DNA from: Sipunculus nudus
Taxonomy: Eukaryota > Annelida > Sipuncula > Golfingiida > Sipunculidae
Direction: 5' to 3'
DNA: 64,000 bases
NCBI GenBank assembly: GCA_026874595.1
Contig: CM049318.1
Span: 54,196,250 to 54,260,249 of the forward strand
Within the stretch, counting starts at the first letter, position 1. The number at the start of each line of letters is the position of its first letter. This document shows, one piece after another, positions 1-64,000 of the stretch. The notes beneath the pieces are model-generated. The model was given only the letters and a program-made list of their open reading frames with translations. It had not been told where the DNA came from and searched no databases. The position numbers and the translations under genes are program-made.

Positions 1-1247
1 TTTTCGTGGGTCTCGCCGACTCGCTCTCAGCTGGACGGATATCTAATTTCAGTGTGGGCTTGACGTCTCCACCTTCTAATACGCACAACAGTGATACAAT
101 TGTAGCCTGTACGCCTGGACGTCACCTCAGCGGTTGTTGTGGTCACCCTGCTCTTAATTCTATACCAATGCAAGCTTTTCACATCCGCGTGTTTCTCAGT
201 TATGTGTAGCCCCCCACCTAGCGGTCAGTCCGATCATATAAATTACAAATAAATTAATATGTTCTAATATATTATGATACAAGCTGAATTATATGATTCT
301 TGTGAGAAGCACCACACTATCTAATACAATTAGAAAATGCTACATAATAAGGAGGGCGGTGGCCTGGTCAAGAAAAAAATCATTATTTTAAAATGTTTAC
401 TAGGGTACGCGTTCATCCCCATTCGTGTTTTTTTTTGTATATGCGTGTCGTATGTTTGTTCACAACAAATCACGCAAACATGAAACGAATCTCATGAAAT
501 ATTCAGGGAATGGGCTAATAAAGTTTCGATCAGATTTTAGTGTGAATCCGTATAGCAAGACTTGGAGGCAGGAATTTCATCATGGAAAATTCACAAATGT
601 AGGGCCACATATATGCATGAATGAACCGAAGAATATGGGCTGAATAAATGAATGCAAACATGAGTGGGAGAAGCATCCCACAATAGAGACTCCCCCATCC
701 CCACACATTGCGAAGGCTTGCATTCCTTAGAAAGCAGATCTCTAGTTGACACTTAGGTTATAATTTAGGCTATGGGCTAGGAAGGGTCACCATGAACCCA
801 GTCTGGAATTGTACTTGCATAATGCAGGGGAAAACACGATAATATTACATAATTATTTTATCAATATATGTATATTTTTCCCGATATATGTATTTTCCCA
901 GGTCATATAAACAATTCTGAACTTTCTGTTTATATTTACAGGAGTCCTCGTCATTCCTAGCAATATATGGCGGGATAAAACCATTGTTTACTTAACCATC
1001 TTCATGTATAATGAATGACACGCTGTTTATTGTGTTTATGGTATCCTTTGTATATATGGGTAGGGGGCGTTCCTTGTTTCTCTCTGGATGTACTTGATTT
1101 TCAGTGTGATATTTATTTAATAATAGGCATTGTTAGTCTAACGAACCTGAATATGTTCATTGGCTTTTCTAGTAATTAAAACTAAAAGAGAGGAACAAAG
1201 AAATTAACGCCCCATGCCCATATATACAAAGGATAAACAGTTTGTTT
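1..1247. other. AT-rich DNA without a recognised gene
   Basis: A 67-codon frame at 6-209 is in a more GC-rich stretch but matches nothing I know. The block about 820-1030 resembles 37700-37945 in the same orientation, at moderate identity, so it is an old interspersed repeat. Confidence 0.5.
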
Positions 1248-1486
1248 GGGGTGTGGACAGTCTAAGGGTAAAACGTTCGGCTTATCTCCGCTGGCCACCC
1301 GGGTTCGATCTCCGGCGTGGCTATAAGAGTGCGCTGTAGTTGGCCGTCCAAGGGCGATGGTTTTCTCCGGGTTCTCCGGTTTCCTCCAACTCTAAAGTCT
1401 ACCGAATGCCACAATCTGAGCCATGGAGAGTGCCGCGATTAGTAATAATAACTATTTGTACAATCAATGTAAAATAAATATGTTTA
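1248..1486 (+). mobile_element. tRNA-derived SINE, copy 1
   Basis: The head contains a tRNA-like B box (GGTTCGATCTCC) after CGCTGGCCACCC. The body has the conserved core with GGTTTTCTCCGGG and TCCGGTTTCCTCC, then GAGCCATGGAGAGTGCC and an AT-rich tail ending AATAAATATG. Two further copies lie at 12593-12838 and 45480-45718. Known molluscan/metazoan core-domain SINEs share this core; the family name is not certain. Confidence 0.8.
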
Positions 1487-3779
1487 AATTTACCGGAGGG
1501 TCTTTCATTACGGATCTTAAAAAACATTAGTCATAAAATCCCAGAGAGGGTGCCTCCTCCTATCCCATTTTAATAATAGTAAAATCGAATTGTATAATGT
1601 ATACAAGACAAAAAAGGTATGGTTCCCAGGCACCGCCCGCATCCATTTGTACCCCCCCCCCCCCTTCCCCGCATCAAAAATTATATTTTTAATTTTCATC
1701 TTTCAAGAAGATAAAATAATACAATTTTGATACGATTTCCTTTGTATGTGGTTCTTTAACATATTTAGCGCAAGTATCCTTTTATTATAATTCCCTGATC
1801 ATATGACATTTTTATCGAAACATACAAATAAAGGAATAAATTTGCGCCTGCCCTCACTGATTTTTTAAAAAAGTGCCTGAAAACCATGCCTAAATTTGGG
1901 CCATAACGCCCGCATTAATCATCCGAAGAAAGGGGATGTAAAAACAACCATATTATATTATGTTTTATATTCGATGCCTGGACAAAACTGAAAGATCTAA
2001 TGATATTTAAAATACCACATGTATAGTATGACTAGCCCCAAACTGCAAATAAAAAACAAAACACACCTTTTGACAGAGGACTACCTTCTACATATTATAT
2101 ATACAATGATGTTTTAATATATATATATATATTATATATTATATTGTGAGAAGTATAGTAATATTATATAATAATAAGTCTTAAAATTTGCGTATCTTAT
2201 TGATAAGCTGTAAATGATAAACATTTAAAATGAAGGCATAAAATCACATAATTTCGAAAATTAAGCCCTGCGTAACCTACGAAATGAAGGGTTGGCATTT
2301 TACAGTGAAAACTTTTTATCAGTCTTATCTTGAATTTAAAAAAAAAATTATACAGTATTTAAAATGTATGTGTATATGTACCTGAACAACTAACTCTGGT
2401 GTTTCCATTAACTGTATTAAAGTATACGACAATAGCACTCTCAAAAGAATACTCTATGAAGACTAGCTTTATGATTTGTTTTGGCATGTTTTTAAAACTT
2501 TTTAAAACCATAATATAAGAATGTGTTTCTGTTATAAAGCCCTCCCTGTGTCAAGTTTTATACTGTAATTGGCTTCATATTCGCATAATAGACCTTTCCC
2601 ACGACGCTTGCGACACCTGTCGGAGGCAATTGACACTGAACGGTCGGGTCCTTTTGTACTTTATTTTATACTATATTATTGTTATATCTCTGAGTAACGG
2701 ACATGCCTTATATTTACTGTTGAGGTTACTTCCGGAGTTTCTGGTTTGTATTTGCTTTTATTTGACAAAAATCTATGATGCTGGTCTACTGGGCCCGAAC
2801 TCTACTGACGGACGTTATGGGCAGTGCGCATGCTCATGGAAAAGGTCATTTGTTTTGTATATATTATTTATATGCGTCCAAAAACTTAACAATCGGACGA
2901 ACACCAAAGGATTAGGAATTCTTGTTCATAATAAACTGTAAATGAGGAATAACTCATATTATTTATTATTCCAGCTTTCTTATTTTTTTATTTGTAATAC
3001 ATTTTTTTGCCTTCCGATGCTGCATACTAAAAAAATATATACATGAGATGCCAAAGAAGCTACAGTATAAAGAAATGTTCACCTGTGTACATGGATGGCT
3101 CGAGGTTTTTTCTTATTTTGCGTCAAATTTCTCTATTTCTAATATCGCGAATTTGAAATCCTAGCGAACAACAAGCCACCCACAGTATGGACTGGGTAAA
3201 GAATTGACCTATCCATGAACTCTATGTGACCTTAATCGCAAATTCATTCAATGAATAATAATTAGCATTGGACTTATGAGCAACCAATCAGGTCACCGTT
3301 GGCATCGTAACCGTTAATCGTCTGACAAGCACAACGTTTGCATAATTTGGCAGAGCTCTGCCATAGAGAACATGTGTAGTCTCTACCGGTACCTATGTCG
3401 GCATGTTTTCGGGATATTTTTTTATACAAAGGAGACAGTATTAAAAGTTCTTGCCAAAGGTTCTATGCCAAAGGTTGCAGGAGCCATTCCTCCGACTACC
3501 GGGTGAATAATAATGTCTTACCTGGCACGTAATTCGTAAGAGACAAATAATCCACAATATGGCAAGACAGTGACTGCTATATATACATTTAATGCGACGT
3601 CATGCGTCATCAAACATTGTGACGTCATTATTGTCTTATAAACAGCTGTTGCAATCATGGACATGTAAGACCATCTGTGTAGGAGCGTTTTAGGGGCTCA
3701 TTTTAATAATTAGATTAAACAGGCGGAGCATATCGGTGGATAGGCCAAATTACAGGATACACGCATAACCTTTCGTAAA
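1487..3779. other. AT-rich, no gene seen
   Basis: It holds a C/G run near 1650, TA-rich stretches near 2100-2170, and the inverted-duplication block 1715-1890. A 103-codon frame at 2630-2941 is hydrophobic at random and has no recognisable domain. If the paralogue model is right this is its first intron. Confidence 0.45.
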
Positions 3780-3900
3780 GACATTAGCTCAAATCGCTGA
3801 TGGTTCGACCGTTTTAGCTTCGAAGCTCTAGCGGGATTCAAAATAGAACATTCAGGCCCGTAGGCCAACGCCATAACCACTAGGCTACTCACTAGTGTAA
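3780..3900 (-). mobile_element. tRNA-like SINE head, second family
   Basis: On the minus strand it begins AGTAGCCTAGTGGTTATGGC, a good box A, and about 45 bases later TTTTGAATCCCGC, a weak box B. A tRNA cloverleaf cannot be completed, so this is a SINE or tRNA-derived repeat rather than a tRNA gene. Confidence 0.5.
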
Positions 3901-4699
3901 AGTTTTAAGATCATACAGATAATGATTATGTGGGCTCATGATCAAAATAAAAAGTAACGGCTTTATAGTATAATGGCATAAGCATGTGTGTATAAATATA
4001 CAATAATAAATAAATATATATATGAATATAGAACATGAGAAAAAAAGTTTCAATTCTTGCGCAAACATTAAATCAGTAATTATCTGTGGACTGAATGACT
4101 AATTATCTCAATTGCAAGTTTCTTTATTATCTCATGACAAATTAAGAAAAAAAGTGTACCCAGGGTAGATCTGTGTCTATATATTGTTGCATATGAAACA
4201 ATACAATAAAAAAATTGATGCAAACATGATATATTTTTTTCATAAATTGAAAATTACTTTAAGACTCAATTTTTCACTATCAGATATGAAGTGTTTACGG
4301 TATTAGAGAAAATGCTATCAGCAGTGTTGCATTCAAAATTCAAGCGGAAGCCGTGGCCGCCTGCGGTACCTCCCTAGCTACTTCTCCGTAGGCATCGTCG
4401 ATTTGAAGCCCGTATAAGACTAATTTTGAAACAAATTCACGATTAATTTCTGCCATTAATTCTCCATTTCATGAAATTCTGCCATTATAAAGGGAAATAT
4501 TGACAGATGGTCACATACTCATTATGATTATACATAAATTATGATGATATTATGATTATTTATTGTCATGATGACCATGATGAAATAGAGAACATACTCC
4601 AATATACAGTATGTATATAAGTATGTATATGTATGTAAATATATCGGCAAAAGATGCCCTTTAAAAACACAGGGAACTGAGACTGTCGGGGATATTATA

Positions 4700-4713
4700 A
4701 GATTCCAATTGAC

Positions 4714-4809
<96 letters not shown>

Positions 4810-5380
4810 TGTTTTCAAATGAGCTATACATGAAGAGAAAGAGAAAGAGAAAGAAAGAGAAAAAAGTGGTTTGTGTGCAAAATAATGACACACACAGTGA
4901 CAGAAAAACGTGACGTTGTTGATACAGGCAAATAAAGAAATGTGGTGTGGCTAAGAGAGACAGAAAAGGAAATGGGGTGTGGTTGAGATAGACAGATGAA
5001 ATGTGGTGTGATCGAGAGAGACAGAACAAAGAAATGTGGTGTGGGTGAGAGATACACATCACAAACCGGGGGGGTGTACTTGAGAAAGCCGTTTTAGGTA
5101 TAGCGATTCAGATATCGAGATATACAAAAAAAAGCGATGTGTCACATTGTGTGATGAAACGTTCTGGTGTCACGCAGGGGCATCATAGTACAAAGATGGA
5201 TACATTGTTAATATGATAAAAGCAGAATAAAACCACCATAAACCAAATAAACCATCCGCATTTCATTAAAGCTCCGGTGATGATGCGATAAGTAGCCTGT
5301 TAACGAACAATTAATGGTATAGTGAGGTTTGATGATATTAAAAAGGCAATTAAGGGACTCTCATGGTATTATTATTAATA

Positions 5381-5468
<88 letters not shown>

Positions 5469-5514
5469 AAGAGAGAGAGAGACAAACAAGGAGGACCAAA
5501 GTGTGTATGTGTGT

Positions 5515-5569
<55 letters not shown>

Positions 5570-5570
5570 A
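4700..5570. repeat. Cluster of TA and GA microsatellites
   Basis: TA runs occur at about 4717-4810 and 5383-5428. GA runs occur at 5429-5490 and 5516-5567, with imperfect GA and CACACC-type repeats at 4830-5060. The long open frames here (for example 4661-5062 and 5361-5627) are translations of these repeats. Confidence 0.9.
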
Positions 5571-6297
5571 TGTGTATGTGTGAGAGAGAAAGTACGATTT
5601 GGAATTAAATGACAAAATAACATTCATTTCATTTGCAAAGAGTGTGTGTGTGTGGGGGGGGGGGGGTCAGATGGTATGTTCCCCCTTTGCTGAAAAAGTT
5701 AAGGGACATGTTCTCCCCCACCTCCACCTCCCACTTTATTGCGCGCATGAACGTTGTCATAATCTTATTCATAATTATTTATATGTATATGAATGGATAG
5801 TTGACAGTGCGTGAGGTATGTATGGACTATTGACAGTATGTAGGGTTTTTATCCTGTATAAAGCCATACTTGTCGGAAAAAATTAATAACCTATCCACCT
5901 TTGCATAAGCTGCGTTCGGCTGGCGAAAGTAGGCAGAAGTACCTAAGTGTAACATAAAAGTCGTGAACTTTCCTTCCGTTTCTAAGCCCCAAAAGTATGG
6001 CATTCGCTTCCTATACTACACTTAGAAAATCTTCAACTCTTGCATCATTTAAAACAAAAAAGGCAAGTTTTTGATCATTTATATGTATCAATTGTTTTTC
6101 TCACGTTAGTTACAATGGATAAACAAGCAATATTAAGTGAGAAAGAAAGTGGGTTTAGCTAGAGGCACAGGGAGGCTTCCCTGAGGCACAGGGAGGAAAT
6201 TGTTTGTGTGTGTGTGTGTGTGTTTGTGTGTAAACTATCGGAGAATTGTTGCTATATTAATTATATGTATTATCATTATTATCATTAGGTTACTAAC

Positions 6298-6351
6298 CTG
6301 AGGTATGTAGCACAAAATCACCGCCAGAAGGGTCAGTCCGTACCGGTCCAT
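6298..6351 (-). CDS. Exon 1 of a divergent paralogue: signal peptide
   Basis: On the minus strand this reads MDRYGLTLLAVILCYIPQ, then the donor GTTAGT. It differs from the + strand exon at 24837-24890 by two bases in 54 (one silent, one Val to Ala). The flanking non-coding DNA is clearly more diverged and full of indels. This contrast suggests selection on the exon, so both copies are probably in use. The rest of this gene should run toward and beyond the left window edge. No further exon was recognised in 1-6290, which may be first intron. Confidence 0.65.
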
Positions 6352-6770
6352 GGCCGGAGATGATGTGAGGATGTCAAGGAGATGAAGCTGCTGATGTTTG
6401 TGTGGTCGTGATCAGGATTCAATAAAAGGCTGGTTGTTATACAGCGTTCAGCAGGATGCGACAGCTCATACTTGATGTTATCGTCCGTGGGGGGAGGCTA
6501 ATCTTGGTGTGTATAAATGTAATATAATCAGTATATTGCTTCGCTGGTGATTTTCATGGTTGATATTTGTTTTATATTTAACACCAACAACTGATAAAAA
6601 ATATTATCACAGGCTTGTTTATATTTATACCTCCGTCCGTAGTTTTTGTTTCTGCCGCTGTTGGTATGTTGGGTTTTCTGTGACCACATTTACTCAAAAC
6701 GCTATGAACGGATTTTGATGACATTTAATAGAGAGACAGGGCAACACCCGATTCATGGAATTTTGAAGGT
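6352..6770 (-). promoter_or_regulatory. Promoter/5' region of the divergent exon 1 copy
   Basis: This is the inverted homologue of 24460-24836, with the same order of conserved blocks reading leftward into the ATG at 6351. Similarity fades beyond about 6775, where palindromic repeats begin. Confidence 0.45.
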
Positions 6771-6829
6771 AATATTGATGAGTATAATATGTTTCTGTTT
6801 AAAGGATTCCTTACCCTTGTGATATAGGG

Positions 6830-7545
6830 CAGTCGATACCCAATTATAATTGATGGTCAACCCATATTAAGATCGGTCAGACTCCATACCCGATCATGAT
6901 CTACCGATGCATAAATTCACCCTTGAATTAAAAAATAAAGGAAATATAAGTTGATATAAATGCTCCTCTATGATCTCCGTATAATATCTATTGTATATTT
7001 TACCCATGACCTAAACAGACTGTAAATAAAAAACGATTGAAAATGAAAATTTTTGTCTATTCTTGAATCCACTTGTAAGTAAGCTGTTCCAATTTCGACT
7101 TAGACTAGAGCCCATGTTATTGTTAAAGGTTAGAAGTTTAATTTATGCATAAAGTAGTTGATGGGTGGAAAGTCTACAGTGATTTAATTTATTTATTTTT
7201 CAAATTAAATTTATACATTTTATTTTGTTTGTTTGTTGTTATTGTTGATATAATAAAATATTATTATATATAAGTAATATTTAGTAATATCTAACAAATA
7301 AATAATACTTTAATGTATAATTATTATCAATATCAGCATATGAACAACGACAGATGTTAAAATTTAATCTCCACATATTTAGGGTCGGTAAATGGGCCTG
7401 ACCGATCTTAAGATCGGTCTAAACCAATAACCTAAATATGTTATTAGGTCGAACCCACATTAGCAAACCTTGTTCCAAGACACTGGCTTTGACCTACTTA
7501 AATATCGGTTATTGGGTCTGACCCATCTTAAGACTGGCGACTCAA
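6830..7545. repeat. Palindromic interspersed repeat, possible MITE
   Basis: The motif AAGATCGGTCAGAC near 6870 recurs inverted near 7520 (GGGTCTGACCCATCTTAAG). A self-complementary middle unit lies at 7380-7450 (GACCGATCTTAAGATCGGTC). The arms are imperfect and no target duplication is clear. Confidence 0.35.
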
Positions 7546-8443
7546 TGTGTGTGTGATGGTGTGTGTGTGTAATGGTGGTCATTACCCTACAACAAATAAT
7601 AAACTGGTATTTAAGGTAGGTAGATATGGGACAACTAAAGACACACTTTTCCTGTACAGTGGGTTACCAAGTTTATAGTTAAAAAAACCCTTATCTTACC
7701 CATTTTATTCTCCACTTAGGGGACCACATTTTTTCCTTATATGATATTCAAAAGCTTTCTCATGCCTTGCAGCTAAAAAAAATATCATATCCCACGTGCT
7801 GTCACAATTATAATGGACTGCACGGATGATAATGTAGTAAGCGGAAAATGTTTTTCGGGAAAGAACCTATCCAAACGCTTTCGTTTTCACCAATACTGTT
7901 CATCTGTTTGATTTACTACAAGCGCTACTTGTGTGGCTTCTGTCAGTGTGCCAAGACATTGTATCAATATAATATATGGTTTAAATATAAAGACTTTTTA
8001 TTTAGAGACATTTTTATTATTTTATGTGCCTTATTCCTCGTTGGGTGTTTTTACCTTGTTATTATTTATTACTTGCCGTATAAGAGAAATTAACACAGGT
8101 CAAATGGTCATTTGATCTCGTATCTTGTATACATTTACGATAATTTATCTTCAAGGACGGGAGGATGACTCGCAGGCGTGAGAGGGTTAATTTTTTTTAT
8201 AAAGTTTTATATATTTATATATCTATATTATTTTTTTCATAAATTAATATATACACATACACACCTTTTATTGTCTGTGTGACTCATGTCATATATAATA
8301 CAATTAAGTATATTGTTTTACAAAATAAATTGTTATGTTATGTATAGGCTAATTATAAACCAGGTTTAGATATATAATATATCATGGTAAACCAAAAAAA
8401 AAAAAATGGAAACAAAGTCTGTTATTCTAATTTTAATTTATTT

Positions 8444-8498
<55 letters not shown>

Positions 8499-10169
8499 CA
8501 TAATTTAATTATCTGAATAGGGGAATGTTTGAATTGACCTTCCACCTTGCTAAACAATAACACCCACCATCCCTTCTGTATTTTTGGTTTTACGAGTATT
8601 AGCTCCCATTTCTATTTACAGCCGCATACCCGCATTGGCCGTCTGCCAGATATCGAACTCCTGTCAAGTTGCTTTTTTACTATGCCCGTACGAACCTTGG
8701 AACCGGTAAAAGGTTGACACAAAATCCGCTTTTCTGGTCGGCAGGTAGAGCACAGGGCTCAGTGAGTTGGACTGATTCATACATCACAAGGATTAATATC
8801 TTTGTACATGTCTCCTTGTGAGACTTCAGAGCTCACTACCACTCATCTTAACTATAAGTGGACTGACCCATCAATAAGTCACCCCTATGGTAAAGTAGGC
8901 TGTCCTAAAACTCTAATCGACATAAAGGGAAATCTTTTGATAATACTCGCCGCGATTGTTATAGCTCCCTAAAATTCACGTTTAAGTAATAGACTGGCAG
9001 TATATGTTTTGGCTCAGCAACAAAAAACAATTTTCAACATCATTTCGGATATTTGGTGGTTTAAAACTTAAATTGCTGTGTTGTTCGATTTTAAATGTGA
9101 AAAGAAATCCTCTCTTTGGCTTAAAGCGGACGAAACGATGGTCAGGGTCAATACGAGGCCCACCAGTAACGTCACTTAGTATGTGGTAGACCTTAATGCG
9201 TGTGGGTTGTTAGGCAGATCAACAACCCCTAATTGTTGGCTTGGAAACAGGATTCTTGATGACCACAGAATAAACGTTTGTTTACTTGTTGCAGTTTTAT
9301 GTAGTCTACTCATAAATACATCGTAGAATACGTAAATATATCGCAATATCATTAGACATCATTATCAATTTTCCGAATAAACATGACTTCAGGTAAATAG
9401 TGTATGGGACATTTCATGGTATTAATTTCTCTATATGTACATGTATTTACGTCATTTCATAGGCGCTGTCTTCGTATTTTGGCATTATAATAAAAAGGAC
9501 TTCTGATTTATTTGAGTGAGTCATTATTTGTACTACGAAGTATTGATCAAGAATAATAAATTCAAAATTTACCCTCGATTTCAGAACAGTTTCTCCTGCT
9601 AATGCAGCTCTTTTTAAAATCAAAATTACAAAGGAAGTCTTCATCATATGGTATATGACGAGAAAATTAGTTCTGAATTTACATGGGCCAGATAGACAGA
9701 CAGACTGACAGACAGATAGCGATAGGCTTCATTCTGGTTCGTCGACATGAAATCATCTGTACGGTAATGGCCCACTATATTTTGCTATGTATATGCTATC
9801 ATCCATTATGACGTCATAGTTTGAATTTGTCGCTCTAATGCTTTGGTATTTTTTTTTTAACATCAAGATTAGACACGACTCAGATTTATATACTTGAGTT
9901 CATAATGGTTTCACAGATGGTTTTCAGTACGCATGTCCATGTAAGAAAACACGGGATAACAACTTGGGTACTAACATTGGGTTTTAATAGATGGTTATCT
10001 CTGTTACATTTGATTTTTCTCTGTGTTTATGGACCAAGATTAGTTGTCAATGACACATTATCAATGTTATAATAATTATTATGATTATAATGAAGCCTTT
10101 CCGATGGAAAGGGTAAGTTTATATGATTGATGAGCGCATTACTATTTCTCAGTTAAGGCCAAATGTTTT
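7546..10169. other. AT-rich, no gene seen
   Basis: It holds a TA microsatellite at about 8451-8496 and the interspersed repeat at 8506-8700. A phrase near 9245-9285 (GAAACAGGATTC, then GTTTGTTTACT) recurs near 15925-15970. Open frames here are short and unconvincing. Confidence 0.4.
8506..8700 (-). repeat. Interspersed repeat, copy 1 (SINE-like)
   Basis: It matches 25088-25272 in the same orientation. Shared phrases are TTATCTGAATAG, CGCATACCCGCA, GGCCGTCTG.CAGATATC and ACTATGCCCGTACGA. Read on the minus strand it has a weak B-box-like GTTCGATATC, so it may be a SINE. Confidence 0.5.
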
Positions 10170-11650
10170 CTTGGGGGGGGGGGGGTTATGACACCCAGAG
10201 TACAATACCGTTGATGGGTTGTTTTTTTATCCATTTTTTTTCTTCTGTTGCAGTACAGCTGATTTTCCAAAAAAGATCAGAGTAAATAAGTTATCCTGCA
10301 ATAAGTACAGCTGAAAACTTTGAACCGAATTTTGATTTTTTTTTTATCTGATAAGTCTAGTAATGGAATTCAATAATTATGCAAAGTTATGCAAACTTGT
10401 TCAACATCGCAAAAAAAAAATGCTTCTTCCTCTTTATTTCTTAATCGATTTTGTTTTTGTGTGTTGACCCGATGAGTGAAGTCATGACCTTTAAAACTTT
10501 TCCACTGATTTTGAACCTCATTAATAATGCAAACATATGCAAACTTTTTCAAAATCACAAAAAGTGCTTCTTTTCCTTTAATTCTCGTCCAAATTTGAAT
10601 TTGCTTGTTTTATCTGATTGGACTAAGAGCCGACTTCTGAACTTTTACACAGGATTTGGAATCTGCCGGAGGGCCTCCTGAGATACCAACTTTCAGTGAT
10701 GGAAATTTAATTTTGTTGCGGGGGTTCCGGATTAGCCCTACGTCATTGACGTTCTAGTTTTAAAATACCTTCGGGTTCACTTCATAGTTGTGCTTAGACA
10801 CTCCTGAAGACCGAATGATCTCTTAGAATGTAGTTTTTGGCCATTTTCTTAAGACTTCATTTCACCTGAACACCTTTTCTTTAGAGTGTATTTAATATAT
10901 CAGCTAAAAAGGCGTTTATTTTGTTTAACGCCTAAACTTATTTGGAAGGATTTTATTCAGGAAAACATAAAAAATTAAATACGCTGTTAATCGTAATCTT
11001 TAACATATCTCCCCACTAAAAAACTAGGGATTTTTATTTTTGTTTTCGATTAATTAAAAAATATATTCTGTATCTGCATAGTATGTGCTAGAATAAACTG
11101 TTTGTTTTTAATATTTAAAAACTAAATTAAATCGCCAATAAATTCAAACATATTCTATCACAACAAAGTTTCTATATACCAAAATATAGTAATCTTCTTA
11201 CCTTGCAGAAAATTTATACTTCAATGGGTTCAAAATAAGTAGATTGCTCAATGCAAAGGAAAAAATTAAACCAAGTCATGTCATATTATGGCGATATTTA
11301 CATTTCTACAGTTTCCTGTGACTGCTTGGTAATTTGCACCGCAGACCTTAAAACCAAGGAGGCTCTAGCCTTAAATATAACAAGTGGCCCATGGGCCATG
11401 ACGCTCAGCTAATTTAGACTGGGTGCTCATTTTTTTATTAATGTTATATATTGTCTGTGAGAATAGCCTATGGCTAAAGTTACAGTATTGAAAAAATGGA
11501 CAGAAAATAAAAATTTCAGGATTCATAGGAGACCTACCCAGGACCCCCCTGAATTTCACAATAGAGGGTTCCAAGGAAAATGGATACAATTTGTACCCTG
11601 TCTGTCTGGGTGCTCAAAATCATGTTACTGGTCCATAGCTGGCAGAATAT

Positions 11651-13584
11651 AGGTCACCATGATCCAATTTCAGGTTTCCAAGGAGAATTGCCAAGGATTT
11701 CCCTGAATGTCATGTTAGAAGATTCTAGGGCTAATGTATACAATTTGTGCCTTGTCTGTCTGGGTGCTCAAAACCATTTTTCAGCCCATAGGTCACACAA
11801 TATAGGTCACCATGACCTAATTAAAGGTTTCCAAGGACCCAATTAAGACCTCCCTGAATTTTATATTAAAAGATTCTAGGCCGAATGGATACAATTTGTG
11901 CCCTGTCTGACTGTCTGGGTGCTTATATAACATCTTTTCTGATAGGTTGCAAAATATAGGTCACGGTGACCTATTTTCAGTATTCCAAGGACATTGGCCA
12001 AGGACGTCTCAGAATGTTACATTAGAAGATTCTAGACCTAACAGATACAATGTGTGCCCCGACTGACTGTCTGGGTGCCTTTATGACTTATTTTCCTAAA
12101 GGTTGCAAAATTTAGGTCATGGTGACCTAATTTCAGTTTTCCACAGACATTTGCCAAGGACGTCTCAGAATGTTACATTAGAAGATTCTAGGCCTAACAA
12201 ATACAATGTGTGCCCTGCCTGACTTTCTGGATGCTCAAAATCCTGTTTGGCCTGTAGGTCACAAAATGTAGGTCACCATGACCTAATTTCAGGTTTCAAA
12301 TTAGATTTGCCCAGGACCTCCCAGGATGATGCATTAGAAGATTCTAGGCCTAACAGATACGATTTGTGCCCATCTTACATTAAGGGTACTCAAAATCAGG
12401 TTTTTGTCTCGTAGATCACAAAATATAGGTCACCATGACCTAATTTCAGGTTCTAGGCCTTACAGATATGATTTGTCACCATCTGACATTCAGGGTGTTC
12501 ATACGACATCTTTTTCCTATAGGTCGCAGAATATAGGTCACAGTGACCTAATTTTAGGTTTCAAAGAACATTTGCCTAGGACCTGAATTCCTGGGGACCT
12601 GGATAGCTGAGTGGTAAAACGCTCGGCCTTCTCCGCTGGCGACCCGGGTTCGATTCCCGGCGTGGCTATGAGAATGGGTTGTAGTTTCCCCGTCCAAGGT
12701 CGGTGGTTTTCTCCGGGTCCTACGGTTTCCTCCACCCTTACCAACTACTAAGCGCCAACATCCGAGCCATGGAGAGTGCCTCGTATTAGTTATTATAACT
12801 AGTTGTACAATCCATGTTAAATAAATAAAGTTTATAACAAATGTCATGTTGGAGGAATCTAGGCCTAATGGATACTATTTGTGCCCCATCTGACTGTATG
12901 GGTGCTCAAAATCATGTTTTCGGCCCATAGGTCACAAAATATAGGTCACTATGAACTAATTTCAGGTTTCCAAGGAGATTTGCCTAGAACTCCCAGGATA
13001 CTGAGTTAAAAGATTCTAGGCCTCACATATACGATTTGTCCCTATCTGACATTCAGGGTACACAAAATCATGTTTTCGGCCTGTAGGTCACAAAATATAG
13101 GTCACCATGACCTAATTTCAGGTTTCCAAGTAGAATTGCCTAGGACCACCCTGAAAGTCACATTGGAGGATTCTAGGCCTTATCGATTCAATTTGCGCCC
13201 CTTCTGACTTTCTGGATGCTAAAAATCATATTTTCGGCCCGTAGGTCATGAAATATAGGTCACCATGACCTAATTTTAGGTTTCCAAGGAGATTTGCCTA
13301 AAACTCCCAAGATATTGTGTTAGAAGATTCTAGGCTCTACAGATACGATTTGTCCCCATCTGACATTCAGGGTGCTCATATGACATCTTTTCTCTAAAGA
13401 TCGCAGAATATAGGTCACAGTGACCTAGTTTCAGGTTTCCAAGGACATATACCTAGGATATCCCAAAATGTCAGGTTAGAGGTTTCTAGGCCTAATAGAT
13501 ACAATTTGTGCCCCGTCTGACTATCTTTGTGCTCAAAATCATGTTTTCGGCCTGTAAGTCACAAAATATAGGTCACCATGACCT
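11651..13584. promoter_or_regulatory. Array of 12 nuclear-receptor IR3 palindromes (ERE-type)
   Basis: Perfect AGGTCAnnnTGACCT occurs at 11804, 11958, 12114, 12270, 12427, 12535, 13099, 13257, 13412 and 13570 (first base given). Degenerate versions are at 11651 and 12943. Many units have a further AGGTCA half-site 14 bases upstream. This is the consensus palindrome bound by estrogen-receptor-type nuclear receptors. Whether any protein binds here is unknown; the sites are part of the repeat monomer. Confidence 0.7.
12593..12838 (+). mobile_element. tRNA-derived SINE, copy 2 (inside the palindrome array)
   Basis: This is the best preserved of the three copies. Box A is TAGCTGAGTGGTAAAACGC and box B GGTTCGATTCC, followed by the TTTTCTCCGGG core and a tail of AATAAATAAAG. 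It interrupts one monomer of the 156 bp tandem array, so it inserted after the array formed. Confidence 0.85.
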
Positions 13585-13757
13585 AATTTCAGGTTTCCAA
13601 GGAGATTTGCCCAGGACCTCCCTGGATGTACAGTTAGAAGTTTCTAGGTCTAACGGTTACGATGTGTGCCCTGTTAACGGACGGACGGCCGGACGGCCAG
13701 ACGGCCGGACGGACGACGGACAAAGGGTGATCGCTATAGCTTACAGTCAGCTGAGCT

Positions 13758-16229
13758 AAAAAAAAAACAAAATATAATTTCCGATGGTTAGCATCCTTCT
13801 TCAAATGTACAAATTTTTCGAAGTCCCGAATATTAATCCGGATCATGGGCCAGACCCAAACCCAAAATACGATCGATTCTTCATAGGCCCAATCCCAAAA
13901 TGCCCTGATTCAATTCATGATTGCATGAATTATGTTAATTGTGAACAAACACACACAATCACACACTCGAACGGGGATGAACGCATACCCTCCTTGGGAA
14001 GGCAACAATTGCCTCTCATAACTGCATCCTTTTTTCATCTGCATGTGTAACACTTTTCACCGCCAAGCGAAAGGGCCTGCCGTGTACATGTCGCAGAAAA
14101 GCAGTTATCGCTTTTCATTTATGATCCCATGGCATAATTAGTATATTGTGTGGCTCATGTCAGCTTGCCAGAAATTATATTAATGCGGGGAGTTAGAAAG
14201 TGACGTTCATGTTTACTTTCTTTCTTGACACACGATATCATACAGATTACTGACATAATTTTTTTTTCGGGATTCCTTTCGTAGGACAGCTACATAGTTA
14301 ATGGTAGAAAGAATGAATTAAGAACACAGTAAAACCCTATTCGCCATGTTGGTATCCGTTCTTAAACTGTTGAATACACACATTGTCAATGCAATTATTC
14401 TGATTAGCTTAAGAAACATGTTTAGTGCCATTCCCTGATTGGTTTAACAAACAGGTTTAACAAACAGGTTTTGTTTCTGTCCATGTGAACACTGTAAAAC
14501 GCTTTGGTATATGTACATTACCTAAAGCACATTGGCTACCAGCAAATTGTTACTCCACCAAAATTATAAAATTTTGTTTTGGTGGTCTACATCGATGGTT
14601 ACCCTGTCACTTCACTTCATGGAGGAAAATAGTTAAATATATAATACCTTATAGTGGCAATCGGTAGAGCGCAAACCTCCGCCAAAGTAAAATTTTTCGT
14701 TAAAATCCGTACCTTTATTAAGATCTGCACCAAAATATATGAGGACTCCCTTGCCCATGTAACATAATGCACACATTTTTGTGGAAACTGATACTGTAGT
14801 TTAACTCTAAACAAACAATTAAAAAAAACACACAAAAGAACCTAGTGCAAAGATGTCCTTCTTGGAGCATGTTAATATTTCAGCCCTTATTGTCGAAACA
14901 CTAAAACATTATACATACTCGGTAAATATATGTATATATATCTTATTCAAATACAGATACTTCATATGTATACCAAAACTCACACACACACATATATAAG
15001 TACGTATATATGTATACATTTCTATTTATATATATATATATACAAATATATGTATATATTAAATTCATGAATATATTATTCAAATACATGTATACATATA
15101 TTTGTATATGCCTTTCATATAATATATTATATATATTATATTTTATATTTTATTATATATTATATTATATATTATATTATATTTATTATATTAGGTATAT
15201 AATATGTATATTTATTATATATATATATATATATATCATAAATTATTATATTACATATATTATATATATTTTATATAAACATATTTACATACATATGTTC
15301 AGTATATATATGTATATATAAATGGGAATCGTAAGCGGATGTATATAAATATATGTGTGAAAAGAGACTAGACCTCTATTCGTTTGTATCGTTGCAACAG
15401 AAATATCAAATATATGAATTGAGCAATGTGGTGCAATATGTGCTAAACAGTGGAATAAGTTTACCTTACATCTGCAAATCATACTACATTTTAAAACCTC
15501 ATGTTCATAATTTGCCAGAAACATGAGAAATAAATAGAAAATAATATTTCAGAATACCCTTTAAAGTTTTGAATTTAATAATAACAATGCTTTTTGGTAG
15601 CAATTAATGTTGTTTTAAATATGATTTTTTCGAGTAAATATTGAGTTTATTATAACGGCAATGTTTCCGTAAAAATAGAAGCATGAAAAATTTATTTTAT
15701 ATAAAACAGATTCCTTCACCGTTTCATTCACAAAACATTTTGTCTTAATTGTATTATATATATTGCACTGATCATATATTGACCTTCTCTGCTGCATGTA
15801 CGCACCAGTTTTGACCACCGCCAAAACACTCTTAATGTGTGACGTCATTATGTTCATTCATTATGCCTGACAATCCGGATTTTACGTGGCTTATCTGCAA
15901 ACAACAGGTCTCTTAATAAATCACCCTGAAACAGGATTCCTGAAGGCCGCAGATAACACGTCTGTTTACTGTATGTCATTCTACACAACACCAATGTTTA
16001 CAAATACTGTGACAATAACACATGGTTACTTGAGGATTTAGACTTATTCAGTTCACGACCGGACTCTAATGGCGTTTCCTGGAGTGTTTTCGTTTTACTG
16101 GTAGTTTATAATAATTGAGAATGTCATCATGGATTGTTCTGAAAGTTGGTGTGCCAATTGACCTAAAGCTGCTGACTTTGTCGTTAAGCAGGGTTTTCTA
16201 CCTTTTTCAATTCAGCGGAATTTGACAGG
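13758..16229. other. AT-rich, no gene seen
   Basis: It contains a very TA-rich block at about 14920-15330, a small tandem GTTTAACAAACAG near 14450-14470, and nothing that reads as a coding exon. The 103-codon frame at 15010-15321 is Tyr/Ile/Leu from TA repeats. Confidence 0.5.
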
Positions 16230-17600
16230 TGGCGCTTTGGTACACGGTGACAGGATGCGGTGACAGAAATAGGTCTGCCGTAAAAACCTGTCAGTCATGG
16301 ATTGTTATCTTTCACGCAAACGTATGGTATTTGACCTTTCATGGCCTTTATAGCTGAATGGAAAAATAGATAAAGCATATACTGGAATGTCACGAACGTA
16401 TATAGTCCATACTTATCCGGTGCGATGTTTATGTTTTTATAACACGGAGATCCCTGTCGTTTATGTGATACATAACATGGTTTATTTCTGTAATGCCGTT
16501 CATTCATAACTCTCGAATCAAACACATACGGAAATGCTTTTAAATGCGCCATGGTATAAGCAAGACATGAACGAATAAAAGTTTGTAGGCACAAAACGAG
16601 ATAATCAGTTGCTACAATCAATTTTTACATGTATTTATCTACAAAGTGCAAAAATGTTTGATAGCCATGTAGGAAAAAAAAAGTTTATGTAAAATATGAA
16701 CCCCGTTTCCAAACCAACCATGCTTTCGTAACAATAAATAGCTTTATGTATGTACATGTTGTATAAGAAAGTATATAAATAAACTGCACCAAATAAATTT
16801 GTATAAAGTTTTTCATCAACTTTTTTATTTATAGATCAAATTGTAACACCAACATACACAAATAAAATATTAATTTTAACAGTTTTACTGTAAACAAATT
16901 AATAGTCTGTAAATCAGTGTCTATAAAAAGTAATGATAGCATGTAGTTGTCCCTCTTTTGGTGTGGGAGATCGACCCCTCATGCTCAGGGGCGTATACAA
17001 AATCTTAGAAAAAGGGGGCGGCTCCAAGTGTGTACCGATATTCTGGTAACTTTTATATAGAAATCTCGCATGCATAAATATAGGATTTATGAATCCTATG
17101 CGAGGCGCAAAATAAGGCTCTTATGTTCGTTATTACGCGTATATCAATCTAATTCTCACATTGTATAGGTCGAAAATGCCGCAAGTAATACAATGGCCTG
17201 AGGTATACATAACATATACTTAGCATACTTTTTTACTAATCAAAGCTTTATCAAGCTCTCCATGCCGCAATGATTATTTATTTGTAACATATCAGATGTA
17301 AAATATCGAGAACCATCTAGACCCACAGATAACCCACCATCCATCGGGAATTAAACAATCATTAATGCACACGGAGAAGACACACGAAGACAGGCGGCGA
17401 CTTGTTACACCATGACCGGATTCAATGACAAAAATTTTTACCGTAAAGACTGTCCTTCTTTGTAACTGACTGTTATCTTTACCGCATATGTCCGGTATTT
17501 GACCTTTTATGACCCTGCGGCTAAATGGAAATAAAGATAAAGTATATAGAAAAAAAAAAAAAAAATACCACATTCCATTCAAATCCGGTAAGTCTGTTTT
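16230..17600. repeat. Diverged direct repeat, two copies
   Basis: About 16290-16410 and 17450-17560 share TGTTATCTTT, GTATTTGACCTTT.ATG and GCTGAATGGAAA/GGCTAAATGGAAA, then GATAAAG.ATATA. The minus-strand frames over them share an IKGQIP...VKDN-like phrase, but frames are short and broken. They look like two copies of an old interspersed or tandem repeat rather than genes. Confidence 0.4.
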
Positions 17601-17844
17601 TTGAGAAACATACACATGTAATCGAGCACTCCATGAATGGACATGTGATATGGTATCCGCCCAAGCCGTTTTTCCATATACTCCCCCACACAAGGAAATG
17701 CGGTTACTACGAATTTACTACTTATACTCCAGTTAATGGGCGGGGTTTAACCCTGTATCTATGCAGCACCGTATCCTGTGGCTCAGTCTCTGTGTACTGC
17801 AGGCAATGGGCTTCAAGGACTTACCCGTTCATGACTTTCAAGAA

Positions 17845-18045
17845 GCGGATACCGGGGGGGGGGGGGTTCAAGGGGGTCCGGACCACCTTTTCTATCCGCT
17901 GCAACCTTTTTTTAAGGGTTTCGGGCAAAATTTTGCGAACTGGACCCCTCCCCCCTTTTCCGGATGCGGGGACCTTTTCTTTAGTCCCCCTGGGTTGCCC
18001 CCCCCCCCCCACTTTTTTAACTCCTGGATCCGCCTCTGCTTTTCT
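17845..18045. mobile_element. hAT-type terminal-repeat remnant
   Basis: A G-run after GCGGATACC at the left and CCTGGATCCGCCTCTG at the right are degenerate inverted ends of the CAGNGGCGGATCCAGGGG type. This is the same class as 19725-20735 and 44703-44866. The inside has no coding sequence. Confidence 0.5.
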
Positions 18046-19549
18046 TTTTGGTCTTTGGCCTACATCAATTCTCGGTAGTTCATGAAATAGTCACCAGGGG
18101 TGGACATGGGTCGGAAACGCGTCCATTAACTTGTTTTATATTTAATAGTCTGACAGGTGCCTTTGAAGTGGTACCAGTCCAAAACACAGTTACACGTGAT
18201 CAAGACATTTCCAAGATCTACACAATGCCTCCTTTCAGGAAATGTTTGGTTGATATTACTGACTTTCATTTTCAAATGGTTCATTTATTTGCACGTAATG
18301 CTTATACACTACATTTAATCACACGTCTCAAATTTTTGTTCGAGTTCCACCATTTGTAAACCAAACATTGCAACTGAATTCACCTGGCAAATACTAGTCA
18401 TGCAGTAAACGAGACCCTCTTAACCATGAATAAGGATTTAAAAAAAAATTCAACAGAGTTATGGCCATATATATAAATACCTTAATATTAATAATGTGAT
18501 TGCATAATCACACAAGGTTGCCAAGGAAATGAACTCATATTTTACAGAATGGTACCACCTTGGTATTTTAATCAAGCGTTTTTCTAATTGAGAGGTCAAT
18601 GCATGATTAAATATCATCCTCGACAGCATTTGTCCATCTGCTTTTGCTGACCGGTCATTTTTCTAGTAATGTTTAATTGAAAATTAGTATCGTATATGTG
18701 CAGAAATGCATATTTGGCGGCCATATTTAAAATCAAGATGGCGTGAATGTTTTGGGTCTATTTTTTTTTTAAAGACGCCTATGGGCAGTAATATCTCTGG
18801 GCAAAGTTTCATGCGTTTTGCAAAATTGCAATTCTGGTGAAAAAGATGCCTTAAATGCTGCTAGTAGTTATAGAAAGCTAAACAAAACTGAAATGTGTTA
18901 CAGTCCACCAGCAAATGATGACTTGTGCTGACCCCTAGTGGTCACTTGCAATGCTAAAGAGATTCAAGTCTGACCTGACATATAATTAACATGATAATAG
19001 TGTTGTACCCTCACACTTATGTTATCAATAACATAAATAACAAGTAATAATGAAATTAATAAATTATAAGCTGTAGTATCACTTACACTCTTTTAAAACT
19101 GAGTGACATCCTACTGTTGCACCTGCACAGAGGGAAAGTAAATGTCAGCTCAGATCTCCGATGTTAAGAATGTTTAAAAAGTAATCCTTTCCTGAATTAA
19201 TAAGACATCATGTGAATTACTTTATACCTTACCAAATAATCTTACACTGTTTAATAAAAAAATACAGAGTCTTGATATAAAATATTTGGTGCTTGGACTA
19301 AGGCATGATCCAAATATGCGGTACATATTGAACATTATCGTATTAGCTTTCATTAGTGCTTCGAACGGAGTTAACACAATGTGAAGGTTATCATGACAGC
19401 TCTACATTAGTGCATTAAACAGTCGACAGGTGTCGCCACATAACTGCAGGTTTTTTACCCATTGTAAACTAAGTTCCACAAAAACCCAGCGACTTTGGTC
19501 AAAACATAATTAGATAAGCTATAAAACATGACTAGAGCGGATTAATCGA
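18046..19549. other. AT-rich, no gene seen
   Basis: It contains a short TTTGGCGGCCATATTT...AAGATGGCG phrase near 18713-18745 and no recognisable coding exon, tRNA or clear repeat pair. Confidence 0.4.
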
Positions 19550-19724
19550 CTGGTACCCTGCAACGATCCCTATTAACGCCCGCTTTTTCCAGTTCTGACA
19601 GCGATCATATCAGAGCGGGGTCCCAGTCTAAATCCTGTTTCAAAGGACTGTGGGACTAAACATGTGACATGGCCGCTTCTTCTCTTTCTAAATGTTAGAG
19701 TTCTTGGTAAAATTATTGATGTGA

Positions 19725-20735
19725 CAGTGGCGGATCCAAGAAGGGGCGGGGGGGGGGGGGGGCGATCCCCCCCCTAGAATTTTTTCAGGCTTATGAAAAT
19801 TGCAAATTTTATCAAGGTTTTGTGGGAAAAGGTACTTTTTTACCTTGCCTTTATTAACTTCTTGACAGTGAAATATTACATCAAGAATTCAGGATAATCA
19901 GCACTGCATTAAACACACACGGAACAAACAGTACCAGAAATAACAACTTGTCACATGAGTAAATGCCCAAGGAATAAAGTCTTATATCTCCGATACTGTG
20001 TCCACTTAAAGCTTATCCTTGTACTGGCAGCGCTGGAAGATAAAGTCCAATACACCAGTGTCAGGACCATTTGTATACCAGCAAGTCACTAGGTATTACA
20101 AGGTGAAAAATGGTTAACTTTTAGAACTTTTCAGACAAACTGAAGTGATTAAGGCCTATATTCTTAAACTTCTGCTTTGTTTCCAATTTATCAGAAACCA
20201 AAAAGTCTGGTTCAAGTGCCCGAAAATGCTCAAATTTGATTTCTTAATCATCATGTCTTCAAAAAAAAAATTCTCACTGCATGTGTTAGGGAATAACCCC
20301 TCCCACACCCTCAATACAAGAAGCAGAAGTGCCCGAAAATGCTCAAATTTGACTTCTTAATCATCATATCTTCAAAAAATTTTCTCACTGCATGTTTGAG
20401 GGGATAACCCCGCCCACACCCTCAATACAACAAGCAGGAGTGCCCGAAAATGCTCAAATTTGACTTCTTAATCATCATATCTTCAAAAAATTTTCTCACT
20501 GCATGTTTGAGGGGATAACCCCTCCAACACCCTCAATACAACAAACAGAAGTGCCCAAAAATGCTCAAATTTGACTTCTTAATTATCATATCTTCAAAAC
20601 ATTTCCTCACCGTGTGAGGGGGACACACCCTCCTCCCTAGGGCGTTACGCGCCCTCGTACACCATGCAAGCTAGAATCTGACCCGTTGCCCCCCCCCCCC
20701 CCCCCCCCTAACAGTTTGTTCTTGATCCGCCACTG
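19725..20735 (+). mobile_element. hAT-like non-autonomous element with G-runs
   Basis: The ends are CAGTGGCGGATCCAAG and its inverse CTTGATCCGCCACTG, followed inward by long G or C runs, as in hAT elements of invertebrates. The insertion site is shown by the uninterrupted repeat copy B. The 8-base target duplication is only imperfect (ATTGATGTG against CATTGTGTA). No transposase frame is present. Confidence 0.75.
20216..20640 (+). repeat. Four tandem ~112 bp units inside the hAT-like element
   Basis: Units begin GTGCCCGAAAATGCTCAAAT (with small changes) at 20216, 20329, 20440 and 20551. Each contains ATCATCATATCTTC and CACCCTCAATACAA. Confidence 0.85.
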
Positions 20736-20982
20736 CATTGTGTAGGGCATTTGAGCATCACATTGATGCTACAACCTTTCAGAAGTTTCATCAAACATAC
20801 TAAGACAACTAAAAGGAGATTATTTTATGTTGACACCGGATCAAAAGTCACTTATACGATTCCAAAGAGGTCTCCTATTTGGAAACTTACGAGGCGCGTT
20901 CATAGGGGTCAGTCTCAAGACTTTGATGGAGAGGAGCAAAGATAAGTCGAAATAAAGCGTCTTGGGACGGACAAGTAGAATA

Positions 20983-21469
20983 AATACATATATACAAAAC
21001 TCATGGTGTAACACATTAACATGCAAGGCTTAACAACAGTCATTACAATTTATATGTGCATTTTATCATGAAATATATTTCATTGTATGTTAAAGACAAG
21101 ATTTGTGAAACAAATCGCTCGATACAGGCATATGGTGGTCCATTATGAATCAGAGTCATTTTATCATTTCAATTAACCTTATATTCATCAATATAGTTAT
21201 TGAATTTAGTTTTCACAAACCATTTGGCTATAACTGGAACCTTCCTCTGGTGATGGTGTCCTGTTTGCGTAGTTGCGGTTTTTCCCGTGAGGAAGGGTTC
21301 TTTGAAGAACCTTTGTCGGGATGCTCAGTATCGGAGATTATGTTTTGGTTATTTACATCTAACGCTGGAGGCTCCTTATTGTAAAGGTCTGCAAATTGCC
21401 AAGCAGTCACAGGACACTGTCAGTTGGGTTATTCCACATAAAGGTAGAAGTTTGACCTTCCCATATGAC
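20983..21469. other. Unassigned, no gene seen
   Basis: A 79-codon frame at 21145-21384 and an overlapping one at 21287-21526 show no recognised domain and lack obvious splice context. Confidence 0.35.
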
Positions 21470-22575
21470 TCCTTGAAGTATACATTTTCTACAAGGTCAG
21501 AAGATTCTCTACATTTTTGTACATAAAAACTTTTTTTTGACAGAACATGTTTGAATTTATACGAGTTTGAATTTAGATTTAAATATTAAAAAAAAAGTTT
21601 ATTCCGGCACATAAAATACAGATACAGAATATTTTTTTATATTAATAAAAATTTAAGATAAAAATCCCTAGTTTTTTTGTGAGTTATGTTAAAAACTTAA
21701 TTTTTTACAGCGTATTTAATTTTGAAACCTTCACTTAAATCTTTATTTCTTACGTTTTTTAGAATAAAATGGTTCCAGTCAGGTTTAGGTGTATAATAAA
21801 ATAAATGCTATTTAGTTGATTTATCAACAGCAACATATATCAAAGATTGTATGTTTCGGACAAGTAATTACTGAGAAATGACGGTCAGGTGAAATAAAGT
21901 TTTGAGAAAATTTCTAAAAACTACATTATAAGAGATCATTCGGTCTTCAGGAGTATCTAAGCATGCACGCAGTGACCCTGAATGTATTTTTCAATCAGAA
22001 CGTCAATGACGTAGGGCTCGTCCGGCACCCCCGCAACAAAAATTAAATGTCATCACTTAATGTTGGTATCCCAGGAGGCAATCCTGCAGGTTCCAAATCC
22101 TGTGTAAAAGTTAGAAGTCGGCTCTAAGTCCAATCAGATAAAACAAGCAAATTCAAAATTGGTCGAGAATTAAAGGAGACGAAGCACTTTTTTGTGATTT
22201 TGAAAAAGTTTGCATACATTTGCATTTTTAATGAGCTTCAAATTCAGTGTATAAGATTAAAAGGTCATGACTACACCTATCGGGTACACACAAAAACAAA
22301 ATCGTTTTAGAAATAAAAAAGAAGAAGCTTTTTTCTGTCATGTTGAACAAGTTTGCATAATTTTACATAATTATTGAGTGTATAGTCCATACCTAGACTT
22401 GTCAGATAAAAAAAAATAAAATAAAAAAATTCGGTCCGAAATTTTCACCTGTACTTATTGCAGGTAAACTTATTTACTCTGATCTTTTTTTGTAAAAAAT
22501 TCAGCTGTACTGGAACAGAAGAAAAAAATGGACAAAACATCAACAATTTTGTACTCTGGGTGTCATATTTTCCGT

Positions 22576-23635
22576 GAAACAATCCTTATACCAATGTATC
22601 TGAATGAACTACATTTTCCTCTTCACTACATATATACCTTTGTCATCTCTGTATGTAGAAACCCTGGTGCATTATGGGCCGTAGATTCTAAAGCCCAATA
22701 ACTATTAACAGCAGAGTTGTACTCTTATGAGTCCGATTCTGCGCAGTACATGACCCTCTGACAATGCAAAGACCATTGACACTTGTTTATACCCGATGTC
22801 AAACGTGATAAATGTTTTATTCGTATCACTTGGTAGCAGTTTTGTAGCTTTAATAATACATCGTAACTGTTTCGTCAGTACTTCTCACTGTAGAGTAAGA
22901 ACTTTGAGTTATTTCGTAAAACGTCTTTATAATTGTTAGTTATTTCGAGTTACTGTTAGGTTTTGCTTAGGTACTTATTAGCTATGTCACAGCCACTTCT
23001 TAAAAGTTCGTAGTAGCTCGTTGCATTTACGTAGAGATACGTACTGGTTAAGCGCCCACGCAGCGTTACGATTTGCTCCGATATAGTCCGAGTAATTGAC
23101 CTAAAGCTTACAATCTACCACGAAGTACCTACCACGGGTTACGAAGTGCTTCTAGAGGTAACATATGACCTACGAAATTTGTCAAATCGTAGCAGCGCCT
23201 AAAAAGTTTTGAGTAAACTCAAAACTAAAATCAAGGGATACGTTCAGTCACGTTAAGCCAATTATCGGCACGTAACTGGTACGATTTACGATTTACGCAG
23301 AAGCGCTTCTCAAACTCCGACGAAGAGCCAAGAAACCAAAAAGATGTTCAATTCGTAGAGCATCGGGGGCCGATTTCGTGAAACGCCTTAATCTTATATT
23401 TAAACAATGCCTTGGCACACTGAAAGAAGCCACACAAACAGTGCTCGTAGAATGCGAAACAAATTTATCAAAGGATGGATGAAAACGAAGCGTTCCGTGC
23501 AGGTTCTCTCCAGAAAGACACTGCTTTTAGTCCTCCCTGCTCATTACTCTATCATTCGTACGGTCAAATTATGACAGCAACTGGGATATGATATTTCTGG
23601 GGAGCTGCCAGGCATGAGGAAGCTTTTGAATATTA
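22576..23635. other. Unassigned stretch with unusual TACG/CGTA-rich composition
   Basis: From about 22860 to 23350 the words TACG, CGTA and TTACGA recur at high density (for example ACGATTTACGATTTACGC). No long frame, hairpin or repeat pair explains it by eye. Confidence 0.35.
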
Positions 23636-23734
<99 letters not shown>

Positions 23735-23750
23735 TGAGAGAGAGAGAGAG
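23636..23750. repeat. TA then GA microsatellite
   Basis: TA repeats run to about 23702 and pass directly into GA repeats to 23750. The next feature is the long hairpin. Confidence 0.9.
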
Positions 23751-23924
23751 ATAACAGAATGAAGACGCCTTAGTGTTGACTAACTGTTTAATTCAACCAC
23801 GAGCTTTCAAAGCTTATAGCTTCTTCATCAGGTGTCATTATTAATGAAAAAGCTATAAGCTTCGAAAGCTCGTAGTTGAATTAAACAGTTAGTCAACACT
23901 AAGGCGTCTTCATTCTGTTATCTA
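23750..23924. mobile_element. Long near-perfect hairpin, Penelope-like terminus candidate
   Basis: Two arms of about 78 bases (GATAACAGAATGAAGACGCC at the left, its inverse at the right) flank a loop of about 15 bases, with only a few mismatches. On the minus strand the inner left arm reads CTGATGA, a small stem AAGCT/AGCTT, then GAAA, close to a hammerhead ribozyme core but with one extra A. The phrase GGACTAACACGGCTAC follows at 23935. Penelope-like retroelements carry hammerhead motifs in inverted or tandem terminal repeats. The assignment is inference. Confidence 0.5.
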
Positions 23925-23952
23925 TACACTGAGGGACTAACACGGCTACACG

Positions 23953-24007
<55 letters not shown>

Positions 24008-24010
<3 letters not shown>

Positions 24011-24183
24011 TAAGATTTCGCCTAACTACCACCCCAGTTTAGCGAGCTTCTCAAGATAACAACCACTTGTCCAAGGTCTCGAATCTTTTTTGCCTTTTAT
24101 ATAATAACTCGCTTGAGACGAACACCTCGAAAATGCGACAACTTTATCGAGGTCCCGTTGTTAGTCGTAATATCGAGGTTTTA

Positions 24184-24186
<3 letters not shown>
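24008..24186. mobile_element. 179 bp MITE, Tc1/mariner-pogo type
   Basis: Inverted ends CAGTAAGATTTCGCCTAAC and (inverse) CAGTAAAACCTCGATATTAC are bounded by TA on both sides, inside a TA microsatellite. There is no coding content. Confidence 0.75.
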
Positions 24187-24239
<53 letters not shown>

Positions 24240-24459
24240 CCAAAACTAAAATCAGAGTGGATCATCTGACTGCAGGTGTGACAGGTTCTTTGCGATAGCA
24301 GCCTGGATTTAAACCAATTTAGAGGTTGTTACATTACCACGCTTTATATCTTTTAATCGTTTAACGCTTAAATAATCCAATATTCCAACAGTAAGTAACG
24401 ATGAATGTTTAAACAAGAATAAGACTATCTAAAAATCCCATGAATGAGGTGTTATCCTG

Positions 24460-24836
24460 TCTCTCTATAAAATGCCATCAAAATCCGTTCATTTTAGTAA
24501 AGATGTTCCCAGAAAATCAAACCGACCAACAGCGGCAGAAACATAATACCCACTGGCGGAGATATAAATATAAACACAGCTGTGAATTCTCCTTTTTTAT
24601 CAGTTGTTGGTGTTAAATATAAAAAAGAATTATCAGTGAAGCAACCACCAGTGAAGCAAAATAGTGATTAAATTACATGTATACACACAAAGATTACGCC
24701 CTTTCCGCGGGCGATAACATTCTGTTCACTGTTGCACGCTGTGTAACATAATCAGCAGCCAATGCTGAATCCTAATCACCACCACCCAAACATCAGTTGC
24801 GTCATCTCCTTGACATCCTCACATCATCTCCCGGCC
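24460..24836 (+). promoter_or_regulatory. Promoter/5' UTR region of exon 1, conserved in the inverted copy
   Basis: This stretch aligns in reverse with about 6352-6770. Shared blocks include AACAGCGGCAGAAAC on the right against a similar block on the left, TATAAATATAAACA near 24560, CAGTTGTTGGTGTTAAATAT, and CATCTCCTTGACATCCTCAC just before the ATG. The TATA-like block is about 270 bases from the ATG, so a leader or short 5' UTR is plausible. No start site can be fixed by eye. Confidence 0.45.
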
Positions 24837-24890
24837 ATGGACCGGTACGGACTGACCCTGCTGGTGGTGATTTTGTGCTACATACCTCAG
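24837..24890 (+). CDS. Exon 1: signal peptide (tentative first exon)
   Basis: The exon has 18 codons, MDRYGLTLLVVILCYIPQ: a charged start and then a hydrophobic core, as in a signal peptide. It ends in phase 0 at a strong donor (CAG|GTTAGT). An in-frame ATG exists upstream at 24762, but the homologous minus-strand copy has a one-base length difference just before the conserved ATG. That breaks the upstream frame and favours this start. Spliced directly to the exon at 41892 it would read into a stop, so at least one exon of length 3n+2 must lie between. Membership in the DSL-EGF-C1q gene is inferred from strand and position only; it could belong to another secreted protein. Confidence 0.6.
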
Positions 24891-25969
24891 GTTAGTTACA
24901 TCATGCAAGGAAATCATACATACAGGAGGATGCGTCAATTTATCTTCGGGTGGGGGGGGGGGGGGGGGGAGGGGGGTTGACTGGTAGCAATCATGGGAAC
25001 TTAATCCAAGACAACTGTTTTCGAAACACGCACACACACACATAAAAATATATATTATATTATATATATACATGTATATGTATATCTTATTATCTGAATA
25101 GCAGGAGGATTATTGCATTGGCCACCCTCCTTGCTAAAAAGTATACCCCCATCCCCCTGTTTTGTTGGTTTTAAGAGTACCCGTTTCCAATTGCTGCATA
25201 CCCGCAATGGCCGTCTGTCAGATATCGGGCCAAAGCCAAATCACTTTCTTACTATGCCCGTACGATAGTCCACGCTTGTGGACGTAACCGCCTCATTTGT
25301 TTAATGCTTCCTTAACTCTAAGTATATGCTCATCTGCAGAATTTCATTCCAGTTTCGGACCATATGACAGGGCAGTGTGACATGCTCCTCTAACCAAGCC
25401 CGGTCACTACTGCACCTGTGGGCGCTAGGTGTGTAATATTCGTACTGCCGAGGAACCCACGAAAGGTGCACTCGTTTGTGAGTGAATGAAACACGGTCGT
25501 TTGGCACGGCCTACTCACTGAGCCTGCAGAACGCTGACCCTGACTAGAGTCCACCGTGAAAAAAATCAAACTGCCTCGGCTGACATTCGAATTCACGATC
25601 TCCCCGCTTACGTGGTTTACCCGTTAACACATAGGCCAGTTTTATGGGTTCCTTTTGCAAAAAGTTATAGAGAAAGATCTATTCTCAGGACACTTTTTCC
25701 TAATTAGTCATAAGATAATTAAGAAACTTGCAATTAAGAAAATAAGTCATGCATTCCACACAGGATTATTGAATTACTGTTTGTGAAATAAATGAAACTT
25801 TTTCGTTAATTCTCAATGTTCCTGGTTTCTTTTAATTTAAATATTCAAAGTGAAACAAACTCTAGTGAGATTCGAGAAAAATAATAAAAAGCTACGATTC
25901 ATTTGTTGAATTTAACAAGATCATACATCCGCAAGTTTATGTATATATGTGTATATATATAAATATATA

Positions 25970-26029
<60 letters not shown>

Positions 26030-29000
26030 ACATGTTTGGCCTGTCTCTCGTACATGCCGGTACTACTTATATAAGTGTACTTTTTTATTTTTAATAATGA
26101 AGACTAGATATTCACTGTCTTTATTATCAGAGATTAGCCCTAATGTCTTTGCGAAAGGTTATGCGGGTCTTCTGGATTAATCATTGGCCATTACATACTG
26201 AGGTTGATTTGTAGTTTAATGATATTTTGATATATTGACATTTAGATAGTTTTCTGTCAAAAGCTCTGTTTTTTTTCAATTTGGTCTGAGTAGTAACAAG
26301 GAGTTTATACTCCATATGAACTCCTTGGTCGTACTGTACATGTGGTATCTTCAATATCTTCTTTATTTTATCTCGTAGCTCTATATCTATGCAGGCATCA
26401 AATATAAACGAAATATAAGGTCAAAAAAAAAGGATGGTTCTCAGGCATTTTTTTAATCAGTGAGGGAGAGCGATTTTTTTTTACCTTTATTTTGTATGTT
26501 TCGATAAAAATGTCATAGGATTCGGGAAATCAAGATAATATCAGAATATTTTTTTTTGCTAGACATGTAAAAACCCAACACAACAAAGGAAATCTTATCA
26601 ATATTGAATTCTGTTCCTCCCCATGATAAATGCAGGCGTAATTGCGATGAACATCAACTGACTTATATGCTACCTCGATTGTATACGGACAGGGCCGTCA
26701 ATAGGGGGGGGGGAGAAAAGGTATATATCCCTCCCCCCCCCCCCCATTTTTTTTAAAAGGGGATGGTAAATGTAATAACCCCCAACCTCACACCTCTTCA
26801 GAGAATCATATTTATATATTGCAAAGGAAATATATGAATTAATAGAATTATAGAGTTTGGTTCCTTTAATGAGTTTATTATGATATATCATATCTAAACC
26901 TTGTTTAGAATTAACTCATAGGGGGGGGGGGGGGCTACTTAAAACGTAATACCATGCTTCTTATAACCATAACCTTATCCTTAATCGTTATATATTTGAA
27001 ATGCGATTAAGTATATATATATATGGGGCATTTCACGGTATTTGCGACACAAAAGTAGGGAAAATATTCGTGAGAATCGTTCAAAAATTTGATCCAACTG
27101 AACAAAAAGCTTTAATATTTTAACACAGTACAAATTTCAAGAGACTTATTTTGGATTTCATTATTTTTTAACCAGACCTTTTAAAAAATTTGAAATTTCA
27201 CGTCAAGGACGGGACATATTTAAAATTGAATTAATTATCCAACCTAAACTCCCATTTATTTTGGCATCATACTGACAAAGTGACACAAGGTACTTAAATA
27301 TTTTTGCCATGTTAATGATAAATAATTATCTCTTATAATGCTGATTTTTTCTGTCATTACGGTATTTGTTTTTATTTTCAATATTGTTTTAAAAAAGCTT
27401 TCTTGACACAAAATCTTAGTTATTCCTCTTTGGACTGACGTACAAAATAACTGCAGGCTTATGTTATAAAATGTTGTTATATTAACAGAATAGTGATAAA
27501 TTTAAATTTGTCACGGACAGGACACAAAGTCACAGACGGGACATGAAGGTATAAAAAATTAAGTGTTTATGAAATAGAACATAATACAAATACTGCAATA
27601 TCAAAATAGCTTTAAAGACAAGTTTGACAAAGAACATTAACTCTTTGCATTGGCATATAAGTTAAACTTTGTAAAAATAACTTTTATCATAGATGGCACA
27701 GGACGTCACGGACAGGACAAACATATATAAATCCTACCCATGGCATGACATATTTAAGAAACATGCAAACATACACTACATGGTCAATATTGCTTTCATG
27801 GCTGAGCTTGGCTAAGATTTAGGACTCTTCACAGTCAATACAATTATTAAACAAACAGCAGCAAAATTACATTTTCATGGTCAAAGCCTCAATATATTTA
27901 TCGTTTATGGGTTATGTTTTTTTTTTTTGCACACAAAAATCCAAACGTTTACTGAACTAGACTATTTAGATTTTAATTTTTTTTTTGGGTGGGGGGGGGG
28001 AATATACCTTTTAAATTTAAACGATTTGTACATTAACACCTCTTTTGGTCTTTTTTCATCAGGAAGGAGACCCAGACGGCATTAAAAAACTGAATTAATT
28101 CTGTTTATGAAAATAACTTATTTAACAACTTATTGTTTCCATATAATCATATTTTTTTTAAAATCCATAATGCAAAATTTTGCAAACATAAAGTAGGGAA
28201 AAAATCACTCTGCTTAAAAGTGACAATAAATGGTTTTATTAGTACTACATCCTACAAGAAGTTACAGTATTCCACAACTTGGACATTCATTCATCAGAGA
28301 CGAACACATCTCTTTCTCCAACATAGAGAAGAACGAACATGAATGAAATACTTTGGGGAATGACTGTAAGAAGCAAAGAATTATCTAGGCTAGCATAAAA
28401 TAAAATTTTAATACTTCAATGCTGATCCATTATACAAACTATAATTAAACCGTGGGAGATGTGTTGACGCGGATTAAGAAAAGGGGGCATATCGAACTAA
28501 ACTGTTTTGCCTCATAGGAGAAACACATTCAATATATATCTGCTTATTTTCTTCCTACAGTACAGTGATGGTAATCATTTTAGGGACATGTGAAATTGAT
28601 ATATCCATTCAAAACAGTGTTTAAAGTCTGCCAGGAGAGGGGCATAGTCTTCTGACACAACTGACTAAAAATTTCTTAAGTCATCCAAGCTAAAAAAAAT
28701 GGTAGCTCATATTCAGTTTTTTTTTTTTTTTATGTTTTGCTCTTGTTTCCAGTCAATAACCATCTAATCTTTAAAAAATAAAGAATTGGTCCCAATTTAA
28801 CTATCATTTACCACTGGGAAGTGGAGTGCATGACTTATATATTCAGTATATATGAATGATATATTACTTTCTGTTTAATTTATTTAATATAGACTGATTA
28901 TCTCTATTAAAATGAGCGAATAAGTGAATCTTGGATTAAAATTGAAAGATATGCTGTCAACTGGTTTAAAATTCCCCTTAAAAAGATGTTTTTTGCCCAA

Positions 29001-32000
29001 ACCTGTCCCGTCCATGATAAAATTTTTGTCCCGTCCGTGACGCCACTTAATTAGCAATTTGATAAATCATTTCACAGGAATAAGAATAACTCCTTATTTG
29101 TTACGAAACTGGCTCTTAAGGCCAACATATGATAAGAACAAATAAACTTGACTTATCTTAGATGAGCAGGAAATTAATGTTACAACATTAACCATAACCA
29201 TAAATGTATGTCGAAAAAGTGTCTCGTCCGTGACGCTTTATTAGAAATATATAATAACCAAGTGATGCAGGTGAGCCGATGTCTGATTCTTTTAGCAGAC
29301 GTCCTTAGGGTAATGTACCTCTGTCAATTGGTCCTTATTCATGAAGTCACTTGCCAGTTAGTTTTGAACTATGAACCCAAAACTATCCATGTCTGTCCCG
29401 TCCGTGACAAAAAATACCGTGAAATGCCCCATATATATTGTTACGGAACCTAATATAAATAGATCAAGTATGCGTGATGAACACAAATTTTGTAAAGGAG
29501 ATAAAAAAATCAGATTCTGTAACACTAGGCAACGTGAAACGTCTAGTGAAACAAACAAAGAGGTCAGTGGTTTTTTGTTAACAAATAACTATAATTTATT
29601 CTTAAAACAACCCTAACATTACAATACACTATATCAATACAATTATACAGTAAAAGAGCGATATAACAACAAATCAATACAATCACACAGAATGATAAAC
29701 AATGTGCACAGTACCTGGATACCAACATCGTCTCAACGATAAGTTCTTTAAATGTATACTCTCGGAGAATGACTGTCCAGCGTAAAGTTCTTGAAACAAA
29801 ACAGATAGTAAACTGAAGTCCAAATGCATAAAATCCAGGAGAAAGTCTTAGAAAATCTATAATAGCCGCACAGGTCGGATAAGCTAGGTCCCAGAAACTG
29901 ACACACGCTTCTGCGTCCGCTGGAATTTTCTCTGCTCTCTGCCCCGGCTCCAAAAAACAGACCCTTTATATACTCTTCACCCCGAGCAAAGAATTTTCCA
30001 CTTCTCGAACAGTCTAAGGATAATACATTATACACGGTAAGCACGCGTCACAGGAATCCTCTAGAAAAACATCGCTGCGTGTATCTCTACATACCAGGAT
30101 TATCACGTGACCTCGGCCAGGCGTGAAAACCCCCAGACAACGAGAGTTCAACCAGTACGGATAAAACATTAAATGCAACAAGCGGCCCGGCGAGGGTGTC
30201 ACCATACGGGTTACGCCCGTGTCACACAATAAAAAGAGCACCTGTAACACTCTCCCTCCTCTAAGAAAAAAGAAAGTTTTCACGGAATTGCGATGAAAAT
30301 CACTAATTTTTGCATTAAACTTTGTTAGAAATAACAAATTGGATGATCTATGCCATCATTGCCTTCTTGTAACAACACAGCACCAGCAACAGTATCACTA
30401 GCATCTACAGCTAAAAGGTACAGAAAAGTCTGGAGCTGCTAAAACTGGTGAACTTTGCAGGATTGCTTTCAAATTCTGAAATGCATTTTCACACTGAACA
30501 TTCCATACATACTTTTGTTTCTTCTTTAACAAATTAGTCAAAGGTTCAGCTACAGCAGCAAAATTTTGACAAAACTTCCTGTTGTATCCAACCATACCAA
30601 GAAAACGCATTATTTGCTTTTTGTTTTCTGGTCTAGGAAATGCAGAAATAGCACTTTTCTTAGCATCAACAGGTTTTACCTGACCCTGCCCTACAATATG
30701 ACCCAAAAATGTTACTTGTGCATGTCAAAACTCAGATTTTACTAAGTTGATGGTCAGACGTGCTTCACTGAGTCTTTCGAAATGGTCGCGAAATATTTGC
30801 ATATGTTTCTCTAAGGTGTCGCTGTACACGATAAGGTCATCAATATATGCGTCGCAGCCATGAATGTCCTTGACAACCATATGGATGAGGCGCTGGATCG
30901 TGACTGGCGAGTTCTACATGCCAAACGTCACAAATGCGGACACTTCTTTCGTTCGTTCTGTCAGCGGAACTTGCCAGAAGCCTTTTAGCAAGTCAAACTT
31001 GGAAACATACCTGGAGCTACCGACTCTATCAATACAATCATCGATCTTCGGAATCGGGAACGTGTCAGTCTTGGTGACAGAGTTCAGTTTCGATAATCTG
31101 TGCACATACGGTAACTTCCATCAGGTTTTGGCACAAGAATACATGGTGAACTAGTAACTGTTACTAGGTTCAATTAGATCATTGTCCAGCAAATAATGAA
31201 TCTTATCCTGTAAATACTTTTGCTTTTCTGGATTCAGTCTATATGGATGTTGCATGACTGCGCTTGCCTCGCCAACATCGACGTCTTGGCACAACATGTT
31301 AGTTCGCGTTGGAATGTCACTAAATAAATGTTCATAATTCCGCGGCAGGTTCTTGAGGTCTTGTTGTTTTTGTGCGGTAAGGTGTGACAGTTTGGCATGC
31401 AGGTTGTTAAGCACGTCTGAGTTTTTTAATGGTACTGTACCACACTTAATTTCCACATCACACTTACAATCAGTATCTACTTTAACTGGGTCAGGGTCAG
31501 TGTTTACACAATTTACAGCAGTAACAGTATGTACAACATCTGATGTGCTATTTCTGTCATAATATGGTTTCAACATGTTAACATGGCACAGTTGTTTCTT
31601 CTTACGTCTATCTGGTGTCAACAGTATGTAATTTAAATCACTGACTTTCTTGTCAACGATAAAAGGACCAAAATACCTAGCTTGGAGAGGTCTTCCAGGG
31701 ATGGGAAGTAAGTCAAGGACTTTTTCACCAGGCTCAAACGTCCTATTTAGAGTGTGCTTGTCATACTTTGTTTTCATTTTACTTTGTGCAGATTTTAGAA
31801 TTTGACTTTGCAATCTCACAAGCATTGTGTAGTTTAGTGCGAAAGTCTGAGACATACTGCAGTAAACTAAGAGAATTAGGATTTTCACACAAGAGTTTTT
31901 CTTTAAGCAGTTTCAATGGACCTCGAACTGAGTGTCCAAAAACTAGTTCAAATGGACTGAACCAAGGACTCTTGAAAGGATTCAACAATAGATGGATTCC

Positions 32001-35000
32001 TTCATCCCAGTCTTTCTGTGTGTCATAGCAATAAGTCCTGATCATGTTTTTTAATGTCTGGTGAAAACACTCGAGGGCGCCCTGACTTTCAGGATGGTAT
32101 GGCGAAAAGCTGTACTGTTTTATACTTAGCTCAAGTATAACTTGTTGGAATAAGCCAGACATAAAATTAGACCCTTGGTCAGACTGGACGGATTTTGGTA
32201 ATCCAAAAGTTGTAAGAAACTCGGTCAGAGCTTTGACAACACTTTTGGTATTAATTTTGCGCAATGGTATTGCCTCAGGGAACTTGGTAGATGTGCACAT
32301 AATTGTCAGCAAGTATTCATGTCCAGATTTTGTTTTGGGCAGTGGTCCAACATAATCAACAATAATCCTACTGAATGGTTCCTCGAAAGCAGGAATAGGC
32401 CTAAGTGGGGCCTAGGAGGATTCTGATTGGGCTTGCCTACCATCTGGCATATATGGCATGATTTACAATATTGTACAACATCTTTCCTGAGGTTAGGCCA
32501 ATAGAAGTGTGTACTAATTTTTGGAAAGTTTTATTTATACCTAAATGGCCAATTTCCTGACTTTCCGGATCAGTGTCCTGATCAAGTGACGGCTTTTCTG
32601 TCACTATTGGTACAGGCTGTACTTTATCACCTTTAAATGAATGCTGTGAAGCGGAACTGAAGTGTGCCTGTCTGAAAACACACCATTAAGGTCTAATCAT
32701 CATCAAATATCATGAAAATTACATTTTTCTGAAAAACATCTGGTTTTATAGATGTTTGCTATATCTATCTTTTCACAAAAACACGTTCCTGGGGTTATAT
32801 TGTATCAATTAGAAAAATAAGTATTTTAATTCAGATGTCAACCCCACGTGGGGTGCAAACAGGAGAGAGTTAGCAGTGTGTAAGTTGTTTATTGGTTAAA
32901 CACGCCCTCGCGGTATTAGGCAAATGGTTGATTGACAGGCGTGGGGAAGCCGCGGTCAGTCAGCCGGGAAAGAGCTTATCTTTATTACCGGCACTTACTA
33001 ATTGGCACTAATTAATACAAACACTTCCTCCCAGTACGCTTAACCCAGAAGTAAACTGTACATCGCACTCGTCCAGTCGCCGAATAATGTCTATGTCACT
33101 GCCCTAAAATATGTTAGTGTCACCCAATAAGGGTCCTGGCACCAAGAATATACCCAGAAATATGAATTTACCGATTGTTATTTCTGTAATATTTACCTTG
33201 TTATACACTATAACATTTTCTCCCAGGGTCCATCATTACATCGCCAAAACCATTACCGAATACATCGTTCCTTCTTCTATAATATACAATATCTTCAAAC
33301 TGAACGTCATGGATCGAAGAAAATAGAGTAGAATGAGCGAAGATTAAATTCGCTATTTGAACGAGAGACAGTCACATACTGCTGATCACAAGGTTCCCGT
33401 GTCGTTAGTGGAGGATGTAGATAAACGCCGAGGGTGGTGCAGCAATATGGGACTGCGTTGCACGAATAAATTTTGTGAGAGGAACGCGGCACCAAGTTAC
33501 ACCACCACGTCGCCTGCTAACAAATTTTGCGAAGTGAACCGCGCCGGAGTCTTAGCTATGAGAGCGATCGGTAAAGGAAGAGCGGTCGCAGCACGATTTA
33601 GCGCGTATATGACCGGTGTTAATAAATCTAATGAGAGAGGGAGATATGTGTTGCTGCTAGCTATGTAGTGTCTCATATATAATTGTGAGAGGGAGAGACA
33701 AGCTGTTAATTGGATTAGGGTATATGGTGGTCTGAATGAGAGCGCAGAGTAAACAGAGTGATCGTTCTTATCAGTCACTTCACACCTGACGCGTGCCCCG
33801 GCGCGGTAGGCCATGACCTGATTACCGATGACCGATCCCTCGGACCAGTAAGCTCCGCCTTCTTTAGTTTGACAGTTCTCCAGTTGTCATGATGCCTAAT
33901 AAAATCCTTTTTTTTAACATTGATAAACCATTAAATTTTATTATTTATATATTGAAACCGATTCTCATCGGAACATTTAGTGAAAAACTACAACTGTCAC
34001 TTGCGCTTATATCCCTGTTTTCCACTCAAAACGAAATTTCTCTTCCCAAACAGTTTTTGGCCGTTTTCTCAAAACAGAATTTCATGAGACTGTATGGTCT
34101 TCAGAGCGATATTTCTCAAAAACGATCGAATATAGAGTATTCAAATTTTGCATATTGATAAATCAACAAGTATTCTAAAATGCGTTTTTTTTTCATATAT
34201 CGTTTTTAGTGTAGTAGAAATACGTTATTTAAACGAAATAAGTATTGTTAACATCACACATTTTTTTTAAATTTAAAATTCATTATAAAAAAAGACAATA
34301 AATATATAACAAAAAATAACGCCTGGAGATATTTCTATGTAGTTTCAAATGATACTATTTCAACATACATACCCTATGCTAATTTTTAGATATATCCAAT
34401 AAAAAAAAATAATTTTAAATCATTTCAAGTTTTAAATTTTCAAAGTGGACACTGTTACACTTTTTTAATATGTTTCATCTGATAGAGAATATTCTAAGGA
34501 TTCTAAATATATATACATCACTGTGTCTAAAATTATTATTAATATGAATTCTAAAGCTAAATTAAACCAAGGTTGTTTGAAGGTGATTAGACCTTAACAA
34601 GTGCATGTGCACCAGTAAAAGACCTATTAGAAAATGGCAAAGTGTTTGCTTACATAAGAGTCTGGCCTGAACCAGTGTCCCTCAAAATTCTAATAGGGGT
34701 AGAATCTGAAAATTCACTTGAAAGTGATACAAAACCATCATGTATGAATGGCTCAAATAAACTCAGTTTCAGAGTCAAGAGAGGAATCTACCACCTCAGC
34801 ATCACCAAATAAAAAACTGACATTGACAGTGTCAGTCAAAAACTCTGTTTCAGTGTCATTCAAGGAATCTTCATCCTTTTTATTACCAAACTCCTCATGG
34901 GAGTCAACAGAGAAATTTTCCTCAGCAGAAACAAACTTCTGTTTGTCATAAGAGGACCTGGCCTCATTTGAAATACTCTCGCAAGAGTCATAAAAGGACA

Positions 35001-38000
35001 GCCTTATCCAGAGAATACTCCTCGCTGGAGTCTTGAAAGGACCTAGCCTTATTAAATTCCTCGCAGGAATCAACTGAGGTTTTTACCCCGCAAGCTACGG
35101 ATTCTTCTTTGGATTAAGAAGGCACGTGGGACTCCGTAGCATCAAACTCTTTACTAGGGTCAATAAAGGAGTTGTACCCCTTATTTACATGAAAAGAGCT
35201 TGGCTCTTGTACTATGCTATGCATAGATTTTGAAACAAAACCAGAAGGTTTGCTATTTGGTTTATTCGCAAGTTTTCAGCAGTCAGATCTTAGGTGAGTT
35301 TCCTTCTTGCAGTAATTACAGATTTTCTTTGAAAATGACTGGTCTTTGTTGGACGTGGACTGAGGTGTAGCAATGGACCTTGCTGAACTATCAGGACTAC
35401 TAGTACTGGATGGCTGCGCTTTAAACTTCTTCTTACCATACTGATTTACATTCTTGTTTGTGAATGACTTGTTTGATTTGCTAGTAAAGGACATTTTGTG
35501 TGTTAATGAATAATCATCAGCTAATTGAGAAGCAATGTAAAGTGTATCAGGACTTTTCTCATCAAGAAAAGTTTAACATCTGCTTTAATGCAGCGCTTAA
35601 ATTCTTCAAGCAAAATCAACTGGCGCAAATTGTCATAATCTTTCATTACATTTTTAGAACTACACCAGCGATCGAAGAACTGCTCATTTGTCCTAACAAA
35701 TTCGACGTAGGTCTGTTCTTTGCGCTTTTCCCAATTTCTGAATTTCTAGTGGTAAAACTCCGGAACTAATTCATAACCTTTTAGGACTAACCGTTTTACC
35801 AGGTTATTAGCAGCTTCTACTGAAAGCTCTGTATAAATTTCTCTGGCCTTGCCAGTCATTACACCCTGTAACAGCATAGTCCAATTTTCCTTAGGCCATT
35901 TTCAATTTTCAACTACCTTCTCAAAGTGTAAGAAATATTTATCAACCGCTTTTTCTTGAAAAGGTGGGACAAGTCTAATGTGTTTAGATACATCAAAACT
36001 GTGAGTTAGGGCAGCACGTAGACTATGTTATAGTTTAAGTCTTTCTAACTCGAGTCGTGTTAACTCAATTTCTTTTTTCTTTTTTTTTTGCATTCCTAAC
36101 TTCTTTAATTCCAATTGCATAGCAAGGCTACCATTTTTTGATGTTTCAACTTAAATTTCCTTCTTTCAAACAACAACTGTTCTTTTGACAACTGTTCAAG
36201 ATGATCAGGGTCAGGATCGTCAACAAATGTCTCGGGTTTAAAATCTGCCAAGTTAAGATGTTAAAACAGTAACAAAAAAACACTGAGATAAATCCTGTAA
36301 ACAATGTACTGTAAAGAATATGTAATCTTGTAAACAATTTATGATAAAACAATGTCCAGTTCAAGGCCTAATAAATTTTCAAAACTATTTAGCCATCCCG
36401 GGAGAGCCCCTAATTTTATGTTACGGAACCTAATATAAACAGATCACGTATGCGTGATGAACACAAATTTTGTAATGAAGATAAAAAAAAACAGATTCTG
36501 TAACCCTAGGCAGCGTGAAACGTCTATGGAAACGAATAAAGAAGTCAGTGGTTTTTTGTTAACAAATAACTATAATTTATTCTTAAAACAACCTTTACAT
36601 TACAATACACTATATCAATACAATTATACAGTAAAACAGCGATATAACAACAAATCAATACAATCACACAGAAAGATAAAAAATGTGCACAGCACCTGGA
36701 TACCACCACCGCCACAACGATAAGTTCTTTAAATGTATACTCTCGGAGAATGACAGTCCAGTGTAAAGCTCCTGTAACAAACCAGAAAGTACAGTCCAAA
36801 TGCATAAAATCCAGGAGAAAGTCTTAAAAAATCTATAATGGCCGCACACGTCGGATAAGGTCCCAGAAACTGACACACGCTTCTGTGTCCGCTTGAATCA
36901 TCTCTGCTCTCTGCCCCGGCTCTAAAACACAGCCCCATTATATACTCTTCACCCCAAGCCGAGAATTTTCCACTTCTCGAACAGTCTAAGAATAATACAT
37001 TATACACAGTAAGCACGCGTCACAGGAATCCTCTAGAAAAACATTGCTGCGTGTATCTCTTCAAACCAGGGTCATCACGTGACCTCGGCCAGGCGTGAAA
37101 ATCCCCAGCCAGCATGACAACGTGAGTTCAACCAGTCTGGATTAAACATAAAGTGCAACAAGCGGCCCGGCGAGAGTGTCACCATACGAGTTACGCCCGT
37201 GTCACACAGTAAAAGGAGTAATATATATATGAAATGTGTCATACAGATGCTAATATAATTGAAATATGTCATACAGACGCTTAAAATGTATATATATTTA
37301 TATATGAGTGTGTGATGGTGGTTGTGTGTCTGCGAGTTATTCCCCTCCCCTGAAGGATAAATTGACGCCACTAAACACGGATATATCTTATCTTCCTCAT
37401 AAACATAAATTACTAGTCGATTTTACAACTGCTTGTATTATAACAGCCATGCACCAGGAGGGGACACCGGGCACCCCTCTAGGATTTTAGGACATAGGTA
37501 TTTTCATCTCCGTATGTATGTCCAATTTATGAATTAAATGTAAACAATAAATATTTTTTGAGACACTACCATTTTAAGCCATTTAAATGACAATCGTCTC
37601 ACAGCGCAGGTAAAATTGATAAAGAGGTAGGGGTATGTAAATGCATATATCTTGCTTAATATTATATTAATTAACTTTAAATAATCTATTGTATTTTCAT
37701 AGTGCAGGGAAACCACGATAAAATACATAATTATTTTAAGCAATTATTTTCGATATTAGTCAAATATCCTGAAAGAGTACAGATTGACACTTCTCTTTAC
37801 GAATCTTTTCCCATTTTATGTATTTCTCGGGTCAGCTGAGATTTTTTTAACTTTCATTTTATTTTTACAGCATTTCCCGACACTCCTAGAAATAAGCTGG
37901 ATAAAAACCATTATTTATTCAACCATCCACCTGTATAATGTGACTGGTATTGAGTCTGGTAAGGCGTTTAATGTAGCCCTGTTGTTCTTGGTGCCGTTGG

Positions 38001-38444
38001 CCAAATCTTTCTGTCAAGAAAAAAAAACTACCCAGACCGAGGCAGATTTCGTGATTTTGCGGTTCATTGTTATGGTGTAGAATGGCCTACGTCTCCTTTG
38101 TCGCACAAAGCTCCACCCTCCAGCGAAAAGTTAAGATCTATTTTGCATATCCTTGACAGTCATAGATAATCTTCTTTGTGGAGAATGGCAAAGCACCAGC
38201 GTTAATTCGGCGGTCTGACATCAAAGAGTCAACGACCAGCTTACTCAGCGCCCAGTAAAGCTTACCAGCCAAACATAAAACCTGCTGAGTCGGGTGTTCC
38301 CAGCTGGCATAGCACGGCAGTACAGAGGCTATTCTTGAAGTAGTCTATGAGTGCCATGTCTCGTCAGGCAAGAGACCTGGAATCATAAAAGGGTATATCG
38401 TGAACATGGGCTTCTGTTTAAATATAAATATATATAAATGTGAT

Positions 38445-38504
<60 letters not shown>

Positions 38505-39563
38505 CAGGTATTGCGCGCAGGAGTGTTACAGGCGTCTGTTTTATTGTGCGCAGGAGTGTCACGTGTCTGATGACATTCTGATTCGTGTAGCGCAGACATA
38601 ATTCGTTGCTATGGGAACCTCGCTTGTTGGGCGCAGGCTCGCGTGTGGGGTCTGAAGCGTAGAGACACAGCGTTCTTTGTTTTAGATGTTTCAGGTCTGA
38701 TCATGTGCGTGTATATTGTTCTTTGGGAATTTTCAATTAATAGAATTTTCGGGTGAGAAGCAATATGTTAGGGTCTGCGTTTAGAGTAGGCAGCAAGGAA
38801 AATATCAGCGAGCACTAAGAGTGTTACTTTCTCGTCAGTTTTGGGACCTTACCGATAATTGCAGTAGTGTCAGATATTTAACGGACTTAATACAGATTTA
38901 ATACGTACATTGCCTTTGGATTATAACTATTTACGTGGATTATTGATTTTAAAGGACTCTTGTTGAGCTGTGACAGTGGTGGTACCCAGAATCAAAGCCT
39001 AGGATCCGGACACTCCGGTCCATTGTATTGATTTAGTGTATTGTAATGTTAGGATTGTTCTTAGAATTAATTATAATTATTTGTTTACAAAAAACACTGA
39101 CTTCTTTATTCATTCCCCTAGACATTTCACGCTGCCTAATGTAACAGAATCTGATTTGTTTTATCTCTGTAACAAAATTTGTGCTCGTCACGATTTCGCG
39201 ATCTGTTGTGGTTCCGTAATAATATATATTATTAAATATTCAAAAAAACTTTTAAATAAGCAGTTGAAACCTGCATAGCATGAACTCAGTACTGATTCAG
39301 TGTGGTCAGTACATGAGTACATAAGAGTACATTGAAGGTTACATTATTAAGTTATTATTGGGCAATCCATAAGTATCAGATAAATGAAACTTACCAATAC
39401 CAATTACTCACATTTCATGATTCTATAATGTTTAATGTAATTAGTTATAAATAAATAATATAATATTTAGATTAATAATTATTATGTACATTAATATATT
39501 TATAATTGAAAAAATGGATTAATTATATATACATATAGCTATACCAGTAGAGAATATACGCTG

Positions 39564-39620
<57 letters not shown>

Positions 39621-42265
39621 TAGAGCGCCGTTTTTCCGAAAGCGTCGGGGGACAAGCTTTTTGTTCGTAAAAACGAACATTCCGAAATGCGGACAAGTGT
39701 CTAGCGGCTAGTTAGTACGAAGTTAATGATTAAGTTATTGTCATTTTACCCGAGGAACACGGTGTTTCTTTCGATATTCGTAATTGACGACCTGGACTTT
39801 GGATTATGCCCAATATTGGATTATTGCTGAGCATAATTGGCAAAGATCAGTCTAACCTGCTTTAAGGAAATGAGCGTGCTCTTTTTTTCATCAAATTCAC
39901 TGGAGGGAAAGGTCAAATGACATCGCCAAGGAACACGGTGTTTCAAATCGATCTACGTAACTGAAGACCGGTACATATAAAAGCTGCTCAAGCACAAACG
40001 TTTAATAAATTATAGCTCACCAATGCTCATGCGAGTAAACTGCTCAGTTATTTGGCATGACATCCTGTCACCAGCCGACGAACTACGCCTGCTTGAGTAC
40101 AAACGAGATGTGGTTGATAACACACAAGTGCTCTGGGATACACTGCTCAGTCGCTTGCTAGGGGTACAGGGGGCCGAGCGTTGCGCGTCCCATCCTCCAT
40201 TCTGCATTGTGTCGTGCATTAGAAGTGTCTTAAACTTTTGACCAAGAACCCACAAACAAGCTTGCTCAGGTCACATGTAAGATGTTGTTAAATTATGTCT
40301 CATTAACTTATGTCTCATATTGTGTTATCTTATTAAAATTTGGAAGAATAATCGATAAATTTCAGTTGTCACCTACTGATGGAATAGACTTCAGTAATAA
40401 ACAAAATACCTACTGTATTAATATTATGCTAATCTGAATTAATCACATTTTGTAGGTATGTCGTTGTTCTGGCCGACTTCAAGTCAAAATGATTACATAC
40501 ACCCTCAAAAAGCCGGGTGAACTTTAAGACGGCCGATGCTGCAAGGATGACGCTTTGCCAAGTTGTGCGCAGGACAGCTGCTCTTATAAGTTCCAGGTCT
40601 GTCTAAAGATTACGAGAAGGTAGGAAGCATATATCATACTTCCACTAAAGGATGTAATTCACCTGTGTCTGTTGTACGCTTGTTCGTATGCAGATCAATT
40701 AAAATGAAAATAAATATGACGCGTATCCGGAAAAGGGGATTTCCAATAGGTTGTTTTACCTTGATGACCATATATGCTTTGTTGAGTTTTCTTCTAGTTT
40801 ACGTAATTTTTTTTTTATGAACAAGAGGACTTATGTATATCATACAGTACTTAATTGAAAGAGAATATTGAAACGCACACTCTGGTAAAAGTAAATTCGA
40901 TTATGTTTAAAACTTCTTATACCCATCTACGGTTTTAGCTGATATTCATCTTAGTGTCGTTTTTTCCATGTAAATTTTAGCTATTAGTAAAGACCCATGC
41001 GGTCATTAGATATATTTGTTTCCATATTTAGTATATATATATAAATCTTATGGATATACAACTGGACTGTCAAATAAGTCACGTATCCTCATGTTGTACT
41101 CTTGCTGTTATGTCATTATTATTTGCTTTATCTCATGTTTTAATTTGTAGCAAGACCTCGTTGAAAACATCACTTGCTAAATGAGCTATTCTGTTGAAAT
41201 ATTTTGAAATAAATAAATAAAGCAGATTTAGAAGACGCAGGTTAGGTGATGCAGTTTAGGTGACGCAGTTAATATGACGTAGGTAAGGTGACGCAGTTTA
41301 GATGACGTAGGTTGGGAGACGCAGTTTAGATGACGTAGGTTGGGTGACGCAGTTTAGATGACGTAGGTTGGGTGACGCAGTTTAGATGACTTAGTTTAGG
41401 TGACGCAGTTAAGATGACGTAGGTTAAGCGACGCAGAATCAGGTTCGTGATTCATACATTACTACCAGGTCGTCGGGATGATTAAAAAAACATATTTAAT
41501 CAAACAGGATTAAATTATAGTTTGATCCGAACACCGATTATCCGAAAAATCGTTTATGCGTAATTGAAAAATGAAAATCTAATTTTTGATCAATGAAAAT
41601 TAAATATTCAACCCTATATTGAATTCAGATTTTCCATGGCCAATAAGCAATAATTAAAATGTATTTTACATGATAGCTGTTGCCAACGTTTATATTGGAA
41701 TTGCTTCATTTATTCATGTCTGTCAATCCCTGTTCTTCTCCGGTGCTCGGCTGCAGGTTTCTGAATCGTGTGGAATCGTTTATTCGAACGATCGTTCATG
41801 AGAACTAAAACCCTGTCCTCCGGATAAACGAAACTCTACTGTATGTATCATTCCATAACGTTATTTCGTGTGTGTGTTTTATTTTTTATAGAGGAACTAA
41901 TTGTTCAACCTCTGGTGTGGCTGGTTATTCCCCAAACATCATCTTTGGGCCTCTTATCGGGAAAAGTGATAACCCAGTCTCAGTGACGTTTGCAACATGG
42001 AGCGTAAGTCTGCATTTTCCCAAGGATATGACACGTTCATAATTTTCCACTGGGAGACGAGTTCATTTTCATTCCAAATACGACGGATATCTGGATCTAA
42101 AATGTTAAACTCTTCAAGATTTAAGGGAATATTTGGCCGAAAGACACCCATTAAGGACATACTTGACATCGTGCCAAATAGTTCAAGACCTCAAACGGGC
42201 ATTTCTGAGGCATGGCCACATGGATGTTCCGTGACAACAACAATTACACTTTGAATATAAGGTCG

Positions 42266-42314
<49 letters not shown>

Positions 42315-44975
42315 AAAAAGAAAGAAAGACTATGTCCTTTTTTGAAGTGAGTACTTTAAACTTGATTAGGAGTAATCCGTGACTGTTCAAATAATGTTTT
42401 ATTTAAATCAATTCATTCGATTTTTGTAAACACTCGCATATTCTGAAAGGGACCTAATGCTTTCCTACACGATAATGTTATATGGACATTGTAATGCACT
42501 GCTTTAATGCAGGATATTAAAAAAAAAGTTTAATACCTCTTGTATTCTGTTTATCTGTAAATAAGTAGCAGAAATAAGATGTGAAAAGAATGCAAATGAA
42601 TTAATTATAATTTATCGTTTTTTAGTTCAGCTGACTGAAAGTTATCTGAGATTAAGTAATCGCTTTTTGTGAGTCGTCTTTCCGTCCATCCATCTGTCCG
42701 TTAACAAGGCACCAATAGTAACCAGAAACTGCTAAATGATAACCCCGGGAGTTCAATAATAAATCTCCTTAGATGCCTAAATTTAAGTCACTGCTAAATA
42801 TATTTCCTCTGAGTTCTGGGGCATGTTTCTACTCCCAAAAAAGATATAAAATTTGTTACAAAAGCTCTAGTTTTTGAACAAGTAATGTTTTGATTGCCAT
42901 GATTCATTCTATGGATATGTATATTGAACATGCAAGGGTGAACAGTTTCTTCAGTTCGCTGTAACCTATTTTAAGGCTTATAAATGAACAAAAAGCATGA
43001 ATTTCAGTTAGCAGATTGAAAGTCATTTTATCCATCGTTCAAGGTTCCTTAAAAAAAATTTTTAATAAGATATTTTAATTACTAGAAATCTGCATACCCA
43101 TGGATACATGCAACCGCCATGTTAGCATAAGTTTCAAAAAACGTTTGAAGGTGTTTGTTGGTCACCGTCACTCCGAGGTATTGGCCCGCTCGACCGTGAA
43201 CCTAATAGGTACCCGGCCGCACTGATCAGACGGGAACTTATGTATCATTCTCTTAATTTTTGGGTCATATTCTTAGGTTCATTCGTGCATAAGTGACCGT
43301 ACATTTTATGAATATTCCTTTATGAGGCTCCAGAATCCAATTGTTACAATTGTAATAATAGGTAATTGTAATAATTGTTACAATTGTAATAATAGGTACC
43401 CGGCCGCACTGATCAGATGAATATTCCTTTATGAGGCTCCAGAATCCAATTGTTACAATTGTAATAATAGGTAATTGTAATAATTGTTACTATTGTAATA
43501 ATAGGTACCCGGCCGCACTGATCAGACGGGAACTTATGTATCATTCTCTTAATTTTTGGGTCATATTCTTAGGTTCATTCGTGCTTAAGTGACCGTACAT
43601 TTTATGAATATTCCTTTATGAGGCTCCAGAATCCAATTGTTACAATTGTAATAATAGGTAATTGTAATAATTGTTACAATTGTAATAATAGGTACCCGGC
43701 CGCACTGATCAGATGAATATTCCTTTATGAGGCTCCAGAATCCAATTGTTACAATTGTAATAATAGGTAATTGTAATAATTGTTACAATTGTAATAATAG
43801 GTACCCGGCCGCACTGATCAGACGGGAACTTATGTATCATTCTCTTAATTTTTGGGTCATATTCTTAGGTTCATTCGTGCAAAAGTGACCGTACATTTTA
43901 TGAATATTCCTTTATGAGGCTCCAGAATCCAAAGAAGCAGTTGCAGCAACAACAAAATCTAATTGGATCAATTATTCGATGCATTGTTACCGCTCTGATG
44001 ATTAGTTCACAAGATCGCGGTATCACTGTCAAAATTTCCTGATGATATAATCAAGTATTATTACTCTCTTTACAGAGGAGGAATAGCTTTTGGGTGGCCG
44101 TTCTTAACGGAACTAATATGATCGATGACAGTCCTTCACTGAAAGTCAGAAGGAGCAACCCGAGTAAAGAATGGCTGCCTATCAGTCTGTCTTCACTACG
44201 GTCCAGGTAACCATGGTGATAACATACAAGAGACGTGTGCAAAGAAACATTAAATAAAAACTTTAACACTAAAGCTATTTTAAAGATATCTACTTAGGAA
44301 ATACCGGACGGAATGATTCATATAGAGGAAGGGATTTTAATATGAGGGCTGCATAGATGCACGGGCATATATAGTAAGAGGAAATGCATTAAAAATAAAA
44401 TTAAGCCGTTTGACAAGTCGTTTCGCGATCGTTTGTTTTAGATACAAAAATAGTCTTCCATTGTCTGGACGTCTTTCACGCTAATAATCACATTTCAAAC
44501 AATCATAAAAAATAATGTATTGCCCTATATTGTCTCTTAGAAAACAGACTGATATTTTTCCAACAACCGCAACAAATCCAGACTTTTTCATTTTCTAAAT
44601 ATGAATATTACAACAGTCATTGAGGAAGCGCCTGTTGCCTCTATCATAATCTCGCATTATTAAACTATTTTTATAAATGAGATATTTTTTATATACTTCC
44701 AAAAACGGATCCAGGGGGGGCAGGGGGTACTGATCCCCTTTTCAGGCGACGCAAACTGTTTTTAAGGATTTCAGACCCATTTTTGCATTCTGGACGCCCT
44801 TTCCATGATTTGGGGAACTTTCTTTAGGTGTTATCATTGATCCCTGGATCCGCCCCTGGGTTTGGGCAGGTTCAACCTCAAATGTCTTATATCTGTATCC
44901 CATGAAACGCACGGTAATAGCATTTTTCCCGATATTTTGGAAACAGAACATGTGCAGCTCTAATTCTTGCTGGGT

Positions 44976-45044
<69 letters not shown>

Positions 45045-48000
45045 CATTTCGATTACCTTGCAGCGTGAAACTTGAATACAGAGTTGAGTGCAACCGGGAC
45101 TTTTACGGGCCGTACTGTGACAGACACTGCATCGTGAATGAACTCACAGAACATAACTTTGAATGCAACCCCAATAGTGGACACAAACAATGCAAGCAAG
45201 GTAAGCAGAAAGATTACACCAATAGTAACATATACAGAACAACTTGAAAAATTATGGTACTATACTATACATAATTCATTTTTACTGCATGTCACTATAT
45301 TATGAATTCTTGTTTACAACACAAGTGATGGAGGACTCGAGCCCGGACATGGATTCTAATCAGGACTCGAGTCCACATTTTTTTAACTCGGACTTGGATT
45401 CAAATTCGAAAGTAAAGACTTGAGAAATAAGGCCGAGTCTATATCGAGTTCAGAAGAAGGAAAGCTCTGTCACATAAATATAAACTTATTTATTTTACAT
45501 GGATTGTACAAATAGTTATTATAACTAATCGAGGCACTCTCCATGGCTCCGGTGATGGCGTTCGGTAGTCTGCAGAGGTGGAGAAAACCGGAGTACCCGG
45601 GGAAAACCACCGGCCTTGGACGGGCAACTACAACCCACTCTCATAGCCACGCCGAGGATCGAACCCGGGTCGCCAGCGGAGATAGCCAAGCGTTTTAACA
45701 CTCAGCTGTCCAGGCCCCTAAATTTATATATATACATATTATAAAGCTATTATTATAAAGCAAATTACTAACAAAATATTTTACAAAAGACTATTTTCTA
45801 AGCTTTAGGGCGCTAAAATTTAATTAAACATCTGAGTAGAAAGCATGTGAAACTAACATTAAAATAGTTATGGTAATCTAAAATTTCCATTTTGAAATTC
45901 TTTTCATAAGGTAGTCTTGATTCGACTCGGACTTGGATTCGGGTTCATAATGATGCCGATTTGAACAAGGTGGACATTTACTCGAACCTCAAGGACTCCG
46001 ACTTAGACTCGGACTTGCGTAGTGTAGTCTCGGACATGCACTTGGACTCGAATAGTGTATACTCGACTACATCACTGCACAGAACGCAACCTTCTGGGAA
46101 AACTAGCTGCCTCCTTGAGGTCTGAAGGGAAGTATTTAAGCAAATTTTTCAGATAGCTCTGTTCCATGCGTCTTCCCGGTCACTCTATCCTGTGGCAGTC
46201 TGCAACGTCTGTTTATATGGGGCCAAATGGGTCAAATGACCATTGGAAAACGACTACCAAGCTTTCACTACTCACTTCTGAAGGCTCTAGGGTGTTTGTA
46301 TCAGTCCAAGTGCAACCAACGCGGATTTAAAAAAAAATGACTCCTCCCATATGGTTTCTTTCTGTTTGTCTACTGGGAAGGGTTGATGCCGTCCTGGCTG
46401 CGTGTTTATGGTTGCAAGAGCTGTATATATGACAATATTACGTCACTAAGACGTGACAAATGTCGGGGGCGTATGACGTCACATTTACTGAAGTCAACAG
46501 GTGCAATTGCTACACCTGCTCTCCAGTTACGAAATTGTGAAATTTTCCCTTATCTTTTGAAGGATAGGGTAAACAAGTTCCATGATAAAAGTTATACTGA
46601 TGAGAATATGATGATTTTGTATTTAGGATGGGCTGGCATTGACTGTAATTTCAACATCCAGGAATGTGTGTCTGATCCATGTGTGAACGGCGGAAGGTGT
46701 GAGGACCTCATCAACGAGTACAGGTGCATTTGTCCGGCCGGCTACACAGGTATGTCAGTTAGTACAGCGAATCGACTATGTAAGACATTTTATAGTTTAA
46801 AACCAGGATCGCGAGTGTATGCCTGATGAAAACATAATGAAAATATGGTAAATTATGGAGAAGTAGTTACTCTATCATTAGCGCATGGGTAAGTGAATCA
46901 GACCAGGAAGACCAAAGGGTATATCAAATTACAGAAACTATAGGGCAGAGTAAATCGTGATCGTAAAGATATTGTTCTTCTTATGTACGACGATGTACGA
47001 ATTAAAGACCATGAGGGTAAGGTTAATCCGGAGGATGAGGGTATGAACAAGTACTGCTATTGAATTATAAAAGAATAACTCCAGGGTGATCATCAAACAA
47101 CCAGGCGGATTTGTGAAGAAGGCAGGAGTTATATCATTCGTTCACACAAGCAAAGCATGTAAAATCAAGTAACCTCTACCCACATTTTTACTTTGTTCAA
47201 ATAACCTCCGTCATATGTTATATATATGTCGGTGTGAAAGAATTTAACTATTTTTTTTTCTTTTCAGGTATACACTGTGAAACGCTCAAAGATCTTTGCC
47301 GAGAAAGCCCTTGTCAAAACGGCGGCACCTGTAGACAGATAGAAAACACATATACGTGCACCTGCCTCGACGGTTACAATGGGACAAACTGTGAAAACGA
47401 TATGAATGAATGTTTGAGCCAACCTTGCCGACATGGTACTTGCACTGACTTGGTAAACGGTTTCAGTTGTACCTGCGCATCCGGTTACACGGGTATGACA
47501 TGTGACACAGAGATTAACTTCTGTTCTTCTGACCCCTGCAGCCATGGAGCCACGTGCCTGACGTTAGTTGGAGGCTACCAGTGTCAATGTCCTCCAGGTT
47601 TCAACGGTAGCCATTGTGAAGATGAAATAAACTGGTGCGCTAGCAGTCCTTGTACTGGGGACGCCACATGTATATCAAACGTGACTAGTTATGCATGTTT
47701 GTGTCCTGATGGAAGAACTGGAGTCACCTGTGAGCAATATTTGCCGTTGTGTAGCGTAAATCCATGTCAGAATGGTGGAAACTGCTTCCAGACAGAGGAC
47801 AAAGTTATCTGCTCTTGTGTTCATGGTTTTACGGGTCCAAAGTGCGAAATTGATGTAGATGATTGTGAAAACGGGCCATGCGTAAACGGTACATGTGAAG
47901 ACCTGGTCGGTAATTACAAATGTCACTGCGGTGAAGGGTTCACTGGGAGAAACTGTGAGAGTCGAATTTTGTCCTGCCCTGAGGTCAAATGTAATTGTCC

Positions 48001-49790
48001 CGTTGGATTCAATGGTACCCGTTGTGAGAATAAGGTAAACAGAATACTTCTTTTGAGTATAAACGCAACGAACAACAACCGCATGATTTCTTGCGGAATC
48101 CACAACTGTGATACAATCACAGTTGTAGGAATGACGTGTACAATTAGGCCTTGTTATGGTGAAACGGTAAAAGGCACCAAGAACCATAAAAGTGCTAAAT
48201 ATACACATCAAAATACATCTGTTCGTGTCTTTGGTAGTGAATGAGTCTTTCTGGCAACATTTCAACGTTCCTACATTAATATATTAATGAAACATTATCT
48301 CCTACAGAACCTTGTAAGCCCGCCGTGATTTAAACGTAAACCTGTTGAACTTGTGGGCGGATGTTGAACGACTGGTACTCTGCACACACCCCTATTAACG
48401 CCCGCTTTTTCCAGTTCCAACAGCAATCATATCAGAGCGGGGTCCAAGTCTAAATTCCATTGCAAAGGACATTGGGGCACTTCAAATTCCATGGCCGCTT
48501 CTTCTCTATGTAAACATTAGGGTTCTTGGTAGATTTAAGGATATGTAGGGCATTTAAGCATCACATTGATGCTTCGACCTTTCAGAAGTTTCATAAAACA
48601 TCCAAAGACAGCGCAAAGGTAATTATTTTATGTTTACACGAAAAAGTCACTTATAAAATTCCAAAGGGGTCTCCTATTAGGAACCTAACAAGGCGTTATC
48701 ATAACTGTCACTCCCAAGACGTAGTTGAAGTGCAGCAGATATAATCGTAATAAAGCGTCTTGGGACGAGACAACCGCATGATGTACATTGATATACTGAC
48801 ACCTTTCAGGGACACGGCACGTGGAGTGACGTAATTGTCCTCTGTGACGTAACGACTCTCACGATTTAAACTTATTTAAATTTTTTTAATGATTTACATT
48901 TTGAGGCCGAACATCCCCCGCCATCTTCGTTAGTGTTTGCATTTTGGAAGGGGGGGGGGGGGGGGGGGGGGCAGCGAAACAATATAACATTTTCGTTAAA
49001 TATGAAGTGAACAGTTGGTTTTCTGGAATTTACTCAATGAAATAAATTTTCTTTTTCAACAGGATGTACAGACACGATGTCAGGATTTGGGAAAGCGGCC
49101 TGTACCAGGTAGGCCTATAGCATCTCGTCCTCTGTTCCCAGAATGAACGTAATCGGACATATGTTTGTCTTAATAATGAAAACAAGTTGTTATATCACTT
49201 TCAATTATGAAACAAAGGACCCTTTTGGAATAGAGTTATATGTTGTATTTGTAACATAGATATATTTTTAGAAGTCCTGAACATATCAATAAAGCGAATT
49301 AGCGAAAAATAAAAGTAAATAAGTAAACGATGATGAAGAACATTAAGAACGTTTATCCCACCAGGTTATTATTAACTGCATCTTATTAACGCACATTATC
49401 TGTTTTTCAGTAGTGGCCTTTCATGTCTCATACGAAGGAAAGCCCATCCAGTACGGAAATCTTCCTATACGAGTACCGTACAATACAGTGAAGCTCAACC
49501 AAGGAAATGGGTATAAGCAATCCATCCATGTATTTATCGCTCCGAGGGCTGGATTCTATATGTTCCAGGTGACTGGACTGAGCGGCAAACAGAGGGGGTG
49601 CCTACGCATGAAGAAAAATGCGGCCTTGGAAGGAATCCGCTATGGTCACGGAACATGGGAAACCATGGCCATGACTTTATTCATGATGCTGAATAAAGGG
49701 GACTCTGTTAAAGTTTTAACATGTCAGAATGTCCCTGGGAGTCTGTGTCCCTACTCCTTTAACACATTCAGTGGGTTCCTGATTCACTAA
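24837..49790 (+). CDS. Gene model: secreted DSL-EGF-C1q protein (Notch-ligand-like, C1q-capped)
   Basis: The joined model uses exons 24837-24890 (tentative), [one exon not found], 41892-42003, 44076-44206, 45064-45200, 46627-46749, 47268-48034, 49063-49108 and 49411-49790. The seven downstream exons have GT/AG borders and matching phases (0, 2, 1, 1, 0, 1), giving one open frame to the TAA at 49788. Domain order is signal peptide, MNNL (C-terminal half seen), DSL, seven full EGF repeats plus a half repeat, a 16-residue linker, then C1q. The visible coding length is about 580 codons. DSL proteins bind Notch receptors through MNNL and DSL; C1q domains usually form trimers and bind ligands. No transmembrane segment follows the EGF repeats, so the product should be secreted rather than membrane-anchored like Delta or Jagged. 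The link from exon 1 to the rest is inferred from strand and position. The fusion is seen directly; any Notch-binding or trimeric function is inference. Confidence 0.85.
24891..27024. other. First part of intron 1
   Basis: It holds G-runs at 24951 and 26922, a TA microsatellite at about 25950-26025, the SINE-like repeat 25088-25272, and inverted-duplication blocks at 25694-25800 and 26429-26605. A G-run/C-run pair at 26697-26752 looks like a tiny hAT-type remnant. A minus-strand frame at 25390-25596 may cover a degenerate tRNA-derived repeat (TTCGAATGTC). No MNNL-coding exon was recognised. Confidence 0.45.
25088..25272 (-). repeat. Interspersed repeat, copy 2 (SINE-like)
   Basis: Partner of 8506-8700. 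It lies in intron 1, in the right arm of the duplication, but at a place not colinear with copy 1, so the two are independent insertions. Confidence 0.5.
27025..29430. mobile_element. 2.4 kb TIR DNA element with subterminal repeats
   Basis: The inverted ends are GGGGCATTTCACGGTATTT, at both borders, with TATATAT flanks. Copies of the word GTCACGGACGGGACA, or close forms, lie in one orientation near the left part (27200, 27515, 27530, 27705) and inverted near the right (29000, 29025, 29220, 29395). Subterminal arrays of this kind are typical transposase-binding sites. The interior frames (for example 28133-28342) show no transposase. Superfamily unassigned. Confidence 0.7.
29439..30249 (-). 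repeat. 3' LTR of the retrotransposon
   Basis: On the + strand it begins TGTTACGGAACC and ends CACCTGTAACA, a good TG...CA with inverted TGTTAC/GTAACA. It abuts the TIR element ending at 29430. Confidence 0.85.
30250..30262 (-). other. Polypurine tract
   Basis: On the minus strand AGAGGAGGGAGAG lies directly against the 3' LTR, as expected for plus-strand priming. Confidence 0.65.
30300..30419 (-). pseudogene. RNase H stub
   Basis: AVDASDTVAGAVLLQEG matches the first strand of a retroelement RNase H. It stops at PICYF, and the polypurine tract follows within about 90 bases, so most of the domain is deleted. Confidence 0.6.
30420..31300 (-). pseudogene. Reverse transcriptase remnant, downstream of integrase
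   Basis: It follows the integrase in the same direction. It starts HPYRLNPEKQKYLQDK and DNDLIEPSNS, continues KIDDCIDRVG and FDLLKGFWQVPL, then the YIDD catalytic motif near 30838-30849 and FLGMVGYNRKFC. At least two in-frame stops are present (before NSPVTIQR and after KSEF). Confidence 0.85.
31560..32560 (-). pseudogene. Integrase remnant
   Basis: From high to low coordinate it reads a zinc-binding end (THFYWPNLRKDVVQYCKSCH), then the catalytic core with Asp in IIVDYVGP, Asp in QSDQGSNF and Glu in PESQGALECFHQ. A C-terminal part follows with PGRPLQARYFGPF and CHVNMLKPYY. A frameshift lies near 32410. The DDE residues are kept but the frame is broken. Confidence 0.85.
32690..34593. mobile_element. 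1.9 kb TTAA-flanked DNA transposon inside the LTR element
   Basis: The ends GGTCTAATCATC and (inverse) GGTCTAATCACC are flanked by TTAA at 32686-32689 and 34594-34597. Removing the element and one TTAA restores the reading of the host retroelement. TTAA target use is typical of piggyBac and Kolobok. The interior frame at 33357-33668 contains NRAGVLAMRAIGKGRAVAA, resembling the N-terminal region of metazoan Mutator-like/Kolobok-type transposases, but no complete enzyme is present. Confidence 0.75.
33357..33668 (+). pseudogene. Transposase-like N-terminal fragment
   Basis: The frame has paired cysteines (LRCTNKFC and ANKFCEVN) and then VLAMRAIGKGRA. This resembles the N-terminal portion of a family of DDE transposase-like proteins common in molluscs and cnidarians. 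It breaks off after 103 codons. The assignment is from memory of the motif and is weak. Confidence 0.35.
34598..35275 (-). pseudogene. Gag-pol linker/protease-region remnant
   Basis: The acidic frame at 34753-35073 (rich in Ser, Glu, Asp) lies between the zinc knuckle and the site of the TTAA insertion. The reading frame across the insertion site (TGAHALVNGVF) continues into sequence ahead of the integrase once one TTAA is removed. A protease active-site triad was not seen. Confidence 0.45.
35276..36150 (-). pseudogene. Gag remnant with CCHC zinc knuckle
   Basis: The last part (35276-35494) ends with CNYCKKETHLRSDC, a CX2CX4HX4C knuckle. Upstream, broken frames read phrases such as RQLILLEEFKRCI and IASQLADDYSLTH, typical of gag proteins of this group. 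Stops and frame changes make it non-functional. Confidence 0.7.
36395..36412 (-). other. Primer-binding site, tRNA-Pro-like
   Basis: On the minus strand TAGGGGCTCTCCCGGGAT lies six bases inside the 5' LTR. It matches the common tRNA-Pro primer site at 15 of 18 positions. Confidence 0.6.
36419..37218 (-). repeat. 5' LTR of the retrotransposon
   Basis: It matches 29439-30249 along its length with scattered differences and small indels. Its outer end lacks the last ~12 bases and runs into TAATATATAT, so a target duplication cannot be confirmed. Confidence 0.8.
37219..38523. other. Intron 1 DNA between LTR elements
   Basis: It holds the 37700-37945 repeat related to 820-1030 and a TA microsatellite at about 38448-38502. 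The 98-codon frame at 37784-38080 lies in the repeat and has no domain. Confidence 0.4.
38524..39221 (+). mobile_element. Solo LTR of a related family
   Basis: It starts TGTTACAGGCGTCTG and ends GTTCCGTAAT, the ends of the 29439-30249 LTR read in the other direction. The last ~200 bases match that LTR well; the middle is diverged. There is no internal coding region. Confidence 0.65.
39618..41841. mobile_element. 2.2 kb pogo-like DNA element
   Basis: The ends CAGTAGAGCGCCGTTTTTCCG and (inverse) CAGTAGAGTTTCGTTTATCCG, bounded by TA, are the pogo/Tigger-type terminal repeat. It sits in a TA microsatellite. Inside are two short opposed frames at 40010-40255 with no clear transposase, more CCGATTATCCGA-type words, and a minisatellite. 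Confidence 0.7.
41230..41436. repeat. Minisatellite of ~13.5/27 bp units
   Basis: Alternating GGTGACGCAGTTTA and GATGACGTAGGTT words repeat about fifteen times inside the pogo-like element. Confidence 0.8.
41892..42003 (+). CDS. Exon: middle of MNNL (Notch-ligand N-terminal) domain
   Basis: The acceptor is TTTTTTATAG and the donor GTAAGT. The first base completes a codon begun in the missing upstream exon; 37 codons follow. It contains NIIFGPLIG and NPVSVTFATWS, which resemble the PVLG ... NP.xFPFxFxW stretch of Delta/Jagged MNNL domains. The assignment rests on this resemblance, on phase 0 splicing into the next exon, and on its place ahead of the DSL exon. Confidence 0.7.
42004..44075. other. 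Intron within the MNNL region
   Basis: It has a GA microsatellite at 42268-42310, a reversed fragment of the pearl-like 3' end at 42625-42720, and the higher-order repeat at 43205-43930. The opposed frames at 41954-42254 overlap the MNNL exon and are shadows. Confidence 0.6.
43205..43930 (+). repeat. Higher-order tandem repeat, 296 bp period
   Basis: GGTACCCGGCCGCACTGATCAG starts at 43208, 43395, 43504, 43691 and 43800, so spacings alternate 187 and 109. The long unit has GGGTCATATTCTTAGGTTC; both share TGAATATTCCTTTATGAGGC and a self-complementary AATTGTTACAATTGTAATAA block. Confidence 0.9.
44076..44206 (+). CDS. Exon: end of MNNL domain and MNNL-DSL junction
   Basis: The acceptor is CTTTACAG and the donor GTAACC. 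It starts in phase 0, has 43 codons and leaves two bases (AG) that complete a serine with the next exon. It encodes RRNSFWVAVLNGT and later SNPSKEWLPISLSS. These match the place of the FSLIIEA strand and the EW motif just before the DSL domain in Notch ligands. The frame is open throughout. Confidence 0.75.
44703..44866. mobile_element. hAT-type MITE
   Basis: GGATCCAGGGGGGG at the left and TCCCTGGATCCGCCCCTG at the right are inverted ends of the CAGGGGCGGATCCAGGG type. The body is 160 bases with no coding. It is related to 17845-18045. Confidence 0.7.
44975..45043. repeat. TA microsatellite just before the DSL exon
   Basis: TA repeats end about 20 bases ahead of the DSL exon acceptor. The minus-strand frames of Ile/Tyr here are artefacts. 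Confidence 0.9.
45064..45200 (+). CDS. Exon: DSL domain
   Basis: The acceptor is ACCTTGCAG and the donor GTAAGC. It begins VKLEYRVECNRDFYGPYC and holds five of the six DSL cysteines; the sixth (GWAGIDC) is in the next exon. Spacing between successive cysteines is 8, 3, 11, 8 and 8 residues, as in the DSL signature of Delta, Serrate and Jagged. YRV.C, FYG..C and GW.G..C are all present. The phenylalanine/arginine-rich loop of classic ligands (FCRPRDD) is replaced by HCIVNEL, so receptor affinity or specificity may differ. Confidence 0.92.
45322..46077. mobile_element. Inverted-end element rich in ACTCGGACTTGG words
   Basis: The left end AAGTGATGGAGGACTCGAG and the inverse right end CAGTGATGTAGTCGAGT are related. 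Inside, the words GACTCGGACTTGGATTCG repeat, as in some hAT-like MITEs. The SINE at 45480-45718 inserted later. Confidence 0.55.
45480..45718 (-). mobile_element. tRNA-derived SINE, copy 3
   Basis: On the minus strand it reads from the tRNA-like head at 45718 to the A-rich tail near 45482. It has the same box B and core as the other copies. It sits inside a larger hAT-like repeat (45322-46077) in the intron after the DSL exon. Confidence 0.85.
46627..46749 (+). CDS. Exon: end of DSL domain and EGF repeat 1
   Basis: The acceptor is TATTTAG and the donor GTATGT, phase 1 in and phase 1 out. It encodes GWAGIDC, which closes the DSL domain, and then the EGF repeat with ECVSDPCVNGGRC and YRCICPAGYTG. 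The final cysteine of this repeat is at the start of the next exon (IHC). Confidence 0.9.
47268..48034 (+). CDS. Exon: EGF repeats 2-7 and a degenerate eighth
   Basis: The acceptor is CTTTTCAG and the donor AATAAG|GTAAAC; length 767 bases, phase 1 in and phase 0 out. After the last cysteine of EGF 1 come six full EGF repeats with the C-C-C-CxC-C pattern. A truncated repeat follows that keeps only SCPEVKC, CNCPVGF and GTRC. Repeats preceded by DMNEC, DEINWC and DVDDC have calcium-binding-type leaders. N-glycosylation sequons occur (NGT, NGS, NVT). Packing six repeats in one exon is unlike the one-repeat-per-exon layout common in vertebrate Notch ligands. Confidence 0.93.
48370..48771 (+). repeat. 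~400 bp interspersed repeat, copy B (intact)
   Basis: It lies in the intron between the EGF exon and the linker exon. It matches 19550-20982 minus the hAT-like insertion and so records the empty site. Confidence 0.75.
49063..49108 (+). CDS. Exon: 46-base linker exon between EGF and C1q
   Basis: The acceptor is TTCAACAG and the donor CCAG|GTAGGC. It encodes DVQTRCQDLGKRPVP plus one base that makes Val with the next exon. Phases match on both sides; skipping it would shift the frame into the C1q exon. The single cysteine could form an inter-chain disulfide, and KR could be a basic cleavage site; both are speculation. It is small but is the only in-frame bridge seen. Confidence 0.75.
49411..49790 (+). 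CDS. Last exon: C1q domain and stop
   Basis: The acceptor is CTGTTTTTCAG. The exon encodes 125 residues and ends at TAA (49788-49790). VVAFHVS opens the domain, as in many C1q-domain proteins. YNTVKLNQGNGY, then FIAPRAGFYMFQVTGL, match the core C1q pattern (N.G..Y ... F..P..G.Y.F). The end FNTFSGFLIH is the typical last beta strand. The length is right for one complete globular C1q head. No collagen-like Gly-X-Y stretch precedes it; the EGF rod takes that place. C1q-domain genes are strongly expanded in bivalves, often with immune lectin-like roles; here the partner is a DSL module. Confidence 0.92.
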
Positions 49791-50153
49791 AAAATCACAG
49801 GAATTATCGATACCGACCCATGCCTTACTCAAAGATAAAATGTAGAATACAGTTAACCGTTAGCATCCTTACATCAAATAATCTAGAATAATATACACCT
49901 CCATATTCCTTTGTATGCTAAGAACAAGTGAAATATTCTATGTTGTTTTCTAACATTTCGGCCAGTCTAAGATTCTTGCGGTTATTTATGAAATACACTA
50001 AGACGTCAAAAAACTTAATGCAATTGCTAATTTGACATGACAGTAATAATTCTCTGCAGAATATTTTCATATTCAAGTATATAGACAGACAGGCAAACCG
50101 AATTCCCCTTCTATGCTTATGTTTATGTTAGAATTAGTCAACTGATGTATCTT

Positions 50154-50159
50154 AATAAA
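50154..50159 (+). promoter_or_regulatory. Poly(A) signal of the DSL-EGF-C1q gene
   Basis: AATAAA lies about 365 bases after the stop codon. It is followed within about 50 bases by a GT-rich run (TGATGTGTGTGTGTGC), the usual downstream element. The 3' UTR is therefore about 49791-50180. Confidence 0.7.
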
Positions 50160-51590
50160 GTGCTTTGCCTCTCTATAACATGAGTATGTGAACTTATCCT
50201 TTGATGTGTGTGTGTGCATCTCTTAGTATTGCACAGTTATCGATGGCTTAATATCTAAATGTAATTACCGCATTTAGTGAATAGTTTGAAACTTGACCCT
50301 ATCAGCCCATTACGTATTATGGCTTGTATTAAATCAAGATTAATTATTTGACCTTTTATAAATGTAAGTCCAATGTGCATAGGTTATCCGGTTTTTTTTA
50401 TATACCCATGAGTTGATATTGTGGATGGGGTTAGGGGCTATAATGGTCGCCAATCGTAATCTAAACGTGTCTAACCATGACATCAGGTGGTAAATCAGAC
50501 GGACCAGTTTTTGACAAAAGAACTAAATATGAAGGCCATCAAATGCATGCTCTCATCAACAGGACCTAGTGACCCTTAAACTTCTGGTCACATGTTTGTA
50601 AACACGGGTAGGTGTATCGTGTTTATTGACATTTTGTTGATAAACAAATCTATACAATCATCACAGGGCCTTGTAAAGTACTTTTCATAGCAGGAATTAA
50701 CAAACTTCATTAATGTGTGCCAAGAGCAAGCAAAACACCCCATAAATATTCAGAATTAGTAATTTAAATGTCTGGTTTAAACTACTTTAATTTAATATCA
50801 TATTAGATTTATTCAAGAGAAGATAAATAGAAGAGGATGAAATATGCATCCCAATCCATCAAGATATTAACCCATAAGTTTACATAAAATAATGACTGAA
50901 AAGGTGTCGTTTACAACACTTTTCATCTCATGATTAGTTTAGACACAAGGGATTTAAAATAGAGCATTATATACAAGTAAATCCGTCTACCTGCTTCTAT
51001 GCGCCTGAAACTGGATATCATAGGGTACTATTTGTTCCCTGCTTATTCTCTTCAACGGCGCTTTTTTTGTAGGTTTTATTTTAAAAAAATAAACACATTG
51101 TGAAGTATACAGTTACGTTTTGTAGACACAGTATCGAAAGTACATTGTAGACACGATGTTGGTATTATTTTCTAATTGTTCCCTGTGTCTGTCACGACGG
51201 TCAGACGTGGACATCTTTCTTGAGTGACAGACCACCTTAAATCGGGATAGACTCAGGACAAACACGGGACCACCTTTGTTTTTAAGTACCGGCATCAATG
51301 GTCATGACTCTTTTATATGAACATTTATTTAAAAATGTGATCAAGTTGTCAGTTATTGGAACCATTTTTCAAATATCAATTCATCAGAAAATAACTTTTT
51401 TTTTGCAATATTTATTCCATTAATATTTCAAAATATAGACAGCATAATTTAACAACAATATGACATTGTTTATTTGTAAAAGATATGGGCACTTGAAAAA
51501 AAATGTAAGCACACCATATGTGACATTTTAGTATATATATATATATACATCAGAATATATGCCTTATTTTTTGGCAATCTTTCATTATTT
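50160..51590. other. Intergenic, no gene seen
   Basis: AT-rich DNA downstream of the poly(A) site. No splice-framed coding exon or known repeat was recognised; the minus-strand frame at 51113-51298 has no domain. Confidence 0.45.
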
Positions 51591-51594
51591 TTAT

Positions 51595-51827
51595 AGAGAC
51601 CACGTTTTAAAAAAGTGTATATATACAATATCATTAACTTAAAAGGCTGGTCAAATAAAATGTGGTTACACCTTGTGGCCATATTTCATAATGTTATATG
51701 TCTTATTTTTGTCAATATATAACCCCCAAAAATGTGGTCACATCAAACATGACCACATTTCAAAATACAAATATATCATATATGCTTAATTGTTGTCAAT
51801 TTTTTAGTGACCACATTTTAAAATGTG

Positions 51828-51870
<43 letters not shown>

Positions 51871-51995
51871 TACAAATTTAAAAGGATGGTCAAATAAAAT
51901 GTGGTCACACCATGTGACCTTATTTCAAAATATAAATACATCAGAATATGCCTAATTTTTACATTATTCATTCCCAAAAATTGTTGTCACACCAT
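51595..51995 (+). repeat. Diverged tandem repeat with ATGTGGTCAC words
   Basis: AAAAGGCTGGTCAAATAAAATGTGG near 51640 and AAAAGGATGGTCAAATAAAATG near 51880 show a ~240 bp period. Each unit has GACCACATTT and its inverse, and ends with a TATATA run. Confidence 0.7.
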
Positions 51996-52202
51996 AATGA
52001 CGTCACGTCATGTTGATGTCCGATGAAAGCGGCTGTAATGACAAAAACAGATTAAGCGTTGTTACCATATTTTGACATGTAATAAACAAAATCTTAAAAA
52101 AGAAGAGCTGAATAAATTTCATTTGATTCGAATAACCTGAACGTCAACTTTATCTTAAAAAGAATTTCAGTGAAATGTGGTCACACTATATTTAAAAGAT
52201 AA

Positions 52203-52905
52203 AGCACTGAATAGAGGTCCTCTAATCTGCACTTTGACCCATTGCAGATGAACAGAGGTCCCCTTATCTGCACTTTGACCCATTGCAGATGAATAGAGGT
52301 CCCCCAGTCTGCACTTTGACCCATTGCAGATGAAGAGAGGTCCACTACTCTGCACTTTGACCCATTGCAGATGAATAGGGGTCGCCTAATCTGCACTTTC
52401 ACCCCTTGCAGATGAAAAGAGATCCCCTTATCTGCTCTTTAACCAATTAAAGATGAATAGAGGTCCCTGAATCTGCACATTTACCCATTGCAGATGAATA
52501 GTCCCCTAATCTGCACTTTTACCTATTGAAGATGAACGGGGTCCCCTAATCTGCACTTTTACCCATTGCAGATGAATAGAGGGCCCCCAGTCTGCACTTT
52601 GACCCATTGCAGATGAATAGAGGTCCCCTACTCTGCACTTTGACCCATTAAAGATGAATAGAGGTCCCTTAATCTGCACATTTACCCATTGCAGATGAAT
52701 AGAGGTCCCCTTATCTGCACTTTTACCCATTGCAGATAGATAAAGGTCCCCTAATTTGCAGTTTTTTTCCATTGCAGATAGATAGAGGTCCCCTAATCTG
52801 CACTTTTACCCTTTGTAGATGAATAGAGGTCCCCTAATCTGCACTTTTACCTATTGAAGATGAATAGAGGTCCCCTAATTTGCAGTTTTACCCATTGCAG
52901 ATGTT
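52203..52905 (+). repeat. 42 bp satellite array, block 1
   Basis: About sixteen units of CTAATCTGCACTTTGACCC plus ATTGCAGATGAATAGAGGTC with point changes. The Ser/Leu/Gln-rich frames on the minus strand (52167-52772) are translations of it. Confidence 0.95.
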
Positions 52906-54735
52906 ACTGTCACATTGCGACAAAGGGACTTCAACATCGCAGTCAGTTCATATGATGATAACACTAGAAATTTAGTATCCCCAGACATTAATGTATACCC
53001 CATCAAATATTGGCCCCGATTAACAGAAGCATATATTAACACTTGACAAGCCACCACCGTTTCTTCAGGTGAGACCTTCAAAACCAAGGTCAAGGTTATG
53101 AGGTTTACAAAAATCCTATATATCGACAGATTTGACCTTGATTGTGGAGGTCAAGGTCACAGGTTTTCAAACTCTATCAACAACTTTTCATCTGATGTCT
53201 TTCATTTTGATTTTCAAATTGATACAGCTTTCCAGTTGAGAAAAAATAGTTTTCACCAGATATGGAAACATTCAAGGCGAAGGCCACTCTCATGACCCCA
53301 ATTTATAAATTCCTCATCCCATAACCCATATCTATGCATATGCATAATACGAAAGAAATTTGTCCATTGGTTTTTTACTTATTATACTCACAGTAATGTC
53401 AAATGGCATGATGGGGGAATTAAACGGCGTGAAAACAAGGAAAAGACATAAGATGGCATCACCTGTCTCCCGCATAAGAAAAAGCTATCCAAGATGTTCG
53501 AAATATTTGATTTTTGGACCATTCCATGCATCCCTTATTGAGATATTTAAGATTTTGTGTGATTTTCTAGAAATATTGGTCCGAAAAAGGTTAGGACTCA
53601 AGTTTAAATATACCTCATTTCATAACCAATACCTATGTTTATGCATAATATGAAAGAAATCCCCTAATCTGCACTTTTACCTATTGAAGATGAACAGAGG
53701 TCCCCTAAACTGCACTTTTACCTATTGCAGATGAACAGAGGTCCCCTAAACTGCACTTTGACCCTTTGCAGATGAATAGAAGTCCCTTTATATGCACTTT
53801 GACCCATTAAAGATGAATAGAGGTCCCCTAATCTGCACTTTTACCCATTGCAGATGAATAGAGGTCCCCTAATCTGCACTTTTACCCATTGCAGATGTTA
53901 CTGTCACATCGCGACAAAGGGACTTCAACATCGCAGTCAGTTCATATGATGATAACACTAGAAATTTAGTATCCCCAGACAGTTATTGTATACCCCATCA
54001 AATATTGGCCCCGATTAACAGAAGCATATGTTGACACTTGACAAGCCGCCACGGTTTCTTCAGGTGTGACCTTCAAAACCAGGGTCAAGGTTATGAGGTT
54101 TACAAAAATCCTATATATCGACAGATTTGACCTTGATGGTGGAGGTCAAGGTCACAGGTTTTCAAACTCTATCAACAACTTTTCATCTGATACCCCCTTT
54201 TGATTTTCAAATTGATACAGCTTTCCAGTTGAGAAAAAATAGTTTTCACCAAATATGGAAACATTCAAGGCGAAGGCCACTCTCATGACCCCAATTTATA
54301 AATTCCTCATCCCATAACCAATATCTATGCATATGCATAATACGAAAGAAATTTGTCCATTGGTTTTTTTACTTATGATGCTCACAGTAATGTCAAATGG
54401 CATGATAGGGGAATTAAACGGCGTGAAAACAAGGAAAGGACATAGGATGGCAACACCTGTCTCAAGAATAAGAAACAGCTATCTAAGATGTTTGGTATAT
54501 TTGATTTTTGGACCATTCCATGCATCCCTTATTCAGATATTTAAGGTTTTGTGTGATTTTCACAAAAAAATTGAAATATTCAGGGTCAAGGCTACTCTCA
54601 TAGTAAAGGTAATGACTCCAGTTTTAATATATCTCATTTCATAACCAATATCTAGGTTTTTGCATAATATGAAAGAAATCTGTCCATTAGTTTTTGAGTT
54701 TGTTACTTATAATGCTCACAGTACTGTCAAATGGG
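52901..54735 (+). repeat. ~994 bp tandem duplication downstream of the satellite
   Basis: GATGTTACTGTCACAT begins copies at about 52900 and 53894. Each copy has GACATTTAGTATCC-like and AGGTCAAGGTCACAGG phrases, then a ~330 bp subunit with GTCAAATGGCATGAT and ATTTTTGGACCATTCCATGC. A further subunit begins at about 54661 and is cut at 54736 by a LINE; its remainder is at 57228-57420. Confidence 0.85.
53660..53898 (+). repeat. 42 bp satellite array, block 2
   Basis: Five to six units of the same monomer as 52203-52905. It separates the two ~750 bp copies. Confidence 0.95.
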
Positions 54736-57200
54736 TAGAACAGAACAGAACAGAAATTTATTCAAAAAAGCGTCCCAAACTTGGGAATGGAGTGATTACA
54801 AGCATGTCATGTTTGTATTGTAGAAAAGATGGCGCTGTGTACTGACTCATACAGATACAGCGATAGCATGGAGTGCAGAAGTGGTTCTAGGCTGTACATA
54901 AGTGCAGTGTTATAAGTACAGTATACATACATACAAGTATATATTTAACTACAGGAATATGATTAATCATGATTGTGAAGAATGGTATATTGGTTTTACT
55001 AGGGTGTGCTACTGTGCCTAGCAGTGAATAATGAATACTGATCCAGATAACTAAGTACAAGGACAATCAAGTGTAGGTGTATTTACGGATAGCTAAGGGA
55101 TATAAAAGAGATATGAACAAGGTTTTAGTATGGAGAAAGGGAACTTGATAAGCACCAAATGCTAAAGCCCTCTGGGTATTCATTTACAAAAAATATATTA
55201 AACCACTGTGGGACCAATTTAATTATCTAAACAAGTGCTACAATACAAGGTCAACCTAAAGTTGTCATGGTAAAGACTAGAGACCAGAGAATGCATTAAA
55301 CATGTGCAAACAACATTTATCGTATTTACATAGATAAATAACACAGAAGAAGAAAACTCACTGAATAAACAATGTGTGAAACTCTAAAGTTTCCCAATTA
55401 TTATCTTACTCAGTCTGCTGTCACTGTTCATAAGGTACATGTACCTCATTTTTAATACATTTGGCTGAGCATAAATGTCTTTAGGTAGGATTTTGTGTCT
55501 AGCTTGTGTAAAATCTCTGCAGTAAAACAGGTAGATGAATTCATCACCAATATAATTTTCTGGGAACAACTTGCAACATTGAGAATTTATGTTTTCATTT
55601 TCCTTATGCCAGTAAGCAACTTGCAATCTACATTTTTTTTTCTCAGTTTACACAGGCTGATCGCAAGACATTTAGGTGGGCTGGTAAGGTAGTTTTCTAA
55701 ATCAAATTGGAATTTACAAATTTTGAAGTCAGAGCAGAAAACAGAGTTATCAACTGTTGAATTCCACTCCGGATAGTAGATATCCATCTGCCTGAAGGCA
55801 CTTGGGTTATGCCACAAGTTGGACATGCCATGAGTATGCAGGGTCTGTTTTATGTGCATAATCCATTGTCTCTCCAAGCTAAGTAGTGTATTAATTTATA
55901 TATGGTGTTGCTATACTTTCTTTCGCGACTCTCAATAGTTCTATAATAGTAATTTTTAAAATCTTAAATGTACAGTTTTCGATAAGCTCTAATAATTTCT
56001 TGTTATATCCCCATATTTCACATCCGTATATTAATATAGACAGTATTAGTGAGTCAAATAATTTAAGCATCACTTCTAGGGACAGATGTCTCTTTTTACC
56101 TTTGCACTGTAGTGCGAACATGGCTTGATTTGCCTTCTCTATCTGAATGTTTACCGCAACCTTCAAATTGCGATTAAAATTTATTTTCAGTCCAAGGTGG
56201 CAGTAACTGTCTTGAACCTCCACGCAGTTGTTATTGTATGTGAATTATGGAATGTTTCTTATTTTACCCTCGGGGAAGATAACAATTTTGGTTTTTGAAA
56301 CATTAACATCTAGGTTCCCGTACCTGCAGTATTGGTACGTACTGTCAAGGGCTATCGGTAGGTCTTCTTCACTTTCTGACAGGATTATTATATCATCAGC
56401 GTAGAACATTATGTACATTTTCAGATTGATTTCTATGTCGTCATCAGACAAATTATCTCTAATCATTTATTGAGGTCATTAAGAACATTTTCTGCTAAGC
56501 TGCTTTCAAGTTCTGCTAGGAATATCAAAACAAAAGGATAGGTGATATATTTTCACCCTGGCGTACGCCAAAGTCACATGTAAAAAGCTCTGACATATAA
56601 ATCACAATTCTTACACACGATTTAGCATTTCAGATGTATGTTGCATACTCTGAATACTTTGACATAAATGCCATTTGCAAGGATTTTCGGCACAGGGTAT
56701 TCCTACACACTGAATCAAATGCTTTCTTGTAGTTAACGAATGCATATTATACAGCTCAAAGTAAATATATAGTCTATTGTTAAATATTTACTTCTAAAGC
56801 CTGTATTAAGCCGACTGACCAGCTACCGAGAATGACTCCTGAGTCCAAGATAGGGTTGAATAGTTTGGTTTAGAAGTTATGTAATTTATTCCTCCCAAAT
56901 TTTAGATATTCATTCAATATCCTATCCATGCTACAAACTCTGTTGTTTTTCATTTTTGTTTTATTTCTACAACAATATCTGCCTCAGTGAATAGAGAGTT
57001 GATTTCTGAGTTGAGCTCAGTAATATTACTGTCTGAGAAACTATATCTATCATGAGCATTGTCTTTATTCATTTTCTAAAAATGCTTTGCAAACATTGAA
57101 AATTCATGATTTTTTTTCTTTTTTTTTTTGGGGGGGGGGGGGGTTTCTTTTTGCCTTTATTAGGTTTTTCGAATGCTTGGACTTTTTTTAAGTATAATAA
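54736..57200 (-). mobile_element. 5'-truncated, decayed LINE (CR1/Jockey-like)
   Basis: On the minus strand broken frames read a reverse transcriptase. The order is TEADIVVEIK, AFVNYKKAFDSV, FGVRQGENISPIL, the catalytic YADDIIILSESEEDL, DVNVSKTKIVIF, CHLGLKINFNRNLK and ILSILIYGCEIWG. Stops and frameshifts occur between segments. The 3' tail is a (CAGAA)n-type repeat near 54738-54752. No endonuclease domain is present, so it is 5' truncated. The clade is not certain. Confidence 0.85.
55891..56466 (-). pseudogene. LINE reverse transcriptase fragment
   Basis: Two adjacent frames (56245-56466 and 55891-56223) hold the YADD motif and the thumb region with YGCEIWG. The frame break lies near 56230. 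Confidence 0.8.
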
Positions 57201-57227
57201 GTTGCGCCACCAGTTTCTGGTACAACA

Positions 57228-57420
57228 CAAAGCTATCCAAGATCTTTGGTCAACTTGATTTTTTTTATCATTCCATGCAAAATTTCTTGATATATTTGAG
57301 AATTTGTTCCATAAAAAAAATAGATTATTCAAAGTCATGGTCACTCTCTTAACAAAGGTCATGTCCCCATTTTATATAGAATCCTTCCTCTCAGCCATAT
57401 CTATGAACATGTCAAGTTTG
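57228..57420 (+). repeat. Detached remainder of the ~330 bp subunit
   Basis: AAAGCTATCCAAGATCTTTGG, TCATTCCATGCAAAATTTCT and CCATATCTATGAACATG match 53480-53640 at reduced identity. It is the right half of the subunit interrupted by the LINE. Confidence 0.65.
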
Positions 57421-57629
57421 ACATGTCGGTAAAGATCAATGAAATATTTTTTTGGAGTTATCACGCAGACAAGATTTATCTGTGGCGGCGACAACTTCGG
57501 CGGCGGGGCCGACCGTCATCGACTTTGTCTTGGGATTCAATAAAACCACACATCCTAATTCTCATGGATCCTAATAAACCTATCATTACTGTAAGTCATC
57601 ATCTTCATTTTCCTCTGTCAATCTAACCA

Positions 57630-58860
57630 ACGTTGTCCTTCAGCTCAACAACTCCATGTACATTGTACGTCATCGTCCCTCTTGGTCGGGCATCCAAAGC
57701 ACTGACATTGCCCCCTTAAAACGTCATTTTCACTATCTGGCACGGTAACATCATCATCGCCGTCTCTGAGCAACAAAATCGTCACTGCAAATCAATATCT
57801 TCATCATCGCCTCTCAATGACAGCACTGCCATTGTCGGTATTCATTAGTTTCGTCTGTCATCGAAAGAACTGCTAAGTCCTATTCTCAGTCATCACCGTT
57901 GCTGCCCGTAATCATCCTCCTCATTGTCACTCTCTGTCGTCAACTCTGTTATCGCTGTCAATATCACTGTCACCGTTTGTCATCAACATCACTGTCACTG
58001 TCTATGATAAACATTACCGTCCGTCACTGACATCAATGCCACTGTCCGTTATAAACATAACTTTCTCACGCCATCTTTAAAATCACTGTCACTATCCACC
58101 ATCAACAGCACTGTCACTGTCCGTCTTCAACATTGTCACCAACGTCAGTCATCGACACCACTGTCACACTCAGTCATCAACATCACTGTATTGTCAGTCA
58201 TCTACATCACTTTAAGTGTCCGTAATCGACATTACTGCCACAGTACATCATCAACATTGTCACAGTTGTCTGTCATCGAAATCACAGTTGCTGTTTGTTA
58301 TCAAAATCAAAATCACTGTCCGTCACTGAAAGCACTGTCACTGCCAGTCACCAACATCACTGTCATTGTCCGTCATCGATATCACTGTCACTGTTTTTAT
58401 CAAAATCAAAATCACTGTTCATCATCAACGTTGTCATCACCGTCAGTCATCGACATCACTGTCACTCTCCTTCCTCGACGTCTCTGTCACTGTCTGACAT
58501 CAACATCGTTGTCATTGTCCGTCATCAACATCACTGTCACTGTCAGACATCAACATTACTGTCACTGTTTTTCATCAAAATCACTGTATGTCACTGATAG
58601 CGCTGTTTCTGTCAGTCATCAAGATCACCGTCACTGTCCGTCATCAACAGCACTGTCACTTTACGTCAGAAACATCACTGTCACTGTGTGTAATCGACAC
58701 CACTCTCACTGTCCGTCTCCAGCATTGTCACGACAGTCTGCCATCGACATCAAGGTATTGTCCGTCGACATCAACATCACGGTCACTTTGTGTCATCGAC
58801 ACCACTGTCAGTCTCCGTCATCAACATTGTCACCACCGTTTGTCATTGACATATTAGTAC
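57630..58860 (+). repeat. Long degenerate minisatellite (CATCACTGTCACTGTC)
   Basis: CATCA.CATCACTGTCACTGTC and CGTCATCGACATCA words repeat imperfectly for over 1.2 kb, with a basic period near 30 bases and a 60-base tendency. The 236-codon frame at 58191-58901 (Ser/His/Thr/Cys-rich) is its translation and not a gene. Confidence 0.9.
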
Positions 58861-60624
58861 CATCGGCTTATAGCATATTCATTGTCGCTATTTTTCTATA
58901 ACTTCAAATAGTATAAAATTGACCATCAAAATGATTAATCGTAATATTCAATTTCTATATTACAATACTTTACCAGCTGACACTTTCAGTCAATCCCAGT
59001 CTAATTTATGTATCTTTATTTGTTCTATGGCCACTGTTAAATGGTTGTACTTGTAGACCTATTTTGTCAATATATATATGTTGGGGTGAAATATGGAATT
59101 GTAAAAAAAATAAGTCTTTCCATATTTAATCTGCCTTCCTCGTGATCTTCATTTTTGGTGAAGTATTTTTTTTTATATCAGAATATGTAGATCTATGCTT
59201 GTGTATATGAGTGTGTGTACAATAAATTTTAGTTAAGAGGAATCATAGAGACCGACAAAAATACCTCGACACTTCGACACACGCGGGTTTTATTTTATAA
59301 ATTTGCAGGAATTCGCGGTCTGTTCAACTTGATCAGGTTTTAGTAAACATACTGACATTGGTAGAAAACATACAATTATTTTCTAAATATATCTACAAAT
59401 GTTGTCTACTGTTCCAATATGTGAATGATGTGTATTTTTTATAAATATAACAAATTAAACATGAAAGAAGATGGGACAATGTCATAGCACGCTTTCTCGT
59501 GAGAAAACGAATATGTGAAATCTACAATTGTGAAATACATGCTTTACAATTTTTGGTAATTTTATTTGCATTTTAATTTTTTTATCATATCGATCGGTCG
59601 ACGTGTCATTTTCAGATAGTTTACTGTTTATTCACAGCATGGGTTTGGGAGTTTGATTAAACCGAAGTATATACATATAGCATTTCGAGCGCCTGTGGCC
59701 ATTATCAAAAGTAATCAAGACGCATTTTAGGAGCTGAGTGCGTTAGTGTGATGTTTATTGTATATACCTATATATCTGACGTAATGCTTTAAAGTGATAT
59801 ATATCTTATATACCTGTATATATAAAGCTGACGACGGTGTTACAACTCCATCAGATATTTAATCACGTGACCTATTATAATAAACATAAACGTAGGGGTT
59901 GCAAATACATTTTAAATAAACCCTATTGTAATAGCGTGCGCTATTGTAATAATCGTCACATTAAGTCAAACTTTGCATTACCTACCCCTGCTGTAATACT
60001 TTGTTTCATTTACATAGGGGACACTGTTACCAAAGTCCATGTAGGGCCGTAAAAATGGCCGAGCCATTCTTTTTATTCAAGATATTGCTTGTAAATAAAC
60101 ATTAATAAACTCATCATTCAACCCTTGTTATCACTGTTCACACAACTGTGCACTTAATGACCCGAAGACCTGTTTTTCCTGGGGTGGTTTAGTGACCTTT
60201 GGATGAGAGTTAATTGTTACAAATTGTTCAGACAAACACTGAAGGGTTTCACTGGTGGGTTACATTACCACGACTCGCTCATGTGATGCTGTTGGCGTGC
60301 GTATGATGTCAATTATATACAGGATTTTTAATGGCTTAGGTTACAATACTATAAAACTATGCCAAAGGTAATGACCCCAGTGTAAAATTACGAAATTATG
60401 TTATTGGATAAGCCAGCGACGCTAAACTGATTTTATATAGGGCCTTTACTGGTACACATTAAAATTATCGTGAATTAAAATTGTCTCTGTTTATCCTCTC
60501 CCTTCCTGTTTACTCCCGCCCCCTCTGCTCCTCTTGACAATAAGGAATTACTAATGTACCCACGTGGGTAGAGTTAACGTCACACGGTAATATAAAATTG
60601 AAGCTTTAAAAAATTTTTATTTTT
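58861..60624. other. AT-rich, no gene seen
   Basis: Near 59680-59720 the minus strand has GATAATGGCCACAGGCGCTC followed by GAAATGC, reminiscent of Penelope-like hammerhead motifs but weak. Frames such as 59837-60052 have no domain. Confidence 0.35.
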
Positions 60625-60703
60625 GACAACGAGAGTTCAACCAGTACGGAATGTAACAACAACACGAGTTACGCCCGTGTCACATAATAGAGCACCTGTA
60701 ACA
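60625..60703 (-). repeat. LTR end fragment
   Basis: GAGAGTTCAACCAGTACGGA, GAGTTACGCCCGTGTCACA and GAGCACCTGTAACA match the end of the 29439-30249 LTR, with an internal deletion. Confidence 0.75.
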
Positions 60704-63700
60704 CAATACCTAATGCCTGCGATTCAATTTATCCAAATTCCGAGCTTTCTTAAGTTTTGTTTGGCGGTCATGCTGAATTTAAGATATATGATAATCTTTG
60801 CTGGTATCTCTGCCGGGGAGACCTATAACGAAGCATCAAAGTCTATAAATGATGCCAAAGTCGATATCGTAAATCATTTTAAGAATCGTGATTAAATGTG
60901 ATTTACCAGCATTTTGTCACAATTTCCTCACATTATATGCAAATAAAATAAACTGTATGAAAATTAATGTCAATAATATCAACCAAACATTTCCTGAAAG
61001 GAGACATTAGAGTTTGGTCCAAATACTTTGCAAGTAATCAATTACAAATACAATTTCTTTTAAAAGTAATCGATTAAAATTACAATTACTTCTAAAGTAA
61101 TCGCAGGACCATGTACCACATGCAAGAAAAGCAATTGAGTTAGAGATTGGTTTGAGCTCCAAACATTTTTTAGCTGTCTCAACAAATTTATAAAGCCTCA
61201 ATCTACACAATATACATTATCAATTTTAGTAGGATATGTACAAAGAGTCATTGTTAAGTGTTAATGTGATATTAAATCAAACATTTCAAAGTCGCCACAA
61301 AACGGATGTAGATTTTGGTAAATCAATGAAGCTTGTTGTAAAGAAAGAAAAAAAAATCAACATAACATAATTATAGGAACACATACCTGTGTATGTGGGT
61401 TTCGGTAACCACTTAAATATGATTGGGTCACTTCAATGAAGGTGTGGTTAAAAAAAGGAGAGAAATCAGTTAAACATTATCAAAAAAGAAAAATTTGGGC
61501 GTGTGGCTTTCGGTAACCACTAAACAGATCGAAACCGTGACATTTCAAAACAGCTGTTTCCGTATGTTTATTTACATAAAATTCATAAACTTCTTCTTGA
61601 TTTCCCTAATAAATGTGAATCTTTGCATATCCTTTGTATGCAAGTAATTTGTCATGCGCTTTGCGAAATTTACGAGTCAATTAAAATATACTTTATAATG
61701 TTATTAACAATATGCGACAACTTTTGTCAGACTGATTCATCCTTTAAAATCTTGTCTTTCATGGGGTTTATTGAAATAATATATCACTGGTTAAAAGCAT
61801 TAAAATGTATCATTGAATTAAATCAACAAGATGGTTATCTAACCAGTGTGGGGTTAACTTGAAATTAGGTTCATTCGATGTGACTAGCGCCATCTACCAG
61901 ACTTCCTATCACCATATATATCTGTTAGAGGAGTTAAACGACAGATGGCGAAGGGAGTCAATCAATTCCTTTTATGGGCCTTGAGTCCCTGTATTAAATT
62001 AATGCCCTCATATTTCCATATTCCGTGAAGTCCTAACGGCAAAAACACCTATGTTTATGTGCTTGCGTATACTTGAAAATTTTACTTATTCCGAGAAGTT
62101 ACTATACCACAAAAACGTCAATGATTATGAAATTTGCCTTGACACAATTTTATTCAACACACTTTGACGGACTACATTTAAACAACCATTGTATTGGAGG
62201 TGGGGGGGGGGGGGGCTCAGATTTTGACTTCAACAAACCCTAAAAAGCAGCTTGTCGTATTCTTGTGAGTCCGAGTCATGCGCAGCGTGGTCCCATGTGC
62301 GTGTCCAACAATCAGTGCAGTGTACCCTCGTTCCTTGCCATTGACGCGGGTCAGGGACTTGCCTTATACAAGTAAGTTAAGTTCTTACGATCGTCAAACT
62401 ATTTGGTTTAATTTAGCTTTAAAATCTAAATTAAAATGAATTTGAGCCAGAATGATATATACATATTTGAAATCCTTAGAATCCTGGACAGTCTGCTGGA
62501 TTCCTGTTTTGAGAAAAATTGAGGAAAAGGTGTACCATGCATTGCCGGTTAATGCTTAACCGGTTGAATACTGATACACTTTAACGTCAGAAACGTGTTT
62601 TTGTGACTAGATAGCTATAACAAACAACTAGTCGGTCACGGACAATAGAAATGTCCATTTTACGATTTTTGACGATGATTAGCCGGAAGAATTGCAGAAG
62701 ATTGGGAATTTTAGCAGATTGTATGAATTCAATTTTGGATACTTTAAATACAACGGCAGTGGTTTTTTGATCATACATTGTTAAGCTATCAATTGACTTG
62801 TCATTTCAGGAATGTTATGTTTAGGTGTCAGTCACCTATTTGCTATTATAATGGGTTGCAATTTTACATGGTACTGATCGCTCGGGCTTTTTCACGGTTA
62901 TCGGTAGGTCCATAAGTATACATTTCACGCTGGTTAAGAACGTTTCGTGTCCTGACCATTGATATTCGGCATATTGTTTCTTCAATATGGTTACGATGTC
63001 CGTGTTGATAATTATATCATTATTATGTAATTTATAGAAGAAACAGGAACAGTAGAGACAATACGTATAAAGAAAACTTAGAAAGACCAAATATTATCTG
63101 TGAAAATTAGAATGTTCTATTTACTTCGGTGATGTATATAAATGTATACTCTTGAAACAAGTTCCCATTTATATAAATTCTTTATGTTCTAAATATTGAT
63201 TAAATATCTATATATAATCTCTTTGTGGATGTGAATACATCTGGCCAATCTTATGTAAATAGTGCAAAAAAATGCTAAACAGTACTTAATATTTAATGGG
63301 TATATAAGACAACTCATCTCCAATTTCTGTTCTGTCAGGCTTCCCAAATGATGTCGAGGATGATGTCACATCACTTCTGGTTGTTTTTATATAAAGTTAA
63401 ATTGTGAAATTTAACAAAATACAAATGTTCCCCTATTATAAGGTATTATATATCACACATATTAATGAAAAAAGTAACGATTCGTATAGTTATTCCAAGT
63501 TGAATAATGTTCACGTCTTGAATCAACAAAATGTTTCGATATTCGAAGTTTACATGTATAAACAAATAAAAAATTTAAGCTCCTCTGAAAAATAGGATTA
63601 TTATATAAATCAGTGATATTGGAAGATGTAATAATGTACTTTATTAATGACATACAGGCGGCTGTTTGGTTAATAGCATGTTTAGGATGTTCAGCATGCA

Positions 63701-63908
63701 AGTTGTATTTTATCAATTTATAGGTGATCTGTCATGGTATTTCGATTAATTATATTTTTTTTTATATTTGATAAATGTATATATATATATTTAAATATTA
63801 CATATAACATACATCTTACATATTAAATATAACACATTGCATATTTCATGTACAACATATTACATATTGCACATTACATATAACATATTAGACATAACAT
63901 ATTCTTAT
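60704..63908. other. AT-rich, no gene seen
   Basis: A repeat-like AAGTAATCGATTA/AATTACTTTAAAGTAATC block lies at 61036-61103, two GGCTTTCGGTAACCACT-like phrases near 61397 and 61505, and a G-run at 62201-62213. The 90-codon frame at 60623-60895 begins inside the LTR fragment and has no known domain. Confidence 0.4.
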
Positions 63909-63909
63909 T

Positions 63910-64000
63910 GCAGATCCTGGTGAATGTTTAACAGCTGAATGGCTGTCATTAACATGTATTTGCGGACGACAGAGCACACATATGATTTATACTGCACGTT
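63910..64000 (+). CDS. Possible partial exon at the right edge
   Basis: After TTCTTATTGCAG an open frame (if one base comes from an earlier exon) reads DPGECLTAEWLSLTCICGRQ and stays open to the window end, 30 codons. The acceptor is fair and the peptide has three cysteines, but length and context are too small for a family call. Confidence 0.2.

Follow-up and report, generated by a model that had tools for sequence, protein, structure and literature searches.

The Exon Chain and Its Domains

The window analysed here, a stretch of 64,000 nt from the Sipunculus nudus genome (C13:54196250-54260249), carries on its plus strand a chain of nine exons in which coding sequence for MNNL, DSL, EGF and C1q domains follows in that order. 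Exon 1 (24837-24890), found by a scan and matched by a twin on the minus strand, holds the ATG and a signal peptide, MDRYGLTLLVVILCYIPQ, and ends in phase 0 at the donor CAG/gttagt. Exon 2 (40456-40619), recognised with the MNNL profile, encodes the first half of MNNL, contains an in-frame TAA (40525-40527, codon 42) and ends in phase 2, which fits exon 3. MNNL continues in exon 3 (41892-42003) and ends in exon 4 (44076-44206). Most of DSL lies in exon 5 (45064-45200), the end of DSL and most of EGF repeat 1 in exon 6 (46627-46749), and the end of that repeat, repeats 2-7 and the remnant of an eighth in exon 7 (47268-48034). A 46-nt linker exon of a C1q gene (exon 8, 49063-49108) and an exon with the C1q domain and the stop (exon 9, 49411-49790) complete the chain, which measures 1,914 nt and has stops at codons 42 and 638; the first AATAAA 3′ of the C1q stop is at position 50154.

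An earlier note on this DNA had described the last seven of these exons as a single frame, and that reading holds: all six introns are GT-AG, the phases are compatible, and 1,696 nt (564 residues) stay open until the TAA whose last base is 49790. The domain search that the note had proposed places both diagnostic domains above their Pfam cut-offs, DSL (PF01414) with 28.4 bits in the whole chain and 31.5 in the MNNL-DSL part (cut-off 24.2) and C1q (PF00386) with 30.6 bits in the whole chain and 35.0 alone (cut-off 23.7). Pfam finds seven EGF stretches in the seven-exon product, and the array consists of seven complete repeats and one damaged remnant, so the order MNNL-DSL-EGF-C1q proposed for the DNA stands. 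The proposed gene start at 41892 does not; the chain begins at 24837, and two upstream exons, one of them with the in-frame stop, had been overlooked.

Scored with consensus weights, the splice sites of the chain exceed at least 84.6% (acceptors) and at least 95.9% (donors) of the AG and GT sites of the window. At its own splice scores, 49063-49108 is the sole in-frame short exon of the needed phase on either strand of the 64 kb. When both scores are relaxed to at least 6, there are 13 such exons on the plus strand and 2 on the minus strand, and windows of the same size contain one in 17.5% and 2% of cases, respectively; 49063-49108 is still the sole candidate between 48034 and 49411.

An Intact Paralogue and an Inverted Duplication

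We searched the 1.43-Gb assembly (153 contigs) with the DSL-EGF part. Besides the window gene, one close relative of the DSL exon was found, on the minus strand of C13 just left of the window; we call it PL. Its exon 1 still lies inside the window (6351-6298, minus strand) and is the twin of exon 1 mentioned above, with 17 of 18 residues identical and the donor gttagt in both; the other PL exons lie left of the window. The splice borders of PL exons 2-6 fall at the same places as in the window gene, and exon 7 has the same acceptor. Over exons 2-7, DNA identity between the two is 90, 94, 98, 94, 97 and 94%, exon 7 being compared over its first 720 nt. The flanks match piecewise as inverted repeats (1718-11380 against 21353-26610, 73-79% identity), and the window gene and PL therefore form a head-to-head inverted duplication. 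A self-matching stretch (23654-24007) also occurs within the inverted-repeat region of the window.

PL thus shares with the window gene the signal peptide, MNNL, DSL, the exon borders and the first EGF repeats, and departs from it in what follows. Its exon 7 (C13:54170644-54176004, minus strand) is a single open stretch of 1,787 codons of EGF repeats with an S/T-rich end, so that the open frame of PL, counted from the ATG through the giant EGF stretch, comprises 2,008 codons. The 70 kb read near PL yielded no C1q (best E 2.5). A first search for a transmembrane exon in PL returned none, and three hydrophobic candidates that emerged later were not convincing. Within exon 7, multi-repeat units recur whose DNA is about 75% identical to exon 7 of the window gene. 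An intron of PL harbors two long open frames of 895 and 553 codons (C13:54177852-54182137), retroelement-like by eye.

The C1q Half and Its Chromosome-8 Kin

A genome search with the C1q exon gave at least 94 matches, the nearest among those listed being on chromosome 8 (C8), where four relatives show 82, 80, 66 and 77% amino-acid identity (82% for C8:24406198; 77% over part of the domain). The best of them (L034/L048) matches the window from 48992 through exon 8, the following intron and the 3′ flank, while the other three match only from just upstream of the C1q exon. The best relative has a 46-nt exon with the length and splice borders of exon 8, sharing 25 of its 46 bases, and a signal-peptide exon able to end in phase 0; a related signal-peptide exon is present in the other three, one of which served as query. 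Nothing in the window matches the signal-peptide exon of the C8 kin (best E 3.2), which indicates that the truncation of the C1q copy lies in the intron preceding exon 8. Judged by these alignments, the C1q exons of the window are a 5′-truncated copy of a chromosome-8 C1q gene, without its signal-peptide exon.

We also considered, and rejected, a separate C1q gene starting independently between 48035 and 49410, since no ATG frame was convincing among the six that could lead to exon 8 and the twelve that could lead to exon 9. The frame at 48083 has a donor score of 4.1-4.2 and weak hydrophobicity (1.64), and the frame at 49143 is hydrophobic (2.48) without a donor.

The secreted C1q genes of C8 (C8:24406198 and kin) share the C1q exon with the window gene and, in the case of C8:24406198, also the exon 8 borders, the intron and the 3′ flank. 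Unlike it, they have a signal-peptide exon of their own and, over the 8-9 kb read upstream, no same-strand EGF or DSL pattern; the same was found at all five 10-kb loci of C8 and C9 kin scanned. Outside C13, no other DSL gene lies within 1.4 Mb of a C1q exon among the matches listed; both match lists (at least 13 for DSL) are lower bounds, and the DSL family search left out the window gene and PL. In a protein database, none of 33 candidates and none of 1 matched the C1q part, and 1 of 147 matched the MNNL-DSL part (a sponge Delta-like protein); no mollusc was among the proteins returned, so absence there says little. The predicted fold of the C1q exon alone has a pLDDT of 42 and was set aside.

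The Junction

The two halves meet between 48034 and 49063. Window and PL match to about 48044 and then diverge within EGF-coding sequence, which sets a first breakpoint at 48035-48044. The eighth EGF repeat of the window copy has lost 45 nt relative to PL, in frame. A second breakpoint lies at about 48991, where an intron piece common to the chromosome-8 C1q gene begins (48991-49062). The segment between them (48045-48990) belongs to neither parent among the sequences compared and would be intron if spliced. It contains dispersed-repeat sequence (about 48357-48773 resembles window 19537-20974), and against the parent sequences compared it gave only two repeat matches near PL, of 65 and 82 nt. 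A poly-G run is located near 48951-48972. Chimeric genes arising from duplication are a known kind, and here, as expected of that kind, both parents can be identified together with the breakpoints.

The donor at 48034 and the lost first exon of the C1q gene are both in phase 0, and a splice joining 48034 to 49063 would therefore yield one frame. The earlier note had proposed this donor, and a splice consensus is indeed present, but it had overlooked that the site is EGF-coding in the intact paralogue: AAG/GTAAAC also occurs in PL, with a donor score of 6.69 in both copies, and is read there as amino acids between two EGF repeats. We infer a putative splice from 48034 to 49063 through a cryptic donor that encodes EGF sequence in the parent.

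Alternatively, the locus could be two adjacent fragments that are never joined in RNA, the DSL-EGF copy reading through 48034 and the C1q exons being orphans. The coding status and equal score of the donor in PL speak for this possibility, as does the EGF frame, which stays open past 48034 to a stop at 48242-48244 (a 69-residue tail) and is followed by an AATAAA at 48749. On the other hand, exon 8 retains strong splice sites and the C1q copy lacks a start exon, both of which sit badly with orphan exons. With the evolutionary evidence given below, we consider separate fragments an unlikely, if serious, reading.

A Nonsense Codon in Exon 2

A regular-expression scan for the MNNL cysteine pattern gave, among chance matches, position 40579, which is inside exon 2, and this exon ends in the phase required by the exon at 41892. 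With exon 2 included and its stop written as X, the MNNL profile (PF07657) scores 28.5 bits over the whole model (cut-off 22.5); there is no match without exon 2, and with only its post-stop part the score is 12.3 bits. The best solved relative of the joined region is Jagged-1, and in the alignment to it the TAA immediately precedes a conserved CC. PL is open at this position. The TAA differs from the PL codon at two adjacent bases, and a lone base-calling error is for that reason somewhat less likely.

In the assembled sequence, translation that begins in exon 1 stops after 41 residues. The first Met past codon 42 is residue 125, with no signal peptide ahead of it, and the signal-peptide exon at 24837 is separated by the TAA from the frame of the C1q domain. 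An acceptor at 40529 that would remove the TAA was rejected (score −2.4, 32nd percentile). Most likely, no full-length protein is made from the window gene in the sequenced individual, and the expectation of the earlier note that the assembled genome yields one is not supported, given the stop at codon 42. Probably the break arose recently, is allelic or reflects an assembly error; the TAA itself could be such an error.

This leaves room for a working chimeric gene, in which the TAA would stem from faulty sequencing or assembly, would belong to a rare allele, or would be bypassed by skipping exons 2 and 3, and a secreted DSL-EGF-C1q protein would be made. The skip keeps the frame and would join signal peptide, DSL, EGF and C1q in 545 residues; the remaining exons are open and the junction phases are compatible. 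Set against these points are the presence of the TAA in the assembly, two bases from the PL codon, the 45 nt gone from an EGF repeat and the divergence of exon 8. We regard a working gene as possible and rather doubtful. Its anatomy is the same as that of the broken chimera that we prefer, and the two likelihoods are not shares of a single whole.

Constraint on the Two Halves

Between the window gene and PL, dS is 0.144 and dN 0.040 over 461 codons (ratio 0.28). In the EGF part (134 codons), changes were polarised with the internal repeats of PL as outgroup. The window branch carries 10 nonsynonymous and 8 synonymous changes and the PL branch 9 and 8; a further 7 are unassigned. Nonsynonymous changes are fewer than neutral on both branches (p 0.019 and 0.013, respectively). 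For the C1q exon, the window branch has 19 nonsynonymous and 14 synonymous changes against 4 and 2 on the C8 side, with 3 unassigned (p 0.008). The dN/dS of this exon to its two nearest kin is 0.35 and 0.41, like the 0.40 between those kin; against a further locus, L036, values are higher for all three, at 0.59 with the window exon and 0.86 and 0.79 with its two kin.

Insertions and deletions point the same way. Across 1,434 exon nt, window and PL are separated by the 45-nt loss alone, whereas 24.4 events would be predicted from the intron rate; a Poisson reckoning allows the window branch to have lacked constraint over no more than about 39% of its length. No gap interrupts the 378 nt of the C1q exon, while the aligned intron and 3′ flank, about 1 kb, contain 24 gap openings. 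Stops are a weak test in comparison: in simulations, a fully neutral branch accumulates a mean of 3.5, and one or none in 14% of runs. The joining exon behaves otherwise. Exon 8 is 54% identical to its C8 counterpart when aligned without gaps, whereas the neighbouring intron is 69% identical, and a gapped alignment needs three gaps that cancel in length. With 25 of 46 bases shared, less than the adjacent intron, and these three gaps, exon 8 itself shows no constraint.

By these substitution and gap counts, both halves, the sequence of exon 8 excepted, evolved under constraint with the frame kept for most of their history. Given this and the single indel, the stop codon is probably young. A C1q exon without stop or indel, with a dN/dS to its kin like that between them, is not what unjoined fragments lead one to expect, although the divergence of exon 8 fits them. 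Constraint on both halves up to recent times likewise favors a working gene. The constraint may, however, predate the joining and have acted on separate genes, conversion between the two inverted copies could have reduced the divergence of their exons, and the outgroup of the EGF test comes from PL itself.

Notch-Ligand Features

The earlier note had suggested a soluble Notch agonist or antagonist. The resemblance to Notch ligands is real as far as domains go, since both MNNL and DSL are recognised by profile, the former with an X at the stop where the assembled frame is interrupted. The chain also has, as that note supposed, no transmembrane segment after the signal peptide (highest 19-residue hydropathy mean 1.03). 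Secretion need not disqualify a ligand: the available text of PMC3415683 calls C. elegans DSL-1 a secreted ligand, and that of PMC8166818 describes molluscan Delta2 as having no membrane segment.

The residues of the Notch face are another matter. At the positions of Jagged-1 F199, R201, R203, D205 and F207, a list given together with the DOS feature in the available part of PMC3415683, the window gene has H, I, N, L and E, so that none of five is kept. The same is true of PL (0/5), in contrast to Dll1 (5/5) and to locus L001 of the same genome (4/5). Three further DSL loci of this genome keep 2, 1 and 1 of the five, and the low counts in PL and these loci make loss look common in an expanded DSL family. 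The short-loop EGF1-2 of DOS type is absent after DSL, the first repeat having ordinary 4-5-8-1-8 spacing. That the gene encodes a genuine soluble Notch ligand or antagonist, putative in its binding and trimerised by its head, is therefore very improbable.

In the C1q family, the head serves as a trimerising module. If codon 42 is open in other animals, the product would be a secreted protein of 637 residues with the C1q head trimerising. Given such an open allele, we would sooner expect a secreted protein of lectin-like or matrix-like type than a Notch ligand. Because no Notch-face residue is kept and short-loop EGF repeats are lacking, adhesion or recognition rather than Notch signalling would be the expected role, as far as sequence comparison can tell.

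Origin of the Locus and Known Systems

The explanation that we favor, and consider fairly probable, is a chimeric gene that arose by duplication and truncation and now bears a nonsense codon, the cryptic-donor splicing and the recency of the stop being the inferred parts of it. The earlier note had also proposed a DSL module recruited into C1q-type immunity; what the breakpoints delimit is more exactly a truncated DSL/EGF duplicate upstream of a truncated C1q duplicate, where it occupies the place of the C1q signal-peptide exon, and any recruitment would be putative. PL, a gene with signal peptide, MNNL, DSL and long EGF array, has a head-to-head inverted duplicate in the window, and this duplicate is truncated inside its EGF exon. 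A C1q gene copy without the signal-peptide exon of its kin follows downstream of the cut. The phase-0 donor at 48034, EGF-coding in the parent, would be spliced to 49063, giving one frame whose complete product would be secreted, trimerised by the C1q head and armed with DSL/EGF. A recent TAA would have left the assembled allele null or newly pseudogenised. The locus is thus a broken or variable new gene, not a proven new protein. A bolder version, which we think quite unlikely, would have a young working chimera segregating with a null allele, its DSL/EGF arms, freed from Notch binding, recruited to C1q-type recognition by way of the EGF-coding donor.

To our knowledge, multimerin-1 has neither MNNL nor DSL. 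It combines an EGF-like domain and gC1q in one protein, as the window gene does on the DNA, and differs in having an EMI domain and a coiled coil (available text of PMC8881648). Molluscan Delta2, from a DSL family that is expanded in bivalves, resembles the window gene in joining MNNL, DSL and EGF without a membrane segment, but it is shortened by early termination rather than fusion, and C1q is never mentioned in the accessible portion of the source (PMC8166818). Bivalve C1q-domain proteins are described in the available parts of PMC6835236 and PMC10672478 as mostly secreted, with a C-terminal C1q, and expanded by duplication, tandem duplication according to the former. The types named there either lack a stalk or carry a coiled coil, a collagen tail or more than one C1q domain, with an "other/uncertain" class not spelled out (excerpted text of PMC6835236), and the accessible text of the review contains neither "EGF" nor "DSL" (PMC10672478). 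Literature searching at the level of titles and abstract openings returned no report of DSL and C1q in one protein, and to that extent the claim that the order DSL-EGF-C1q is undescribed has survived.

The locus offers a near-complete record of the accidental birth of a multidomain gene, with the parents (or their close kin), the breakpoints, the phase match and the cryptic donor in one genome. The damage that ended the gene, or that silences one allele, is a single codon. If it is transcribed with codon 42 open in some animals, its product would, within the reach of the literature search, be the first DSL-C1q protein, and a direct test case for C1q expansion recruiting new stalks through gene truncation.

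Surroundings of the Locus

The long first intron of the chimeric gene contains a Ty3/gypsy-type LTR retrotransposon on the minus strand (about 29430-37220), with an integrase core (31782-32411), an integrase C-terminal domain (31154-31912), an RNase H-like domain just below cut-off (30401-30724) and end sequences that look similar by eye. Tandem repeats occupy 41220-41450 (14-bp units, also found in a PL intron), 43203-43932 (296-bp units) and 52131-53979 (41-bp units). Scans of the window for tRNAs and Rfam families gave no matches. Another DSL exon (C13:54270756) lies 25 kb to the right of the C1q exon and is about 36% identical over 39 residues. Among the at least 13 DSL matches of the genome, four are close together on C4, two pairs are on C5 and one pair on C17; together with the neighboring exon on C13, these clusters fit a DSL expansion.
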